Positions 1-64,000 of a DNA stretch of 64,000 bases are shown piece by piece. Position 1 is the first letter of the stretch, and the number at the start of each line of letters is the position of its first letter. The stretch is from contig WSYB01000004.1 in NCBI GenBank assembly GCA_009773645.1, positions 1 through 64,000 of the forward strand. Direction: 5' to 3'. The DNA is from Geobacteraceae bacterium (GTDB taxonomy: Bacteria > Desulfobacterota > Desulfuromonadia > Geobacterales > Geobacteraceae). A model generated the notes under the pieces. That model had not been told where the DNA came from. It saw only the letters and a program-made list of their open reading frames with translations, and did not search any database. The position numbers were made by a program, and so were the translations under genes.

Positions 1-30
1 GAAAACTACATTCACTTAGGAGCTACCACC

Positions 31-1992
31 ATGATGTTCCCGTATCTGTTCTCCCCCCTCAAGCTGGGGACGGTCGAAGTGAAGAACCGTATCTCCTTCC
101 AGCCGCACCTGACCAACTTTGCAGTGAACTGCCTCCCCAGCGAACGGCAGATGTACTACTGGGGGGAGCGGGCCAAGGGGGGCGCCGGCCTCATCATCAC
201 CGAAGAGATGAGCGTGCATCCGACGGACATGGCCTACGAAAAGCTGATCGACGTCTACCATGCCGAGGTGATTCCGGGCTTCAAGAAGATCACCGACTAC
301 GTCCACCAGTTCGATGCCAGGATCTTCGCCCAGTTGAACCACAACGGCCAGCAGTGCGACGGCGCCATCTCCCGGCTGCCGGTCTGGGCTCCCTCGCCGA
401 TGCCCGACGTCCTCTTCCGGGAAACCCCGAAGGAGATGGAGCCGGAGGATATCGAAGAAGTGGCCCGCTACTTCGCCAAGAGCGCCATCCACGCCCGGGA
501 GGGTGGCTTTGACGGGATCGAGCTCCAGTTCGGTCACTCGAGCCTCTCCCGCCAGTTCCTCTCCCCGTTGACCAACTTCCGCACTGACGAATACGGCGGC
601 AGCCTGGAAAACCGGATGCGGGCGCCCCTCAAGTTCATCGCAGCGGTCCGCAAGGCGGTGGGGAACGACTTCACCCTAGGGCTACGGATGTGCGCCGACG
701 AGATGATCCCGGGCGGCCTCGATCTGGCCCAGGTCCAGGAGATATGCGCCCGCTTCGAGGCGAGCGGCCTCATCGACTTCATGGACCTCTCCATTGCCAC
801 CTTCTACAACCTCTACCTGGTGGAAGGCTCCATGCACACCCCGCTCGGCTACACGATTCCCCTTGCCGCCGGCATAAGGGAGAGGATCAAGCTGCCGGTC
901 TTCTGCACCGGCCGGATCAACGATCCGGTCATGGCCGAAAAGGTGCTGGCCGCGGGGCAGGCCGACATGATCGGCATGTGCCGCGCCCTTATCTGCGACC
1001 CGTTCCTCCCCAAAAAAGCCATCGAGGGGCGGCTGGACGACATCCGCTACTGTATCGGCGACAACCAGGGGTGTATCGGCCGGATGGGGGTCAACAAGCT
1101 GCTCGGCTGCATCCAGAACCCGGCCGTGGGGCTGGAGAAGGAGTGGGGCGAGGGGACCCTGGAAAGGACGGCAGTGAAGAAAAAGGTGATGATCGTCGGC
1201 GGCGGCCCCGGCGGCATGTGGGCAGCCAAGATGGCCGGCCGCCGCGGGCACAAGGTGACCCTCTACGACCGAAACGAGAACCTGGGTGGGCAGGTGCTGA
1301 CCGCCATGAAGGGTGCGGGCCGCGATGAGTTCGGCGTCATCATCCGTAACGAGAAGGACCAGGTGACCAAGGCCGGTGCGACGGTGAAGATGGGCGTCGA
1401 GGTGACGCCGGAGCTGGTCCGGACGGAAAAGCCGGATGTGGTGATCATCGCCACCGGCAGCCTTCCCAAGGAGCATCCGGTGGGTGGTGCCGACGGCCCG
1501 GCGGTCTACAACGTCTGGCAGGTGCTGAACGGCGAGGCTGAACTGGGCGACAAGGTCTGCCTGATTGACTACGACGGCCACCACCGGGCCTCGGCCACGG
1601 CCGAGTTCATGGCCAATCAGGGAAAAACGGTGCACATGATCACCTCCAGCCTCTTTGTCGGCGCCGAGCTCGGTCCGACCCAGGACCTCTACCTGGCCCG
1701 GCAACGGCTCCTCCAGAAGGGGGTGACCTTCACCCCCGACATCGCGGTGATGGAAGTTGGTGGTGAAGCCGGCGCCAAGACCGTCAAGGGGTTCAACGTC
1801 TACTCCAACGCCTGGGACGAGTGGGGGCCCTTTGACACCATCGTGCTGGCCATGGGACAGAAGGCCGATGATGCGCTCTATGCGGCCCTGAAAGGGAATG
1901 TGCCGGAGCTGTACCGGATCGGCGACAGCGTGGCGCCCCGCAAGGTCGACATGGCGATCTGGGAAGGGCATAAGATCGGGAGGGCGATCTGA
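31..1992 (+). CDS. FadH/old-yellow-enzyme family flavoprotein, mycofactocin-associated type
   Basis: A 653-residue flavoenzyme of the 2,4-dienoyl-CoA reductase/OYE family. Residues 1 to about 350 form the FMN-binding TIM barrel. A cysteine cluster follows near residues 335-360 (CIGDNQGC, then LGC), the expected 4Fe-4S ligands. From about residue 385 there is a dinucleotide-binding fold with GGGPGG for FAD/NAD(P)H. Substrate cannot be read from sequence; enals, enoates or dienoyl-CoA are typical for the family. An AGGAG at 18-22 supports the ATG at 31. The stop overlaps the next start, so it is translationally coupled to the Etf genes. FadH/OYE enzymes of this length recur in mycofactocin clusters, and mftF lies four genes downstream, so a mycofactocin-linked redox role is inferred. 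Confidence 0.85.
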   Translation: MMFPYLFSPLKLGTVEVKNRISFQPHLTNFAVNCLPSERQMYYWGERAKGGAGLIITEEMSVHPTDMAYEKLIDVYHAEVIPGFKKITDYVHQFDARIFAQLNHNGQQCDGAISRLPVWAPSPMPDVLFRETPKEMEPEDIEEVARYFAKSAIHAREGGFDGIELQFGHSSLSRQFLSPLTNFRTDEYGGSLENRMRAPLKFIAAVRKAVGNDFTLGLRMCADEMIPGGLDLAQVQEICARFEASGLIDFMDLSIATFYNLYLVEGSMHTPLGYTIPLAAGIRERIKLPVFCTGRINDPVMAEKVLAAGQADMIGMCRALICDPFLPKKAIEGRLDDIRYCIGDNQGCIGRMGVNKLLGCIQNPAVGLEKEWGEGTLERTAVKKKVMIVGGGPGGMWAAKMAGRRGHKVTLYDRNENLGGQVLTAMKGAGRDEFGVIIRNEKDQVTKAGATVKMGVEVTPELVRTEKPDVVIIATGSLPKEHPVGGADGPAVYNVWQVLNGEAELGDKVCLIDYDGHHRASATAEFMANQGKTVHMITSSLFVGAELGPTQDLYLARQRLLQKGVTFTPDIAVMEVGGEAGAKTVKGFNVYSNAWDEWGPFDTIVLAMGQKADDALYAALKGNVPELYRIGDSVAPRKVDMAIWEGHKIGRAI

Positions 1993-2996
1993 TGTCCGGC
2001 ACGGAAAAGATCCTCGTCTTTGTCGACCTGCCCGAAGGCCTCCTGGACGAGACCGGACGGGGGCTTCTCTCTTACGGCTCGCGGCTGGCCGGCATACTCG
2101 ACTCGGTCTGGGGAGCGGTCATCCCCTGCGAGCCCGCAGCCGACCAAGTGGCCGGGTTCGGCGTCTACGGCGCGCCGGCGATCACCCGCGTGGTCGGAGG
2201 GGAGTCGCTGCTCGACACTCCGGCGCTCCTGGGCAAGACCCTCGCACAACTGGCAACGGAGGAACGGGCTGCGGTAGTAGTTCTCCCGCACAACGACCTG
2301 GGCGCCACCCTGGCGCCGGTCATGGCCGTGGCCCTCAACGCCGCCCTCCTGACCGAGGTGACCACGGCCCGGCGCGGCCCGGAAGGGTTGCGTCTCTCCC
2401 GCCAGGCCCTGGGTGGCCGGGTGGCGGAGACCAAGGTGTGGGACGGTTCCCGCCCCCTGGTCATCACCGTGCCGACCCGTAGCTTGAGCCAGGTGCTCCT
2501 GCCGACCGTCCGCCCCACTGCACCGGTCGTGGCCGCCTGGCAGGCGGCTGCCTCCCCCACCGGCGCGGCAGCAAGGATCACCAATCGCATCCCCCCCGAT
2601 CCCCAGACCGTGGACCTCACCGAAGCGGAAGTGATCTTCAGTGTCGGCAAGGGGTGCGATCCAGCCACCTTTGCCCAGCTCAAAGAGCTCTGCCAGCTGC
2701 TGAACGTCTCCTTCGGCGTGACCCGACCGGTATACGACCTGGGGTGGACCGGCTTTGAACGGATGGTCGGCCAGACCGGCCGGACCGTTACCCCCCGGTT
2801 CTACCTGGCCCTCGGCATTTCCGGCTCCATGCACCACGTGGGGGGGATCAAGGACTCCCGGCGGATCATCGCGGTCAACAGCGACCCCAAGGCCCCCATC
2901 TTCACCAACTCCGACGAGGGGTTCGTGGCCGACCTGCGTGAGGTGCTGCCGCGTCTCCTGGCACGGGCAAAATCGACCGGCGGAGGTGCAGCATGA
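1992..2996 (+). CDS. etfA: Electron transfer flavoprotein alpha subunit
   Basis: A 334-residue EtfA. The N-terminal half is the alpha/beta domain that packs on EtfB. The C-terminal half has the FAD-binding signature: GQTGRTVTPRFYLALGISG around residue 265, then SMHHVGGIKDSRRIIAVNSD and APIFTNSD. It would form a soluble cytoplasmic heterodimer with the EtfB-like product encoded at 4693-5574, taking electrons from flavin dehydrogenases and giving them to the FixC-like oxidoreductase encoded next. The ATG overlaps the previous stop by one base, and its own stop overlaps the next ATG by four bases. Here etfA and etfB are separated by fixC and fixX instead of being adjacent. Confidence 0.9.
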   Translation: MSGTEKILVFVDLPEGLLDETGRGLLSYGSRLAGILDSVWGAVIPCEPAADQVAGFGVYGAPAITRVVGGESLLDTPALLGKTLAQLATEERAAVVVLPHNDLGATLAPVMAVALNAALLTEVTTARRGPEGLRLSRQALGGRVAETKVWDGSRPLVITVPTRSLSQVLLPTVRPTAPVVAAWQAAASPTGAAARITNRIPPDPQTVDLTEAEVIFSVGKGCDPATFAQLKELCQLLNVSFGVTRPVYDLGWTGFERMVGQTGRTVTPRFYLALGISGSMHHVGGIKDSRRIIAVNSDPKAPIFTNSDEGFVADLREVLPRLLARAKSTGGGAA

Positions 2997-4291
2997 GCAA
3001 GATGTATCAGGCAATCGTGGTCGGCGCCGGCCCGGCCGGTTCCTCGGCCGCCCTGACCATGGCCCGGGCCGGACTGGACGTGGCCCTGGTGGAGCGGGGC
3101 TCCTTCCCCGGCGAAAAGAACATGTTCGGCGGGGTCCTGCACCGGCTCCCCGCCCTGGAGGAGGTCTTCCCCGACTTCTGGACGCGGGCGCCGCTGGAGC
3201 GGCACATCATCAAGAAGGGGGTCACCTTCATGACCGGTGACTCCAGCTTCAATACGACCATTGAAGCCGGCAACTTCGACCGCCCCCCTTACAACGGTTA
3301 CACCGTTTTCCGGCCCCGTTTCGATAGCTGGTTGGCCGAAGAGGCGGTCAAGGCCGGCGCCACCCTCATCACCCGGGCCACGGTAGAGAATGTGGTCCTG
3401 CGCAATGATCGGGTGGCCGGGGTAACCATTCTCGACCGCCAGGGTGAGATCAACGCCCCAGTGGTGGTGGCTGCCGACGGCGTGCTGTCGTTTACCGCCA
3501 AGAAGGCGGGGCTCCGCCAGCCGACCTTTGACCCGGCCCAGATGGCGGTCGGCGTCAAGGCGTTGATCGATATGCCGCGTGAGGTGATCGACGAGCGGTT
3601 CGGCCTGGTCCGCGATCAGGGTTTTGCCAATGAATTCGTCGGCTGCACCGGCGGCGTCCGGGGGGGCGGCTTTCTCTACACCAACTACGACTCCCTCTCG
3701 GTCGGCCTGGTATTTCACCTGGCCAGCCTGCGGACCAGCGGCAAGACCCCCTACGACCTCTTGAACGACTTTCTGGAGCAGCCCCAGGTGGCCAAGATGG
3801 TCCGGGGGGGACGGCTGCAGGAATATTCGGCCCACCTGATCCCCGAGGGTGGCTACAACATGATCCCCGAACTGGTCGGCGACGGCATCCTGGTGACCGG
3901 CGATGCCGCGGCCCTGTGCAACGCCACCGGCCTCAACCTGGAAGGGATCAATCTGGCCTCCCAGTCCGGGGTGCTGGCCGGCAAGGCGGTCGTGGCCGCC
4001 CATGAGAAGGGTGATTTCAGCCGGCGGGGACTCCAGGAGTACCGGCGCCTGATGAACGACAGCTACGTCATCAAAGACCTGAAGCTGTACCGGAAGGCGC
4101 CGCACATGCTGCACAACGACCGCATCTACAACGAGTACCCGGAGCTGGTCTGCAGCGTCATGGAGTATATCTACCGCATCGAAGGTGCCCCCAAGGAAAA
4201 CCTGTCCAAGCTGTTCCTGAAGACGGCCAGGGAAAAAGTGGGGCTGGCCAACCTGGCGGCCGACGCCTTCAGCGCCTGGAGAGCATTATGA
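2993..4291 (+). CDS. FixC-like electron transfer flavoprotein:quinone oxidoreductase
   Basis: A 432-residue FAD protein of the FixC/ETF-QO family. The N-terminal Rossmann motif is VVGAGPAGSSAALTMARAG (residues 10-28) and the family-typical FPGEKNMFGGVLH follows near residue 40. A second FAD motif, GDGILVTGDAAALCNATG, lies near residue 295. FixC proteins work with a FixX ferredoxin and pass electrons from Etf to membrane quinone; the FixX-like gene follows with a four-base overlap. No transmembrane segment is obvious, consistent with a peripheral membrane enzyme. Together with EtfA/EtfB it makes a complete Fix-like module in one operon. Confidence 0.87.
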   Translation: MSKMYQAIVVGAGPAGSSAALTMARAGLDVALVERGSFPGEKNMFGGVLHRLPALEEVFPDFWTRAPLERHIIKKGVTFMTGDSSFNTTIEAGNFDRPPYNGYTVFRPRFDSWLAEEAVKAGATLITRATVENVVLRNDRVAGVTILDRQGEINAPVVVAADGVLSFTAKKAGLRQPTFDPAQMAVGVKALIDMPREVIDERFGLVRDQGFANEFVGCTGGVRGGGFLYTNYDSLSVGLVFHLASLRTSGKTPYDLLNDFLEQPQVAKMVRGGRLQEYSAHLIPEGGYNMIPELVGDGILVTGDAAALCNATGLNLEGINLASQSGVLAGKAVVAAHEKGDFSRRGLQEYRRLMNDSYVIKDLKLYRKAPHMLHNDRIYNEYPELVCSVMEYIYRIEGAPKENLSKLFLKTAREKVGLANLAADAFSAWRAL

Positions 4292-4566
4292 ACATAGATG
4301 AGATATTCGATTTCACCAGCTTCACCATCGACCGGGAGCCCCATATCGTCCTCGATCCCCAGGTCTGCGTCGACTGCGACAACCGCGGCTGCGTCAACTC
4401 CTGCCCGGCCCGCTGCTACACCTGGTCGGAAGAGGAAAAGAAGATGACCTTCGTCCATGACGGCTGTCTCGAATGCGGCACCTGCTACGTGGTCTGCCAT
4501 CGCAACGCCTTCACCCGCTGGCGCTATCCCCGGGGAGGCTTCGGGGTTGCCTACCGGATGACTTAA
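4288..4566 (+). CDS. FixX-like 4Fe-4S ferredoxin
   Basis: A 92-residue ferredoxin-like protein. Cysteines fall in two groups, CVDCDNRGCVNSCPARC (residues 28-44) and CLECGTCYVVC (residues 62-72), as in FixX, where one 4Fe-4S cluster is bound. It overlaps the FixC-like gene by four bases and is its predicted partner in passing electrons from Etf to quinone. After this gene a palindromic repeat interrupts the operon before the EtfB gene. Confidence 0.85.
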   Translation: MNIDEIFDFTSFTIDREPHIVLDPQVCVDCDNRGCVNSCPARCYTWSEEEKKMTFVHDGCLECGTCYVVCHRNAFTRWRYPRGGFGVAYRMT

Positions 4567-4580
4567 TGTATTTACCATCT

Positions 4581-4668
4581 GTAGGGGCGGCCCCGCGTGG
4601 CCGCCCTGATGCAAATGGCCACCACGTCGGCCATTGCAACAAGGGCAACCACACAGGGTTGCCCCTAC
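4581..4668. repeat. GTAGGGGC-bounded palindromic intergenic repeat, copy 1
   Basis: An 88-bp element between fixX and the EtfB gene. It begins GTAGGGGCGGCC, ends GGTTGCCCCTAC and contains internal palindromes (GGGCGGCC/GGCCGCCC; GGGCAACC/GGTTGCCC). It closely resembles 7001-7089 and, more distantly, 13443-13501. It has no RBS-led reading frame and is likely to fold strongly in RNA. It resembles dispersed REP/MITE-like elements. Confidence 0.8.
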
Positions 4669-4692
4669 AATCGATTTTATTGGAGAAAATCC

Positions 4693-5574
4693 ATGCCCTA
4701 CAACAACCTCGACATCCTCGTCCTCCTCCGGGAGGTGAGCGACCCCCGTCCGCCGGCCCGCGTCATCACCCGGGGAGCGGCCATCAGCGACCGGGGCTTA
4801 AGGCGCGTGCCGAACCCGGCCGATCTGGCGGCCCTGGAAGAGGCGCTCCGTCTCAAGGATAAACTCGGCGCCAGGGTGACCGTGTTGGCCATGGGCCCGT
4901 CGCGGCTCGACGATACACTCCGGCTTGCCTTCTCCATGGGGGCGGACCGGGCGATCCGCTTCCGGGACCACGGTCTGGAAGGTGGCGATGCCGTGGCCGA
5001 CGCCCGGTGCCTTTCCCGCATCGTTGAAATCCTTTCCCCCAGCCTCATCTTCACCGGCAACCGGCTGACGGACCGGGGAGACGATCCGGTGCCGGCCCTG
5101 GCCGCCGCTGCGGCCGGCATCCCCTGCATCAGCGCGGCAGTCTCCCTCAGACTCAGGCCCCATGGGGCAGAGGTGCTGCGCAAGGGGGATCGGGGCGGCA
5201 GACAGGAAGTTGCCGCGCCCCTTCCCTGCTCGATCCTCTTCGAGGAGGAGGTAACGCCCCGTTACCCGTCCGTGGAAGCGATCACGCACGCACTGTCTGC
5301 TCCGGTGGAAACCTGGGACCTGACGCATTTGGGGCTCCCCTTCTGGCAGGTCGGTGCCACGGGCGCATATCTAACGACGGCGGAGTTCGGCGTGCCGCGC
5401 CCCGACCCGGTCCGGGTAGTGACGCCGGACGCCAAGCTCCCCGCCTTCGAGCGGATTCTCTCCCTCCTCTCCGGCGGAATCAAGGCCCGCGAGGGGAAGA
5501 CCCATACCCTGTCGGCCGATGATACGGTCGCGGGACTCTGGCGGATCTTCACCGAAGAGGGGCTGACGTCATGA
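4693..5574 (+). CDS. etfB: Electron transfer flavoprotein beta subunit-like protein
   Basis: A 293-residue EtfB-family protein. The N-terminal segment LDILVLLREVSDPR and RVPNPADLAALEEALRLKD match the beta-subunit pattern. The family nucleotide-binding motif appears as ALAAAAAGIPCISAAVSL near residue 145. An in-frame ATG lies further upstream inside the repeat, but TGGAGA just ahead of 4693 and alignment with the family favour 4693. It is the partner of EtfA encoded at 1992. The C-terminal part after about residue 220 diverges from ordinary EtfB. Its stop overlaps the mftF start by four bases. Confidence 0.82.
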   Translation: MPYNNLDILVLLREVSDPRPPARVITRGAAISDRGLRRVPNPADLAALEEALRLKDKLGARVTVLAMGPSRLDDTLRLAFSMGADRAIRFRDHGLEGGDAVADARCLSRIVEILSPSLIFTGNRLTDRGDDPVPALAAAAAGIPCISAAVSLRLRPHGAEVLRKGDRGGRQEVAAPLPCSILFEEEVTPRYPSVEAITHALSAPVETWDLTHLGLPFWQVGATGAYLTTAEFGVPRPDPVRVVTPDAKLPAFERILSLLSGGIKAREGKTHTLSADDTVAGLWRIFTEEGLTS

Positions 5575-7004
5575 TCTATCGCCTGGCGCCGCACGTGGAA
5601 CTGGTGGAGCGGGACGGGGGGAGTTTCCTCGTGGCCCGGGCTCCCCTCTGCGTCCTGCGCCTGAACCGCGCCCTGGTGGAACTGGTCAGGCGCGGGGAGG
5701 AGGGGCCGCTGACCGCGGCTGCTTCGGGCGAGGCCGCTGTTTTGGAGCAGTTGGCGGCAAAGGGGTTCGTGGAACGGCTTCGGACCGCTGTGGAACAACC
5801 GGCAACCTTACCCACGGTCAGTGTCGTCATCCCGGTCAAGGACCGGGCAGACGAGTTGAAACGCTGCCTTGCTTCCCTCGCCCAGCTCAACTATCCGCAG
5901 GAGATGATCCAGGTAATCGTCGTGGACGACGGCAGCCGAGACGACTCCCCGCTGGTCGCGCGAGAGTTCGGAGCCCTCGTCGTACCATCGGGTGGAAAGG
6001 GAAGGGGGCCTGCAGCGGCCCGCAACGTCGGGGCTGCGAACGCACGGGGAGAGATCCTCGCCTTCATCGATTCGGACTGTACCGCGTCGGAGAAGTGGCT
6101 CGCGGAACTGATACCGCTCTTCAACGATCCCAAAACGGCAGCGGTGGGGGGGATGGTGGACGGCATGTGCACCACTTCCGCAGTCGACCGCTACGAGGCG
6201 GTCATGTCCAGCCTTTCCCTCGGTTCCCGGGAGCGCTCCGGAAGCGGGGGGGACGACACCTTTTATCTCCCCAGCTGCAACATGCTGGTGCGGCGGACCA
6301 TTTTTCTCAGCGTCGACGGTTTCGACGACGCCATGCATGTGGGCGAGGACGTGGACCTGACCTGGCGGCTGCGGGACGAGGGGTGGACCATCTCCTACCT
6401 TCCCGTGGGGCGGGTATATCACGAGCACCGCAGCAACCTCCGTTCGTTCATGTCCCGCCGATTCGATTACGGCACTTCCGAGGGGCTGCTCCAGATTCTC
6501 CATCCCAATCGGTGCAAGCGCATGGTTATCCCGCCATTGCTGGCCCTCATGCTGGTCTTCTGTCTCATGGCTCCGTTCGCGGGGTGGTGGACCCTCATGC
6601 TGGCTGGAGGGGTGCTTGCGGCCGATGCAGCGGTGATTTGGCGGCGGTGCGTTCGCCGGGGACTTCCCATCGGCCTGCCGACTCTGCTCGCCGGGCGGCT
6701 GCGGGCTCTCGGCAGTCTGGTCTATTACCTCTGCTACCATCTGGTGCGTTATTACTCCATACCCCTCATTGCCGGCGCCCTGATTTTCCCGCTGTTCTGG
6801 TTGGTTGCCGTCGGTGTGCTGGGGTGTGCGGCCAGGGTCGATTATGCGATCAAAAGGCCGGATCTGTCGTTCGTCCGCTTTGCCGGCATTTACCTCCTGG
6901 AACAGGTCGCTTACGGGGCAGGTGTCTTCTGGGGGTGTCTGAGCCGGAAAACGTTTGCCAGCTACCGGGTCGTGCTGCTGCGGCAGATGGAGGTTTCTGT
7001 GTAG
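5571..7004 (+). CDS. mftF: Mycofactocin biosynthesis glycosyltransferase MftF
   Basis: A 477-residue membrane-associated family 2 glycosyltransferase. Residues 1-70 form a small PqqD-like domain (LAPHVELVERDGG...LVELVRRG) typical of MftF. The GT2 catalytic domain starts at about residue 80 (VSVVIPVKDRADELKRCLASL), with DDGSRD near residue 120 and FIDSDC near residue 165, followed by GEDVDLTWRL near residue 260. Hydrophobic segments from about residue 315 to 460 suggest several membrane helices. In mycofactocin producers MftF adds glucose units to the peptide-derived redox cofactor. No mftA-E genes are visible; they would lie left of the window. Its TAG stop lies inside a palindromic repeat. 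Confidence 0.85.
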   Translation: MIYRLAPHVELVERDGGSFLVARAPLCVLRLNRALVELVRRGEEGPLTAAASGEAAVLEQLAAKGFVERLRTAVEQPATLPTVSVVIPVKDRADELKRCLASLAQLNYPQEMIQVIVVDDGSRDDSPLVAREFGALVVPSGGKGRGPAAARNVGAANARGEILAFIDSDCTASEKWLAELIPLFNDPKTAAVGGMVDGMCTTSAVDRYEAVMSSLSLGSRERSGSGGDDTFYLPSCNMLVRRTIFLSVDGFDDAMHVGEDVDLTWRLRDEGWTISYLPVGRVYHEHRSNLRSFMSRRFDYGTSEGLLQILHPNRCKRMVIPPLLALMLVFCLMAPFAGWWTLMLAGGVLAADAAVIWRRCVRRGLPIGLPTLLAGRLRALGSLVYYLCYHLVRYYSIPLIAGALIFPLFWLVAVGVLGCAARVDYAIKRPDLSFVRFAGIYLLEQVAYGAGVFWGCLSRKTFASYRVVLLRQMEVSV

Positions 7005-7089
7005 GGGCGGCCCTGTGTGGCCGCCCTGTTGCAAAGGGCAACCTTTGTCGGCCGTTGCAACAAGGGCAACCACGCAGGGTTGCCCCTAC
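7001..7089. repeat. GTAGGGGC-bounded palindromic intergenic repeat, copy 2
   Basis: An 89-bp close relative of the repeat at 4581-4668, with the same ends (GTAGGGGCGGCC and GGTTGCCCCTAC) and the same internal palindromes. It begins inside the last codons of mftF and supplies the stop codon, so insertion may have trimmed or replaced the original C-terminus. Confidence 0.8.
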
Positions 7090-7108
7090 AGGATTTAAAA
7101 TTTATTTG

Positions 7109-7197
7109 CTCCGAGCCAGAACGCCTACAGGAAAACTCCCATGGCGCCTGGCCAATGGGTTTTGCCGGAAACGGCAGGGCCTCCCTTTGGAAAGGAG
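7109..7197 (+). promoter_or_regulatory. Probable molybdenum/tungsten cofactor (Moco/Tuco) riboswitch
   Basis: A structured leader just upstream of the aldehyde oxidoreductase. It starts CTCCGAGCC, contains a perfect GNRA-capped hairpin (TGCCG-GAAA-CGGCA at about 7163-7176) and ends with CTCCCTTTGG followed by AAAGGAG. This order of elements is what I remember of the Moco RNA motif, which precedes molybdenum and tungsten enzyme genes. The last stem contains an AAGGAG that could serve as a ribosome-binding site for an in-frame ATG at 7203, so translation control is plausible. The assignment is from memory of the consensus, not a covariance search. Confidence 0.7.
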
Positions 7198-7250
7198 AAA
7201 AAATGTGGCGCCCTGCCACACCATTCAACAAACGGGAAAGGAGATTATGT

Positions 7251-8987
7251 ATGGACAAGATTGCAAGGATCGACATGGGAGCGGCAGGCGGCCCCAAGGT
7301 AACGGTAGGTCCGGTGGGGGAATACGCCGGACTCGGTGGCCGGGCGTTGACGTCTCTGCTCATCGCCAAGGAAGTACACCCCCTCTGCCACGCGCTGGGC
7401 GCGGAGAACAAGCTGGTTATCGCACCCGGCATGCTGAGCGGCACCACCGGCTCCATGACCGGCCGTCTGTCTGTGGGGTGCAAGAGCCCTCTGACCGGCA
7501 CCATCAAGGAATCCAATGCGGGCGGCCAGGCGGCCCAGGTGCTGGCCCGGCTCGGCTATGCCGCCGTCGTCCTCGAGGGGAAGCCGGAGGGTGACGACCT
7601 CTACAAGATCTTTATCAACAAGGACGGCATCCAGGTCATCGTCGACAACAGCCTGAAACTGCTGGACAACTACCCGGTCATCGAGAAGCTGCGCGGCGAG
7701 TATGGCGACAAGGTGGCCTACATGTCCATCGGCACCGCCGGGGAGCGCAAGTTGCTGGCGGCCTCCATCGCCTGCACCGATCCGGAGCTGCGGCCGACCC
7801 GTCACTGTGGCCGTGGCGGCGTGGGGGCGGTAATGGGCGCCAAGCGGGTCAAGGCGATAATCCTCGATGACGCGGGCATGAAGATGCGTCCACCGGTGGA
7901 CCCGGATAAATACCGGGACGCCAACCGCAAATTCGTCGAAGGGCTGCGCAAGCACCCGGTCACCGGCGAAGGGCTCCCCGCATACGGCACCAATGTGCTG
8001 ACCAACGTGCTCAACGAGGCGGGGGGGTATCCGGCCTACAATTTCAAGGGTGGTCAGTTCCCGGGTTCCGAAAAGCTCTCCGGCGAGGCCCAGGCGCAGC
8101 TGGAAATCGATCGGGGCGGCACAGCCACCCACGGCTGCCATCGCGGCTGCGTCATCCAGTGCTCGGGGATATATAACGACAAGGACGGCCATTACCTGAC
8201 CAAACAGCCGGAGTACGAGACGGTCTGGTCCCACGGCGGCCACTGTGGCATCGACGACCTGGACACCGTCGCCATGCTCGACTTCATGGACGACAACATC
8301 GGCGTCGACACGATCGAGATGGGGGTCGCCATCGGTGTGGCCATGGATGCGGGGATTATCGAGTTCGGCGATCGGGAAGGGGCCATCCGGCTGATGAAGG
8401 AAGTGCAACAGGGGACGCCGCTCGGGCGTGTGCTCGGCAGCGGCGCTGCAGTGACCGGCAAGGTGTTCGGCGTCGAGCGGGTACCGGTGGTCAAGGATCA
8501 GGCGCTGCCGGCCTACGACCCGCGTGCCATTCAGGGGATCGGCGTCACCTACGCCACCACCACCCAGGGGGCCGACCACACCGCCGGTTACGCCATCGCC
8601 ACCAACATCCTCAAGGTTGGCGGCGACGTCGACCCGCTCAAGACCGAGGGTCAGATCGAGTTGTCGCGGAACCTGCAGATCGCCACCGCCGCCATCGACT
8701 CCACCGGCATGTGCCTCTTCATCGCCTTCGCCATCATGGACCAGCCGGAAACCTTCCAGGCGCTGCTTGACATGCTTGGGTCCTTCCATGGCATCACCAT
8801 GACCGGTGACGATGTTGTGGCGCTGGGCAAGAAAGTGCTTTCCGCCGAGCGGGACTTCAACACCCGGGCAGGATTCACCAGGCATCACGACCGGCTGCCG
8901 CGCTTTTTCTACAACGAGCCGATCGCGCCCCACAACCAGACCTTTATGATGAAGGATGAGGAGCTGGACGAGGTATTCAACTGGTAG
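7251..8987 (+). CDS. Aldehyde:ferredoxin oxidoreductase family tungsten/molybdenum enzyme
   Basis: A 578-residue AOR-family protein. It has the glycine-rich pterin-binding N-terminal half (GEYAGLGGRALTSLL, GTTGSMTGRLSVGCKSPLTG, NAGGQAAQVLARLGYAAVVLEG) and cysteine ligands of the 4Fe-4S cluster in THGCHRGCVIQC near residue 300, with a further cysteine in STGMCLF near residue 490. Family members oxidise aldehydes to acids and reduce ferredoxin using W- or Mo-bispterin. AAAGGAGA at 7236 favours the start at 7251; an alternative in-frame ATG at 7203 also has an RBS and would add 16 residues. The next genes include a MoaD-like protein and an alcohol dehydrogenase. Confidence 0.9.
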   Translation: MDKIARIDMGAAGGPKVTVGPVGEYAGLGGRALTSLLIAKEVHPLCHALGAENKLVIAPGMLSGTTGSMTGRLSVGCKSPLTGTIKESNAGGQAAQVLARLGYAAVVLEGKPEGDDLYKIFINKDGIQVIVDNSLKLLDNYPVIEKLRGEYGDKVAYMSIGTAGERKLLAASIACTDPELRPTRHCGRGGVGAVMGAKRVKAIILDDAGMKMRPPVDPDKYRDANRKFVEGLRKHPVTGEGLPAYGTNVLTNVLNEAGGYPAYNFKGGQFPGSEKLSGEAQAQLEIDRGGTATHGCHRGCVIQCSGIYNDKDGHYLTKQPEYETVWSHGGHCGIDDLDTVAMLDFMDDNIGVDTIEMGVAIGVAMDAGIIEFGDREGAIRLMKEVQQGTPLGRVLGSGAAVTGKVFGVERVPVVKDQALPAYDPRAIQGIGVTYATTTQGADHTAGYAIATNILKVGGDVDPLKTEGQIELSRNLQIATAAIDSTGMCLFIAFAIMDQPETFQALLDMLGSFHGITMTGDDVVALGKKVLSAERDFNTRAGFTRHHDRLPRFFYNEPIAPHNQTFMMKDEELDEVFNW

Positions 8988-9047
8988 TGGGGCGGACGCC
9001 GATATTTCCGCCATCTCGGTGCCCGTCCTCGGGACTTCCTTGTGCGG

Positions 9048-9065
9048 CGTAGCGCTGCTACGCCT
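9048..9065. repeat. Short palindromic repeat (GTAGC-GCT-GCTAC type), copy 1
   Basis: The sequence CGTAGCGCTGCTACGCCT forms a small perfect palindrome. An identical 18-mer lies at 11620-11637. Both are in non-coding gaps. This is a probable dispersed extragenic repeat. Confidence 0.6.
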
Positions 9066-9168
9066 CCGCGTAGTCCCTGCGGATGACACCGACCTGACGA
9101 AAATCTCGACGTCCGTTGGGGCGCAACAGCCCTTTGGGAAACCCGAATAACACAACAATGCTGGACGA

Positions 9169-9194
9169 GGCGGGGCCTTTGCCCCGCCTTTCTT
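9169..9194 (+). terminator. Rho-independent terminator after the aldehyde oxidoreductase
   Basis: An 8-bp perfect GC stem (GGCGGGGC-CTTT-GCCCCGCC) followed by TTTCTT. It lies between the oxidoreductase and the MoaD-like gene, so expression of the downstream genes may be reduced or need its own promoter. Confidence 0.7.
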
Positions 9195-9214
9195 GAAGCC
9201 GCGGAGGTGATGCA

Positions 9215-9460
9215 GTGAAACTGGAAGTTGCACTTTTTGCCGGGTTGAAGTGCGGCAACCCGGAACTCCCCTGTCACGGGGAGCGAGAATTTTCCCTGGA
9301 GGTCCCCGACGGGACGACCGTCCGGGAACTGCGCGCCTTGCTGGCGATCGCCCCGGCCATCCCGCTCCTGACCATAGTGAACAACCACCACGAGCAGGAG
9401 GAATGGGTGCTGAAGGAAAACGACCGGGTCGGGATATTCCCCCCCATTGGCGGGGGGTAG
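9215..9460 (+). CDS. MoaD/ThiS-family sulfur carrier protein
   Basis: An 81-residue beta-grasp protein ending in GG (PIGGG), the C-terminus that is adenylated and thiocarboxylated in MoaD/ThiS proteins. The start is GTG, set by a strong GGAGGTGAT at 9203-9211. MoaD-like proteins near AOR genes are thought to supply dithiolene sulfur for the tungsten/molybdenum pterin. It probably serves the AOR encoded upstream. The length fits the family. Confidence 0.8.
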   Translation: MKLEVALFAGLKCGNPELPCHGEREFSLEVPDGTTVRELRALLAIAPAIPLLTIVNNHHEQEEWVLKENDRVGIFPPIGGG

Positions 9461-9472
9461 GGAGAGGGAACC

Positions 9473-10120
9473 ATGGTTACGGAAAAGCGGGGCGAGTACC
9501 TGCTGCGCCTATCCCTCACCATTGATCCTGCGGAAATCGGGGTGTTTTACCCCTTCCTCATGCAGGGTTTTCAGGTCGTAGTGCGGGTAGGGTGCAGCAT
9601 CAGGGAACTCCTTTGCGACCAGTTCGGTATTGATAATGAGTACGTGCTCGGGCGGATCACCACCGTTTTTCAGAACGGCAAAGCCATCGACGACCTGGAT
9701 GCGGCCATCGTCAGAGACGGTACGCGCCTCACCCTCTCCGCAGCCATGCCGGGGCTGGTCGGGGCGACCATGCGCCGCGGCGGATTCTATGCCGCCATGC
9801 GCGGCTCCATAACCCACAAGGAGACCGGGGAAAGCGGCCTTAGCGGCGGCGGAACCATCACCATGAAGCTCTTCAACCTGCTCCTTCCCGAGCTGGGACC
9901 GGATTTTCTCAAAGTGGGGATCGGAGTTGCCGCCGCCGACCTGGCCGATTTCTTTGCGAAAAGGCCTTCGACCTTCTGGCGGGGGTGCCGGCAGCTACTG
10001 CTCGACGGTAAGCCCGTGGAGCCGGAGCGGCTGATGGGTGGAGAGGCGTTTTTCGGCGAAGGAACGGTCTGGCTTTCGGTTACCTGCTGGAAAGAGGACA
10101 AGGAGCCTGCTCGTAATTAA
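9473..10120 (+). CDS. Conserved hypothetical protein of the AOR/MoaD neighbourhood
   Basis: A 215-residue protein that I cannot assign to a named family. It has no signal peptide and no transmembrane helix. Residues 35-90 (VVVRVGCSIRELL..., FQNGKAIDDLD..., RLTLSAAMPGL) have the rhythm of a beta-grasp or ubiquitin-like fold; residues 85-200 contain a glycine-rich stretch (MPGLVGATMRRGGFYAAMRG). It starts 12 bases after the MoaD-like gene, so a role in cofactor insertion or AOR assembly is a reasonable but unproven guess. Confidence 0.6.
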   Translation: MVTEKRGEYLLRLSLTIDPAEIGVFYPFLMQGFQVVVRVGCSIRELLCDQFGIDNEYVLGRITTVFQNGKAIDDLDAAIVRDGTRLTLSAAMPGLVGATMRRGGFYAAMRGSITHKETGESGLSGGGTITMKLFNLLLPELGPDFLKVGIGVAAADLADFFAKRPSTFWRGCRQLLLDGKPVEPERLMGGEAFFGEGTVWLSVTCWKEDKEPARN

Positions 10121-10148
10121 ATTATCGCGTCCGTATTTGGGGGGAAGC

Positions 10149-10373
10149 ATGCTACTGGAACAACTGGTTGAAAAAGCCGCACAACCCCCGGAGTACGATT
10201 GGGACTCCTACTATCGCTGGCTGTTCAGCCGGCTTGCAGGTCGGGAAGTCACCGATTTTATGTTCTGGCAATGCAAAAAGTGCCTCTCGGTCAATGTTCT
10301 TTACCTCCCGGCGCGGTACGGAAAATGTCGCGGATGCGAATTGATCTACCTCAGCGGCGGTGCAGAGAGGTGA
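10149..10373 (+). CDS. Small putative zinc-ribbon protein
   Basis: A 74-residue protein starting MLLEQLVEKA behind a purine-rich site. Residues 43-66 carry two CxxC knuckles (CKKC and CRGC) separated by about 17 residues, the pattern of a zinc ribbon or rubredoxin-like metal site. It lies between the unknown AOR-neighbour gene and the iron-type alcohol dehydrogenase in the same direction. Confidence 0.6.
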   Translation: MLLEQLVEKAAQPPEYDWDSYYRWLFSRLAGREVTDFMFWQCKKCLSVNVLYLPARYGKCRGCELIYLSGGAER

Positions 10374-10416
10374 ACCGGGACGTTTGCGCATCGGTTATCC
10401 CTCTTGAGGAGACATC

Positions 10417-11565
10417 GTGAATATCAGCAAATTTGTGGCCCCTGAAATCATCTTCGGACGAGGCTCCCTGAGCCAGCTTGGCGAAAGTGTCGTGCGGATC
10501 GGCGCCTCCAAGGTTTTCCTGGTCAGTGACGAAGATGTCATCAAGGCCGGTTGGGTTGACTTGGCCGTTCACTACCTGCACGCGGCCGGTCTGGAAACCG
10601 AGATATTTTCATCCCTTACCACGAATCCCAAGGATTTCGAAGTGACCGAGGGGGTGATAAGATACCAGGAAGCGCGTTGCGATGGAATAGTCGCCGTCGG
10701 CGGCGGTAGCCCGACCGATGTTGCCAAGGCAGTCGCCATGCTGGCGGCTAACGGCGGCAACCTTCAGGATTACGAAGGGATCAACAAAATCAGAAGGCCG
10801 CTGCCGCCGATGGTGATTGCCCCCAGCACCGCCGGTGCCGGCTCGGAAGTGAGCCAGTTCACAATCATCGTAGATACCGTGCGAAAGCTGAAAATGTCCA
10901 TCATCTCCAAGTCTCTGGTGCCGGACATCGCCATCGTCGATCCTGAACTGGTAAAAACCATGGACGCCAAGCTGGCCGCCGCCACCGGGCTCGACGCCTT
11001 TACCCACGGCATCGAATCGTACGTCTCGCTGGCAGCGACTCCCCTGACCGATATCCACGCCCTCAAGGCGATTCAACTGGTTTCGCAGAATCTGCGGCGG
11101 GCCGTAGCCGACCGCCGGGACATGGAGGCCAACACCAACATGGCCATGGCCAGCCTCACCGCCGGGCTGGCATTTTCCAACGCCATTCTCGGCGCCACCC
11201 ACGCCATGACCCACCAGGTGGATGGATTGATCGACCAGCATCATGGGGAGACCAATGCCTCGATCCTCCCCCACGTCATGGAATTCAACCTGCATACCTG
11301 CCCCGACAGGTTCCGGGATATCGCCATCGCCATGGGTGAGGACGTTGCCGGGCGGGACTCCCTCGCCGCTGCCGCGCTTTCCATCGAGGCGGTCAAGCGG
11401 TTGATCGCGGATATCGGTCTGGCCAAGGGGCTGGCGCAGATCGGGCTCAAGGAAGAGTTCATTCCCCTCTTGAGTCAGAACGCGATGAAGGACGCCTGCA
11501 TTGTCACCAACCCGCGTATCGCCACCTGTGAAGAGGTCGCGGCCATTTTCCGCAAGGCCATGTAG
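10417..11565 (+). CDS. Iron-containing alcohol dehydrogenase
   Basis: A 382-residue group III alcohol dehydrogenase. NAD(P) binding is indicated by GGGSPTDVAKA (residues 92-102) and APSTAGAGSEVSQF. Metal ligands of the family are visible: DAFTHGIESY near residue 193, GATHAMTHQVDGLIDQHHGETNASILP near residue 255. The start codon is GTG at 10417, placed by TGAGGAGA. It would interconvert an alcohol and an aldehyde; with the upstream AOR it gives a two-step path from alcohol to acid. Some mycofactocin clusters carry alcohol dehydrogenases with tightly held nicotinamide; whether this is one is an inference. Confidence 0.88.
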   Translation: MNISKFVAPEIIFGRGSLSQLGESVVRIGASKVFLVSDEDVIKAGWVDLAVHYLHAAGLETEIFSSLTTNPKDFEVTEGVIRYQEARCDGIVAVGGGSPTDVAKAVAMLAANGGNLQDYEGINKIRRPLPPMVIAPSTAGAGSEVSQFTIIVDTVRKLKMSIISKSLVPDIAIVDPELVKTMDAKLAAATGLDAFTHGIESYVSLAATPLTDIHALKAIQLVSQNLRRAVADRRDMEANTNMAMASLTAGLAFSNAILGATHAMTHQVDGLIDQHHGETNASILPHVMEFNLHTCPDRFRDIAIAMGEDVAGRDSLAAAALSIEAVKRLIADIGLAKGLAQIGLKEEFIPLLSQNAMKDACIVTNPRIATCEEVAAIFRKAM

Positions 11566-11619
11566 TCTGCGCCCGTCTTCAGGGCATCTTCGGCCCGGCC
11601 TCAATCGCACAATCCTCGA

Positions 11620-11637
11620 CGTAGCGCTGCTACGCCT
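11620..11637. repeat. Short palindromic repeat (GTAGC-GCT-GCTAC type), copy 2
   Basis: Identical 18-mer to 9048-9065, in the 170-bp gap between the alcohol dehydrogenase and the histidine kinase. Confidence 0.6.
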
Positions 11638-11735
11638 GCGGTTGTCCTCAATCGGCCAGGCCAAATCTGCCCTAAATCCGGACGCAGCCGGAGCGGTCAG
11701 TTCGGTCCAGGACTGCGACTGAAGAGGGGAAGGGA

Positions 11736-13388
11736 ATGGAAAACAGGGAAAAGCTGCTCGAACAGCTGACCGGAGTCGACTCTTCCAAGCTCAACTACTA
11801 CGTCGAGCTGAAAAAGCGCAACCAGGACGTTCTCAAACAGAACCGCCGCCTGCAAATCCTGCATCAGCTGGCCCGGGACATCAACATCGACATGTCGATC
11901 CCCGACATCATCGAGCGGGCCTTCACTCAGCTGCCGCAGACGCTCCCCTGCGACTTCCTCGGACTGGTGACGGTCAAGAGTGGCGATCTGACGCTCAAGG
12001 CAATGATGCCCAGGGACTTCTGCAAAATCGACAGCTTCCCCGCGCACTCCCCCTCCCTGAAGGTCATCCGGCAAAAGAAGGCCGGCATTTTCAATCTGGC
12101 GGCGGAGGAACTCAGCCACGTCCGGATCAATCCGGGCCATCCCGGGCCGCTGCGGGCGCTGGCGGTCGCCCCGATGTTCAAGCGGGACGAGGTGATCGGC
12201 GCCCTCATCGTCGCCAGCGTTACCGAAGCGGCTTACAGCGAGGCGGATATCAGCTTTGTCCAGCACCTGGCCGACCAGCTGTCGATCAGCATCCAGAACG
12301 CCCGTCTCTACAAGCAGGTCTCACGTGCCAAGAAGGAATGGGAAGAGACCTTCAAGGCCGTCACCGATCCGATCTTCCTGATCGACACCGATTACAACCT
12401 CCTGCTCCACAATGACCGGCTCCCCCCCGAGATGAGCGGATTCTGGAACCGGGCGCTCAGCAACAAGTGCTTTGCCAAGCTCCACGGCCGCACGCATCCC
12501 TGCCGGGGCTGCCCCATCAAGGAGGTCCAGCGGACCGGCAGGCCGGTTTTCCAACGCTGGCAGACCGAATCGGGGCTGGTCCTCGACCTCTCCTACTATC
12601 CGGTGCTGAACGAAGACAAGCAGCTGGCGGCAGTGACCATCATCCTCAAGGACGTCACCCGGAAGACCAAGATGGAGGCGCAGCTGGTCCAATCGGCAAA
12701 GCTGGCGGCTGTCGGCGAGATGGCTGCCGGGGTGGCTCATGAGCTGAACAGCCCGATGACCGTTATTATCGGCACGGCGCAAATGCTGGCCAGGGATCTT
12801 CAGCGTGACGCGAAGCATGAGAAAGCCGAGGTGCTCGAAGATATCATTAACTCCGGCCTGCGCTGCAAACGGATCATCCAGAGCCTGCTGACCTTTTCCC
12901 GGCAGGACCAGTTGCCGGCGACGGAAATCGACCTGAATGACGAAGCGGAACGCGTGTTGAGCCTGATCCAGTACCAGATCAACCGGAGCCGGATCAGGAT
13001 CATCGAACATTTCGACCCCGACCTGCCGCGGATGACGGCAAACGGGCCACAGATCCAGCAGGTGCTGACCAATTTTCTGATCAACGCCCGGGATGCCTTG
13101 ACAGAGGTCGAGCGGAAGGAAAAAATTATCGAAGTGACCTCCTCGCTGCGGGTGGAGGGTGTAAAGAGGTGGGCAGTGCTCAGCGTGAGCGATAACGGCA
13201 TCGGCATAGCAGCGGAAAACCTGTCGAAAATTTTCACCCCGTTCTACACCAGCAAAGAAGCGACCAAAGGGACCGGCCTGGGCCTTTCGGTCAGCCTGGG
13301 AATCGCCGAGTCCCATAACGGCACCATAGAAGTGGAAAGTCGGCCGGGCGAGGGGAGCACCTTCTCCCTGGTCCTGCCGGTGGAGTAG
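11736..13388 (+). CDS. Sensor histidine kinase with GAF and PAS domains
   Basis: A 550-residue cytoplasmic kinase with no membrane segment. Residues 35-195 form a GAF domain. Residues 205-310 form a PAS-like domain with an unusual cysteine pair (HPCRGCPIK), a possible redox or metal site. The HisKA phospho-acceptor box is GEMAAGVAHELNSPMTVI near residue 340. The HATPase lobe holds NFLINARDAL, SDNGIGIA and KGTGLGLSVSLGI (residues 445-525). The response regulator gene follows 140 bases downstream in the same direction, so the pair likely senses a cytoplasmic signal, perhaps substrate for the upstream oxidation genes. Confidence 0.87.
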   Translation: MENREKLLEQLTGVDSSKLNYYVELKKRNQDVLKQNRRLQILHQLARDINIDMSIPDIIERAFTQLPQTLPCDFLGLVTVKSGDLTLKAMMPRDFCKIDSFPAHSPSLKVIRQKKAGIFNLAAEELSHVRINPGHPGPLRALAVAPMFKRDEVIGALIVASVTEAAYSEADISFVQHLADQLSISIQNARLYKQVSRAKKEWEETFKAVTDPIFLIDTDYNLLLHNDRLPPEMSGFWNRALSNKCFAKLHGRTHPCRGCPIKEVQRTGRPVFQRWQTESGLVLDLSYYPVLNEDKQLAAVTIILKDVTRKTKMEAQLVQSAKLAAVGEMAAGVAHELNSPMTVIIGTAQMLARDLQRDAKHEKAEVLEDIINSGLRCKRIIQSLLTFSRQDQLPATEIDLNDEAERVLSLIQYQINRSRIRIIEHFDPDLPRMTANGPQIQQVLTNFLINARDALTEVERKEKIIEVTSSLRVEGVKRWAVLSVSDNGIGIAAENLSKIFTPFYTSKEATKGTGLGLSVSLGIAESHNGTIEVESRPGEGSTFSLVLPVE

Positions 13389-13442
13389 CAATGGCTATCC
13401 CTGCCCCCCCAGGCGGGGAAGGTCAGGGTGGGGGAGTTCCCT

Positions 13443-13501
13443 GTAGGGGCAACCCCGCGTGGTTGCCCTGATTTTGGGCGGCCACACAGGGCCGCCCCTA
13501 C
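13443..13501. repeat. GTAGGGGC-bounded palindromic intergenic repeat, copy 3 (shorter)
   Basis: A 59-bp variant in the kinase-regulator gap, starting GTAGGGGCAACC and ending GGGCCGCCCCTAC. It has the same modules as the repeats at 4581 and 7001 but with the two half-palindromes swapped and the middle shortened, as if the element were inverted and internally deleted. Confidence 0.7.
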
Positions 13502-13529
13502 ATGAAATTGACCGAGAGATGGTGAGGTT

Positions 13530-15059
13530 ATGTCCCGTATCCAGGTTTTGATTATCGACGACGAAGCGGATGTGTGCACCTTTTTCCGCCGGCTGCTGAC
13601 GAGCAAAGGGTACGGTGTCGTTACCGCAGTGGACGAGCCGGAGGCGATGCGAGCCCTTGAAGAAAACAGCTTCAACGTAGCCATGGTCGATCTGAAACTG
13701 CCGGACACCGACGGCCTGACCCTCCTGCAAACGATCAAGGCCCGCCAGCCCGCCTGCGAGGTCATCATCATGACCGGCTACAGTACCATTAAAACGGCGG
13801 TCACGGCTGTTCAACTGGGTGCCTACGAATATCTGGAAAAGCCCTTCGATGACATCGATGAAATTGAAACCCTGATCGAAAAGGCCGCCGCTTACGGAAT
13901 CAACCTGCAGCAGGGGCGCCACGCCAGGGAAGAGTGGTCCGAGGTAGCCCAAGCCGTTGGTTTTCAGGTCGGCAATTCACCAAGCATGAGGCGCCTGGTG
14001 TCCCTGGCCTTTAAGATCGCCGGCAAGAATATCAACGTCCTGATTCAGGGGAAGACCGGAACCGGCAAGGAAGTCCTGGCCCGTTTTATTCACGCCGCCT
14101 CCAACCGGGCCGATCAGCCCTTCATTCCGGTGAACTGCGGGGCCTTGCCGGAAAGCCTCCTGGAAAGCGAACTCTTCGGCCATGAAAAGGGAGCCTTCAC
14201 CGGCGCGAACCAGACCCGCCGCGGCATATTCGAGCTGGCCAACCACGGCACCCTGTTGCTCGATGAAATCGGCGATGCCAGTCCCGCGATCCAGGTCAAG
14301 CTGCTGCGGGTACTGGAAACCGGGGAATTCATGCGTGTCGGCGGTGAAAAACCGATCAAAACGGATGTGCGGGTGATCGCAGCAACCAACATCGACCTGG
14401 AAGAAGCCATCCGTGAAAAAACCTTCAGAGAGGATCTGTACTACCGCCTCCATGTGGTCCGGCTCGAGATCCCCCCCCTGCGCTCCCGCGCAGATGACAT
14501 CCTCCTGCTGGCGGAGCACTTTGTCCGACAGCTCAACCCCGATTTACGGCTTTCCCAGGGAGTCCTGCGCCTCTTGCGGGATTACGGTTGGCCGGGCAAC
14601 ATCCGCGAACTAGCCAACGTCATGCGACGTGCGGCGGTCATGTGTAACGGCGACACGATATTACCAAACCACCTGGGTGGCACACTCCAGGTCACCCCCC
14701 CGGACTCCGTAAAAACTCTTTCGGCTCCGCTCCCAAGCGACCGGAACCCTGAGCTCCCCCTTTCCCGGGGAGGTTTCTGGGAGCATTACGGCAAGGCTGA
14801 GGTTCTGGAAAACATGAGCGCAGGTGAACTGAACCAGATGCTCCACTCCCTGCACGGCCTTGAAACAAGCCTGCTCTCGGTAATGCGCAATAAAGGGATC
14901 GGGCCGCCCCCCCAGCGCGGCCTCAAGGATTTGGAAGTGGAAACCATCAAAAAAGTGCTGGAGCAGTGCCTGTGGAATATCACCGAAACGGCTAAAACCC
15001 TGGGCATCGGCCGGAACACCCTCTACCGCAAGATCAAGGAGTACGGCATTTCCAGTTAG
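13530..15059 (+). CDS. NtrC-family sigma-54-dependent response regulator
   Basis: A 509-residue three-domain activator. Residues 1-120 form the receiver (VLIIDDEADV; phospho-acceptor Asp in MVDLKLPDTDG). The AAA+ domain has GKTGTGKEVLARFIH (Walker A, about residue 170), GHEKGAFTGA (the sigma-54 contact loop) and TLLLDEIGDA (Walker B). A Fis-type helix-turn-helix ends the protein (ITETAKTLGIGRNTLYRKIKEYG). There is an unusually long linker between AAA+ and Fis domains (residues 390-460). It pairs with the upstream kinase. I saw no clear -24/-12 promoter in this window that would name its target. Confidence 0.9.
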   Translation: MSRIQVLIIDDEADVCTFFRRLLTSKGYGVVTAVDEPEAMRALEENSFNVAMVDLKLPDTDGLTLLQTIKARQPACEVIIMTGYSTIKTAVTAVQLGAYEYLEKPFDDIDEIETLIEKAAAYGINLQQGRHAREEWSEVAQAVGFQVGNSPSMRRLVSLAFKIAGKNINVLIQGKTGTGKEVLARFIHAASNRADQPFIPVNCGALPESLLESELFGHEKGAFTGANQTRRGIFELANHGTLLLDEIGDASPAIQVKLLRVLETGEFMRVGGEKPIKTDVRVIAATNIDLEEAIREKTFREDLYYRLHVVRLEIPPLRSRADDILLLAEHFVRQLNPDLRLSQGVLRLLRDYGWPGNIRELANVMRRAAVMCNGDTILPNHLGGTLQVTPPDSVKTLSAPLPSDRNPELPLSRGGFWEHYGKAEVLENMSAGELNQMLHSLHGLETSLLSVMRNKGIGPPPQRGLKDLEVETIKKVLEQCLWNITETAKTLGIGRNTLYRKIKEYGISS

Positions 15060-15240
15060 TCCCTCCCTCCATTCCCGTTTCCCGCTCATCCCCAAAAGGT
15101 TGAAAAAAAAGAGGAGAATAAAATGAAGGTAAAATGAAGCGGTCAGGTAAAATGAAGCGGTCAAGCCTTGAAAATGGAAAAATGATCTGTGATGGGCTGC
15201 GGGGGGGGGGGACACTTGTGGGGCATCCTCTCTATATAGA

Positions 15241-15537
15241 CTACTCCCCACTCTCCTTCACCCTATAAACAGTCCCGTGGGCCTCGGTGTCCGTCCGGTG
15301 GGCAGTGAGGTCGGCGGCAACGGCATCTACCTTGGCTTCGAGACGATCCATCCTTCCTTCGAGACGATCCATTCGCCCATCGAGACCATCCATTCGCCCA
15401 TCGAGACGGTCGATCTTTTCGCTTAGCATTTGATGTCCTTCAACAACAATGTCCAACTTGTGCTGAAAATCCTCGGACATTATCCCCACCTGATGCTTGA
15501 ACATTTCCTCAATCTTTTTGAAGTCATCAGCGTCCAT
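15241..15537 (-). CDS. Small coiled-coil protein
   Basis: A 98-residue protein of unknown function. Residues 40-75 consist of near-exact heptad-like repeats (EKIDRLDGRMDGLDGRMDRLEGRMDR), a trimeric coiled-coil pattern resembling tail-fibre or adhesin stalks and small bacterial oligomerisation domains. No signal peptide. It is oppositely oriented to the operon and close to the tRNA fragment. An RBS (GGAGAT on the coding strand) precedes the ATG. Confidence 0.65.
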   Translation of the reverse strand: MDADDFKKIEEMFKHQVGIMSEDFQHKLDIVVEGHQMLSEKIDRLDGRMDGLDGRMDRLEGRMDRLEAKVDAVAADLTAHRTDTEAHGTVYRVKESGE

Positions 15538-15859
15538 AAAATCTCCTCAAGTATTCACGACGACAAAAAGCCGCCCCATCAGCCCACAGCTGACCCTAGC
15601 GGCCTTCGCCCAAACCTGAAATGACCCACCCGCGTGAAACCATTGATCCCCCCGAAAAAATCGGTGAAAAGTGAAAAGATATAAGCACCTCTAAGGCCCT
15701 CTAAAATACGCCTACCCCTGCGGCATGTCAAGATTTATGGGGCAGCGCGGCGTCAGGCTTCCAAGATTGTAACTTTGCGAAAGTCCTGCATCTACTGGTT
15801 GAAGCGATAGAAGATCAATGAGAATTTATTTACGGCACAGACTACAGCGCATTTTAAAA

Positions 15860-15899
15860 ACAACAAGGGCTTATGGTGTAAGCCATAAGCCCTTGTTGT
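15860..15899 (-). terminator. Strong terminator of the host tRNA-Arg transcript
   Basis: A perfect 17-bp inverted repeat (15860-15876 and 15883-15899) with a 6-nt loop. On the minus strand it is followed by TTTTT, and it lies directly 3' of the tRNA-Arg fragment, so it should be the native tRNA terminator left on the host side of the junction. The remaining part of 15538-15859 shows no gene. Confidence 0.75.
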
Positions 15900-15902
15900 A
15901 AT

Positions 15903-15946
15903 TGGCGCGCCCGGAGAGATTCGAACTCCCGACACCCTGGTTCGAA
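15903..15946 (-). other. 3' fragment of tRNA-Arg; left attachment site of an integrated element
   Basis: Read on the minus strand, the last 44 nt of a tRNA are present: part of the anticodon loop (TTCGAA, fitting anticodon TCG), CCAGG, a T-arm (GGGAG-TTCGAAT-CTCTC), the acceptor 3' strand CGGGCGC and GCCA. The 5' half is missing; upstream sequence cannot pair as an anticodon stem. Displaced tRNA 3' ends beside an integrase gene are the usual mark of tRNA-targeted integration. The intact copy is expected at the other end of the element and was not found in this window. Confidence 0.8.
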
Positions 15947-16125
15947 GTAAGTTAATATGGCCATCTCATACGTTTTCAAACCATCTCAAGTAACTTCCGT
16001 TCCCATTATAAGTACTTGACATATAAAGAATTATTTGTTAATAACAACTTTATGTTGTTTCAAGTAATTTCATTAAAGTTCAATTTAAGACGGCAACAAA
16101 ACGGCAACAGTAAAAAAGGATACTT

Positions 16126-17499
16126 ATGCCAGATGTTCTTGATGATATGACAATTCGTAATCTGAAAGCAACCGGAAAAGAGTACACGAAAAGGGAGAAG
16201 GGTGGATTTGGAATCCGTGTGCTTCCATCAGGCCGAAAGGTCTTCTTTTATCTATATCGTGTAGATGGCGTTCGTCGGTTTCTGAATTTAGGTGAATACA
16301 AAGATAAGCAGCATCCGAATGGTATCACGCTGGAACAAGCCAGAAAGGCATTCAACATAGAACAAGGCAAGGTTGCCGCTTTGAAAGCGGGACGTTCCGA
16401 GGGCGTAGATCCTGCACGAGCCAAACAGGAAGCAGCAGAAAAAAGAATCGCAGACGGAGAAGAACGTCGCAAGGCTTTTACTGTTGAAGACCTGGTAAAG
16501 GAATACATAGAGAAGCACTCCATGAAGTTCAAGCGTTCATGGAAGGAGGATGAACGCATACTCAAAAGAGAAGTGGTTCCTCTTTGGGGTAAACGTAAGG
16601 CTAAGGATATCGTTAAGCGTGATATCATATTGTTGCTTGAAAAGATCATCGAGCGTGGCGCTTCGGGCATGAGCAACAATACGTTTCAAGTCATCCGTAA
16701 AATGCTGAACTTTGCCGTCGAACGTGACATCCTTCCTTATTCACCGGCAGCAGGCGTAAAGGCACTTGCTCCTAAAGTTGCAAGGGAAAGAGTGCTTTCC
16801 GCTGATGAAATTAAGACTCTATGGCGAACTTTGGATAACGCAGCCATAAGTGATGAGATCAGGGGCGCGCTGAAACTTATGCTCTTAACGGCACAACGCC
16901 CCGGCGAAGTGATTGGAATCCATACCAGCGAGATTAATGAAAATTGGTGGACTATCCCCAGCGAGAGAGCCAAGAACGGGAAAGCCCATCGTGTATTCTT
17001 GTCGCCTTCGGCAAAGGAGATCATTGTGCAATCAATAGAAAGGGTTAAGGACATCCGGGAAATTCCGGCAGAGGATAAATATGAAGGCTATATTTTCCCG
17101 TGCCCCCATAGGGATAAGATACAGTCTATTGATTCACATGCCGTAGCTATTGCAGTTCACAGGAACCTTGATTGGCCTTTGCTGGACAAAAAGGGTAAAC
17201 CGCTATATGGGAAGGACGGCAAACCAGCGACAGAAAACCGCCTGGATATTGAACATTTCACGCCACATGATCTGAGAAGAACTGCCGCGACTTTCATGGC
17301 GCAATCCGGCGAGATGGATGAGGTCATTGATGCCGTCCTAAATCATGCAAAGCAGGGAGTGATCAAGGTTTACAACCTGTATCGGTATGACAAGGAAAAG
17401 CAGCAAGCCCTTGAAGCGTGGGAACGTAAGTTGTTGAGCATAATCAGCGGAAAAGAAAGCAACGTCATTTCGATACGAGCAAGGAAAAAGACAGTATAA
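16126..17499 (+). CDS. int: Tyrosine recombinase (P4-type integrase)
   Basis: A 457-residue integrase with the N-terminal DUF4102 arm-binding domain (residues 5-95, MTIRNLKATGKEYTKREKGGFGIRV), a SAM-like core-binding domain, and the catalytic domain from about residue 215. Catalytic residues are visible in LLTAQRPGEVIGI (Arg), HDLRRTAATF (His-x-x-Arg), LNHAKQG (His) and VYNLYRYD (Tyr). It is next to the tRNA-Arg fragment and is the obvious recombinase for this element. GC content drops sharply from the region on the left. Confidence 0.92.
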   Translation: MPDVLDDMTIRNLKATGKEYTKREKGGFGIRVLPSGRKVFFYLYRVDGVRRFLNLGEYKDKQHPNGITLEQARKAFNIEQGKVAALKAGRSEGVDPARAKQEAAEKRIADGEERRKAFTVEDLVKEYIEKHSMKFKRSWKEDERILKREVVPLWGKRKAKDIVKRDIILLLEKIIERGASGMSNNTFQVIRKMLNFAVERDILPYSPAAGVKALAPKVARERVLSADEIKTLWRTLDNAAISDEIRGALKLMLLTAQRPGEVIGIHTSEINENWWTIPSERAKNGKAHRVFLSPSAKEIIVQSIERVKDIREIPAEDKYEGYIFPCPHRDKIQSIDSHAVAIAVHRNLDWPLLDKKGKPLYGKDGKPATENRLDIEHFTPHDLRRTAATFMAQSGEMDEVIDAVLNHAKQGVIKVYNLYRYDKEKQQALEAWERKLLSIISGKESNVISIRARKKTV

Positions 17500-17534
17500 T
17501 TTTTCTTGTATTATACTTTTAAGAGGTATATTTT

Positions 17535-17813
17535 ATGAAGTGGACCGTAACCATGAGCCGCGCTGCCGAAAAGCAGAAGGCCAAGCTTTCAAAACCGGTG
17601 CGGCAAATGCTCTATGCGCTCATCGGTGATATTGAAGCGGGCGGTCCTGTCCGTGGGGATTGGCCGAATTACGGCAAGTTGGGGGCTTCCAGGCATCATT
17701 GCCATCTAAAAAAGGGGCAACCCACCTACGTTGCCGTTTGGGAAGTCAAAGAAAAGAAGATCAGGCTGGTGGAGGTGCAATATGTTGGAACGCACGAAAA
17801 GGCCCCGTACTGA
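17535..17813 (+). CDS. RelE/HigB-like toxin
   Basis: A 92-residue ParE/RelE-superfamily protein (MSRAAEKQKAKLSKPVRQMLYALIGDIEAGGP, then HCHLKKGQPTYVAVWEV and IRLVEVQYVGTHEKAPY). Toxins of this type cleave mRNA at the ribosome or poison gyrase. It overlaps the downstream helix-turn-helix gene by 32 bases, the toxin-first order usual for HigBA-type pairs. It is 35 bases after the integrase gene and probably stabilises the element. Confidence 0.8.
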   Translation: MKWTVTMSRAAEKQKAKLSKPVRQMLYALIGDIEAGGPVRGDWPNYGKLGASRHHCHLKKGQPTYVAVWEVKEKKIRLVEVQYVGTHEKAPY

Positions 17814-18126
17814 AGTTATTCATTTTATTGGGCCTGCAAAGAAAGTTGAAGAACTCCGCAAGTATGCGGCAAAGCTTGGCTTGAAAGAGGCTGGCGACAG
17901 CATTCCCTGGCGTGACGCTTTTCCTGAATTTAAGGAGAATGAGGTGGGAACAACGCTTTCCGGATATCGTCACAGGGAAGGATTGACACAGATACAACTT
18001 GCTGAAGCAACTGGCATTCCACAACGCCATATTAGCGAGATGGAAAACGGCAAGCGAATAATTGGGGTTGTCAGCGCCAAAAAACTCGCTACGGCATTGC
18101 ATTGCGACCATAGACGACTGCTTTGA
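17782..18126 (+). CDS. XRE-family antitoxin
   Basis: A 114-residue protein with a Cro/C1 helix-turn-helix at residues 60-110 (YRHREGLTQIQLAEATGIPQRHISEMENGKR). The start at 17782 (MLERTKRPRTEVIHF) overlaps the toxin gene. It is expected to bind the toxin and repress the operon. Confidence 0.78.
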   Translation: MLERTKRPRTEVIHFIGPAKKVEELRKYAAKLGLKEAGDSIPWRDAFPEFKENEVGTTLSGYRHREGLTQIQLAEATGIPQRHISEMENGKRIIGVVSAKKLATALHCDHRRLL

Positions 18127-18149
18127 CTCAAGCATTTTCGCAAAAGGCA

Positions 18150-18260
18150 TATCCTATAACTGTCACAAGTCCGATGCGGAAAAGCAGCAAGCACTTGAAG
18201 CATTGGGCGCAAATTATCGAGCATAATTAGCAGCGCGGAAAGCAACTTCATCCCAATAGC
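18150..18260 (+). pseudogene. Remnant of an integrase gene 3' end
   Basis: About 90 bases match the 3' end of the integrase gene at 17391-17480: the peptide AEKQQALEA and the trailing bases GAGCATAAT and GAAAGCAAC recur in the same order. No open frame remains. It suggests an older integrase gene end, perhaps from a previous element in the same site or from insertion of the toxin-antitoxin pair by duplication. Confidence 0.6.
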
Positions 18261-18408
18261 TGCAGAGTAAGTGTCTGAATTTAGCACTAGAGAAGTTATA
18301 TCCAACCATATTTAAATAAATACCTTGACATTGTTTCCCCGCTGCTTTATTTTAACACTTAGATTACTAAAGACAACTTTTAATGTCTATGTGAAGGACA
18401 GATTGAAA

Positions 18409-18729
18409 ATGCTAACTTGCGAGGAAACATCTGATTTGCTGGCCCAGCTTCACGGTAGCGATTTCAATGGCAAGCCAAACGGGAGGTTCCGCATTGGCCG
18501 TAAAATGCTCGCGCTGCTTGCAGGCCGACAGAATATTGAGCAGCCAACTGTCGATCAGATAAAATTGTGGCTTGCCGAGAAACACAACCTTCTCATTATT
18601 GACATGCACGATGAACTTGCAATTATAAAGTGCAGTCTTCCCCGCAGGTACCGCAAGGCCACATATAAAGTTTTAGAAGACGTCCTCGGCATTTCTTACG
18701 AATCAGATGCAAATGATGACGATGAGTAA
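18409..18729 (+). CDS. Hypothetical protein, possibly regulatory
   Basis: A 106-residue protein starting MLTCEETSDLLAQLHG, with AAGGAC a few bases upstream. The middle (RIGRKMLALLAGRQNIEQPTVDQIKLWLAEKHNLLIID) looks helical and the C-terminus is acidic (DANDDDE). I recognise no family. It lies between the toxin-antitoxin pair and the repeat region ahead of the AlpA gene. Confidence 0.5.
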   Translation: MLTCEETSDLLAQLHGSDFNGKPNGRFRIGRKMLALLAGRQNIEQPTVDQIKLWLAEKHNLLIIDMHDELAIIKCSLPRRYRKATYKVLEDVLGISYESDANDDDE

Positions 18730-18885
18730 TCCAAGGTTAGCTTACCTTTACTCCATACCATAGGCAAGCTGCATATTTCATATATGAAAGGAGGTGACTC
18801 AGGAAAAGCGAGCTATACGCTCGATTAGCAGTTTGGTGAAACTTGAGGGTGCATACTGGCCTTAAAGTTACTCACCTAGTATAAA

Positions 18886-18975
18886 CAACCAAATAATTGT
18901 GGATGAAGTCTATCCATCACATCCAAATACCAACCAAATAATTGTGGATGAAGTCTATCCATCACATCCAAGTAT
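18886..18975. repeat. Two tandem 45-bp direct repeats upstream of the AlpA/primase operon
   Basis: Two copies of a 45-bp unit start at 18886 and 18931 (both begin CAACCAAATAATTGTGG) and differ only near their last few bases. They lie in a 400-bp gap with no gene, just ahead of the AlpA-like regulator and primase-helicase. Such iteron-like repeats can be replication-initiator or regulator sites. The rest of the gap (18730-19132) shows no supported gene. Confidence 0.8.
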
Positions 18976-19132
18976 TCAATTACCGTCATATCAATTAAAC
19001 TGCATAATCCGGCAGTTTGGTGCTGATTATGCGCGTCTAACTCCTTTAACTATTCAGAAGTACAGCTTAATTGTACTTCAGTTAAAGGTTACTTAAGCGA
19101 TCTTTGAAAATCAAATAACAAAGGAGAATTTT

Positions 19133-19387
19133 ATGGGAGTAAAAATCCTTCGTAGGAAAGCTTTGCTCGCGAAACTCGGATTTTCATCAGCGACCCTCCA
19201 CAGGAAAATTGTGGCAGGGGAGTTCCCTCCACCGCTAGTGCTGGGTCCTAACATGCGTGGTTGGACTGAAGAAACAGCTGATGACTACATAACCAGCCTC
19301 AAAATCGACGTAAATCCCTGTCCAGTTGCTCCAGGTGCTAAACGGGGCCGTAAACCGAACACCAATAAAGGGGGCAAAAATGACTAA
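19133..19387 (+). CDS. AlpA-family transcriptional regulator
   Basis: An 84-residue MerR-like winged-helix protein of the AlpA/Cox type (ILRRKALLAKLGFSSATLHRKIVAGEFPPPLVLGPNMRGWTEETADDYI). In P4-like satellites such proteins control excision and element genes. AAGGAG precedes the ATG. The 3' end overlaps the primase-helicase gene by 8 bases, so both are co-expressed. The basic C-terminal tail (GAKRGRKPN) is unusual for the short family. Confidence 0.82.
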   Translation: MGVKILRRKALLAKLGFSSATLHRKIVAGEFPPPLVLGPNMRGWTEETADDYITSLKIDVNPCPVAPGAKRGRKPNTNKGGKND

Positions 19388-21653
19388 GCCATTTGAATTT
19401 ATCAAAGGGATTTTCGGCGATGATATTGAGAAAAAGGAAGCACAACCATTATTTTGCGGATTTCCTGATGATCCTGGGTCTAATAAATCCTGGTCTGCTA
19501 AAGCGATTGAGAACAAGACGTTGCCTAATGTGATTAAGAAGGAAAACAATAATTACTTCACACCAGCTGTTTTCTGTACTGATCCGGAAGGCAAGCATCG
19601 AGCAAAGAAGGATTATTTTGTAGCGGGCCACGCCATTTTCATTGACGACATTGGGACCAAAGTAAAAAGTAGCAAGATTAAAATGCCGCTTTCATGGAAA
19701 ATCCAAACGTCGCCAGGGAACTATCAAGGAGGTTATATCCTTGATATCCCTTGCACTGATCGTAAACTTTTTGAAGCCGTTATTAATGCTATGGCTGAAA
19801 AAAAGCTTACCGATCCTGGTTCAAAAGGTGCCGCGAGATGGATGAGAATGCCTTTGGGGAGGAACACCAAAGAAGAATATCTTGTGGATGGTGTTGCCCC
19901 AAAGGTCAAGCTTGTCATTTGGCACCCTGAAAGGCGCTACAGCATTAATCAGATCATTAAGGCTTTCGGTCTTAAGATTGATAGCAACCTGCTAGGCAGC
20001 AACGATACAAGTCAAAGTGATAAAGTGCTTGCTGCGCTTCAAAATGCAGGTTTATGGAAAAGTATGTTGGAAGCAGGCAAACACGACATAACTTGCCCAT
20101 GGGCAGAACAACATTCAAAGGGAGTTGACCACGGCACGATATATTTTGAGCCCAATGCTGATAATAACCTTGAAGGTGGGTTCAAATGTCAACACGGCCA
20201 CTGTTCAACGCGAAACATCTCAGATTTGAAGGCGTTTCTCGGCATTACAAGTGAGCAACCGAAGAAAAAGCTGCTCGAAGTTGCTCTTGAATTTGTTGAT
20301 AACATTCCAGCATTCTGTGATGAGAATGGTGACCCGTTTGTTTTTCTCAACGGTAGCTGCCACCCTGTGAGAAGCAAGGAAGTAAAAGCAAATATTTCGC
20401 GTAAAGTATATGTTTCAACACGAAAGCCATTAAGGCAAAATCTCCTTGCTGAATCACTCGCTGCTCTCGAAAGCCGGGCAATTTGTGATGGAGAGCAGAT
20501 TAAACTGAACCTTCGTATTGCCCAATTAGGGAATCATATTTTGTATGACCTTGGGGACGGCCGGGCCGTAAAAACTGGGAAGAAAAAGTGGACAATTGTT
20601 GAGGCGCCTCCACTATTCAGGCGTTACAAGCACCAGCAGGTTCAGGTTGAACCTGAACGTGGGGGTGACCTGTGGCAACTGTTCGATTTTTTGAATATTC
20701 CGAAATCTCAGTGGCTTGAGACAATCGTAATGTTTATCTCTTATCTGGTTCCTGGTATTGCGCACCCTATCTTTCATCTCTATGGCCCGCACGGTAGTGC
20801 AAAGTCAACGTTGTTCAAGATTGTAAAGTCACTTATCGACCCATCCTCAATAAAAGTGATGATCACCCCCAAAAGCAAACAGGAAGTAGTAAGGGCGATA
20901 AACCACCACCATATGCCACATTTCGACAATATGAGCAAAATTGACTCAGAATTGTCGGATATATTGTGTACAGCGTGTACCGGAGGTGGAATCCCCAAAA
21001 GAGCCCTGTACACGGACGATGATGACCATATCTTTAATTTCCAGAGTTGCATCGGGATCAATGGAATTAACTTGGTCATTTCAAAACCTGACTTGTTAGA
21101 TCGTACTATGCTTCTTCACGTCAACCGCATATCCAAGGAAAACCGCAGGCTAGAAAAAGAGGTGTTGAATGAGTTTGAAGCTGTAAAGCCAGAGATTCTG
21201 GGAGGCATGTTTGATGTACTTTTAAAGGCAATGTCAATATATCCGAATGTTAAACTGAAAGAATTGCCCCGTTTAGCTGATTATGCAACTTGGGGATATG
21301 CCATTGCTGAAGCTCTTGGTGAAGGTAAAGGAAATAAATTTATAACCGCTTACCAAGCAAACGTAGATCGTCAACTTGCCGAAGTCATGCAGCATAACAG
21401 TTTATGTTTGGCTGTTACTCTCCTTATGGAGGGAAGGAAGAAGTGGACTGGAACCGTTCAGAAAGCATATGTGAAGCTCTATAATTTGGTATCGCCAAGC
21501 AAGACAGATGGCACCTTTCCAAAAGATGCCAAAAATCTTCGCAAACAGTTGGAGCTAATTCACGCAACACTGGCTGAAGCTGAAAATATCTCTTATCGTT
21601 TCTCTGATCGGACTAACAAGGGGTATTCTATTGCATTTGTAAAGAAAAAGTAA
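19380..21653 (+). CDS. Primase-helicase of a P4/satellite-like element
   Basis: A 757-residue replication protein. Residues 60-190 resemble an archaeo-eukaryotic (RepB-like) primase domain: AIFIDDIGTKV, then SPGNYQGGYIL and ARWMRMPLGRN. A cysteine/histidine-containing stretch near residue 275 (FKCQHGHC) may bind zinc. The C-terminal half is an SF3/D5-like helicase with Walker A HLYGPHGSAKSTLFKI near residue 465. The start ATG at 19380 overlaps the AlpA stop. With the flanking repeats it could drive replication of the excised element. Confidence 0.78.
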   Translation: MTKPFEFIKGIFGDDIEKKEAQPLFCGFPDDPGSNKSWSAKAIENKTLPNVIKKENNNYFTPAVFCTDPEGKHRAKKDYFVAGHAIFIDDIGTKVKSSKIKMPLSWKIQTSPGNYQGGYILDIPCTDRKLFEAVINAMAEKKLTDPGSKGAARWMRMPLGRNTKEEYLVDGVAPKVKLVIWHPERRYSINQIIKAFGLKIDSNLLGSNDTSQSDKVLAALQNAGLWKSMLEAGKHDITCPWAEQHSKGVDHGTIYFEPNADNNLEGGFKCQHGHCSTRNISDLKAFLGITSEQPKKKLLEVALEFVDNIPAFCDENGDPFVFLNGSCHPVRSKEVKANISRKVYVSTRKPLRQNLLAESLAALESRAICDGEQIKLNLRIAQLGNHILYDLGDGRAVKTGKKKWTIVEAPPLFRRYKHQQVQVEPERGGDLWQLFDFLNIPKSQWLETIVMFISYLVPGIAHPIFHLYGPHGSAKSTLFKIVKSLIDPSSIKVMITPKSKQEVVRAINHHHMPHFDNMSKIDSELSDILCTACTGGGIPKRALYTDDDDHIFNFQSCIGINGINLVISKPDLLDRTMLLHVNRISKENRRLEKEVLNEFEAVKPEILGGMFDVLLKAMSIYPNVKLKELPRLADYATWGYAIAEALGEGKGNKFITAYQANVDRQLAEVMQHNSLCLAVTLLMEGRKKWTGTVQKAYVKLYNLVSPSKTDGTFPKDAKNLRKQLELIHATLAEAENISYRFSDRTNKGYSIAFVKKK

Positions 21654-21660
21654 GTATATG

Positions 21661-21775
21661 CCAACTACACCAAGTTTGCACTATTAACTTCGGTTGACAG
21701 TAATGAACTTGGTGTAGTTGGTGAAGTTGTTTTCGTGTTGTTAATGCACCACACCACACCACCAAGTTGGTGTGC
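21661..21775. repeat. Inverted repeats and GGTGT/ACACC iterations after the primase-helicase; possible origin
   Basis: A perfect 16-bp inverted repeat has arms at 21661-21676 and 21706-21721. A second dyad at 21746-21775 reuses the core ACCAAGTTGGTGT and is rich in CCACA units. The hexamer ACACCA or its complement occurs several times within 115 bp. Repeated initiator-like motifs beside a primase-helicase are typical of phage/satellite origins; the role is an inference. Confidence 0.65.
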
Positions 21776-21887
21776 ATAATATTAAGATATTAAATTATTA
21801 TTGCAATACTAATTGTAGTATTGAATAGTGAGAATATTATGTTCATCAACTTCACTTACTATTACTAAACAAATAAGGAGAAATATC

Positions 21888-22325
21888 ATGAAACGTAACA
21901 CTCAAAGATCACCAGAAGCACTGGCAATTATCCTTCGTCGTATTTATTATGGCTACTTTAAATTTGCACTGGCTACTGGATATCGCATTGAATGGCACGA
22001 ATTGAGGAGTCTCTCAGGTCTATCAAGTATTTCGCTTGAGTACGTTGTAGAAGTCAATAAAATCTTAAATACCAGGAATCTCTCATTGACTGCGTATGTT
22101 GATTTTCTCGTAGTGGACAAACTCGACCGCTTACAGGACTTGAGGATTCTTACACCAAGAGTATTATTTGATAATCATCCTTTTCAGGTACGTGGGAAAC
22201 GTTATAATCCTCATGTTGAATTTTATAAGAATGTAAAAGATGTAGATTCAAATAGTTATCTCAGGTGTGGGGATGGATATTATAGAAGTTGGAATGATTC
22301 ATTACGGGATGATAGATGGGATTAA
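21888..22325 (+). CDS. Hypothetical protein of the integrated element
   Basis: A 145-residue protein beginning MKRNTQRSPEALAIILRR behind a good AAGGAG. It is rich in Tyr, Arg and Leu and has no recognised motif, signal peptide or membrane helix. It is the last gene of the integrase-primase segment before a terminator. Confidence 0.55.
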   Translation: MKRNTQRSPEALAIILRRIYYGYFKFALATGYRIEWHELRSLSGLSSISLEYVVEVNKILNTRNLSLTAYVDFLVVDKLDRLQDLRILTPRVLFDNHPFQVRGKRYNPHVEFYKNVKDVDSNSYLRCGDGYYRSWNDSLRDDRWD

Positions 22326-22404
22326 CATTCAGAAAAAAAGTCAACCGTGGCCCAGTCTTAGGAACCAGCACAGGCAGGTACGAAACAGCGTCCTGCTACT
22401 AATC

Positions 22405-22440
22405 AATGGGGGCATGCTGACAAAGCTGCCCCCATTTTTT
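22405..22440 (+). terminator. Rho-independent terminator
   Basis: Stem AATGGGGGCA / TGCCCCCATT (22405-22414 and 22427-22436) followed by T's. It ends the integrase-primase gene block. The following 22441-22724 shows no supported gene. Confidence 0.75.
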
Positions 22441-22747
22441 GCATTAAGTGATATACCGACGGTATCGGTTTTAGTTGCCACCGAATGTGGAACTTTTCGT
22501 CTGTGCTGGTGGCATTGTGTGGATGAGTTTACGCTAAATGCCACGAGGGTTGGTTTTGATGGTCATAATAGGCTGTTCTTTGCCGATTTTCGGCCATTTG
22601 AACCCGAGTTTTAGCCCCGTTTTCTTTCCTTTATATAGTGCGGTAATCTTGAAAATGGGGTGACAAATGGGACAATTTGCGGATAAATCAGCAGATTGGT
22701 CAACTACAACTGATATGTACCTCCCGGTCAATCCGTAAGCTTCCCTG

Positions 22748-23545
22748 TCAAGTAGACAGTTTGAAAGTAGAGTTTCTGGTGTAGTTTTCCATGCATTCTG
22801 CCGGTGTCATGTCACCCAGTGAATCATGGGGGCGCAGCTCGTTATAGTCGTTCAACCAGCAGTAAGTTATCTCCCGCACTTCCTTGAGGTTGCGGAAGAG
22901 ATAGAGAGAAAGCACTTCTTCACGGTAGGTGCGGTTGAAGCGCTCAATATAAGCATTCTGGTTTGGCTCACCCGGCTGAATATACTGGATCATTATTCCA
23001 GCAGCCTCGGCCCAGGCGACAAAGTCGCCGCTCAAGAATTCCGGGCCGTTATCGACCCGTAGCACGTCGGGAAGACCGCGCTCCTGGCGCAGCCTTTCAA
23101 AGACCCGGACCAGCCGCCTGCCAGTGATGGAAGTATCGATCTCCACGGCTAGGCACTCACGGTTGAAGTCGTCAATAACGTTGAATGTCCGGAAGCGGTT
23201 GCCTGCATAGAGCGCATCACTCATGAAGTCTGCCGACCAGACCTGGTTTGGCTGTTGTGGCACCAAGAGCGGCTGTTTCACGCGCTTGGGCAACCTTTTC
23301 TTGGCCCGGCGCTTCTGGTTCAGTCGTAGACTGCAATAAACCCGGTATACCCGTTTGTGGTTCCATTGCTGGCCTTGGCGCCGCAGCGCCTTGAAGCACT
23401 TCCAGAAGCCCCAGCGGGGGTGACGATCAACAAGGGAATTGAGGGCCTTGATGACGTCTTGATCAACTTCCGAGGCCGAAACCGAAGCTCGATAGTAGGC
23501 CGCACGAGCGAGACCGACACAGCGGCAACTGCGCTGTACCGACAA
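22748..23545 (-). CDS. IS3-family transposase OrfB (DDE catalytic part)
   Basis: A 265-residue product with the rve integrase core. Catalytic residues are visible in VWSADFMSDAL (Asp), LRVDNGPEFLS (Asp) and NAYIERFNRTYREEVL (Glu). Translation probably enters from OrfA by -1 frameshift at the A-rich site near 23608, so the independent start at 23545 may not be used. Confidence 0.9.
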   Translation of the reverse strand: MSVQRSCRCVGLARAAYYRASVSASEVDQDVIKALNSLVDRHPRWGFWKCFKALRRQGQQWNHKRVYRVYCSLRLNQKRRAKKRLPKRVKQPLLVPQQPNQVWSADFMSDALYAGNRFRTFNVIDDFNRECLAVEIDTSITGRRLVRVFERLRQERGLPDVLRVDNGPEFLSGDFVAWAEAAGIMIQYIQPGEPNQNAYIERFNRTYREEVLSLYLFRNLKEVREITYCWLNDYNELRPHDSLGDMTPAECMENYTRNSTFKLST

Positions 23546-23595
23546 CCTGTGCTCGGCGATGAGGTAGAAGACAGCTTCCCGTTTCTCGAACGGCC

Positions 23596-23862
23596 TCAGA
23601 GCTTTTTTTCGATCAGGTCTTTCAGAGCACGATTCTCAAGGGCCATGTCGGCATACATTCGTTTGAGCCTGTTAAGCTCGGCTTCCATCTCTTTCATGCG
23701 CTTGAGATCCGAAGCCTCCATGCCGCCATACTTGGATTTCCAGTTGTAGTAGGTTGCGTCGCTGATGCCGTGCTTGCGACAGACTTCCTTCACGAGCATC
23801 CCGGATTCCGCTTCCTTAAGAATCGCAATGATCTGTGTTTCGGTAAAACGTGATCCTTTCAT
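23596..23862 (-). CDS. IS3-family transposase OrfA
   Basis: An 88-residue helix-turn-helix protein (FTETQIIAILKEAESGMLVKEVCRKHGISDATYYNWKSKYGG) followed by a leucine-zipper-like segment (MEAELNRLKRMYADMALENRALKDL). It ends at a run A7G, a classic slippery site for -1 frameshifting into OrfB to make the full OrfAB transposase. Confidence 0.9.
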   Translation of the reverse strand: MKGSRFTETQIIAILKEAESGMLVKEVCRKHGISDATYYNWKSKYGGMEASDLKRMKEMEAELNRLKRMYADMALENRALKDLIEKKL

Positions 23863-24022
23863 CTGAACCTCCTGGCCCTATATATTGCCAGAAAGCTCTA
23901 CTTTTAGCATGTCTCAATTTTGGGGAAGTTTACGAATCCACGGCTTGCTTAATTCCCTTGGTACTCGACTGAATGCTCCTCATGTACCCTCGAAATGACT
24001 CGCCTGACTTGGTCCTTCCTGT

Positions 24023-24430
24023 TCAACATAGCCCTTGCAAGGTAGCTGGGCCACAAACTTTCCGAAACAAATCAACATTAAAGCCCCAGTCTTTAGCTAA
24101 TTGATCCGCTTCATCTTCCATATCCAAGGTATTTGTTCGTTTGTCAGAATAATGATTTAACCTATAATGAGCAAATTCATGTGCGATTAAAGCCATTGCC
24201 ACGTCTTCTTCATAATGTCTAAGTTTGTCATTATCCAACAATATATCTCCATCCTTTGTGACCTCTCCTGCCTCCCCACTAAAAGTTCTACGTTCATACA
24301 ACGTACCGAAACATAATTCATTTTCGTCTATGTGTATTGATATTTGCTTCAAAACTATTTCTACAAGCCTCAAGAGCTCAGCTGATTTGATTTCACAAAT
24401 ATCAAAAGCGTATTCAATAAGTTTGTTCAT
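24023..24430 (-). CDS. Putative zinc metallopeptidase-like protein
   Basis: A 135-residue protein with the gluzincin signature ALIAHEFAHYRLNHY (HExxH form) and a downstream EDEADQLAKDWGF that could give the third ligand, as in M48-like or ImmA/IrrE-like peptidases. An AGGAGG at 24440-24445 favours the ATG at 24430 over the one six bases further upstream. There is no membrane helix. ImmA-like proteases often cleave repressors in mobile elements, but no adjacent repressor is seen; the substrate is unknown. Confidence 0.6.
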   Translation of the reverse strand: MNKLIEYAFDICEIKSAELLRLVEIVLKQISIHIDENELCFGTLYERRTFSGEAGEVTKDGDILLDNDKLRHYEEDVAMALIAHEFAHYRLNHYSDKRTNTLDMEDEADQLAKDWGFNVDLFRKVCGPATLQGLC

Positions 24431-24519
24431 AAACATTTACCTCCTATAAATGGTTGATTAACAAAGAGTTGCTCGGCCTTGTTAATGCGGTAGTAATGTA
24501 TTTGACCTTTTGATTGGTA

Positions 24520-25764
24520 TCACTTCACCTCCACATTCCTTATCCCATCCGGCCTCCACGCCGGGGAAATCACATGACTCCCCTTATCCTTGGCCTTCTC
24601 CTCGTCCAGCAGGCTCCCGAACGTAACGCAGAAATTTCCGAACTTATCGTTCACCTCATCCATGGCGTTGACCAATTGAGCCTTTTTCCGCTCCTCGGGA
24701 AATAGCGGCAACTGGTTACTCTCATACCGCAAATTACTCAGCCGGACTCCCAGTAGTCGAACCGGCTGCATTAGCACAAGGCTGTCCAGGATGGCTACGG
24801 CTGCCTTGTAGATGTCTTCGGACTGATTAATGTAATGTCGCAAGGTCTCCTGTTTTCCCGCCCATGTGTCGAAATCCGCGTACCTAATGGACAAAGTAAT
24901 GGTCTTCCCCCAGACGTTGTATCTCCTCGCTCGCCGTCCCACCATTTCTGACAATTGCAGCAGAAACTTCAGAATTTCCTTCCTGTCATCAATGTCCTTC
25001 TCCAGGGTCATGCTATGCCCAACCGATTTGACTTCCTCGGCATCTTCTGCCGGTATGACCTGGGAATCGTCCATTCCCTTTCCCATCATACTCAGCCGTT
25101 CTCCGATGATTCCAAACCGCTTCCTTAGAATTTCAACCGGAAACCTTCCTAAATCCCCGCAGGTGCTTATCCCATACAACGCCAGTTGCCTCGCTGTTTT
25201 GCTCCCAACCCCGCACAAGTCCTTGGCCGGCACTCTATCCAGTATCCGCGCAACCTCCTCCGGCCTGATAATCGTCAACCCATCCGGCTTCTGCATGTCT
25301 GAGGCAAGTTTGGCCAGGAGTTTGTTTGGAGCGATGCCGATGGAGCACGTTATGCCGAAATGGTGCAAGATTTGAGCTTTAAGAAGGTGAGATATACGTT
25401 CGGGGGAGGTAAAAAGAGTCATGGAGCCGGTAACATCAAGGAAAGCCTCGTCAATGGAAAAAACTTCCACCAATGGGGTGAACTGCATCATCAACTTGAT
25501 TATTTGGCTGGAAGTCCAGGTGTATCTGCGGTTGTCGCCTACAACAAAAATAATATGGGGGCACTTCTGCCGGGCCTCCCAGGTGGTCATGCCTGTCTTT
25601 ACGCCGAAAGCCCTGGCTTCGTAGGAACTGGTGGTGATGACTGTCCTTTTGGCGCTGCCAATGACCGCAATGGGCTTTCCCCGGAGTTCAGGCTTGTTCT
25701 GCTGTTCGACCGATGCGAAAAAGGCGTTCATGTCGATGTGCATAATGATTCTGTAACTGGTCAT
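24520..25764 (-). CDS. dinB: DNA polymerase IV (Y family)
   Basis: A 414-residue translesion polymerase. Catalytic acidic residues are in IIMHIDMNAFFASVEQ (residue 10) and VFSIDEAFLDVTG (near residue 105). Helix-hairpin-helix (LAKLASDMQKPDGLTI, LCGVGSKTARQLALYGI) and little-finger domains follow. The C-terminus (DEEKAKDKGSHVISPAWRPDGIR) is a tail also seen in a decayed copy at 61691-61991. It overlaps the preceding small gene by four bases and lies in a lexA operon, so it should be SOS-induced. Confidence 0.92.
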   Translation of the reverse strand: MTSYRIIMHIDMNAFFASVEQQNKPELRGKPIAVIGSAKRTVITTSSYEARAFGVKTGMTTWEARQKCPHIIFVVGDNRRYTWTSSQIIKLMMQFTPLVEVFSIDEAFLDVTGSMTLFTSPERISHLLKAQILHHFGITCSIGIAPNKLLAKLASDMQKPDGLTIIRPEEVARILDRVPAKDLCGVGSKTARQLALYGISTCGDLGRFPVEILRKRFGIIGERLSMMGKGMDDSQVIPAEDAEEVKSVGHSMTLEKDIDDRKEILKFLLQLSEMVGRRARRYNVWGKTITLSIRYADFDTWAGKQETLRHYINQSEDIYKAAVAILDSLVLMQPVRLLGVRLSNLRYESNQLPLFPEERKKAQLVNAMDEVNDKFGNFCVTFGSLLDEEKAKDKGSHVISPAWRPDGIRNVEVK

Positions 25765-26015
25765 GCTTTGTCCGCATCAACGCTTTCCAGTACCCAGAGT
25801 TGTTCCGTTGCGTTGTAAATAAGTTCGTAGAGCGCCGTTCCATCAGTGACTGAGTAATGCAGTATCAGGTCATTACCTGTCCGGTGCCGCCAATGATAGG
25901 TGACTTCCTTAACCTCGTGCTTCTGTCGCTTCCAGTCAAACCAGATTGGGCGGAGTTTGGTCCCCGGCCCGTGGATGACTGCAACTCGGATATATTCACG
26001 GATTCGCTGGAGCAT
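25761..26015 (-). CDS. Conserved small protein in the lexA-dinB operon
   Basis: An 84-residue protein (MLQRIREYIRVAVIHGPGTKLRPIWFDWKRQKHEVKEVTYHWRHRTGND...) with a strand-rich look and no known motif. It starts 15 bases after lexA and overlaps dinB by four bases. Its position between lexA and dinB suggests a damage-response role; function unknown. Confidence 0.7.
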   Translation of the reverse strand: MLQRIREYIRVAVIHGPGTKLRPIWFDWKRQKHEVKEVTYHWRHRTGNDLILHYSVTDGTALYELIYNATEQLWVLESVDADKA

Positions 26016-26030
26016 ATCGTACTACTCGTA

Positions 26031-26636
26031 TTATTCGATGTCACGGACAATCTTGACCACCTTGCCTATGATGCTGACATCCTCCCCTTCAGGAACGATT
26101 ATCGGTTCCATATTTGGGTTTCGTGGCTGCAAGCGAATGTGGTCTTGCTCTCGATAGAAGCACTTTAAGGTCGCCTCTCCTTCCACCATTGCAACGACGA
26201 TATCCCCGTTCTGTGCTGTGTCCTGCGGCCGAATAAGCGCCAGGTCGCCTTCCATGATGGCGGCGTTAATCATGGAGTCACCTTTGACCCGCAAGAAAAA
26301 TACACCGCCTTTAAGTTGCATCTTTTCGATTGGGTAATAGCCTTCAATGTCTTCGTAGGCCAAGGCCGGGAGTCCAGCGCGGACAACCCCGACAACGGGA
26401 ACTTGAGTAAATTCCGGCTGGGGTTCCCGATTGACGATGATTCCTCGGGAGCTTCCGGCCTCTCTACGGAGGTACCCCTTCCGTTCCAAGGCCTCCAAGT
26501 GATGAATGGCGCTGACGGTGCCCTTTACCCCGAGATGCTGAGCTATCTCACGGAGAGTCGGAGGGTAGCCGTGGCTGTCTATGTGGTCGGCGATGAAGTC
26601 GAGAACCTGTTGCTGACGGGGAGTGAGATTTTCCAT
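26031..26636 (-). CDS. lexA: LexA SOS repressor
   Basis: A 201-residue LexA. The winged helix occupies residues 1-70 (LTPRQQQVLDFIADHIDSHGYPPTLREIAQHLGV). The self-cleavage site is Ala87-Gly88 in VVRAGLPA; the serine-lysine dyad is Ser121 (VKGDSMI) and Lys158 (GEATLKCF). It heads an operon with a small gene and dinB and should repress itself. The upstream promoter region has repeated TATATCAA(A/T)TGG motifs that may be its operator. Confidence 0.93.
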   Translation of the reverse strand: MENLTPRQQQVLDFIADHIDSHGYPPTLREIAQHLGVKGTVSAIHHLEALERKGYLRREAGSSRGIIVNREPQPEFTQVPVVGVVRAGLPALAYEDIEGYYPIEKMQLKGGVFFLRVKGDSMINAAIMEGDLALIRPQDTAQNGDIVVAMVEGEATLKCFYREQDHIRLQPRNPNMEPIIVPEGEDVSIIGKVVKIVRDIE

Positions 26637-26646
26637 TATTCACCAA

Positions 26647-26705
26647 TATTATACCAATTGATATACTATGCCATTTGATATAACACCGGAGAAGATAGAT
26701 GTCAA
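26647..26705 (-). promoter_or_regulatory. Promoter and possible operator of the lexA-dinB operon
   Basis: On the minus strand, TTGACA (26700-26705) and TATATC (26677-26682) are 17 bp apart, a good sigma-70 promoter. Two direct copies of TATATCAA(A/T)TGG lie 17 bp apart over the -10 and start region, a possible LexA-binding arrangement. The 23-bp block 26679-26701 recurs exactly at 40038-40060. I did not see the GGTTN2CN4GN3ACC box described for Geobacter LexA. Confidence 0.6.
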
Positions 26706-26725
26706 GGGGGAGCGTCGGATGACGC

Positions 26726-26998
26726 CTAACGAAGCTTGTAGAAGATATATGGTGCGAGGGCAAGCCAAAGAAGAAACAGCACCCACACCCGCCCTGCCGC
26801 CAGATTGTAGTCCTGAATGAGTTGGTGCCACGGTCGATGCATGAGAAAGCGACCCATGGCAAATTCAAATGCGACAGTGAGAGAGACCCAGACAAGCCCG
26901 ATGGAAACCGCCTGCTGAGAAGAGGATGGCGGCCAGATACGGATAATACCCCATATAAACAGCCCAATTATAACTGAGCCAATCGCTGTGGATATATG
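26726..26998 (-). pseudogene. Remnant of a small membrane protein
   Basis: An open minus-strand frame of about 85 codons with no start codon. It has three hydrophobic helices (GSVIIGLFIWGIIRI; AVSIGLVWVSLTVAFEFAMG; AGRVWVLFLLWLALAPYIFY) and ends FYKLR, a coherent membrane protein. A stop directly upstream and no ATG, GTG or TTG in the leading part suggest the N-terminus was lost. Confidence 0.5.
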
Positions 26999-27065
26999 AG
27001 AAGATTAAAGACAAGATCGTTGCAAAGCAGCCCAGAAATAATATAGGCTCAAATAAAAGTTATGT

Positions 27066-27093
27066 AGCCGCTCTCATTCCGAGCGGCTTTTTT
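27066..27093 (+). terminator. Rho-independent terminator
   Basis: Stem AGCCGCTC / GAGCGGCT with loop TCATTCC, followed by TTTTTT. No plus-strand gene is seen just upstream, so it may belong to a lost gene. 26999-27123 otherwise shows nothing. Confidence 0.7.
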
Positions 27094-27123
27094 ATTACCC
27101 GCCAGGTAAACTAAGTTGTCATT

Positions 27124-27211
27124 TGTAAACTTTGTTTACATTTCTCTATAATCCCACACCCATCAAAGTTCTCCATAGATTTAATCATCTGTAATGTTAA
27201 CTTTTTTTACA
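27124..27211 (+). promoter_or_regulatory. Promoter region with two matching operator-like palindromes
   Basis: TGTAAACTTTGTTTACA (27124-27140) is a perfect 6-5-6 palindrome; TGTTAACTTTTTTTACA (27195-27211) matches it at 15 of 17 positions. The first overlaps the -35 position of a TATAAT box at 27147-27152. This looks like a repressor-controlled promoter reading right. The nearest gene starts at 27478; 27212-27477 holds no other clear feature. Confidence 0.5.
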
Positions 27212-27477
27212 TTATCAATTTCTGCCTATTATCAAACTACTCATAAGTAGCTGATCATATTAGGAAGTCATTTTAGGCGCAATTATTGCGTTATATATTT
27301 GTTTAACATTTGTTTTAGGGCTCTGTTAATCCTAGATATGGATAACTCCTTGAACTAACCCCTTCGTCTAATTTACAGCAGGATTCCTTCCTTTCCTGCT
27401 TATAGGTTAAGGCAGCCACCAACAAGTGGACATCGTAGTAAATTTGCTACTGTTAAAGAAACTAAGGCTTAACCAAT

Positions 27478-27705
27478 ATGATATGTGAATATATAAAGAG
27501 CTGCCCATTTATAAAACATATGAGTAACATAGTACCATTCGCAGTTAATATGGCCAAGATACAATATTGTGAATATGATAAACACCAATGCGAAAGGTAC
27601 AAATTATCAGAATTGTTTCCTTATATGGAGCTTCCAGATGATTTATGGCCAAGTGATGAAACAAAAGCACTGGAGATAATAGAAATGGAATTTAGGGAGT
27701 ATTAA
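27478..27705 (+). CDS. Small cysteine-containing hypothetical protein
   Basis: A 75-residue protein (MICEYIKSCPFIKHMSNI...) with four cysteines (C3, C9, C37, C45 by my count), which could bind metal. No family recognised. There is no strong RBS, so the start is uncertain. Confidence 0.45.
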   Translation: MICEYIKSCPFIKHMSNIVPFAVNMAKIQYCEYDKHQCERYKLSELFPYMELPDDLWPSDETKALEIIEMEFREY

Positions 27706-28022
27706 ATGCACACCGTCAAACAAGAAGACGTTCAACTCGCAACATACCATTTATCCAGGTATATACGTGCTTTGGCAAAATAAATTTACATCGTTTTTAA
27801 GTGTTTTAATGGAATATGCAGCCGTTATCTTGTAAACAAGGGGAGTCTGCTGTTGACGTAATAATATCCATGTGAACCATCCAGGACTCCATAAGAAGAT
27901 TGAGACAGCATATTACGCTTGCAACGTCACCGAGCACCCCCACAGTTCGCACTCAAGTTGATGATAGAGGACATATACATTCTTCATACGGTAAAGTTGC
28001 CTACAAGTGAAAGGAGCTTGAG
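27706..28022. other. Intergenic stretch without a supported gene
   Basis: About 315 bases with only very short open frames. I see no tRNA, clear terminator or repeat. The AAGGAGCTTGAG at its right end is the RBS of the next gene. Confidence 0.5.
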
Positions 28023-28352
28023 ATGAGAAGTAGACCCGCAATTAGCGGCATTGTTGCCTTATTCCTTTTTGCAGCTGCCATTACTTATTCAGATGGAGCA
28101 CAGAAAAGTAAACCGCGCACCGTCACAGATGCACAAATTAAGAAGGCGATTATTCAAGAATCCATACAGAACTATCCAGGTAACTGTCCATGTCCATACA
28201 ACACCGCTAGCAATGGAAGTCGTTGCGGGAAAAGGAGTGCTTGGAGTAGGGCTGGAGGTTATGCACCACTTTGCTATGATACCGATGTAACTAAGGATAT
28301 GGTTCGAGAATGGCGAGAAAGGAATAAAAACCCAAGTCCATCGGCCGAATAG
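28023..28352 (+). CDS. Exported small protein with CPCPYN motif
   Basis: A 109-residue protein with an N-terminal signal peptide (residues 1-26, ISGIVALFLFAAAITYSDGA). The mature part has ESIQNYPGNCPCPYN, NGSRCGKRSAWSRAGG and PLCYDTDV, a cysteine-rich pattern I recognise as a conserved small exported family, often of unknown function. It sits 94 bases ahead of a secreted nuclease gene, so the two may act together. Confidence 0.7.
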   Translation: MRSRPAISGIVALFLFAAAITYSDGAQKSKPRTVTDAQIKKAIIQESIQNYPGNCPCPYNTASNGSRCGKRSAWSRAGGYAPLCYDTDVTKDMVREWRERNKNPSPSAE

Positions 28353-28446
28353 TGGCTGTTTGTTCTCTGCAAGTTTGCGATTGATAACCATATGGGATAG
28401 ATGCACCTGAGACCGTGAAGACAACTTGTTTTAGGAGGTAATAAAA

Positions 28447-29208
28447 ATGCTATTGAAAATCACAAAACTTACAGTTGCTATTTTTGTTTTAAATGTTGCT
28501 GTTGTATTCGCTGGTCCTCTAGAAAACTGCAAGGAGTACACAAAATATGGTGTACCTGGAACCGACGGCGATCTTCTCTGCCGGAAAGGATATTTACTCG
28601 CCCATGATTCATACTGTTTGACTCCTTTTTGGGTTGCGGAACATCTTACTAAACCGAAAGCCAGTGGAGCACTTAAACGTAAAGATAGCTTTAAAGCTGA
28701 TCCTAACCTTACTAAGGGACACAGAGCAGAACTCTCTGATTATAAGAGTAGTGGATTTGATCGAGGACATATGGCGCCTTCTGCTGATATGTCCTGGGAC
28801 GCTCAAGCCATGAAGGAAAGCTTTTACCTGTCAAATATGGTCCCTCAGAATCCCAACATGAACCAACATATCTGGAAAGAACTGGAAGAGAAGATACGCC
28901 AATGGGCCTTGGATCGAGGAGAGCTTTATATCTATACCGGACCCATATTTGCCGGCGAGGAGATCGAAGCTATAGGCGATAACGAAGTCTGCGTACCCAC
29001 CCATATTTACAAGATCGTCTATGATCCCAAAATGGTCGAAGCAATAGCCTTCATCATGCCCAATGAGCCCTTAGACCCTTCTGATATACCTAACTACATC
29101 GTGACCATAGGTGAAGTGGAAGAGCAAACAGGTCTGGACTTCCTGAAGAACTTAACTAAGTCTGTTGAGGATGTAGTAGAGACAGAAAAGGCCCAGGAGC
29201 TTTGGTAG
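28447..29208 (+). CDS. Secreted DNA/RNA non-specific endonuclease (NUC1/NucA family)
   Basis: A 253-residue protein with a signal peptide (residues 1-23). The beta-beta-alpha-metal active site is clear: GFDRGHMAPSADM near residue 100 with the catalytic His, and LSNMVPQNPNMNQHIWKELEEKIR where Asn binds Mg. It would degrade nucleic acids in the periplasm or outside the cell. GGAGGT precedes the start. Confidence 0.9.
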   Translation: MLLKITKLTVAIFVLNVAVVFAGPLENCKEYTKYGVPGTDGDLLCRKGYLLAHDSYCLTPFWVAEHLTKPKASGALKRKDSFKADPNLTKGHRAELSDYKSSGFDRGHMAPSADMSWDAQAMKESFYLSNMVPQNPNMNQHIWKELEEKIRQWALDRGELYIYTGPIFAGEEIEAIGDNEVCVPTHIYKIVYDPKMVEAIAFIMPNEPLDPSDIPNYIVTIGEVEEQTGLDFLKNLTKSVEDVVETEKAQELW

Positions 29209-29404
29209 GTAAGTGCTGGAACAAATGACCCTGGATATAACCGGTGCTTCCCCCTTTAATATTCATTAATGTAATCAATTCAAAAGGTTACATTTTTAAT
29301 CATAAATATCTTGACAGCCCATACATGTAGTGGTTTATTGCGTGTGGTGCCACTATATCTGGGTTATTTAAGAATTATACAAACAAATAATCGGAGGAAA
29401 AGAT

Positions 29405-29598
29405 ATGTCCAGGAAAGAACATCATGTGACTTACAATCCAAAGGGCGATGGGATGTAAAGCGTTACGGTGCTAAACATAAATATGAAAAGCCAGGGAATC
29501 TAAAGAAGTTACTATTAACTATCAAAACCGTTGAGGTCAATAATGTCAAATTTCATGTTATTTGCTGCGAGAGAACAGGATGCTGTAAAATACCATAA
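29405..29598 (+). pseudogene. Frameshifted DUF2188-like small protein
   Basis: The ATG at 29405 opens MSRKEHHVTYNPKGDG, then a stop. The next frame continues DVKRYGAKHKYEKPGNLKK. Joined, this matches the DUF2188 layout (HV.. GW.VKR.GA..). The pattern fits loss of four bases near 29450 that removed a Trp codon. A TTGACA at about 29311 could be its promoter. The tail overlaps the dGTPase start. Confidence 0.55.
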
Positions 29599-30976
29599 AG
29601 AAGATGATCATGCATACCGAACAAGGTTTGAACGAGATCGAGATAGAATATTATATAGCAAGGAATTTCGTAGATTAAGCGGTAAAACACAAGTTTTTGT
29701 TGCGGGTTCTGATGATAATGTTAGAACAAGACTTACACACACGCTTGAAGTCACACAAATAGCAAATACTATTGCAAGACATCTTAACCTTAATGAAATA
29801 TTGACCGAAGCTATTTCATATGGTCACGATATAGGTCATACACCGTTTGGACACGTTGGCGAGCGCACATTAAATTTATTAGTTAATGGTTGTGATGTGA
29901 TTAAAAATATAAATGATTATATTGAGCCTGATTTAAGAGGCTTTAAGCATAATTGGCAAAGCATAAGAGTTGCCACTAGATTAGAAAGGATCAGTAGAGA
30001 ATTTGCAGGATTAAATCTAACAGACAATACGTTATGGGGCATGCTTAACCACAGTAAATTAGACTATAAACCATGTGCATATCTAAACATGGACAAATGT
30101 GGCTTTAAACACGAACATAACAAAAAATGCATAAATCCAACATTATCTCTGAAATTCTATGATAGGTACAATAAATATTTTAATGATAGTTCATGGACTA
30201 TCGAAGGACTTGTTGTTAGTTGGGCTGATGAAATTGCACAGCGTAATCACGATATTCAAGATGGCTTGATTTCTGACATTATAGATAAGAATGAATTTGT
30301 TGAGTCATTCAAACAAATATTTAAGGAGCAAATAACAGAAAGTGAACATATTGAATTGAATGTGATAGTTAAAGAAAATTTGAAAACATACTATTTATCA
30401 CAACTATCAAAATTTATTGTCAATTATTTTGTTACTAGATTATTAGATAATACCAAGTACAATCTAAGAGTATTGCAAGCAAAATATAATTTAAGTGCTA
30501 ATAATAGCTTTATGGCAAACAAAAGTGTTATTGGTAGGACAGAAGATCTAGCTAACCTAGTGTCATATAAACATGAAATAATAAATCCGGAAAAATTATT
30601 TCATAAATATATAAAAGATAGAATAATTAATTCTGGTGCTGCACAAAGAATGGATGGAAAATCAAATTATATTATCCTGCAATTGGTTAAGGCATACCTA
30701 AATAATCCGCAACAACTACCTGATATAACAATAATGTCTTTATACAGGAACTACAATGATTTCGATCTTAATAAAAGCCCCAAGAAACTACCCTTAAGTG
30801 AAATTGTAGCAAATAAAAGGAATGAATTACAAAATGATTATTTTTCAGATGGAAATGACCACTTCAAGGTGGCATTGTTACGGACAATATGTGATTACAT
30901 TGCTGGCATGACAGACCAATATGCATTAGATCAATACGAAATTCTTTACGGTGGCTCCGGCTTTAGAAAATTGTAG
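29543..30976 (+). CDS. Deoxyguanosinetriphosphate triphosphohydrolase (dGTPase), HD family
   Basis: A 477-residue protein of the Dgt family: RTRFERDRDRILYSKEFRRLSGKTQVF at the start, then HD-superfamily metal ligands in RLTHTLEVTQIA, SYGHDIGHTPFGHVGE and SWADEIAQRNHDIQDG. Dgt enzymes hydrolyse dGTP to deoxyguanosine and triphosphate; some restrict phages by depleting dNTPs. The gene is very AT-rich compared with the left of the window, a sign of transfer. The start at 29543 removes a four-residue extension that lacks an RBS. Confidence 0.88.
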   Translation: MSNFMLFAAREQDAVKYHKEDDHAYRTRFERDRDRILYSKEFRRLSGKTQVFVAGSDDNVRTRLTHTLEVTQIANTIARHLNLNEILTEAISYGHDIGHTPFGHVGERTLNLLVNGCDVIKNINDYIEPDLRGFKHNWQSIRVATRLERISREFAGLNLTDNTLWGMLNHSKLDYKPCAYLNMDKCGFKHEHNKKCINPTLSLKFYDRYNKYFNDSSWTIEGLVVSWADEIAQRNHDIQDGLISDIIDKNEFVESFKQIFKEQITESEHIELNVIVKENLKTYYLSQLSKFIVNYFVTRLLDNTKYNLRVLQAKYNLSANNSFMANKSVIGRTEDLANLVSYKHEIINPEKLFHKYIKDRIINSGAAQRMDGKSNYIILQLVKAYLNNPQQLPDITIMSLYRNYNDFDLNKSPKKLPLSEIVANKRNELQNDYFSDGNDHFKVALLRTICDYIAGMTDQYALDQYEILYGGSGFRKL

Positions 30977-31196
30977 CTTAACTGTTTATTTAATAGATTA
31001 AGTTATAACAGTTAAAGGGGGATACCTTTCTACTACTTCCAACTATATCTATCAGCAAAATTGCAATATCTCCCAAGTAACTACGGCAGTTGTGGCCCTA
31101 CTGCGTCTTGAGCAGTTTTAGCAAAAATCCTTTTCCCATTGCCCACTTTTATCCGCCTTAGGGAACCATTATCAACCAGAACCAGGATATATAAAC

Positions 31197-31358
31197 ATGG
31201 CCGAAAAGCTTGACAAGGGACAAACCGTAACAGTTGATGAAGTGGTAGCCTCGCAATCTTACGAGATAGCAGCCCTTGTATCCCTGCTGGAGAAGAAGGG
31301 CATATTGACCAGAGAAGAGATAATCGAAGTTATCAAGGAATTAAGAGATTCAAAATGA
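31197..31358 (+). CDS. Small helical protein, member of a duplicated local family
   Basis: A 53-residue protein (MAEKLDKGQTVTVDEVVASQ, then SYEIAALVSLLEKKGILTREEIIEVIKELRDSK). It overlaps the next gene by four bases. A decayed relative with the same IAALV.LLE and LTREEIIE segments lies at 33966-34084, also coupled to its downstream gene. Function unknown; it may be a short adaptor. Confidence 0.6.
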   Translation: MAEKLDKGQTVTVDEVVASQSYEIAALVSLLEKKGILTREEIIEVIKELRDSK

Positions 31359-31834
31359 TGCTTAAGAAAGTAATCTCAGGAGGACAAACCGGAGTAGACC
31401 GAGCAGGACTTGATGCAGCTATGGATGCTGGAATACCGGTAGGCGGCTGCTGTCCTAAAGGTAGGAAGTCAGAGGATGGAACGATACCTGACATCTACCC
31501 ACTCCAGGAGCTATCCACTACCCAATACCACATTAGAACTGAAAAGAACGTAGTCGAATCAGATGGGACGCTGATCCTCAATAAAGGCCCATTAACCCAA
31601 GGAACCAAGGCGACCTACGAATATACACAACAGCACCATAAAGCATACCTCATAGTCCAGCTTGATGCAGAACAGATGATAGACCCTGCTCAGGTGGTTA
31701 GATGGATAGAGGGGCAACAGATAAGAGTACTCAACGTAGCCGGTCCCAGGGAGTCAAAGTTTCCAGAGGGCATATACAGAGAAGCATCTTTATATTTGGG
31801 AAAGGTATTCTCCATGCTAAAGGAAGATCATTGA
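31355..31834 (+). CDS. Putative molybdenum carrier / SLOG-superfamily protein
   Basis: A 159-residue Rossmann-like protein beginning KVISGGQTGVDRAGLDAAMDAGIPVGGCCPKGRKSEDG, the hallmark of the 'putative molybdenum carrier' family (PF12694), which belongs to the SLOG/LOG nucleotide-binding fold. The GGQTGVDR loop should bind a nucleotide. SLOG proteins are frequent in defence and nucleotide-signal systems, so sensing or hydrolysis of a nucleotide is more likely here than metal carriage. Translationally coupled to the preceding small gene. Confidence 0.78.
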   Translation: MMLKKVISGGQTGVDRAGLDAAMDAGIPVGGCCPKGRKSEDGTIPDIYPLQELSTTQYHIRTEKNVVESDGTLILNKGPLTQGTKATYEYTQQHHKAYLIVQLDAEQMIDPAQVVRWIEGQQIRVLNVAGPRESKFPEGIYREASLYLGKVFSMLKEDH

Positions 31835-31945
31835 AGGCAACTAGCTATTGGTGTGCAGGTATAAAAGAAATTAATAAGAGCATACAGTACATTCTATATT
31901 ACAAGCGGATTAGATAATCCTTATCATTTAAAGGAGACAAAATAC

Positions 31946-33913
31946 ATGGCTGAAAAAACCATTGAAAAGGTAATATCTCCTGATGAAAAAACTGTTTTTG
32001 ATATATTTAACAACAATAAGTCATATTTCATAGATATATACCAAAGAGATTATAAGTGGGGGAAAGTATATGTAGACACCTTACTGCAAGATATTGAATT
32101 AAGATTCGAATTAGGGAAGCGAGAACAAACAGACCCAAATTACATACTTAAGGATGTAACAGCAAATTTTGAACCTTATTTTCTTAATACGTTTCTGACA
32201 CATAATACTAGTAGCAACACATACATAGTTGATGGGCAACAGAGACTAACAACATTTTTATTGATTCTGATCAAGATATATTGTCTGCTCAAAGATATAA
32301 AGAGTGATAATAAAGTTGATACCAAAGCTTATAGCCCTGAATTTATCTCTAAATTAATTTTTGAAACCAACCCTTTTGGAGAGACAGCACGATTTAAGAT
32401 ACATAATGAGAATAGAGAAGCAGCATTCAAAGCTATTCTAGACAATGATCTTGCGTTCCAACCAACTGACCAAACACAGAAGAATATTGTTATTAATTAT
32501 GAAGTAATCAGCAAATGGTACAATGCTTATTTTATCAAAGATAACGAAATTGATCGTGTAAAGCTAAACTACTACATCAGCTACATAATTAACAAATTGG
32601 TAATTATAGAAATAGAAATAACTAAACCAAATGACGTGCCAATGATATTTGAGGTTGTCAACGATAGAGGTATGGGACTAAAGCCATATGAAATATTGAA
32701 AGGTAAAATTATTGGCATTCTTGAAGATGCTAATAAGGAAAATGCAAATAATGTTTGGATCAATATGCAGAATGCATTTTATAGAAAAGGATTAGATATT
32801 GACGAGTTTTTCAAGATGTTTTTCAGAGCTAAGTTTGCTAACTCGGAATTAGACTATAAAAAATTTGAGGACAAATATCATTATGAGATATACAGAAATG
32901 ATAGCATCAAAAAGTATTTTGGCAATTTCAGAAACAAGAAGAAACTTTATGATGTACTGATAAATGATATTAACTATTTTGCAAATTTGTATATTCGCTT
33001 GAAGACAGATGATATTTCTCCATATGTAAATTACAATAAATTGCTTGAACAAGATCAACAGTTTTTGTTGCTTATGTCTTGCATTACATATTCAGATAAA
33101 GGCAAAGATCAGGGCAAAATAGACGCAATATCAAAGAAATTTGATCAATTCCACTCAACATTACGATTATTAGATTTGTATGAGTCAAGTATGTTCCAGA
33201 CTTACATTCATATACTAAACAAAGGCATACGCAATAAGGGCATAGACGAAGCGTACATGCTATTCGATAAAATATTTATTTCAGCATTAGAAATCTTGCA
33301 AGTTATCGAGCCAGGCAAATACAGTAAAATTGAAGATGTTTACGAGTATGAAAGATTCAAGAATATTTACAATCGCTGGCTCAACTTTAGCAAATATGTA
33401 TTCTTAAGAGTTGAAATTGTGCTTTCTCAACTACTAAAAGGAAAACCATCTTATGTAGTCAACAACATGAGTAGTCTTGAACACATTTTTAATAAGACTA
33501 ACAGAAAAACATACGCATTACATTTGGAGCATATGTATGCTAGGAACGAAAAAAATAACATATTGTTTACTGATACGGATGATATATTCGATGAAAGATT
33601 ATTTTATTCGACAAGAAATAAATTAGGCGCAGTATTATTGCTAAAAGATTCACATAACATAAGTAGTGGTAATGATATTTATGCTGATAAATTAGCAGTA
33701 TATTCTAAAAGTGATATTATATGGAATCAGATTTTGGTCGGGCATATAAATGATATTGACTTGAAAAAATTGCCGGAAGGCTTCTCCTTTAAGATACAAA
33801 AACCTGATACCAATGGGCTTCTGCCTTTATCCGCGATAGATGAGAGACAAAAAGAATTGTTTATATTGATCAAATATATATGGAGTGATACTTTTAAGAA
33901 TATCCAGATGTAA
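31946..33913 (+). CDS. DUF262/DUF1524 protein, GmrSD-like
   Basis: A 655-residue AT-rich protein. The N-terminal DUF262 domain has IDIYQRDYKWGK (residue 32) and YIVDGQQRLTTFLLIL (near residue 92), the ParB/sulfiredoxin-like NTPase motif of GmrS. The C-terminal part has ALHLEHMYARNEKNN and a later RNKLGAVLLLKDSHN, similar to the DUF1524 His-Me nuclease of GmrD. GmrSD enzymes are type IV restriction systems against modified phage DNA. The histidine-rich nuclease motif is somewhat altered (LEHMYA in place of LEHIxP), so activity is not certain. Confidence 0.82.
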   Translation: MAEKTIEKVISPDEKTVFDIFNNNKSYFIDIYQRDYKWGKVYVDTLLQDIELRFELGKREQTDPNYILKDVTANFEPYFLNTFLTHNTSSNTYIVDGQQRLTTFLLILIKIYCLLKDIKSDNKVDTKAYSPEFISKLIFETNPFGETARFKIHNENREAAFKAILDNDLAFQPTDQTQKNIVINYEVISKWYNAYFIKDNEIDRVKLNYYISYIINKLVIIEIEITKPNDVPMIFEVVNDRGMGLKPYEILKGKIIGILEDANKENANNVWINMQNAFYRKGLDIDEFFKMFFRAKFANSELDYKKFEDKYHYEIYRNDSIKKYFGNFRNKKKLYDVLINDINYFANLYIRLKTDDISPYVNYNKLLEQDQQFLLLMSCITYSDKGKDQGKIDAISKKFDQFHSTLRLLDLYESSMFQTYIHILNKGIRNKGIDEAYMLFDKIFISALEILQVIEPGKYSKIEDVYEYERFKNIYNRWLNFSKYVFLRVEIVLSQLLKGKPSYVVNNMSSLEHIFNKTNRKTYALHLEHMYARNEKNNILFTDTDDIFDERLFYSTRNKLGAVLLLKDSHNISSGNDIYADKLAVYSKSDIIWNQILVGHINDIDLKKLPEGFSFKIQKPDTNGLLPLSAIDERQKELFILIKYIWSDTFKNIQM

Positions 33914-33965
33914 CGCAAGAGAGAATTAGTCAGTACTAATTGGGCGATATTCCAAAACATTGATT

Positions 33966-34084
33966 ATGAACAGCAAAGAGAATGTACAATGCATAATAGC
34001 TGCCTTGGTAAATCTTTTGGAGTTCTAGGTCTGTTGACCAGAGAAGAGATAATTGAAGAGATAGAGAGCTTGAGGAGATCATGA
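33966..34084 (+). pseudogene. Frameshifted copy of the small helical protein
   Basis: The frame from 33966 gives MNSKENVQCIIAALVNLLEF then stops; a different frame continues LGLLTREEIIEEIESLRRS and overlaps the HU start by four bases. Together they match the 53-residue protein at 31197. A frame change near 34025 explains the break. Confidence 0.6.
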
Positions 34085-34365
34085 CCAAAGCAGACCTTGT
34101 GGAACATATCCATACGAGAACCTCCATAGCCAAGAAAGATTCTTTTGATATTGTTGACTCCGTATTCTCCATAATGAAAGATACTCTGGAGTCAGGCGAG
34201 AACATCAAGATAGCAGGCTTTGGTAACTTTGAAGTGAAGCAGAAGAAAGAACGTAAGGGTAGGAACCCTCAGACTGGAGAGGACATTACCATAGAGGAAA
34301 GACGGATAATAACCTTCAAGCCCAGTATGGTTCTAAAACAGGCAATTAACGAGGCGACTGAATAG
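34081..34365 (+). CDS. HU/IHF-family DNA-binding protein
   Basis: A 94-residue HU/IHF protein: MTKADLVEHIHTRTSIAKKDSFDIVDSVF, the conserved GFGNFEVKQKKERKGRNPQTGEDI arm and FKPSMVLKQAI. It bends DNA and could support integration or chromatin structure of the accessory region. A paralogue is at 39082-39357. Start overlaps the frameshifted small gene. Confidence 0.9.
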   Translation: MTKADLVEHIHTRTSIAKKDSFDIVDSVFSIMKDTLESGENIKIAGFGNFEVKQKKERKGRNPQTGEDITIEERRIITFKPSMVLKQAINEATE

Positions 34366-34374
34366 GACATAAAT

Positions 34375-34899
34375 ATGGCATCCCAAGATTCGGAGAACTT
34401 TGTAAATAAAATATGGTGGGTCGTAGGCGGAATTCTTGTCGGCACAATTATTACCGGGACCCTGCAATTTGCTTACTCATGGTACGATAGATATCAACAA
34501 AAGAAATCCTTGAAATCTGCTTTTTCTGGTGAAATATCGGCTTTATTGGGTATAAACGATCAACTTGAAATTAGTAAATATGCAAAAGAATGTAAATTGA
34601 AAATACAAAAGTCTGGCAATACGAATCTATTCTATTTCCCGGTGAAGAACAATTACTTCAACGTTTATACAAATTATATAAGTAAGATAGGTATGTTAGA
34701 AAGTGATAACTCTAAAGATATATGTACATTTTATACATATGCACTTTCTGCTACGGAATATTTGAATGAGCTATCAGAAAATAAGAAAACAAGACGTAAT
34801 GTTAAGCAGCTATGTGAAGATATAGATGATTTGATAGCTTTATTATCTAAATTAGATAAAATTGGTAAAGCAATAATAAAACATTTAGATGAATCTTAA
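34375..34899 (+). CDS. Hypothetical single-pass membrane protein
   Basis: A 174-residue protein with one N-terminal transmembrane helix (residues 13-33, IWWVVGGILVGTIITGTLQFA) followed by a mostly helical, charged cytoplasmic domain. No recognised motif. It is 10 bases after the HU gene and may be co-transcribed. Confidence 0.6.
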   Translation: MASQDSENFVNKIWWVVGGILVGTIITGTLQFAYSWYDRYQQKKSLKSAFSGEISALLGINDQLEISKYAKECKLKIQKSGNTNLFYFPVKNNYFNVYTNYISKIGMLESDNSKDICTFYTYALSATEYLNELSENKKTRRNVKQLCEDIDDLIALLSKLDKIGKAIIKHLDES

Positions 34900-34998
34900 T
34901 AGTAGGAGTATTTCACAATAGGATAGACGTTGCGGGATCTACGCAATTGACAAAGCTAAAGTGCGTACGTGACACCGCCGCTCCCTTTTAGGATAGCC

Positions 34999-35163
34999 AT
35001 ATGCGGACGTTTCGACCTTCATTTACCCAAAGAAGCCATCGCGGAGCTTTTCGGTATCCCTATTGTCCATGATATCTATCCTCATTTCAACGTCGCACCC
35101 ACACAGCAAGTAGCAGCTATCAGAGAAACAATACGAATATCGGAACATAAAGGCTATGAGTAA
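34999..35163 (+). pseudogene. Truncated SRAP (YedK/HMCES-like) gene
   Basis: The encoded CGRFDLHLPKEAIAELFGI, then PHFNVAPTQQVAAIRE, is the N-terminus of SOS-response-associated peptidases, whose catalytic residue is Cys2. The codon where Met1 should be is ATA. The sequence diverges after about 45 residues and stops, so about three quarters of the protein is missing. A GTG/ATG further upstream could only make a product with buried Cys. Confidence 0.75.
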
Positions 35164-36367
35164 CTCGTTAGATCAACTATTTGATACCATTAAAAGTCAC
35201 CTTGAGCGTCTGTCGGCAGGCCATGACTCTGAGGCGATGCGACACGACCTAATAATACATCCGCTTCTTACGAGTCCCTTAGCCCTTGGGTGGGACCCTC
35301 CTGAGATTGTTTCTCAAAAGTCAGTTAAGGTTCCCAGTGAGATTATAAGTTCATATGTCTGGAAAGGTGCAGTGCCAAAGCAAAAGCGTCCGGATATTTG
35401 CATCATGCCTTATGGGCTCTCATATCCTGTTACTGTTATTGAAGAGAAAGCTCGTCAAATCAGCCTTCAAAAGCTCAGAGAACATCTTGGCCAGCTTAAA
35501 GAATATCAGTATTTACATAACACAGTCTGGGGCTTACTCACTGATGGAGAAAAATGGATACTTCAGAAAAATAACGAAACATTTCACCAATACGCGTCTC
35601 TAGATGAGCTAAGAAGAGGAATGAGTGATTTAAGAGAGTGCATTGGGCGCGAAGCACTTATGGATCGACTTTATAGGGATAAAACAACTGACTTAGTAAT
35701 AGTAAGGCCTAACAATAACATAATTGTTATTATTTCCCCGAGTGGAGCTCTCAAACAAAAGAATATAGTAGAATATTTATGGGAACCAACACCAAGTGGA
35801 CGTGATCTAATCAAGAATCTACAAAAACCCATTGTTGATGCATTAAGACAAAATATGAAGCCCATTAATAAAGATGATATTAAAAAAATTGTATTTAACA
35901 ACAAATTAAAAGTAAAAGATAGGCTCTATAAATTAGAAAAACGCAGGAGGAAGCATGTCGATTCTTACAATTATTTGATTGCAGATTCTTTTTTTGATAT
36001 ATGTTCTAGTTTAACTGGAGGTATTGAATTACTATTAAATACTGAAATGAAATTAAACAAAGAAGAATGGAGATCAATTTGTGATATTTACGGTCAGAGT
36101 CTACAACGTTTTGCAAATTGGTATCCTGTGCTGGATAAGAACGTTCCGCACATTAAAACTAATCGAATGCTTAAAGAGATAGATTTCAAAGAGTTATGCT
36201 CACTTATAAATGATGAAGCACTTTCAATGAAAACTGAAGCTATTCGATTAAAAACGAATATGATGACGGTTGTAGATTTCAATAAGTTTTGGTCAGACTT
36301 TCATGGAGAAACAATAAGAGAGGAGGAATTCGAAAGAATATTCAAAGAACTATATAATCTAGAATAG
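35156..36367 (+). CDS. Restriction-nuclease-like protein (HsdR N-terminal type)
   Basis: A 403-residue protein. Residues 15-150 match the N-terminal nuclease region of type I R proteins and stand-alone relatives: SEAMRHDLIIHPLL, then KRPDICIMPYGLSYPVTVIEEKA, a PD-ExK-like core, and LGQLKEYQYLHNTVWGLLTDGEKW. There is no helicase domain. The second half is helical and unassigned. AT-rich like its neighbours. A nuclease or nucleic-acid-sensing defence role is plausible. Confidence 0.65.
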   Translation: MSNSLDQLFDTIKSHLERLSAGHDSEAMRHDLIIHPLLTSPLALGWDPPEIVSQKSVKVPSEIISSYVWKGAVPKQKRPDICIMPYGLSYPVTVIEEKARQISLQKLREHLGQLKEYQYLHNTVWGLLTDGEKWILQKNNETFHQYASLDELRRGMSDLRECIGREALMDRLYRDKTTDLVIVRPNNNIIVIISPSGALKQKNIVEYLWEPTPSGRDLIKNLQKPIVDALRQNMKPINKDDIKKIVFNNKLKVKDRLYKLEKRRRKHVDSYNYLIADSFFDICSSLTGGIELLLNTEMKLNKEEWRSICDIYGQSLQRFANWYPVLDKNVPHIKTNRMLKEIDFKELCSLINDEALSMKTEAIRLKTNMMTVVDFNKFWSDFHGETIREEEFERIFKELYNLE

Positions 36368-36669
36368 GTTTGATGTCAGACACAAAAAATCGGCTGAATG
36401 GTAAAGGAATTCTGGAAAAGTGCAGTTGCTAAGAGCGATGCTGTTGTCTAAGGTATGTTGCACAGCGTCAACCTAGTTCTATTAAACCCCTCTTCAAATC
36501 ATATCCTTCTGAGCTCATGGAAATGTACCCAGTCAGTGATCTTGTATATACTCAGAAAAAAATGACACCCCTGAATGTATAGAACCTATATAAATGAATT
36601 GACAAAATTCAATAGTTCTGGATAATTACCGTTATGACTATCTAAACACATCTTATGGAGGTAGTATTA
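36368..36669. other. Intergenic stretch without a supported gene
   Basis: About 300 bases with no open frame of note. TGGAGG at 36655-36660 is the RBS of the MucR-like gene. Confidence 0.5.
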
Positions 36670-37161
36670 ATGGCAACACTACTGGAAATGGCATCTGAAA
36701 TTGTATCTTCACATGCATCAACATCAGCTATGACAACAGATGAACTTTTGCAGGAGATCCAGAAAGTCTATACCGCGCTCAAGAAGTTGGAAGTTTCAGA
36801 AGGAATAATAGTGGAAGTAGAGGAGCCTCAGAAAGTAACGATCTCAGTTAAAGATGCATTCAAGAAAAATGAAGTGATTTGTATGGTATGTGGTAAAGGT
36901 GGAATGAAGACACTTGCCCGTCACCTTGCTAAATCACATGACCTGAAGCCTGGAGAGTACCGAAAGCAGTATGGCATACCAAGGACTCAAGCACTTGCAG
37001 CAAAAGCTTTTTCAGAATCAAGAAGACAAATGGCTATGGAGAGAGGTTTAGCTGATAATCTGGCAAAGGCCAGAGAAGTAAGAGCAGCAAAGTTGAAGGA
37101 GAAGAAAGCTACACCTACAAAAGCTACTAAACGCAAGGCAACTCCTAAATCCAAGAAGTAG
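36670..37161 (+). CDS. MucR/Ros-family zinc-finger transcriptional regulator
   Basis: A 163-residue regulator. The MucR core has VICMVCGKGGMKTLARHLAKSHDLKPGEYRKQYGIP, with Cys2His2-like ligands. The long basic C-terminal tail (KKATPTKATKRKATPKSKK) is unusual and may add non-specific DNA binding. TGGAGG supports the start at 36670 over the upstream in-frame ATG, which lies within the Shine-Dalgarno region. Confidence 0.85.
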   Translation: MATLLEMASEIVSSHASTSAMTTDELLQEIQKVYTALKKLEVSEGIIVEVEEPQKVTISVKDAFKKNEVICMVCGKGGMKTLARHLAKSHDLKPGEYRKQYGIPRTQALAAKAFSESRRQMAMERGLADNLAKAREVRAAKLKEKKATPTKATKRKATPKSKK

Positions 37162-37185
37162 AAACTATTTAAAATGAATATGCGA

Positions 37186-37216
37186 AGCCGTCCTCCATAC
37201 CGAGGGCGGCTTTTAT
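37186..37216 (+). terminator. Rho-independent terminator of the MucR-like gene
   Basis: Stem AGCCGTCCTC / GAGGGCGGCT with loop CATAC and a following T-rich run, 25 bases after the stop. Confidence 0.75.
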
Positions 37217-37245
37217 TTATTATTTTAGAATTATCCAGCTACCAG

Positions 37246-37464
37246 TTACCATTCAGGTATATTGCTGCCTATAATATCAGTTACTTCCTGGGCAACGTGC
37301 CTCAGTTCACCGCAGTTATCATGAAGGGCTGCTTCATGTAATTCGCTCCTAATATTTTCTGGTATATCATCCGCATTCAAAAATACATTTACCTCATTAC
37401 CTTTCGTTATACGAAGCGGTCCTGAATAGCTAACCATCAATCCATCGTTGTATTCGCATCTCAT
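37246..37464 (-). CDS. Small hypothetical protein
   Basis: A 72-residue protein (MRCEYNDGLMVSYSGPLRITKGN...) with a good AAGGAGGTG ahead of the start. No motif recognised. It is convergent with the MucR-like gene and next to an XRE regulator. Confidence 0.55.
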   Translation of the reverse strand: MRCEYNDGLMVSYSGPLRITKGNEVNVFLNADDIPENIRSELHEAALHDNCGELRHVAQEVTDIIGSNIPEW

Positions 37465-37620
37465 ACAAACACCTCCTTTTCATACTTTCATTCTATCAGA
37501 CAGGTAACTGAAAATCAATATCACCCAAGGACAGACTTACCCAAGGCCCACATATGATTAATGGTGTTATACGTCAGGGGCCAACTATCTTTTCGATCCC
37601 GTCCAGACAAAAGAGCTGCA

Positions 37621-37941
37621 TCACGTAACAAGGGTGCGTAATAATCGAATTGCCACTCGTTTTGTTTTATCGTCCATCATATGGATAATACGTAAAGCCT
37701 GATCCTCGATATGTTCTTCTTTAAGAAGGTACTGGAAATCAAATAAATCCTTCATCTCTACCTGTAGTTCCCTTGCTATTGCTTCCAAGGTATCCATTGA
37801 CGGTGAGCTTTTGCCGCCTTCAATACGACTAATCTGCTTTGGTTCTACTCCAACCTTTTCTGCAAGTCTCTCCTGTGATAACTGCCTTGACTTTCTAACC
37901 TCTTTTATCCTCGCTCCAAGAAGTACCTTAGCTGTCTGCAT
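37621..37941 (-). CDS. XRE-family transcriptional regulator
   Basis: A 106-residue protein with a Cro/C1 helix-turn-helix at residues 8-62 (LGARIKEVRKSRQLSQERLAEKVGVEPKQISRIEGGKSSPSMDTLEAIA). The C-terminal 40 residues are helical and may dimerise. Target unknown. Confidence 0.83.
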   Translation of the reverse strand: MQTAKVLLGARIKEVRKSRQLSQERLAEKVGVEPKQISRIEGGKSSPSMDTLEAIARELQVEMKDLFDFQYLLKEEHIEDQALRIIHMMDDKTKRVAIRLLRTLVT

Positions 37942-38078
37942 GCATAGCTGATGAGCCTGCGTTCGGGCATTCGCTTACCGAAAGTGAACTGACGAAGGGC
38001 ACCATTCGCGATTGCAATAGCCAGCATTGGAAACCATGCCAGCACGTATCGAGTCATGCAGATATCTCCCTGTGTCAA

Positions 38079-38978
38079 TTAATGCATCAGCCGCAGCATC
38101 TCCAAAGCGTTCTTGATTGCGTACCCCAGATGACAGTTGTTGAACATGATGAAGGTCATCTTCGCTTTGTGGGACAGTTCCTTCGCGGCCGTAGTAAAGT
38201 CTTTGAGCTCTTCGCTGCGATACAGGTAATCATACCGCACCGAAGTCTCCACGCCTTTCTTGAGCCACGTTTCTTTATTCCTCCCATGGAGGCGCAGGTA
38301 AGCGATATCGGTGGTCACTTCCGGCAGGAACGGGATGCTAGCCAATGTCCCGTACTGGGGCTCGTCAGCGGGGATATAAGTAATGCCATTGTCACGGAGG
38401 AATTTGAAGACCTTGTCGCGGTGATGGTCGGTGAGCCAGCTTCCATGCCGAAATTCGACAGCGATTGGGAGATCGCCCATGAGTTCTTTGCAAGTGAGAA
38501 TGTAATCGAGGTCGGCGCTCTTGTACCAAAACCAAGGGGGGTACTGGAAAACGAGGAGTCCCAGCTTGTCTGTTGAGCGCAGAGGAGCTAAGGAAGCGAC
38601 GAAAGCGTCAGCAACAGTTTTCAAAAGCTCAGGTTCTTTGATGTAAATGGTGCGCTGTTCCTTGTCTGCTGCCGGGAGAAGCTCTCGGATTGGCTTGGGC
38701 AAGGTCCGCGGGTCGATCCCGTGGCCGGTCAAGGCGCCATAGACTTTGATGTGGAAGAGGAAGTATGAAGGAGTGCGTTCGGCCCAGAGTTCGGTGGTGT
38801 GTGCGGCGGGGATGGCGTAGTAGGTGGAATCGACCTCTACCGTATCAAAGTAAGAAGCATAGAAACGCAGGCGTTCTTCGGCGGAGGAAACCCCCTTCGG
38901 GTAAAATTCGCCGCTCTGAATGAGAGATTTCTCGGACCAGGAACAAGTGCCGACACGAATGTTTAAACTCGTGGTCAT
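38079..38978 (-). CDS. DUF72 (YecE-like) TIM-barrel protein
   Basis: A 299-residue DUF72 protein: NIRVGTCSWSEKSLIQSGEFYP at the start, YFDTVEVDSTYYAIP, LLFQYPPWF, AVEFRHGSW and the C-terminal MTFIMFNNCHLGYAIKNALEM. The in-frame Met giving MTTSLNIRVG (38978) fits the family start better than one 13 codons upstream. Biochemical role is unsettled. It is followed to the right by an HU gene on the same strand. Confidence 0.85.
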   Translation of the reverse strand: MTTSLNIRVGTCSWSEKSLIQSGEFYPKGVSSAEERLRFYASYFDTVEVDSTYYAIPAAHTTELWAERTPSYFLFHIKVYGALTGHGIDPRTLPKPIRELLPAADKEQRTIYIKEPELLKTVADAFVASLAPLRSTDKLGLLVFQYPPWFWYKSADLDYILTCKELMGDLPIAVEFRHGSWLTDHHRDKVFKFLRDNGITYIPADEPQYGTLASIPFLPEVTTDIAYLRLHGRNKETWLKKGVETSVRYDYLYRSEELKDFTTAAKELSHKAKMTFIMFNNCHLGYAIKNALEMLRLMH

Positions 38979-39081
38979 TTGCAGTCCCTTACATCTTATT
39001 AGCACTCGGGTTTTCAACTACTCGTACTCACAAGGCTACTTTTTCTTCCGTCATTCAACAGGCATCTTCATTCACCGGCCA

Positions 39082-39357
39082 TTACGAGTTGATCTCTTGC
39101 CGCAGTATATTGCTTGGCTTATACGTAAGGATCTTCCGCGCCTTGATCGTGATTTCTTCTCCAGTCTGCGGATTCCTCCCCTTTCTGGCCGCCTTCGTTT
39201 TCACTAAGAAATTGCCAAAGCCAGAGATTTTCAGGTTTTCGCCCGACTCCAGTGTGTTCTTGATGATATCGAAGACGCTTTCCACGATCTCCGCAGCTTC
39301 TTTCCTAGTGACGTTTCTTTTCTCCGTTATTTTCTCGATGATGTCGGCCTTGGTCAT
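39082..39357 (-). CDS. HU/IHF-family DNA-binding protein
   Basis: A 91-residue paralogue of the protein at 34081 (MTKADIIEKITEKRNVTRKEAAEIVESVF, GFGNFLVKTKAARKGRNPQTGEEI). Its start overlaps the end of the phospholipase D-type gene by four bases, showing translational coupling before that gene broke. Confidence 0.9.
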   Translation of the reverse strand: MTKADIIEKITEKRNVTRKEAAEIVESVFDIIKNTLESGENLKISGFGNFLVKTKAARKGRNPQTGEEITIKARKILTYKPSNILRQEINS

Positions 39358-39904
39358 CTGTTTCTCCCGGATGTTCTTGGCTTAAACTCGTAGGGAAGAC
39401 TATGGCCCCGATGCTCTTCAAAATTGGCGACATACTTATCAACCAACGGCTTATTTCCTTTTATTACAAGCAAATTCTCGGCGTTCTTTTCTTCAGCCGC
39501 CTTGGTGAAATTAAAGCTGCCAGTGATGAGGGTCTGCCGGTCGATTATGATGATTTTGTTATGGGCTATGGCATGCGAATCGTCGATCAGCACAGGAATC
39601 CCGGCGTTAGCAAGAAAGGTTGCTGCCGTAAATTTCTCGGATCGCTGACTTTTTCCAAGACTGCTAATACCCTTACCCCACGCTTATGAGCGGAGAGAAG
39701 AGCCTTGGCTATGGGCGCGCTGGTGAAGCTGTAAGCTTGCAGCAGAATCTCCGAGCTGGCTTTGTCGATCTCGCGGATGATTGCATCGGTAGCGCCCCCG
39801 CGAGGGGAAAAATAGATGTCTACCGTCCCGGCGGAACGAATCGGGGCAGCCTGGAGTGGGCAGGCAATGAAGATCGCCAGGATTATGATGATTAGTCGTT
39901 TCAT
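39354..39904 (-). pseudogene. Frameshifted phospholipase D-superfamily nuclease (Nuc/EndA type)
   Basis: The first frame gives a signal peptide (MKRLIIIILAIFIACPLQA) and SAGTVDIYFSPRGGATDAIIREIDKA up to VLAVLEK. The next frame continues QRSEKFTAATFLANAGIPVLIDD and the HKD-type active site HNKIIIIDRQTLITGSFNFTKAAEEKNAEN. One missing base in a run at 39650-39654 explains the break; restoring it gives a complete exported PLD-type nuclease of about 180 residues. It could be a real frameshift or a sequencing error in a homopolymer. Confidence 0.8.
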
Positions 39905-40037
39905 GGGCCAAAACGATAGCAGGATTTAGCTTCTAATTCCAGATATTAATGGGGTAACAGAATAAAAGCTCATTCCCAAACGCCCTTGGCAAGACAGAAC
40001 GGTCAGTCAGAAAGGCAAACCATAGAGATCGGGGTGC

Positions 40038-40060
40038 TATAACACCGGAGAAGATAGATG
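40038..40060 (-). promoter_or_regulatory. Second copy of the lexA promoter segment
   Basis: Exact 23-bp match to 26679-26701, with weaker similarity on to about 40078. On the minus strand it places the same spacer and a TATAGC -10 about 120 bases ahead of the PLD-type gene; the -35 is degraded (TTCCCA). This may be a promoter shared with lexA or a mobile regulatory fragment. Confidence 0.5.
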
Positions 40061-40127
40061 GGAAGGGTGGGCGTCGGGCTCAGACTGGCGCCAGCCTGGA
40101 CGCTATTTGGGGCTATTCTGATTTGAA

Positions 40128-40391
40128 CTACTCAATGGGAGTTGCAACACGGCTTTTCTGGTTGTTCCACCGCTTCTGGACCTCTGCAATAATGTTGACG
40201 GGCTCCATATCGAGGGCCTTTGCAAGCTCAAAAATTGTTACTAAAGTCGGTTGAGCCTTCCCTCGTTCCAATCTTGATATAAAGCTCCTCTGCAAATCAC
40301 TTTCCAGAGCCAGTCTTTCTTGAGACATATTCCGTTCATTGCGGCAGGAACGAATGACTTCTCCGAAAATTGCTTGAAGTGCTCGGGCCAT
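40128..40391 (-). CDS. XRE-family transcriptional regulator
   Basis: An 87-residue Cro/C1-type regulator (IFGEVIRSCRNERNMSQERLALESDLQRSFISRLERGKAQPTLVTIFELAKAL). It is divergent from the C39-like gene across a 170-bp gap, so it may control that gene. Confidence 0.83.
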   Translation of the reverse strand: MARALQAIFGEVIRSCRNERNMSQERLALESDLQRSFISRLERGKAQPTLVTIFELAKALDMEPVNIIAEVQKRWNNQKSRVATPIE

Positions 40392-40561
40392 GTAGGCACC
40401 CTAGCACTTTTTGAATTAAGAAATTGTATACTATAGTGTTCAATGCTGGTATATTCTGATGGAATTATAATAAGCAAGTTTTTTTTGGCGAAAGCCAACG
40501 TCCGGGACTGGGCGGGGGATGCTGGGATGGCATCCCTTTCCGGATAAACATAAGAGGGAAT

Positions 40562-41206
40562 ATGAAGATTCTGCAACAAGGTCACATGGATGGTTTTTGT
40601 TTACTGTACGCAGTCGCAAATGCGTTCAAAGCCTTAACGTGCCCAACCCAAACTGCAAGCCGGTTTGTTGAAGAACAGCGAAACGTTTGGCGTAAGCTAG
40701 TTTCGGTGACACCATCCCTCCACAACTTTGCCTCCGGTAAAGGTAGCTGTTTCAGCACATCAACTGAGCAGCGGTTCTTGGAGCTATGTGCTGCCGCTAT
40801 CTCCAATAGAAGCAAGGAGAGTTTCAGCGTACACAGGATCACAAAAATTGAGGAAATATCAGAGTCCGTCACGGAAAATTCGGTGGTAGTCTTAGCTCTG
40901 GGCAAGGAAGCGCGCACTAAAAGATGCACAATGGGGGACCACTGGATTTGTATTGTCGATACGGAGGATAAAGAGTTTCTCATTGCCTGTTCGTATACTG
41001 ACTATCTAGATAACAAGAACGGAAATAAAAAGAAAGAAGATGACCAGAAAAAAACATCGGGGGAAAGCCCATGCTACAATAGGCCATTCAATAACAGAAT
41101 TACCAAGAAAGAACTTAGTAAGAAGGCAATTGGGAGATCGCTATATAAGTTTCGATATGAAGCGAACATCCGAGTGAGCGGAGACAGGGAATCCTGTAAG
41201 CCATAG
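40562..41206 (+). CDS. Putative papain/C39-like cysteine protease
   Basis: A 214-residue protein. The N-terminus MKILQQGHMDGFCLLYAVANAFKAL has a Cys13 at a helix start, as in C39/papain-fold peptidases; a histidine follows in CTMGDHWICIVDTED near residue 122, and Asp/Asn could complete the triad. No secretion signal. The C-terminus is lysine-rich. It is divergent from an XRE regulator. A remotely similar layout is seen at 62442-63047. Function unknown; an effector or maturation protease are both possible. Confidence 0.6.
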   Translation: MKILQQGHMDGFCLLYAVANAFKALTCPTQTASRFVEEQRNVWRKLVSVTPSLHNFASGKGSCFSTSTEQRFLELCAAAISNRSKESFSVHRITKIEEISESVTENSVVVLALGKEARTKRCTMGDHWICIVDTEDKEFLIACSYTDYLDNKNGNKKKEDDQKKTSGESPCYNRPFNNRITKKELSKKAIGRSLYKFRYEANIRVSGDRESCKP

Positions 41207-41617
41207 GGAGAACCGCGTTCCATGAAATGTTGGTACATCCTAGAGAGGAGTTGTTGCGGATGCCGAAAGTCTTAACGGTTACCGAAGGAATAACTTCGGA
41301 ATGGCAAGAACGTGGAGTGCTGAGCGGGGAGTGCCCCATGAGGGGCGTTCCTACCGTATCCTTAGCTTAGCCTTAATTGGCGGTCAATAGCAACCTCTCC
41401 TATCCATAAGTCCTCCCTCATATGATAAATATAAGATTTCGCTTAGTTATCGCCAAATTTTCGAAAAATATATAATTTAGTATCAAACGCTTGCGACATT
41501 TTCTGTCGTGTTGTCATGCGATAATTATTTAGTAGACCGATCACGCCACTTACAGCAGCGGAAAAGCAAGCCTCGAAAGCATCTTCGGATGGCATTGAAG
41601 AAGATTGAGGAGTAAAT
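41207..41617. other. Gap with an ankyrin-gene promoter; otherwise unassigned
   Basis: The first 160 bases encode a short open frame (from 41260, MPKVLTVTEGITSEWQERG) that I cannot assign. From 41463 a 26-bp block contains TATAAT and is followed by the dyad CGACATTTTCTGTCG; the block recurs ahead of the second ankyrin gene at 43591. This is the likely promoter/operator of the ankyrin gene. Confidence 0.5.
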
Positions 41618-43246
41618 ATGAAACCAACCACCAAAGTCTTGCCGACTAAAGTCTTGCAAAAACGCATATTATACGCCGCTGAAGCAGGCAAATCCCGTTT
41701 ACTCGTGGAACTGCTTATTCATGGCAATATGACGGACGTTCGTGATTATTACGGCAATACTCCTCTTATTCTAACAGCCCGGAATGGCCATACCAAGTGT
41801 GTCAAGGCGTTAATTGATGCAGGAGCTGACATTCATGATGAAAACTTTGAAGGAGAAAATGCCTTGATCCTGGCGGCACGCGAGGCACACCCACGAGTAG
41901 TTCGCTTATTGCTGGAACGTGGCGCTCAATGCAACCCTAATGATATTGGCAACAGACGAGCTCTCGCCCTGCTCCAGCCAGGAGATAGTTCGATTTACAG
42001 GGCTGATTACATGATTTCAAACGACGACCCTGCTTCGGGGGCGCCATGTATTTCGATGGAGGGGCAATCTGAGCTTCGTGTTCAGCGATTCGCTAAATTA
42101 ATGTGTAAAGTAATTGAACTGCTCATATCCTACGGGGCAGATGTCGATGCTCTTGATGAAAAAGGAAGTTCTCCTCTTCACAATTTCTTGTGTTTAGAGA
42201 GGAAAGATTGGATACAGTTATTGTTAAAATACTCCCCTAACCTCAATATTGTCGAAAGCGGCGAATTATCTGTTCTTGGTGAAGCTATTATGTGGGGGGA
42301 ACACGATGTAGCTCGATTGCTTCTTGCATCAGGGGCTGATCCCAACGTCGGCGAACCGGCTAAACCGATTCATATAATTGCCAATTTGGCTCAGCCAACA
42401 CAAATTTTGAAAGAGCTGATCGCGGCGGGAGCAGATGTTAACGCGCAGAATAAAGAAAGAGGAAGGACTGCACTACATGAGGTGTGCTATCGAAAGAAAG
42501 ACAAAAAGGAGGTTGCTCAAATTTTGTTAGACGCCGGTGCAAACCCGGCTATCACTGATAATAACGGTTTTACGCCTTCTGATTACATGTATTACTTAGA
42601 CAGAGCCTCAGACGAGCTTGAAGACATCTTGCCCTTTAATTTTGGCCACGCAAGCCTTATATCGGCTGCCAAAGCAGGTGACTTTGATGAGCTGAAAGCA
42701 CAACTGCGCGAAATAATGCCAGATAAAATCAAGACATTGGCTCTGCATAAAGCTATCACACACAGTAAGTATGAATGCTGTCAACTATTGTTGGAAAACG
42801 GAGCAGATCCCAATAAATGTGAGATTCACGGGCTTACGCCGTTGATTTGTGCGACATATAACCTTGATATTGACGTAGTTTTATTATTGCTTTCATACAA
42901 GGCTGATCTTGAATTGGCAAACGACTGGGGCCAAAAGGCGCTATTTCTCACTTGCCAAAGCCACGTGCCTGACCTCCCCCAAGACGAACTAACACAAAAG
43001 CGATTGCGCATGGCTGAACTATTACTGGAACGTGGTGCAGACGTAGAAGGAGCCGACAAGGAAAGGTGGACGCCGTTGCGTCAGGCTGTCTTATCAGCAA
43101 ATGACATCGATCTTACCCGTTTATTGCTTGAGCATGGAGCAAATCCTGGCAAAAAAGATAATTCCGGTACTTCACCGCTTCAACTCGCTGAACAGTTCTG
43201 TTCTTCTAAAATGGTCGAACTGCTGAGGGAATATTTGAGGCATTAA
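41618..43246 (+). CDS. Ankyrin-repeat protein, copy 1
   Basis: A 542-residue protein made almost wholly of ankyrin repeats, e.g. YYGNTPLILTARNGHTKCVKALIDAGADI, GSSPLHNFL..., GRTALHEVCYRKKD and HGLTPLICATYNLD. About a dozen repeats can be counted. No signal peptide or enzymatic domain. GAGGAGTAAAT precedes the start. Ankyrin proteins bind other proteins; the partner is unknown. It is a close paralogue of the next gene and part of a tandem duplication. Confidence 0.85.
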   Translation: MKPTTKVLPTKVLQKRILYAAEAGKSRLLVELLIHGNMTDVRDYYGNTPLILTARNGHTKCVKALIDAGADIHDENFEGENALILAAREAHPRVVRLLLERGAQCNPNDIGNRRALALLQPGDSSIYRADYMISNDDPASGAPCISMEGQSELRVQRFAKLMCKVIELLISYGADVDALDEKGSSPLHNFLCLERKDWIQLLLKYSPNLNIVESGELSVLGEAIMWGEHDVARLLLASGADPNVGEPAKPIHIIANLAQPTQILKELIAAGADVNAQNKERGRTALHEVCYRKKDKKEVAQILLDAGANPAITDNNGFTPSDYMYYLDRASDELEDILPFNFGHASLISAAKAGDFDELKAQLREIMPDKIKTLALHKAITHSKYECCQLLLENGADPNKCEIHGLTPLICATYNLDIDVVLLLLSYKADLELANDWGQKALFLTCQSHVPDLPQDELTQKRLRMAELLLERGADVEGADKERWTPLRQAVLSANDIDLTRLLLEHGANPGKKDNSGTSPLQLAEQFCSSKMVELLREYLRH

Positions 43247-43730
43247 ATTGTCATGGTCAAACATGAAGGTCCCGGACAGACCTAGGAAAATTTAACAGTG
43301 GGTGCATAACGTGTTGACCGGCTTTGAAGTTTTATCCATCATCGGCACTCAATTTGACCTACATGATTTCAATTACTCCGGCAAATCACGCATAGATAGA
43401 GATGCAAATGGGTCACCTCGACGCCGATGTGGGTCACAATTGAAATCAGCACAACTTCAGTTCGAGTCCGTGCTGGCTCCCCGAGCGTGACGTCAGCAAA
43501 ACTTTTTTTCTCACAATTCCAGCTTTTTGATGACTCCAGTCAGTAAAGAAAAATCATCCTAGAACTGAATATAGTTACCGGCAGATTTTAGAAAAATATA
43601 TAATTTAGTATCAAACACATGCGACATTTTCTGTCACGTACTTATGCCATAATCAGTTCAATAAAAAACTCATGGACGCAACCATGGCACGTTCAGCAGA
43701 GGAAACAGCAAGCATTCTATGGAGGTGAAT
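43247..43730. other. Gap between the duplicated ankyrin genes
   Basis: Contains the promoter-like block 43591-43616, identical over 26 bp to 41463-41488, with TATAAT and CGACATTTTCTGTCA next to it. The part 43300-43500 has no supported gene and includes a GGGTCA-rich stretch typical of old mobile DNA. GGAGGT at 43722 sets the next start. Confidence 0.55.
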
Positions 43731-45353
43731 ATGAAGCCAATAACCAGGCAAATCCGACAACGCATGCTATATGCCGCTGAGGAAGGTAAATCCAGTCTAC
43801 TCATGAAACTGCTGCTTATACTGGACAATAGGACTGACGTTCGTGATTATTACGGCAATACTCCTCTGATGCTGGCAGCCCGAAATGGCCATACCAAGTG
43901 TGTTAAGGCGTTAATTGCTGCCGGTGGTGACATTGATGCTGAAAACTTCGATTATGAAAAGGCCTTGATCCTGGCGGCACGTGAGGCACACCCTCGAATG
44001 GTACGCCTGCTGCTGGAGCATGACGCTCAATGCAACCCTGGCAATTTGAGCAACAGACGGGCACTAGCCAAACTGCGGCCTGAATATAATTCGTTTTACA
44101 GAATTCGTTACTTAAATCCATCAACTCCAATTGGCGAAAATTGGGAGCCATGGAGTTCGTTAAAGGACCCATCGGAGCTGCGCATTCAGCGAATCGGTCG
44201 ATTGATGAGTAAGGTAATTGAACTGCTGATATCCTACGGGGCTGATGTCAATGCTCTTGATGAACACGGAGACTCTCCTCTTCACAACTTCTTTTCGTTT
44301 GATAAGAATGATTGGGTACAGTTGTTGTTAAAACACGCCCCTGACCTTAATGCTGTCGATAGCAGCGGATACTCACTTCTTTCTAAGGCCGCTAGGGAGG
44401 GGGAACACGATCTAGCACGATTGCTTCTTGCATCAGGGGCTGATCCTAACATCGGCGAATGGAAACCGATCCATATAATTGCCGGTTTGGCTCAGCCAGC
44501 ACAATTATTGAAAGAGCTTATTGCAGCCGGGGCGGATGTTAACGTGCAGGATAAAGATACAGGAAAGACTGCACTGCATGAGGCATGCGGTCGAGGGAAA
44601 GACAATAAGGAGATTGCGCAAATTTTGTTAGAAGCCGGTGCCGATCCGACTATCAAGGATAATTATGGTTTTACGCCCGCAGATTACGCGATGATGTTTG
44701 CCATAGGCAGTGCCTCAGACGAACTTGAAGGCCTCATTCCCTTTAATATTGGCCATGCACGCTTTTTATCGACTGCCATAACAGGTGACTTCGATGCCCT
44801 AAAAGCACAACTGCCCGACATAATGCCGGATAAAATTAAGACATTGGCTTTGAATATAGCAATCGCCAGCAGGAAATATGAGTGCTGTCAACTATTATTG
44901 GATAATGGAGCAGATCCAAATGGATTTGATATTCGTGGACTTACACCGTTGACTGGCGCGGTATCTATGGTTGATATTGACCTTGTTGGTTTGTTGCTTT
45001 CATACAAGGTTGACCTTGAACGGGCAACCAGCTGGGGCCAAAAGCCGCTATTTCTCGCCTGCCAATGTCGCATTGATGGATTGCCACAAGACGAACTATC
45101 ACAAACGCGATTGAATATGGCTGAACTATTACTGGAACGTGGTGCAGACGTAGAAGGAGCCGACAACCACGGGTGGACGCCGTTGCGTCAGGCTGTAGTT
45201 GCGATGAATGACATTAATCTTGCCCGTTTGTTGCTTCAGCATGGCGCAAAACCTGACAAAAAAGATGATTCCGATACTTCCCCCCTTCAACTCGCCGAAC
45301 TGTTCTGTTCTTCTGAAATGGTCGAACTGCTGCGGGAATATATGAGACATTAA
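43731..45353 (+). CDS. Ankyrin-repeat protein, copy 2
   Basis: A 540-residue paralogue of the preceding gene, with the same repeat order and matching starts (MKPITRQIRQRMLYAAEEGK) and ends (FCSSEMVELLREYMRH). The start at 43731 follows GGAGGT with a 4-base spacing and drops a four-residue extension. Differences are spread along the gene, so the duplication is not recent. Flanking DNA before and after each copy is also duplicated. Confidence 0.85.
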   Translation: MKPITRQIRQRMLYAAEEGKSSLLMKLLLILDNRTDVRDYYGNTPLMLAARNGHTKCVKALIAAGGDIDAENFDYEKALILAAREAHPRMVRLLLEHDAQCNPGNLSNRRALAKLRPEYNSFYRIRYLNPSTPIGENWEPWSSLKDPSELRIQRIGRLMSKVIELLISYGADVNALDEHGDSPLHNFFSFDKNDWVQLLLKHAPDLNAVDSSGYSLLSKAAREGEHDLARLLLASGADPNIGEWKPIHIIAGLAQPAQLLKELIAAGADVNVQDKDTGKTALHEACGRGKDNKEIAQILLEAGADPTIKDNYGFTPADYAMMFAIGSASDELEGLIPFNIGHARFLSTAITGDFDALKAQLPDIMPDKIKTLALNIAIASRKYECCQLLLDNGADPNGFDIRGLTPLTGAVSMVDIDLVGLLLSYKVDLERATSWGQKPLFLACQCRIDGLPQDELSQTRLNMAELLLERGADVEGADNHGWTPLRQAVVAMNDINLARLLLQHGAKPDKKDDSDTSPLQLAELFCSSEMVELLREYMRH

Positions 45354-45396
45354 ATGGTCAAACATGAAGGTTGTTTCAGCGGGGAGCAGCAACAAG

Positions 45397-45741
45397 TCAC
45401 GCGACTAGCGCCTTCTGCGGCTCATGTTCCGCGACGGGCACCGAGTACACGATTACCTTGCCTAGTGAGGTATCGATTTCAGCACAGACAGCCGTTTCAG
45501 GGTCATAGGTCGGAATCGTTTTCAGAATTGGGTATTTCGACCAGATTACGGAGCAGTATTTTTGATACTGGTTTCTTTCCGTCAAAGCCGCAGTGTAGCC
45601 ATATGGCGCGAGGTCAACGCTGTCGCAAGTTTCTGTGAGAACGAGGATATCAGGATCGATAGAAACGATTCGTTGTGTCTGCAACTCAATCGGTCTGCTG
45701 CCGTTTGAGGCATGGTCCAAGTTCCAGGCCGCGACTCTCAT
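45397..45741 (-). pseudogene. N-terminal fragment of an endonuclease/exonuclease/phosphatase family protein
   Basis: A 114-residue product with the EEP-fold start: MRVAAWNLDHAS, then RIVSIDPDILVLTET (Mg-binding Glu) and YCSVIWSKYPIL. It stops after about 100 native residues, while family members need over 200. The break coincides with the end of the ankyrin duplication, which probably cut it. Confidence 0.7.
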
Positions 45742-45762
45742 AGGTTCCCTATGGCTTGTGGT

Positions 45763-45923
45763 CTACAGTACTATGACATAATCGAGGTCTTCTTCGGATT
45801 TGAGGTAAATCCGCTTGTTCGTCCAGTTGTACCCGTCTGGAATCTTGTCGGCGCCTTCTCTTTTGCCAGAGGTACGGACTTTATTTTCTTGAACTTCCCA
45901 TTGTGTTTTTTATAAATGGGCAT
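45763..45923 (-). pseudogene. Small broken gene upstream of the EEP fragment
   Basis: From the ATG at 45921-45923 one frame gives MPIYKKHNGKFKKIKSVPLA; after a frame change near 45857 another gives KIPDGYNWTNKRIYLKSEED and ends at a stop, a coherent soluble C-terminus. The two parts plausibly made one protein of about 53 residues. Confidence 0.4.
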
Positions 45924-45985
45924 AAGGATTCCATTGCTGACTCAAGATTGATGTATCCTGCTCCTGTTACTGACCTTGGTTAGTA

Positions 45986-47099
45986 TTACTCCGGCAATTA
46001 AACAGATCAATTATGCTGCATAAGCAGCACATGGGTGCTCAAAGAACTTTTTCACCTTGCTCCGGTCGTTCTGGAGATGACACATGTGCTTTCTGGCCTT
46101 TGATTCAAGCTGTTTGGCATTCTGTGCCCGTACCCCTGAATGGACACGTCCTTTCAGGCTGTTGTTGAGATACTCGTCCGGATTCAACTCTGGTGAATAG
46201 GACGGCAGGTAGAACACTTCAATTTTCTCCCGGTGTTTCTCCAGCCAGTTCGTAACCGCCCCACTGTGGTGGACTTTCAGGTTGTCGAGGATCAGATACA
46301 CTTTTCGCCCTGCATCCTTGATGAGTCTTTTCATAAAAGTAATCAGGCGCTTACTGTTCATGGTCTCTTTGTAGAACATAAATCTGACCTTGCCTTGGTT
46401 GGTGATAGCAGAGATCATATTGATTCGGTCTTTTCTACCGGTTTGACGAAGCATTGGCGTCTTGCCTTTCGGAGAGTACCCCTTCTCCACATTGGCTCCG
46501 GTTTGTATGCCTGATTCGTCGCCCCAATAGATTTCAGCCTTCTCCTGCTTGGCCCGTTTCTCAATGACCGGGTATTCCTTGAGCAGCCAGCTGGCAACGG
46601 CAGGAGTGCTTTGCTCTTTCGCCCACTTTGCCGGTTTCTGGGGAGTAAAACCCCACCGCTTCAGGTATTCGCCAACAGTCCTGATCGGCATGGAGAACCC
46701 GCATCGTTGTTCGATCAGGAGGCGAACGGCATCACGAGTCCAAAGAGCAAAGGAAAGCTTCAGCTGATTTGGTGCCTTGTCGATGATAAGGCGCTTGATT
46801 TCAGCTTCCTGTTCAGCGCTCAGATTACGCTGTTCTCCCTGGCGGCGACCACGTTTGCCTTTGGCTACTGAGCTTGCTCCGCCTTTCTGGTAGCGTGTCC
46901 AGACTCGGCTGCAATGGGATTCAGTGACGCCAACGATGTCAGCAATTTCCTTGTGCGAGCGACCGGCTTTGCGTAGCCTCACGATCTGGTTCCGCAACGC
47001 CTCTTGAGCTTCTTGATTAAGTGTTCGAGCATCGATCTTTTCCATACACGAACTTTATCATACCCATGATCGTTATGCACTATTTATTTGCCGTGGTAA
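45986..47099 (-). mobile_element. IS630-family insertion sequence (about 1,114 bp)
   Basis: Imperfect terminal repeats of 20-22 bp match at about 18 positions (left TTACTCCGGCAATTAAACAG; right, inverted, TTACCACGGCAAATAAATAG). TA occurs at both outer borders (45984-45985 and 47100-47101), the IS630 target. One intact transposase gene. Confidence 0.88.
46011..47045 (-). CDS. IS630-family transposase
   Basis: A 344-residue transposase. An N-terminal helix-turn-helix pair (HKEIADIVGVTESHCSRVWTRYQKGG) is followed by a DDE domain with YWGDESGIQ, YLILDNLKVHHSG and SPELNPDEYLNNSLK as catalytic boxes. Full length and uninterrupted. Confidence 0.92.
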   Translation of the reverse strand: MEKIDARTLNQEAQEALRNQIVRLRKAGRSHKEIADIVGVTESHCSRVWTRYQKGGASSVAKGKRGRRQGEQRNLSAEQEAEIKRLIIDKAPNQLKLSFALWTRDAVRLLIEQRCGFSMPIRTVGEYLKRWGFTPQKPAKWAKEQSTPAVASWLLKEYPVIEKRAKQEKAEIYWGDESGIQTGANVEKGYSPKGKTPMLRQTGRKDRINMISAITNQGKVRFMFYKETMNSKRLITFMKRLIKDAGRKVYLILDNLKVHHSGAVTNWLEKHREKIEVFYLPSYSPELNPDEYLNNSLKGRVHSGVRAQNAKQLESKARKHMCHLQNDRSKVKKFFEHPCAAYAA

Positions 47100-47820
47100 T
47101 AATAAAACCAATCACTTTTGAATAGTTGACGCCTAATTCTTTAAATTTTACTGCCAGCTCGATAATTGTCGTGAATCTGCTGACTATTTTGCCAAAACGA
47201 CCCACCTCTTCCTTGGAAGCCTCTTTTTCGAATAACTGCGTGTTCTGAACTATCATTCCCATACAGTAAGCCAAGGTCTTTCGCATGCCATCTGCGCCCC
47301 GTATTTTGTATTCGGAGATGGAGCGCCTGATGCTTTCCAGCAAATCTAATATAACCGTCTTTAACTGGCCGTCTAAAGGAGCTTTTAAAATCTTTTCGAA
47401 AAGCTCGTCGATGTCTTTCTTTAAATCGAGCAAGTCATTTTCTTCAATAGGGGTTTCATCGTACCTTGATAAGGTCTCAGCACAATAGGCAAGATTGAGC
47501 ATTACACCATCAGATAAATGGGGCTTATATGAATCCCATGGCACATCATAGTTCGTTGCCTTAACAACAACTTCAATTTGAGGAAAGCGAGATAGGTGAA
47601 GTTCTACATTAACGTCGTCAAGACTAGATATCCTGCTCTTAACATCATCCACAAGTTGGTGCATGGCGGAAATACGCAAAAACAACTCTGTCTTTTCCTG
47701 AAGCGGGATATCAAATACTTGTGACCACATCTGCAATGTGGAGGTGCTACCAGGTGAATTAAGAGCTTGTGTCAGAATCGCATGCAGTCTGCCTGCAGGA
47801 TTGTTTTTTTTACCATCCAT
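47080..47820 (-). CDS. Helical hypothetical protein with 3' end altered by IS630
   Basis: A 246-residue, mostly helical protein of unknown function, 12 bases downstream of the Res gene in the same direction and so probably in its operon. The last codons run into the IS. Removing the IS and one TA restores an ending FITNQGQ in place of FIITTANK, so only the final few residues were changed and the protein may still work. Confidence 0.65.
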   Translation of the reverse strand: MDGKKNNPAGRLHAILTQALNSPGSTSTLQMWSQVFDIPLQEKTELFLRISAMHQLVDDVKSRISSLDDVNVELHLSRFPQIEVVVKATNYDVPWDSYKPHLSDGVMLNLAYCAETLSRYDETPIEENDLLDLKKDIDELFEKILKAPLDGQLKTVILDLLESIRRSISEYKIRGADGMRKTLAYCMGMIVQNTQLFEKEASKEEVGRFGKIVSRFTTIIELAVKFKELGVNYSKVIGFIITTANK

Positions 47821-47831
47821 AGACCCCTTGT

Positions 47832-50456
47832 TTACAGTTTCGCCGTTATCGCCGCCAAATCCTTACCCTTCGGCATCACAAAGATACAGGTTCCGCCGCT
47901 CCGCTTCTCCCACAACTCGCCCAAAGCACGCTTCTCCCGCGAGTCGTCATCCGACCAACGGTCAGCGCCTTTGTACTCCACTGCCAGGAAGCGTCCATCT
48001 TTGAGGAGACAGACGAAATCCGGGTAGAAGCGGTCGGTTGATGTTTGGAGCCAGAAGGAGTACCGCTCGTTTTTCTCGATGTTCCTGACCCAAAATTTCA
48101 TCTCCTGGTGGGTATCAAGGAAGATTGCACAAGCCTCTTCCTCCCCATTCATGCTCCCGATGTTCTTGTAGTAGTGCTTCTGAAAGTGGTAACTGCCATG
48201 ATATTTCGTATTATAGGGATATTCATTTGGGTCGAACGAAAAGCAGAACTCCGGTGTTACCAGCAAGGGGGTCTCGCACTCGGGAAGTAGCAGGGACTGG
48301 TATGCCTTGAAGTGTGCTGCCTTCCGGTGCGCTTCAATTTTGGCTGTCACTTTCTGCCGGAGATTGAACTTGTCATGATACAGCTGGCCTATCGTAAATT
48401 TCCGCTCCTCGATGAGGTGGTTTATCAATGCGGCTAGGAAGGCCCCGGATTCAGATGGAATGACATCCTGGTGGGGAATATTCCTGTCCAGCCAATAGAC
48501 CAGGTTCACTACCGTCTGGGAGTGGTCATTAGTTAGGAGGTTCATCTGCTCCTGCAGGTCTTGGATGAACCTCTTACCAATCTTTCCCTTGTCGGTGATA
48601 TCGATTTCGACAACCTTGCCGTCGAATGGCTTCTGTGAGTATTCAGCATCCGTCAGTTTGAAATCGCACTGGGAGAGCCGCCAGGGCCTGTCCAGAAAAT
48701 AGGTATCCTCGAATTGGACAAAAAGCTCTCCTTGCTTTATTGCCAGGGCCGGTACGGAGAATGGCTCCCCTCTCTCAGCTGGTGATTTCGCCGCTGCCGG
48801 TAGACCTCGGGTCTTTCGGTAAACCCGCTCTACAGCTGCCTTCCCTTCAGGGGTCGTGAAGCATTCCTGCAAAGCATGTTTATCCGGTTCGGCCATGACA
48901 CCCTTGAAGGTTATTTCGCCTTTCTGTTCGTCGTAAGAAACCTTGCTGGCGACTTCTGCGGGAAGGGCATCGAGCTTCGGGGGTTCAGGTACCGGCTCAA
49001 CGACATGAGTCCAGAAGTGCTCCATTTCACCCTGTTTCCCAGTCGGGGCCTTAAGGATGAAGTCTTTCGCTTCTTGCCTATTGAAACCGTTTTGCACAAG
49101 GGCATCTTCAAGGGCATTCGCGGCATCGACAAAATCTTTCGAGGCAGAGAAGGCATAGGCCATATTCAAGTCGTCATTGTTCTTCTTCTCTGCATTCGGA
49201 AGCCTCATAATGCGGCCAAGAATCTGCTCTACAGCTGTCGAGGAGCGCATTTCCGCTACGGAACATAGGACATAAGCAAAGGGGCAATCCCAGCCTTCCC
49301 TGAGCGCTTGAACTGTGATGATGTACCTAATTTCACAAGTTGGTAATGACAGGTCGATGCCTTCGAGTCCCTTATCCGTTCCGGTCGCCCGGCATATCTG
49401 TTCAGACGGTATCTGGCAATCTTCAAGCAAGCACTGTTCAACGACCTCCACGGTCAGCCGTTCCTGCCCCTGTAATTGGGATTGGGCTTGAATCAGCATG
49501 ATGGGCCTGATGTACTCACCGGTAGCCTTACGCTCGGAACCTGCTTCATCCTCCAGGTGGCTCCTCATGGTTATTGCGTCATCGAGGAGTTCCTTCCAGT
49601 TGGGCCGCGTCTCAAGCCGGATTGGAAGCTTTATCATCCTGTCGGCTTTAAGTTCAGCTGCGGACACCGAATGAAGAACGTTGCTCGGGCTTTTTTCGGT
49701 ATCCGGGGTTGCTGTAAATTCGATAATGCAGGATGGATTGAATCGGGCAAGGGTCTCGAAAGACAAGGTGGTTCGTGCGTTATGGGCTTCGTCTACGATG
49801 ATAATGGGGCGGTGGAGCCGTAACAGATTTGCAAGGGATTGAATCGGCCTGCCGTCCTCATATTTTTCAAGGGACTCCAGAAGAGCTGGGTCGATTCCAT
49901 TGAAGTGCTCCATCAACGCCCCGGACTGTTCATAGACCTTTCGGCCCTCAGTATCGTCAACACGGAACGCCTGAATAGTGGAGACGATAATCGTTGCCCC
50001 GGTTGCAAGAGTCGGGCGGGTCACATAGAGTGCTTCCTGAATTGAGAGGACATTGGTTGTCGGGAACGTTTCTTCGACTGCCTGGCAGTAAGGGTGGCTC
50101 TTATCCTTCAGGGCCTTCAGGGTCTGCTCGCGGATTGTATTTGACGGGACAAGCCAGAGCACAACGGGAGAATCGGCATGTAAGAGTTCTTTGGCCGCAA
50201 CGTTGATGGAATAGCAGGCTACAAGGGTCTTCCCGCCTCCCGTGGGAATTCTGAGACAGACATAAGGGAGTCCGGGTAGCTCGTCTACCGCCGTGAATGA
50301 CAGCCCCTTGCCAAAAGTGTCACGAGTTGTCTTAAAATAGGCAAGCTCGACATCATCAAGTTGTTGGTATGTCTTGAAGAACACCTGTAAGGCGATGAGA
50401 GCTTTGCGTTGATATTCTTTTGGTTCAATCTTTTTGATTATTTGGGGAGCACTCAT
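47832..50456 (-). CDS. Type III-like restriction enzyme subunit (Res), SF2 helicase-nuclease
   Basis: An 874-residue protein. Helicase motifs: LRIPTGGGKTLVAC (Walker A, near residue 73), IIIVDEAHNARTTL (Walker B) and IEFTATP. A regulatory C-terminal part ends with FYPDFVCLLKDGRFLAVEYKGADRW, a PD-(D/E)xK nuclease core at about residues 815-835. It overlaps the Mod gene by four bases. It should cleave unmodified DNA after ATP-driven movement. Confidence 0.88.
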   Translation of the reverse strand: MSAPQIIKKIEPKEYQRKALIALQVFFKTYQQLDDVELAYFKTTRDTFGKGLSFTAVDELPGLPYVCLRIPTGGGKTLVACYSINVAAKELLHADSPVVLWLVPSNTIREQTLKALKDKSHPYCQAVEETFPTTNVLSIQEALYVTRPTLATGATIIVSTIQAFRVDDTEGRKVYEQSGALMEHFNGIDPALLESLEKYEDGRPIQSLANLLRLHRPIIIVDEAHNARTTLSFETLARFNPSCIIEFTATPDTEKSPSNVLHSVSAAELKADRMIKLPIRLETRPNWKELLDDAITMRSHLEDEAGSERKATGEYIRPIMLIQAQSQLQGQERLTVEVVEQCLLEDCQIPSEQICRATGTDKGLEGIDLSLPTCEIRYIITVQALREGWDCPFAYVLCSVAEMRSSTAVEQILGRIMRLPNAEKKNNDDLNMAYAFSASKDFVDAANALEDALVQNGFNRQEAKDFILKAPTGKQGEMEHFWTHVVEPVPEPPKLDALPAEVASKVSYDEQKGEITFKGVMAEPDKHALQECFTTPEGKAAVERVYRKTRGLPAAAKSPAERGEPFSVPALAIKQGELFVQFEDTYFLDRPWRLSQCDFKLTDAEYSQKPFDGKVVEIDITDKGKIGKRFIQDLQEQMNLLTNDHSQTVVNLVYWLDRNIPHQDVIPSESGAFLAALINHLIEERKFTIGQLYHDKFNLRQKVTAKIEAHRKAAHFKAYQSLLLPECETPLLVTPEFCFSFDPNEYPYNTKYHGSYHFQKHYYKNIGSMNGEEEACAIFLDTHQEMKFWVRNIEKNERYSFWLQTSTDRFYPDFVCLLKDGRFLAVEYKGADRWSDDDSREKRALGELWEKRSGGTCIFVMPKGKDLAAITAKL

Positions 50457-52168
50457 GACGCTTTCACCTCGTAAGGAATTTGCCGGAAGATGATGTTGTT
50501 TCGCCTCATGAAGGCATCCCCGATAAGACAGCCGTTGCCGTAAATTATCCGTGTGCCGTCATGGGGAGCAAGGGACGCCAGAACCTTTTGGGTTAAGACA
50601 TTTCCGCCATCATCGGTTTTGTCCCCCAGGATTCCGTTGTAGAGGAGGTAAATGCCGATACCGTTGGATACCCCAAGAAATGGAGATTTCAGGTCAGAAT
50701 CGACCGGTAACGGCTCCCCTGTTGCAACGAAAAAGACATGGTGGGCAAGGTCGCCGAATTTGACAGCCTGATTAATTTGACCCTCCGGTGTAAAGAGAGG
50801 TTCCCCAAGTTCACAGAAACGGAAGCCGCCGCCGAGTCCTGGTACCGCTTCGTTTTTGGCATTCTTGTAGCCGGTCGTCACTCGTTTCAAGCGCTCCGCA
50901 GTGATTTCCCGCGCAATTTGAGGCTTCATCTCGACAAGAATGAATCGGCGGGACTGCTTATCGCTCTTGTTTAGCTTCATGATAGCGTGGCCGGTGGTTC
51001 CTGAACCGGCAAAAGAATCAAGAATGAGGTCGTCGCCGGAAGTTGTGAAGCTGATAATCTCTTCAAGCAATGCTGTAGGCTTAGGAAAGTCGAACGGTCG
51101 TTTGTCGTGGTGGAGTATTTCCTTTATCTCGTTGGTACCTACCCGGCCATCCAGCGTAAAGAGGCTTGAAAGCTTGGCCCGGTAATCCTTTACGTACACC
51201 TTCAATTCGACAAGCTTTGTTTCGTCATCTCCAAATAAAATCCGCTTCTCTGATATCAACCGCTCCATAGTCTCTTGTGGGAAGCGATACCCCATCATTG
51301 GCTCTTTGCAGGGTTTCTTGGTATCAGGATGAATTACGTCATAGCGATACCCTTCTTTACCGGGGTTGTGGACGCTTTGGCTTCCGGTATATATCCCGTC
51401 ATCATCGATATATTTATAGCGGTCAAAAGGCCAAAGCTCGTTCTTGTTTACTCGAAACCATTTTGTGTAAGCTGCTTTCCGCTCTTCGAGGTCAGGATAC
51501 TTACTGATAAAATCTTCTCCTATCTGCAGTAGGCGCTCCTTCACGTCAAGATTTGGTGACTTCCAAACGGACTCTAGCTTTGATTTATTCCGTGCATAAC
51601 AGAGGATATATTCATGCTCTAGGGCTATATTCGTGGGGTTGTTATCCGTGGCGTTATCCCAAATTATAGTGCCTATCCTGTTTGTAACTCCGAATATCTC
51701 ATCAAGAAGCTGCCTCAGATTTGCGTACTCGACTTCATCAATGCTGGCGAAGATTACCCCGTCTTCACGTAAAAACCCATGCAGCAAGGAAAGCCGGGGA
51801 TACAGCATGCATAGCCATTTGTCATGACGTGATAAATCTTCTGCTTCAGCCCCTACAACGCGATTTAACCAGTCTTTGATTTCAGGACTGCTCACGTTGT
51901 CGTTGTAAATCCAGCCGGTACGCTTGCCCTTCTCATCCCGTTCATCGACGCCGGTATTGTACGGCGGGTCTATGTAGATGCACTTCACCTGCCCGGCGTA
52001 GTACGGAAGCAATGCCTTCAAGGCGAGAAGGTTATCCCCTTGGACGAGAAGATTCCCGCTGCCGGGTTCCCCCACTGACAGTTCTTCATTACATTTGAGT
52101 AGGTGGAAAGGCACTTTCTTGTGGTGTTCGACGACGGCTTTTTTGCCTATCCAGTCTAAAACGGGCAT
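50453..52168 (-). CDS. Type III-like adenine DNA methyltransferase (Mod), beta class
   Basis: A 571-residue methyltransferase. The catalytic DPPY is in YIDPPYNTGVDERDEKGK (residues 67-70) and precedes the SAM-binding LILDSFAGSGTTGHAI (near residue 375), the beta-class order. The target recognition domain lies between them. Its N-terminus MPVLDWIGKK recurs in a decayed copy at 58936-58993. Forms a restriction-modification pair with the Res gene. Confidence 0.9.
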   Translation of the reverse strand: MPVLDWIGKKAVVEHHKKVPFHLLKCNEELSVGEPGSGNLLVQGDNLLALKALLPYYAGQVKCIYIDPPYNTGVDERDEKGKRTGWIYNDNVSSPEIKDWLNRVVGAEAEDLSRHDKWLCMLYPRLSLLHGFLREDGVIFASIDEVEYANLRQLLDEIFGVTNRIGTIIWDNATDNNPTNIALEHEYILCYARNKSKLESVWKSPNLDVKERLLQIGEDFISKYPDLEERKAAYTKWFRVNKNELWPFDRYKYIDDDGIYTGSQSVHNPGKEGYRYDVIHPDTKKPCKEPMMGYRFPQETMERLISEKRILFGDDETKLVELKVYVKDYRAKLSSLFTLDGRVGTNEIKEILHHDKRPFDFPKPTALLEEIISFTTSGDDLILDSFAGSGTTGHAIMKLNKSDKQSRRFILVEMKPQIAREITAERLKRVTTGYKNAKNEAVPGLGGGFRFCELGEPLFTPEGQINQAVKFGDLAHHVFFVATGEPLPVDSDLKSPFLGVSNGIGIYLLYNGILGDKTDDGGNVLTQKVLASLAPHDGTRIIYGNGCLIGDAFMRRNNIIFRQIPYEVKAS

Positions 52169-52223
52169 TCAATTCTCCGGTGAGATATGGGATATTTATT
52201 TTTAGCTTCCTGAAATGTTGAAA

Positions 52224-52514
52224 TTAATCGCCGAAGTGAAACCATTCCTCTTCAGTCAGTAAACGCAAAAAGGCATCAACTTTCTCAAGATCTCCGTGTT
52301 TTTCTGCGTAATCTATATGTTCCTGCAATCGCATCACTTTTAGCAATCCAGGAGAGTCGTCCCAGGCTGCAAGAATTAAGGGTAATGATGGTTCCCAACC
52401 ACCACTACCCTTGCGCTTCTTATCAGGTAACATTTCCCACAACTCATGCCATTTACCGGGCATGGGGCAAACTCGGTTGTTGTCTTTGACATATTCCTTA
52501 AGTGATTCAAGCAT
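52224..52514 (-). CDS. Small hypothetical protein between Mod and the giant helicase
   Basis: A 96-residue protein starting MLESLKEYVKDNNRVCPMPG, placed by a GGGGAT ahead of 52514. It is tryptophan-rich and acidic, with no membrane helix. In the same direction as its neighbours. Role unknown; possibly a regulator or inhibitor tied to the system. Confidence 0.55.
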   Translation of the reverse strand: MLESLKEYVKDNNRVCPMPGKWHELWEMLPDKKRKGSGGWEPSLPLILAAWDDSPGLLKVMRLQEHIDYAEKHGDLEKVDAFLRLLTEEEWFHFGD

Positions 52515-52586
52515 ATCAATCCCCAGTAGTACCAATGGCAAGCGACCACTTCTGAAATCAGTGATTAAAATAGCTATACAGCTGAA

Positions 52587-55500
52587 TTATTGAAACATTT
52601 TTTCCTGACGTTGAATCTTTAGAACCCGCATAATTTTGGGTTTACTCCCATGTACCACCATCTCAACCTCATCGCCCACGGTAGTGTCTAACAATGCTTT
52701 TGCAAGAGGCGTATTTTCGTTAATAAGATTTCGTCGAGCATTGCTCTCCGAATCCACAATCATCACAGTGTGACGTTCCTCGGGCTTATCTACAGCGCAA
52801 TAAGTTACTAAATCCCCGACTTCGACAAAAAGTTCTTCAACCGAAACCGACAAGGAGGGGTCGAATGTGTCAACTGCCTCTTCTGCCGGCTGAACAACAG
52901 CTTCTTCTAACTCTTCAAAAACGTCTTCAATTTCATAATCTAGTGGTTCTGTCAGAGATTTTGCGCGGCGCTCTTCGAGGAAATTAAGCAACCGCTCTGA
53001 TTCGCGTCGAGGGTTATAGAACCAGTCGGTTGACCATATGCGCCAAATGCGGTCTTTCCATCCCAGTGACTCTAATATTGCCTGGCGGATACGGTCACGG
53101 TCTCGGGCAGAATTGCTGGAATGGTAGCTTGCTCCATCGCATTCAACAGCTGCCAGGAATTCACCCGGTCGGTCTGGATTGCGTACCGCCAAATCGATGA
53201 AAAAACCTGCTACTCCCACTTGAGGAACAACCTCATAGCCTCGATTCCTCAACATATCGCCAACAGAAATTTCAAAATCACTGTCGGCTTCTCGTCCTGA
53301 TACCTCCGTGCTGGTGAGAATGCCGTGCTTTGCGAAGTCCAAATACTCTTTCAAGGCCCTGGTGCCTGCTGGCGTATTAGTGGCAAGAATAATGTCTTCC
53401 GGAAGCATGGAAGTGAACAACTCAATTTTCCGTCGAGAACGGGTAAATAATACGTTGAGACGCCTCCAGCCATCAGGGCGGCTAATCGGGCCAAAATTCT
53501 GGCGAACCTTGTCTGTCCCTGCGGCCTTGCCGAATGTCGTAGAAATGAAAATTATATCACGTTCATCACCTTGAACGTTCTCAAGGTTCTTGACGAAGAA
53601 CGGCCAGCCTTCCTCTTCCCAGTTCGAGATAAAAGTCTGGGCCTCTTCGATATTGCGTATCTTCTTGTCGAGCAAGTCTTCAATCAGGTCTCGCTGCGTC
53701 TGATTGAGCGTTACTACACCCAGCGATTCTTCCGGGAATTTCATCATGTGCTCAATCACCGCATCGGCTACACGCTGTGCTTCAGGCATGTTCTGCCGGT
53801 CTTTGTAGGTTCCATTTTTTATATAGCGGTAACGGAGACCAAGACGGCTATTACGGGCAAATGGTGAGGGGAATACAATCAGTTTTCCGTTGTAGAAATG
53901 GTGGTTAGAGAAGGCAATCAAGGACTCATGCTGAGAGCGGTAATGCCATTTCAGAGTCCTAACTGGGTGAAAGAGCTGCTGACAGATGTCAAGGATGCTT
54001 TCTGAGCCTGTAAACACGGCAGGAGTATCCGAATCCTCTTCTTCGTCACCATCGTCAACCAGGCGGTCAAAAAAGTTGGTTGGAGGTAGCTGTTTTGGGT
54101 CTCCAACAACGATTAATTGAGAACCTCGCGCAATAGCGCCAAGTGATTCTTCAGGACGTAGCTGTGAAGCTTCATCCATCACAATCATGTCAAAATTGAT
54201 AGTGCCTTGCTGTATATATTGGGCAACGGATAATGGCCCCATCATGAAACACGGCTTAAGTGCTTGTACTGCTTTCCCGGCACGTCTGATTAGTTGGCGA
54301 ATAGAGATATGTTTGGTTTTCTTACCTAATTCCTTCCTCAGGAGATGCATTTCTGTCAGTTCAGAAACCTTGTAACTTGTCACTCCATCAGGGACTTTCT
54401 TTGTCCTGTCAATTTCATAAGCAAAGCTTCTTCCGGTGTGGCGAATAATATCTTTATCAAGTGCAACAAAATCTGAGCGCAACTTCTCATGATTTACGCC
54501 AGAGAACTTATCGAGTTCAGGAAATTGTATGTATATTTTTCTGCCTATTGAACGATAGACAACATACTCGAAAACATTTCCAATAGATTCAAACGGCAAT
54601 TCTTTATTTTCAATGTGGGTTACAAAGCTCTTTAGTCCTATATCGCGGCAAATAGTTCGTTGGGTGTAATATTTAGACCACGGCAGAACAGCCTCTAAAT
54701 TTGCTACAGCAAACTCAATCCTTTTGAGGAGTAAGTGAACATAGCCGTCTCCCAAACTATTCCAATTGTTTATCTCAAGTTCCCCAAAATCTCTTAATTC
54801 ACTGAGCTTGTTTAAAAGATTGCGATGATTTCCCGTGATGTTCTGAAGCTGTACTTTTGACCAGTTAAAATTCTCAACGGCGTTATGACACAATATAAAT
54901 GAAAATAGCGGTGTGCCTTGAATAGTACGTTTTTTTGAAACCACTTCACCCCATGAAAGGGTTGCAGAAAGCGATTCTAAATCAGTATCCATTCCATAAA
55001 AGAGGTCTTGCAACATCGACATGATAGATTCGTCGCTACGGATTTTATGAATCAATACGACTGATTTCTTTTTAGAATTGAGGCCAGTTACGACCTCTTT
55101 AGCTGTTTTTCCAGTGGCACCAACGGGCTTTAAAAGATTGACCAAATCGGCGGCAGCAGCGATGCGGTGGCCTGCTATCGAATGGTATTCTTCCCAGCTT
55201 GCTGTAGTTGTCCTATCTGGATACTCTGCAAATTTTGACAACGAATCATCAAGCTCAAGCTTTGCAACGATAAAGGTACGAGTTTTCGAGGTATTGCAAT
55301 TACTGTCGGCATATTCTGAAAGCGTTTCAGCAAGACTCTCGGATGCATGGGCAAGCCTTGCGAGCTGTAAAAGATATTCTCGCCAATTGATGCATGGAAT
55401 TTGGGAGATGCTTGGAAGTAACGGCTCCAGCTTATCTTGAATCGCATGAATTCCATAATTCAGAGCATCAAAATCAGCTGAGGCTGATAACAGTTCCAGT

Positions 55501-58500
55501 TTCGCATTCAGTACATCGACGGAACGTTTTGGTGATACATCATGTTTTACAAAATGTTGGAGATACGAAGAGGAGTCCCTAAAACCGTCTGCAATCAAGA
55601 GAATTTTTTGGTTATATCCATTCCATCCGAATTGCCTTAAAACAGAATCCATTTGAGTCGCAACGTCTTCAAGAAGCTGTCTGCTTTCTTGGAGGCAAAT
55701 ATCAAATTCGGCAGAAATCGCTTCCAGCCTTGCAGATAATGCTCCCAACTGATTAATCGTCTGCGAATTCAGCGAAGTCAGGTCAACTTGCTCAATGAAA
55801 CCTGGATGCTTAAGCAATTCTGCCTGGCTCTCAATATACCAGTTATGCAGCCGTCTGATTTTTGAAAAATCTGTATCGAGACCCTTAAAAAGGGTGCCAA
55901 AAGTTTTTTGGAATTCATCGTTTGAAATAAATAACGTTCGGTGCTCTATCCAGCAAACTAGAGAGGTGATTTTTGCTTCATATTCAGTAGCTTTACATTT
56001 TATTTTCGTCTTGGATACACTGTTGAAAAGCTTTTTGGCAGCTCTCCAATCTCCATTGAAGATATTGAAGAGGCTGTCACCGCGCCTAAAAGTCAGGATT
56101 GCGGCTTTTAGGTTCCCTAGATCTGGAAGAACATCAAGATAAAATTCGTTGGCAAGACTCTGCCGTTGCGAGTTCTCGGAGGAAAAGGCTCCTTCTGCCT
56201 TGGGTAACAGCTCCAAAGTCAGGGGATGCGCCAGGGACGCATGACGATAATCCAAAAGGTCGGATGGTGCTGACGCTGATATTTTGCTGACGGTCGCCAA
56301 AAATTCGATTGATTTCTGTGTGCTGTCGAAGGGCAAACCTAGTTTGCTTGCATACCCCTCTATTTCATGTAGCAACCGGGTGATTCGGTCATGGAGGCTA
56401 TGTAATTCATGCTGTCGTTTATCCAATTCCCCAATTGATAAGTCCGAGAGGTAGAATTCCGCCGCCTGCTTTGCTTTTTCTAGAACAGTCGAATCCACAT
56501 TCACGCCAGGAAGAATTTCATCGATTCCATCGCCTTGCCCTAAATTCGCAATAGCAGATGGAGAGTCATCAAATTTCAAAGCCCTGCGTTTAGCTATGCT
56601 CGACACACGTTCAAGAGATTGCTCAAGCCGGGAGACCTCTTGTGACAGCAGCTTGGCTCCCTCCTTGATATATTTTCCCGGCTGCTCTACAAGGGATAGC
56701 GGCAAGGTAGCCTGAAGTCTTGAATCAAGATTTTCGAGACTTGAAACATAGATGGGGAGATAGTTACATGATAATTCGGAATTGACCTGTTTAAACCGAA
56801 TCAGCGCAATTTCAGCACTTGAAACTGACTCTGCCAGAACATCAAGGGGCGTTGAGAAAGCAGCTTTAGCTAGTGTTTTTGTACACGTCTCTACAACCGG
56901 CTCAGCGGTATCATATTCCAGTTGACAATCCGGGCATAATAATTTTTCCGATGCATTCCGGAGTTCCCTGGCGGATTCAACCTTTTGAATTACACCATTA
57001 AGAATGACTCTGTTGCGCTTCCCTAGTGGGTCAGTCGAGGTGAATACACGGGGAAGAAGTTCACTTTGTAAGTTTCCAGGAGGAACAGGTAATTCCTGAA
57101 TGATTCGATTGAATGAAGTCAAGTCATCAATCGAAGGCTCCTCCAAAAATGAAGCTTGATCCTGAAACTCAATTACGAGAACATACAACCCATCAGCAAT
57201 GGCTTGAGCTTCATTGATAATGCGGCCTATGGCAAAATCATCGCCTGGGGCAAGTGGTTTCGGAATAAAACCCCACCAGGGATGATTTGAATCGTAATTT
57301 TTTAATGTTGAAAAGAGTTGCCCGAGTCCTTCTAATTTTGCCCGAATATCCTCTATATGGTCGTATGTCCAACTGTCTGCCTTGGGTATGTTTAACGACT
57401 GGATTTTATTTACCAAATCACCAATAGATTGACGATATTTCTCTGTTTTCCAAAAGACATCATAAACAGTCATTCCTAGTTCATTGCCAATTTGGCTTGA
57501 AATTATCTCGACATAACGATTCAAGTCTTTCTTGTGCCGATTGAGGGTAGTTATTTTGTTCTGAAAATGTTGTGGTAGAAAAAATTGAGCGTCCAGGCGG
57601 TCTTGCAAGTCGCTTAAGAGCTTTTTCTTTTGGGTCTTATGACTATGCAGTTCAAGGCAAAAATGCCCAAGGTGCGCGTGATTTAGGCGATGACGTACCA
57701 CCTCAAGAGCCGCCAATTTTTCAGATACAAATAGTATCTTCTTTCCCGCCTTCAACCCAGCGGCAATGATGTTCGTAATTGTCTGTGACTTCCCTGTCCC
57801 TGGTGGGCCATTGATGACCATGTTTTTGCCAGAAAGCACGTCGATAATTGCGCTATGCTGGGATGAGTCTGCGTCATAGATTAACGGGAGGTCTCCTTGC
57901 GGGTGCGAATCAATTTCATAATCTTCCGGGGAAAGGCTCACTTCGTTCCCGGAACCGCCAGAGAAAATTTCGTTCAATAAGGGATGGCTCAACAGCCCAG
58001 GCCACTTTTTCGGGTTGAGGTCGTCCCATATGGCAAGTTTTCCGAATGATAGAAACCCTAACGTGAGTTGATATCGGACTTTCCACCTTTTCTTATTCTT
58101 AACAGCCTGTGAGATACTGCTAAAGTAGGTGCCAGGCTCATCTTCATCGTTGAAATCAGGTAACTGGAGATTGAAATCCTGGCTTAATTTCTCTCGTAGA
58201 GTTTGGTTCTCGTGAACGTCCTCTCCTGAATAGTTAATTGCATATTGATAGGTTCTGGTGTCTGGGTCGATTGCCCCTCTATCAAGTGTAACGGGCACTG
58301 CAAGCAAGGGTGCAAATATTGGTTTTTCAGAGTCGTCACTGTCGTAAAACTCAAGAAAGCCGAAAATAAGGTACAACATGTTTGTACCAGTCTCTTCAAT
58401 GACAGTTCGAGCATCCGATGCAATTTTTTTGCTAACCTTATAAAGGTCTGCTGGATAATAGAGGGCTTGGAGCCTTGGAGTGTGTTTATGGGTTGATGAA

Positions 58501-58865
58501 CAACAAGACTCAAGTGGAAAATCTTGTTCAACATCAATCCCCAGCGATTGAGCATGCGCTTTTACATCCGTTTTTTTTGTAGAATAACTATCGGGAGGTG
58601 GGTCTGGAATAAACTTGATTGAAAGGGCCTTGCTTTCTATGAGACGACTGAACACAAGGTTAAGATTTGGTTTGTCTACAAACTGTAATGACCTGCCTTT
58701 GGGGTATCTGTAGCTGATAAGGCGATTTCGAGTTGAAAGGTCAAGCAGCTTGGTGCGGAGTTTTTGAAGAGCCTGCTCAATTGACATCCTGCCGCTGAAA
58801 AGGTCGCTTACAATCCGGTCAGCATTCTCAGATTCGTAGATATTATCCTGTTGGACTTGCTCCAT
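52587..58865 (-). CDS. Giant DUF4011-type SF1 helicase-nuclease (Hhe-like) with GreA/GreB-like C-terminus
   Basis: A 2,092-residue protein. Residues 30-330 form a DUF4011-like region (LRTKLLDLSTRNRLISYRYPKG). Walker A is GPPGTGKS at 353-360; a long helical insert follows (about 380-1500). The second RecA half has VMDEASQLRPEESL, VVGDPKQLPPTNFF, KWHYRSQHESLIAFSN, VQGDERDIIFIS and LNVLFTRSR (about 1570-1850). A Vsr/MTES-type nuclease follows (AAVECDGASYHSSNSARDRDR, about 1905). The last 80 residues (TPLAKALLDTTVGDEVEMVVHG) look like the C-terminal domain of GreA/GreB, where relatives often have DUF3320. DUF4011-helicase-Vsr proteins are anti-phage proteins (Hhe). Confidence 0.85.
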   Translation of the reverse strand: MEQVQQDNIYESENADRIVSDLFSGRMSIEQALQKLRTKLLDLSTRNRLISYRYPKGRSLQFVDKPNLNLVFSRLIESKALSIKFIPDPPPDSYSTKKTDVKAHAQSLGIDVEQDFPLESCCSSTHKHTPRLQALYYPADLYKVSKKIASDARTVIEETGTNMLYLIFGFLEFYDSDDSEKPIFAPLLAVPVTLDRGAIDPDTRTYQYAINYSGEDVHENQTLREKLSQDFNLQLPDFNDEDEPGTYFSSISQAVKNKKRWKVRYQLTLGFLSFGKLAIWDDLNPKKWPGLLSHPLLNEIFSGGSGNEVSLSPEDYEIDSHPQGDLPLIYDADSSQHSAIIDVLSGKNMVINGPPGTGKSQTITNIIAAGLKAGKKILFVSEKLAALEVVRHRLNHAHLGHFCLELHSHKTQKKKLLSDLQDRLDAQFFLPQHFQNKITTLNRHKKDLNRYVEIISSQIGNELGMTVYDVFWKTEKYRQSIGDLVNKIQSLNIPKADSWTYDHIEDIRAKLEGLGQLFSTLKNYDSNHPWWGFIPKPLAPGDDFAIGRIINEAQAIADGLYVLVIEFQDQASFLEEPSIDDLTSFNRIIQELPVPPGNLQSELLPRVFTSTDPLGKRNRVILNGVIQKVESARELRNASEKLLCPDCQLEYDTAEPVVETCTKTLAKAAFSTPLDVLAESVSSAEIALIRFKQVNSELSCNYLPIYVSSLENLDSRLQATLPLSLVEQPGKYIKEGAKLLSQEVSRLEQSLERVSSIAKRRALKFDDSPSAIANLGQGDGIDEILPGVNVDSTVLEKAKQAAEFYLSDLSIGELDKRQHELHSLHDRITRLLHEIEGYASKLGLPFDSTQKSIEFLATVSKISASAPSDLLDYRHASLAHPLTLELLPKAEGAFSSENSQRQSLANEFYLDVLPDLGNLKAAILTFRRGDSLFNIFNGDWRAAKKLFNSVSKTKIKCKATEYEAKITSLVCWIEHRTLFISNDEFQKTFGTLFKGLDTDFSKIRRLHNWYIESQAELLKHPGFIEQVDLTSLNSQTINQLGALSARLEAISAEFDICLQESRQLLEDVATQMDSVLRQFGWNGYNQKILLIADGFRDSSSYLQHFVKHDVSPKRSVDVLNAKLELLSASADFDALNYGIHAIQDKLEPLLPSISQIPCINWREYLLQLARLAHASESLAETLSEYADSNCNTSKTRTFIVAKLELDDSLSKFAEYPDRTTTASWEEYHSIAGHRIAAAADLVNLLKPVGATGKTAKEVVTGLNSKKKSVVLIHKIRSDESIMSMLQDLFYGMDTDLESLSATLSWGEVVSKKRTIQGTPLFSFILCHNAVENFNWSKVQLQNITGNHRNLLNKLSELRDFGELEINNWNSLGDGYVHLLLKRIEFAVANLEAVLPWSKYYTQRTICRDIGLKSFVTHIENKELPFESIGNVFEYVVYRSIGRKIYIQFPELDKFSGVNHEKLRSDFVALDKDIIRHTGRSFAYEIDRTKKVPDGVTSYKVSELTEMHLLRKELGKKTKHISIRQLIRRAGKAVQALKPCFMMGPLSVAQYIQQGTINFDMIVMDEASQLRPEESLGAIARGSQLIVVGDPKQLPPTNFFDRLVDDGDEEEDSDTPAVFTGSESILDICQQLFHPVRTLKWHYRSQHESLIAFSNHHFYNGKLIVFPSPFARNSRLGLRYRYIKNGTYKDRQNMPEAQRVADAVIEHMMKFPEESLGVVTLNQTQRDLIEDLLDKKIRNIEEAQTFISNWEEEGWPFFVKNLENVQGDERDIIFISTTFGKAAGTDKVRQNFGPISRPDGWRRLNVLFTRSRRKIELFTSMLPEDIILATNTPAGTRALKEYLDFAKHGILTSTEVSGREADSDFEISVGDMLRNRGYEVVPQVGVAGFFIDLAVRNPDRPGEFLAAVECDGASYHSSNSARDRDRIRQAILESLGWKDRIWRIWSTDWFYNPRRESERLLNFLEERRAKSLTEPLDYEIEDVFEELEEAVVQPAEEAVDTFDPSLSVSVEELFVEVGDLVTYCAVDKPEERHTVMIVDSESNARRNLINENTPLAKALLDTTVGDEVEMVVHGSKPKIMRVLKIQRQEKMFQ

Positions 58866-58935
58866 GTTAGCCTCAATATTGCAACACTTGAATTACTCCG
58901 CTATTTCATACAAGTTGATGTAAGGAGCAGTCAAG

Positions 58936-58993
58936 ACACTTTTTTGTGTGTTCGACGACGTTTTTTTGCCTATCCAATCCAGAACCGGCATTG
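58936..58993 (-). pseudogene. Decayed 5' end of a second Mod gene
   Basis: On the minus strand from 58993 it reads MPVLDWIGKKTSSN and then loses frame. At the DNA level it matches the first 57 bases of the Mod gene (52112-52168) at most positions, including the run of T's and GTTCGACGACG. It marks an earlier Mod start on the upstream side of the giant helicase gene. Confidence 0.75.
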
Positions 58994-59097
58994 CTTCTCC
59001 CTTGGAAATCTGATAAGTTACCGCTGATTCCATTAATGAAATAAATTCGTGCATTTATACCATAATATATAAGATAAATCCACATAAAGGGCTATGC

Positions 59098-59639
59098 ATG
59101 CGTCATTCTTGGTTTCTAATCCCAGTCGTCCTTTTTTTACCTCACCACACCTGCCCTTGCCAAAGACCCCATCCGCATCTTTGACCCATGTGCCGTTACG
59201 AAGGTCAGCGACGGGGATACCATAACCGCGGACTGCTCCGGGACGAAAATTAAGGCCCGGCTCTACGGCATTGATGCTCCAGAAACGACGAAAATCAACC
59301 GGAAGACTGGTCGGGTCAGCAAACAGGGTCAACAAGGCACAACAAGCACTAGCGGGGAAAATCAGAGGCCGGACGGTAAAGGTAGACGTTATGGACATTG
59401 ACCGGTATAAGCGGCTGGTATCGGTGATTTCTCTCGATGGACGGGATATCAACCTGGAGATGGTACAGGAAGGCTGGGCCTGGGCATACCGGCAATATCT
59501 GCAACGGCCTTATGCATCGGAATACATCGGGGCGGAAGAAAAGGCGAGGAAGCAAAAACTGGGGCTATGGAAACAAGCGAATCCGGAGCCGCCGTGGGAG
59601 TTCAGGAAGCTTCAGAAAAAGAGCAAAAGTAAATTATGA
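59098..59639 (+). pseudogene. Staphylococcal-nuclease-like (thermonuclease) gene with two frameshifts
   Basis: Three frames in order give MRHSWFLIPVVLFL (signal peptide), LTTPALAKDPIRIFDPCAVT then VSDGDTITADCSGTKIKARL and GIDAPETTKIN, and finally QQALAGKIRGRTVKVDV up to KLGLWKQANPEPPWEF. Joined, this is a complete exported SNase. The first break is at the T7 run near 59130, the second near 59330. The SNase active-site residues (D, R and E region) are still present. Confidence 0.78.
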
Positions 59640-59697
59640 AGAACGGTAACAAAGAATGGGCCTCTTAAAGCAGCAAAATTGTGGAGGAAATATCGCT

Positions 59698-60576
59698 TTA
59701 ATATTTAGCCTTAACAGCCAATCTTTTTACTGAACTCGCGTATATATTTCGACTCGTAAACTTCTTTTGAGCACGTAACCATTCATCTTCGGAAATTTCT
59801 CCTGCAGCAAATTTGAGCTTACTTTGGTGAAGTTCAGCACGCCAATTTTTCTTGGTCTTCCCGACTGACGCACCGTGGGCGATATTGATGCCAGTAACAA
59901 CCTGACTTGAGGATTTATCAAAAACACCACCTTTCGTTGGATGTATTCTATAACCCTCATCTTTTACTATCATTTTGACTTTGTTCTCGATTTCTTTTGG
60001 AATATCCTTACCAGAAAAAGTTACGTCATCTGCATAGATGGTGAATTTAAGTCCCCATTGCTTCGCGAGACCCAATAACCTGCTTTGCAATCGAAAAGTT
60101 ACGATGTTGGCAATATCCGTACTGGTCGGCGCCCCTTGTGGAAGTTGATAATCACATGTAACCAGCTTTGTGAGAAGAGAAGCTAAATCGTCATGACAAC
60201 CAAGTTCGTCAATAAAAGCCCGATTTACCCTCTCTGGCCTGACTGAAGGGAAAAATGACTTCAAGTCAAAAGTGAATATGACCGGATTTCCCAAATGCTC
60301 CCGTGCATTGGTAATATTTGATTTACCCTTGATACCGTAATTGGAAGGTATTCCGTAGTCGATTTGTGAAAATACAAGCTTATGGAGCTTTTTTTGAATA
60401 CTTTTGAGGGAAGGATACGGTGACGAAAAGTTTCTCAAATCACCGGAAGGTTTAGGTTTACTCCACCGGCTATATGTATCATTTGCATTGTTTGCAATGC
60501 GCCATAGTTCATTAATTGGAATACCGAGTAATGTTGCCAAATCTGATACCGTCTGGACTGGCAACCGGCGTTTCAT
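59698..60576 (-). CDS. Retron reverse transcriptase
   Basis: A 292-residue RT. Catalytic carboxylates are Asp104 in FTFDLKSFFP and Asp183/184 in YADDVTFSG; LPQGAPTS at 145-152 is motif 4-like. The two motifs that separate retron RTs from other RTs are both present: NAxxH at 90-94 (NAREH) and VTG at 227-229. No maturase, integrase or protease domain. It overlaps the XRE gene by four bases and lies downstream of a structured RNA. It should copy part of that RNA into msDNA. Confidence 0.92.
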   Translation of the reverse strand: MKRRLPVQTVSDLATLLGIPINELWRIANNANDTYSRWSKPKPSGDLRNFSSPYPSLKSIQKKLHKLVFSQIDYGIPSNYGIKGKSNITNAREHLGNPVIFTFDLKSFFPSVRPERVNRAFIDELGCHDDLASLLTKLVTCDYQLPQGAPTSTDIANIVTFRLQSRLLGLAKQWGLKFTIYADDVTFSGKDIPKEIENKVKMIVKDEGYRIHPTKGGVFDKSSSQVVTGINIAHGASVGKTKKNWRAELHQSKLKFAAGEISEDEWLRAQKKFTSRNIYASSVKRLAVKAKY

Positions 60577-60872
60577 GCTGCTTTCCCGCTCTGAAAAAGC
60601 AAGAGAGAAGCGACATTTTCTTGCAACTTTCTATAGTTATCGGCGTTATCTGTGTCAAGCTCGCCGGGAATATCCGTAGATAGGAAATTTAAAGCGTCTT
60701 TTGAAATCTTGAACTCCTTGGCAACACGCTCAATAATATCGGGACTTGGAATCCGTTTACCATTTTCAATCTGACAAAGGTAGTTTGCACTTATTTTCAG
60801 CTTTTCTGCCAAATCTTTCTGCTGCCAGCCAAAGCTGATTCTCAACGATTTTATTAATCTTCCTACCTTCAT
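60573..60872 (-). CDS. XRE-family regulator of the retron operon
   Basis: A 99-residue protein with helix-turn-helix at residues 8-60 (LRISFGWQQKDLAEKLKISANYLCQIENGKRIPSPDIIERVAKEF). A helical C-terminus follows. Overlaps the RT start, so co-translated. Some retron types carry such a DNA-binding partner; it may repress the operon or act with the msDNA as antitoxin. Confidence 0.87.
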   Translation of the reverse strand: MKVGRLIKSLRISFGWQQKDLAEKLKISANYLCQIENGKRIPSPDIIERVAKEFKISKDALNFLSTDIPGELDTDNADNYRKLQENVASLLLFQSGKAA

Positions 60873-60923
60873 TTTGCACCTATATTTACATGTGAGAAAT
60901 GTTGAAAAAAACGATTGATTAGT

Positions 60924-61223
60924 TTACCTCAGAAATTGTTCGATTACCTGTTTAGCTTCTGCCAAAAGCTCTTTCAGGAGCCTTACTGTTGGCATTAGCA
61001 ATGGTACTAAGATAAAAAGATGTTTAACTTTAGATACTCTTTTTTCTTCAGGTAATGACTGAACAACCTCCTTCTCCATTTCCATGAGAAAAACTTCAAC
61101 TTCCATCATGGAATCTCTGGTTGAGGAAACAGGGCCTACTGAATCACTTATCACGGTTACTAGTTGTTTTGCTTCTTTAATAGTTTCTAAGACTATCTTG
61201 ACTTTCAGCTCCCTTCGAAACAT
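60924..61223 (-). CDS. Unknown helical protein between retron RNA and XRE gene; candidate effector
   Basis: A 99-residue protein (MFRRELKVKIVLETIKEAKQ...) with a long helical start and a moderately hydrophobic segment at about residues 68-82 (HLFILVPLLMPTVRLL), which may touch the membrane. An excellent AAGGAGGTG precedes it. Its fixed place between the RNA and the XRE/RT genes makes it the best candidate for the retron's toxin or effector. No family recognised. Confidence 0.65.
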   Translation of the reverse strand: MFRRELKVKIVLETIKEAKQLVTVISDSVGPVSSTRDSMMEVEVFLMEMEKEVVQSLPEEKRVSKVKHLFILVPLLMPTVRLLKELLAEAKQVIEQFLR

Positions 61224-61273
61224 ATGTCTTCACCTCCTTTCGTGTGGAATCCATGACGAAAAAAGGATGACAG

Positions 61274-61571
61274 CTCTTTTCCAAGCTACCATCATCCACC
61301 CCATTTGAGTTTGCATCGCTCCTTGGGCCTTTCGTCAATCGTATTTTGGAGCAACAAAAGAGCGTTGCCCTTGTCGAACACAAAATACCCGTGAACGACT
61401 CACCCATGCACTACTTACGCATGCACGTGTGACAGCTTCATCTTCCGACGAAGTACGAGAAAACGGCTACTCCCTGTACCCCGCAAACAAACACACACTT
61501 AATACCCGTAGTGCGGGAGGGGGGAGATAACGGCTTTTCCTGGGGGTGAATGAGACCGCAGCTATGAAGAG
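61274..61571 (-). ncRNA. Predicted retron msr-msd non-coding RNA
   Basis: On the minus strand two ends are complementary: 61543-61563 (5' arm) with 61284-61302 (3' arm), 18 of 19 paired with G-U allowed and one 2-nt bulge, extended by CTCTTC (61566-61571) against GAAAAGAG (61274-61281). This fits the a1/a2 repeats of retrons. Between them are a GGAA-capped hairpin (61436-61453), a CATGC/GCATG hairpin (61405-61423) and a larger hairpin with arms 61341-61348/61381-61388 and 61349-61355/61364-61370, the likely msd stem. The branching G cannot be fixed by eye. Confidence 0.78.
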
Positions 61572-61644
61572 ACATATTTTGCCGCGATAAGTTATTCAGT
61601 TTTCAAGGAACAACTCAGCGAACCACTGAGGATGCAATAATGCG

Positions 61645-61673
61645 TTTATACAATGCCCGAAAATTGTTGTCAA
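61645..61673 (-). promoter_or_regulatory. Sigma-70 promoter of the retron
   Basis: On the minus strand, TTGACA (61668-61673), 17 bp, TATAAA (61645-61650): near-consensus. It would start transcription about 65 bases before the 5' arm of the non-coding RNA. Confidence 0.75.
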
Positions 61674-61690
61674 GTTAATTTGACTGTGAG

Positions 61691-61991
61691 TTGTATTATT
61701 ATCACTATATTTTAGAATCCGTGCTTAATTTACAAGCCGGAGAGCTGACACAGCCGATCCGCCTTCTGGGAATCAGAATAACCAACCTGCAATACGCCAC
61801 CAGCCAGTTGCCGTTATTCCCGGAAGTACAAACCAAACTCAAGCTGACCGAAGCGATGTGGACAAGGTCAATAACGTCATGGCGACTTTACGGTGATGTT
61901 TGGCAATCTGCTCAATCAGGAAGGTAAAGGGAGTCATGTCATCTCTCCAGCGCGGCAACCAGATGGAATCAGGAATGTGGCGGTACAGTGA
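61691..61991 (+). pseudogene. Decayed 3' end of a dinB gene
   Basis: Pieces in changing frames match the C-terminus of the DinB encoded at 24520: QPIRLLGIRITNLQYATSQL then PLFPE, DKVNNVMATL, VMFGNLLNQEGKGSHVISPA and PDGIRNVAVQ. The N-terminal 300 residues are absent. It is the other strand relative to the intact gene and diverged, so it came from a related polymerase rather than a recent copy. Confidence 0.75.
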
Positions 61992-62351
61992 TTGTAGTCA
62001 ATAGCTATCCAAACTAATCATTCTCACTTGAGCAGGCCTTAAATTTTAATATACGTGCACCGTCTTTTATAAATACTCACTTATCATAGCGACATAAAAC
62101 GCAATAAGTACTTGATTTCAGAGGATAAATGTGTTATTTTGGCTATTGCGAAGCGTATGCTGTGCACTTTACCATGAGTCACTTTAGCATAATGGTTAAT
62201 TAAAGTTAATTAACAAAGAATACAAGCTTTCCACACTCGTCACACGTTACATTTCTGTTACAATTCCAATTTTTTCAACACAATTTTTCCAGTTTTTGCT
62301 CGGCTTGGTTCAGGCGCTGCGCTGGAATATTTAGCGAATAATCGAAATGTT

Positions 62352-62392
62352 GCCGACACCAGTTAGCAGACGGTGCCGGCGTTTTATATTTT
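62352..62392 (+). terminator. Probable rho-independent terminator
   Basis: Stem GCCGACACC / GGTGCCGGC with one A-C mismatch and a 10-nt loop, followed by a T-rich run. The surrounding gap 61992-62441 is AT-rich and shows no gene. Confidence 0.6.
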
Positions 62393-62441
62393 AATCGGCG
62401 TGCAGTATTGACCCACCTAAGGGAGGAGGAAAAGTTGAGTA

Positions 62442-63047
62442 ATGAAGGTGCCATTTAGACAACAAGTTTCTGAGTATGATTGCGGGCCAACTTCGCTAAT
62501 CAACGCGTTGAGTTATCTATTTGACCGGAGAGAAATCCCACCGTTCGTAGTTCATCGGGTTTATAAGGACTGCCTAGATATTGAGTCTTCTCGCGGTACA
62601 TCAAGCCGAGCCATTCAGGACCTTGGGTTTTGGCTCAGCCACTACAAGGAAAAAAGATACAAAAAATTTGCAGTCGAGTCCAAATTTATAAGTGGTGACC
62701 AGGTACATTTACAAAAAAATAGCAAAATCCTCCAGTGTATTAATTCAGATGGAGCTGCACTGATGATTGTACATTCGAGCCGGAACAACTGGCATTACAT
62801 CATCGGCCTTCGCTCGGAAGGTGGCTGGCTGCATTGTTATGATCCCTCGCCACGCTCCAAAAGGTTCATCAATAGTGATGCCGTGCAATTTGTCGATACA
62901 ACCGGCCAACAGGACCCAAACTTAATAATTCGTTGCGACTGGCTGGATAAAAATTTCAAAAAGACAAAAGATTCTGACGAGCGCAAATATGTTTTTGGTA
63001 GCGTTAATGATCGCGAATGCCTCTTGCTGAATAGGATTCGCGTATAG
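62442..63047 (+). CDS. C39-like cysteine peptidase domain protein
   Basis: A 201-residue protein. MKVPFRQQVSEYDCGPTSLINALSYLF has the C39 nucleophile in YDCGPTS; the histidine is in SSRNNWHYIIGLRSEGGWLHCYDPSP, which matches the C39 HxxxxL...Y.hDP pattern. No transporter or secretion signal. AGGGAGGAGG precedes the start. Stand-alone C39-like proteins can process small peptides or act as effectors; target unknown. Confidence 0.75.
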   Translation: MKVPFRQQVSEYDCGPTSLINALSYLFDRREIPPFVVHRVYKDCLDIESSRGTSSRAIQDLGFWLSHYKEKRYKKFAVESKFISGDQVHLQKNSKILQCINSDGAALMIVHSSRNNWHYIIGLRSEGGWLHCYDPSPRSKRFINSDAVQFVDTTGQQDPNLIIRCDWLDKNFKKTKDSDERKYVFGSVNDRECLLLNRIRV

Positions 63048-63166
63048 ACTCAATCAAGGGACGGCTATCATAACGATTCTGTCACGATTGCATGCCAAGA
63101 TTTACCTTCTGAAACCTGTTCTTCAGTCTGTTTCCCACTAAGTTCGTATTTTTCCCAAACACCATA

Positions 63167-63210
63167 CAATTACCGGTCCTGGGCTTCCTAAGTCCCGGAA
63201 CTGGTAATTG
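63167..63210. repeat. Long imperfect inverted repeat in the gap before the 63362 gene
   Basis: Arms 63167-63183 and 63194-63210 (CAATTACCGGTCCTGGG and CCCGGAACTGGTAATTG) pair over 17 bp with three mismatched or wobble positions. No T-run follows on either strand, so it is more likely a protein site or RNA structure than a terminator. 63048-63361 otherwise has no supported gene. Confidence 0.55.
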
Positions 63211-63361
63211 GCAAAGATTGCGAAATCAACGACCGATTGTCGGCCCAAACCACATGCTGACAACCGGTGCGGCACAGTTGCGCCTTGCGCTCGATTCCAT
63301 TGATTCGATCTTCCCGTACCGAGTGAATCACATCAAAGAATATTTGTTAGGAGGCGACACC

Positions 63362-63592
63362 ATGAGTTTACGGCTTTCTCCAGAAGGACATATTGACCGC
63401 AAGATATTGCAAGCTGTTGCAGCAGCAATCAGGAGTATTGAGGCGCTAACAGGAGCTATTGGGGAGTACGACATCGGTAAAGATGACGCCGAGTTACTTG
63501 GTTCCGCATTGATTGATCTCTGGTCAATTCTGGAAATCAACGGCTACACCATCGACATTGATACCAATCGACTGAAGAAGGCGAAACCATGA
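63362..63592 (+). CDS. Small conserved hypothetical protein upstream of radC
   Basis: A 76-residue protein starting MSLRLSPEGHIDRKILQAVAAA behind TTAGGAGG. Helical, acidic, no motif known. It overlaps the RadC-like gene by four bases, so the two are co-translated. Confidence 0.65.
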   Translation: MSLRLSPEGHIDRKILQAVAAAIRSIEALTGAIGEYDIGKDDAELLGSALIDLWSILEINGYTIDIDTNRLKKAKP

Positions 63593-64000
63593 CAATTGAC
63601 ACCATATTCGGTCAGGAACAGGCTCCGGCAAAACCCAGGACAATCAAGATCAAGAAAATCAGAGCGGTATATGAAATTTTGGTTATCAAGGAAGAGATTG
63701 ATAGCTATTTGCAGCCATTCACCAGATATAACAGCCCAGAGCAGGTTTTCGAAACCTTCAGCTTTTTGCGTCATGAAACAAAGGAATATTTCCTTGCCAT
63801 TCACCTGGACGGCAAAAACCGTATCTGCTGCGTTGACGAAGTATCAGTCGGCTCCCTTAATCAGAGCGTTGTCCATCCAAGAGAGGTATTCAAGACAGCA
63901 CTCTTGTCATCGGCGGCCGCGATTATCCTGCTGCACAATCATCCAACCGGAGATCCGACACCGAGCAGAGAGGACATAGAAATAACGAAGCGATTGAGGG
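63589..64000 (+). CDS. radC: RadC-like JAB-domain protein (3' end beyond the window)
   Basis: At least 137 residues from MTIDTIFGQEQAPAK; the frame is open to the edge. The JAB/MPN metal motif is visible as AAIILLHNHPTGDPTPSREDIEITKRL. It lacks the helix-hairpin-helix front of full RadC, like the short RadC proteins on plasmids and integrated elements. Such genes mark mobile DNA and fit the accessory region continuing to the right. Confidence 0.88.
   Translation, partial: MTIDTIFGQEQAPAKPRTIKIKKIRAVYEILVIKEEIDSYLQPFTRYNSPEQVFETFSFLRHETKEYFLAIHLDGKNRICCVDEVSVGSLNQSVVHPREVFKTALLSSAAAIILLHNHPTGDPTPSREDIEITKRLR

Follow-up and report, generated by a model that had tools for sequence, protein, structure and literature searches.

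What kind of RNA is encoded at positions 61274-61571 of a Geobacteraceae genome, and does it do more than serve as a template? The 64,000-nucleotide stretch analysed here, hereafter the window, encodes on its minus strand a structured element that a sequence-only reading had described as a non-coding RNA with a1/a2-like ends and an msd-like hairpin. Three genes follow it on the same strand, and the answer proposed here depends on how the RNA is related to its own promoter region at one end and to the first of these genes at the other.

The retron operon and its folded RNA

The order of elements on the minus strand is ncRNA, small ORF (99 aa; 60924-61223), XRE-type HTH gene (99 aa; 60573-60872) and retron reverse transcriptase gene (RT, 292 aa; 59698-60576), and all three reading frames are open. 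The top PADLOC model for the RT is RT_VI (222 bits), the best among 43 families, and the protein also matches Pfam RVT_1. For the HTH protein the top model is HTH_VI (69.5 bits, E 5e-20), the best among 19, with a match to Pfam HTH_3. The RT contains IYADD, TNAREH and VVTGINI, which we take to be the catalytic YxDD motif and the NAxxH and VTG motifs of retron RTs; residues N90, H94, D183, D184, V227 and T228 are invariant across the 7 RTs compared, and the RT of retron Ec86 is its top PDB sequence match (E 2e-24). The order small ORF, HTH, RT is also found in L002, L111, L112, L006, L007, L015 and L150-L153. Type VI retrons, a class of Mestre et al. 2020, are outlined in an excerpt of PMC8541194 that describes an RT preceded by a gene for a DNA-binding protein and a small auxiliary ORF, with the ncRNA upstream, and the present operon has this layout. 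It differs from them in that its small ORF has no above-threshold family and its ncRNA no Rfam family at gathering score.

The feature is very probably a type VI retron ncRNA encoded in the chromosome, and synthesis of msDNA by the RT would be expected from its retron family. The ncRNA is single-copy in its own genome, and among 141 genomes of the order two, counting that of the window, have an RT match at E <= 1e-30. Single-sequence searches of genome_contigs and viral_contigs yielded no close relatives. An alignment query retrieved 218 relatives from genome_contigs, the best 80 of the 218 being at most 41% identical, and none from viral_contigs. Plasmid relatives of the HTH protein and the small ORF were not found at the limits used, and none of the four plasmid RT matches that were fetched had an annotated HTH gene. 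In Rfam, the sole weak match in the region was mir-137 (E 0.05), which was taken for chance.

With regard to the RNA itself, the minus strand of 61264-61571 folds at -120.7 kcal/mol, against -100.2 +/- 5.3 kcal/mol for shuffled sequences (z -3.85), a value reached by none of 100 shuffles, while 61284-61563 alone gives a z of -4.18 (0/200 shuffles); the claim that such a fold is unlikely in random DNA is borne out. The a1 arm AGCUGCGGUCUCAUUCACCCCC (61542-61563) and the a2 arm UGGGGUGGAUGAUGGUAGCU (61284-61303) are both present and form a duplex of -28.0 kcal/mol, equalled by 2 of 300 shuffles. The outward extension of this pairing that had been proposed competes with another helix, since a2 overlaps the 5' arm of a terminator (61259-61297). 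Within the duplex lie a 7-bp GNRA-type hairpin, CUUCGUC-GGAA-GAUGAAG with the loop GGAA (61436-61453), and, in predicted folds, an msd-like nested hairpin (61341-61388) with an inner 7-bp stem including one G-U pair (61349-61370) and outer 8-bp arms, GUAUUUUG and CAAAAUAC. Two G residues just inside a1 (61539-61540) are a candidate priming (branching) site by their position, which we presume from known retron anatomy. The functional RNA probably extends beyond the limits first assigned, from about 61637 to about 61259.

Conservation was followed mainly in L002, the one close relative found, from another family of the same order that keeps the four-part order. Its proteins are 77% (RT), 86% (HTH) and 71% (small ORF) identical to those of the window, and its RNA folds with a z of -3.98 and a similar outline. 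Between the two RNAs, the 5' and middle hairpins are 53% identical (75/142) and the 3' third 72% (69/96). The GNRA hairpin is the best-supported element, with three double changes, one single change and no broken pair among 7 pairs, the seventh pair in L002 closing a 3-nt loop. The a1/a2 core is nearly unchanged and therefore uninformative on covariation. Directly 5' of a2, the motif GACGAAAGGCCCAAGGAGCGAUGCAA (61311-61336) is identical in L002 at 26 of 26 positions, and RCAAAGAGY-like strings are found by eye at a similar place in L111, L112, L116, L118 and L150-L153. In the msd-like hairpin, the inner stem is kept in L002, and an alignment read by eye retains 3 of the 8 outer pairs, so that the nested arms stand in the window and are mostly lost, on the outer side, in its relative. 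L151-L153 are three type VI loci related to one another; of the 77 pairs predicted for them, 11 show a double change and 25 have a break or gap in one or more of the three sequences, and the covariation term is slightly unfavourable (+1.79).

A retron ncRNA with a1/a2-like ends is therefore supported by the RT_VI and HTH_VI context, the syntenic relative and the compensatory changes. The msr and msd boundaries that had been drawn within it are putative and find no support in L002, where the outer msd arm is unconserved; the priming G is a candidate by position. The sequence-only reading had also passed over three features considered below: the terminator that shares a2, a leader resembling those of rRNA operons (rrn), and a possible pairing with the ribosome-binding site (RBS) of the small ORF.

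The operon adjoins a 2092-aa helicase-nuclease of DUF4011/MTES_1575 type and a type III restriction-modification pair. This setting looks like a defence island, and an anti-phage role is suggested by gene context. The large protein (52587-58865, minus strand) combines DUF4011, AAA and MTES_1575 nuclease regions with a C-terminal GreA/GreB-like domain and has PDC-S37 and Hhe as its top PADLOC models; the restriction enzyme and methyltransferase genes lie at 47832-52168 on the same strand. Just downstream of the RT, on the plus strand (59170-59640), is an apparently broken nuclease-like gene, which by eye we liken to micrococcal-type nucleases. Further away on the plus strand are a Moco (molybdenum/tungsten cofactor) riboswitch at 7097-7213 (Rfam RF01055, 70.3 bits), a 655-aa protein matching Orf5/HEC-06/SspE-like defence models (31946-33913) and two ankyrin-repeat proteins of 542 and 544 aa (41618-43246 and 43719-45353), possibly a tandem duplication.

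The 3' end of the RNA and the small ORF

Searches of PADLOC, NCBIfam and PHROGs assigned the small ORF to no family at E <= 0.1, and Pfam gave a single sub-threshold match, to DUF677. The encoded protein has a hydrophobic or amphipathic stretch towards the C-terminus. In the 25 loci listed, the length of the corresponding protein is 46-110 aa; most of these proteins are basic, and many have such a stretch on the C-terminal side. Those of L111, L112 and L006 share residues among themselves, and their N-terminal part resembles that of the window protein by eye, which is a resemblance rather than a test. As the operon shows no other candidate, this small hydrophobic protein is our best guess for the effector, and it may be toxic.

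Ahead of this ORF lies an intrinsic terminator (61259-61297), in which a2 pairs with a strand here named a3, followed by six U; the same element is present in L002. The a3 strand CCUUUUUUCG (61257-61266), which is the 3' strand of the terminator, is also complementary to the Shine-Dalgarno (SD) region of the small ORF, CGAAAGGAGG (61233-61242), over 10 contiguous base pairs, two of them G-U as read by eye. This match is reached by 2 of 500 shuffles (p 0.008-0.01). Of 16 loci, about half have an anti-SD strand at p<0.05: nine in the first run and eight in a rerun (Fisher 6-7e-6). The comparison sets gave 0 of 16 downstream ORF starts, chosen by script as the best SD start and not always that of the HTH gene, and 2 of 32 control genes (rank test against control genes, p 0.012). 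L057, which has no SD, was dropped from these tests, and the close relatives L002, L122, L123 and L140 stand outside the 16-locus count, with p values of 0.007, 0.177, 0.357 and 0.309, respectively. One of the four held-out loci has such a strand, and L115, L117, L053, L120 and L136 have no local one.

Pairing of a2 with a3 was assessed in the window's group of loci, namely the window, L002, L111, L112, L116 and L118. For all six, with a manual choice of a3, no more than 22 of 300 shuffles match the a2:a3 hairpin; the six-U tail is seen, by eye, only in the window and L002. The same shuffle test did not reveal this arrangement in the phage loci or in L004. With extended, G-rich a2 strings the a1:a2 test was uninformative in L111, L112 and L116 (136, 138 and 65 of 300 shuffles), and in L002 it chose a different, C-rich a1 (26/300). 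Between L118 and L150, three a2:a3 pairs are changed on both sides, and by manual reading the SD strand has changed to match at two of the three. These matching changes in a2, a3 and SD suggest that both alternative pairings have been kept.

A second contact may involve the start codon. The head segment AUAUGUCU (61570-61577) matches, as its complement, the sequence around the start codon of the small ORF; when the leader is folded in full, the minimum-energy structure pairs this segment with 61222-61229 and the SD with a3. One C-G/U-A change on both sides distinguishes the head pairing of L002 from that of the window; the minimum-energy fold of L002 does not contain this pairing. Head:start-codon contacts occur in 7 of 14 loci, against 3.2 expected (P 0.02), and in L151-L153 the segment that follows the boxA-like element described below can pair with the start codon itself (0, 2 and 27 of 300 shuffles). 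Occlusion of positions -14 to +4 is reached by 1 of 60 shuffles in the window; no more than 2 of the 14 loci have significantly greater occlusion than their shuffles (p<0.05), with L117 showing the opposite (60/60).

Other folding measures are mixed. In a fold restricted to the last 130 nt, pairing of the window SD falls below that of shuffled sequence (0.48 vs 0.62), and equilibrium SD occlusion over 21 loci is 0.64 vs 0.56. In the full leader the SD pairing of the window is 0.94, and it is almost as high, 0.88, when the 5' part is shuffled (8 of 40 at or above). An effect of the 5' part is present in L002 (4/40) and L118 (1/40) and absent from L111, L112 and L116 (32, 36 and 35 of 40).

The same data could be read more simply: the RNA would be an ordinary type VI ncRNA, an msr-msd template with a plain terminator, and the SD match a coincidence, arising because a CC-U6 tail lies opposite GGAGG. 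A terminator with a U-tract is indeed present in the window and L002, the equilibrium test detects no excess SD pairing in the window, and about half of the type VI loci, including three of the four held-out ones, have no anti-SD strand. However, significant anti-SD strands that are not U-tracts occur in L111, L112, L118, L004 and L135, and from L118 to L150 the SD strand changes in step with a2 and a3, which makes the simple reading unlikely, if the strongest of the rivals. Translational control of the small ORF by the ncRNA is best described as a supported hypothesis, not a result, and is held tentatively.

L122, L123 and L138-L142 are Peduovirus-like phages and E. coli loci. The type VI retron region of phage P2_2H1 has a match in 99 of 5426 complete E. 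coli genomes. In seven aligned copies of this region the 3' RNA segment is near-invariant, and a CCUUAUG strand faces a CAUAAGG ribosome-binding site.

The leader upstream of a1

Upstream of the ncRNA, the minus strand carries a promoter-like sequence, TTGACA-17-TATAAA (61643-61674), read from the sequence; a consensus scan omits it, as the scan requires the second hexamer to end in T. At the same place L002 has, by eye, TTGACT-17-TATAAG. Downstream of the promoter follow a leader hairpin in a boxB-like position, CUCAGUGGUUCGCUGAG (61614-61630), and a boxA-like element, UUGUUCCUUGAAAACUGAAUAACU (61590-61613, core 61599-61610), which sits 26 nt upstream of a1. The boxA-like pattern has one match in the window, against 0.11 expected.

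A pattern of the form YTCYTTGAMA, formed by eye on loci that were later counted together with others, precedes the small ORF by 150-560 nt in 10 of the 12 non-phage type VI loci; its background is 0.014 per 410 nt (62 in 1,865,092 nt). Once the pattern had been fixed, it was also found, each time after a hairpin recognised by eye, in all four held-out type VI loci with an RT (L150-L153), of which L151-L153 are related to one another and L150 is related to L118. L130, which has an HTH gene, no detected RT and no boxA, was left out of the held-out count, and L064, cut by a contig end, was also excluded. A hairpin at the leader position is visible by eye in most boxA-bearing loci and is not clear in L057 and L120. 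The boxA-like string is absent from L115 and L004, and from all nine phage or gammaproteobacterial type VI loci tested, a set that includes several close relatives of one another, and in this respect the window differs from those type VI retrons. In the type VI-like loci L004, L121 and L124, which are without boxA, a palindrome, TTCGCNACCAGCGAA, lies near TTGAC and is possibly an operator of the HTH protein.

The likeness to rRNA operons comes from several genomes. In the genome of the window itself, two contig ends have a promoter, a hairpin and the string UUGGUCUUUGAAAACUAAAUAG (GGUCUUUGAAAACUAAAUAG), as in a 16S leader; both stop at one and the same point and have the appearance of rrn leaders truncated by the assembly. 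No 16S match was found in that assembly, so the rrn leader there is a presumed one. The retron leader has the same layout, and by manual count 18 of its first 22 letters are common to the host's presumed rrn leader. The 16S leaders of two further genomes, G172 (to which the L115 retron belongs) and G274, have UUGGAUCUUUGAAAACUGAACAG and UUGUUCUUUGAAUACUAAAUAG, respectively. The strict YTCYTTGAMA pattern misses both, and the likeness is thus looser than among retron loci.

An excerpt of PMC7862264, citing Stringer et al., places boxA antitermination leaders upstream of rRNA operons and CRISPR arrays, and the window resembles these in having a promoter, a hairpin and a UUCUUUGAAAA-like string before a long, structured, untranslated RNA. 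It differs in that the element precedes a retron ncRNA and that its dependence on Nus factors is putative. Judged by sequence likeness, the element is likely to be a boxA-type leader. Such leaders may extend beyond type VI, given that among 72 other RT loci with 800 nt or more of upstream sequence, nine (L043, L048-L051, L081, L089, L096 and L041) have a boxA-like string no further than 1200 nt ahead of the RT, eight of the nine from Bacteroidota and five near-identical. In the literature searched there was no relevant paper on retrons and boxA; among the matches listed for retrons and antitermination, neither term stood in a title or abstract, and those listed for retron leaders contained nothing on the subject. 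Neither an rrn-like leader nor a pairing of the RNA 3' end with the RBS of the small ORF was found in the literature searched.

Alternatively, the palindrome and CTTTGAAAA might be a DNA operator and promoter through which the XRE-type HTH protein regulates its own operon, rather than a boxA-type RNA element. The TTGAAA or TTGACA inside the boxA-like element does look like a -35 box, and in the boxA-less L004, L121 and L124 a different, TTCGCTACCAGCGAA-like palindrome adjoins TTGAC, as would be expected of an operator. This account is rather improbable, however: a good promoter lies further upstream in both the window and L002, the stem of the leader hairpin varies in sequence among loci while the string downstream of it is conserved, and that string resembles 16S leaders.

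Still less probable, to the point of being hardly credible, is a decayed retron whose RNA fold persists in an element that no longer works, as suggested by the rarity of close RT relatives (in the two genomes of the order noted above) and the apparently broken nuclease-like gene next door; against it stand the three open ORFs, the retained catalytic and retron motifs of the RT and the conservation of ncRNA and ORFs with L002, including the 26/26 motif.

A proposed mechanism and its meaning for type VI retrons

We favour, with moderate confidence in the explanation as a whole, a type VI retron ncRNA that is preceded by an antitermination leader and exerts control over its operon through its 3' end. 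The promoter would start a transcript with a leader like that of an rRNA operon, consisting of the hairpin and the boxA-like string, which would probably load Nus factors and allow the polymerase to cross a long, untranslated and highly folded RNA. The a1 and a2 arms would then close the ncRNA, from which the RT would make msDNA, as in other retrons of its family. The a2 strand would have two possible partners, a1 or a3, the second pairing forming the terminator; when a1 holds a2, a3 would be free to pair with the SD sequence, and the segment just after boxA could bind the small ORF at its start codon. As long as the ncRNA is intact and folded, the small hydrophobic protein, a probable effector, would in this way be poorly translated, and phage damage to the RNA, to reverse transcription or to the protein complex might release its translation.

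Comparison with known systems suggests roles for the remaining parts. Small hydrophobic toxins of type I toxin-antitoxin systems are translationally locked, with their RBS hidden in mRNA structure. The small protein of the window is similarly hydrophobic and its RBS possibly hidden in the same manner, with the difference that the locking RNA here is presumably also the template for reverse transcription. In the type IX retron Kva2, an excerpt of PMC13405049 describes an operon of RT, ncRNA and winged-helix DNA-binding protein, with a HEPN RNase. The window likewise combines RT, ncRNA and a DNA-binding protein in one operon; unlike Kva2 as described there, its sole candidate effector is the 99-aa hydrophobic protein. 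By analogy with the winged-helix protein of Kva2, the HTH protein might act as a sensor or neutraliser, and the same analogy is what suggests that it could bind msDNA.

Extended to a branch of the type VI retrons, the idea becomes more speculative, being possible rather than probable: the ncRNA would be both the msDNA template and a self-contained switch, transcribed behind a Nus-type leader, with an a1/a2 fold that conceals the RBS of a small, membrane-active effector (or its start codon, in some of the relatives), so that phage attack on the RNA, on reverse transcription or on Nus or Rho would release translation.

No paper on the mechanism of type VI retrons was found among the matches listed in the literature searched, and the anatomy of the ncRNA bears on both their phage sensing and their effector. 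A retron transcript with an rRNA-type leader would be a counterpart to the boxA leaders of CRISPR arrays noted in the excerpt of PMC7862264. If the proposal is true, bacteria would have one common means of shielding long immune RNAs against premature termination, and phages that reprogramme Rho or Nus factors could trigger immunity at that point; the ncRNA would then be a built-in safety lock as well as a DNA template.
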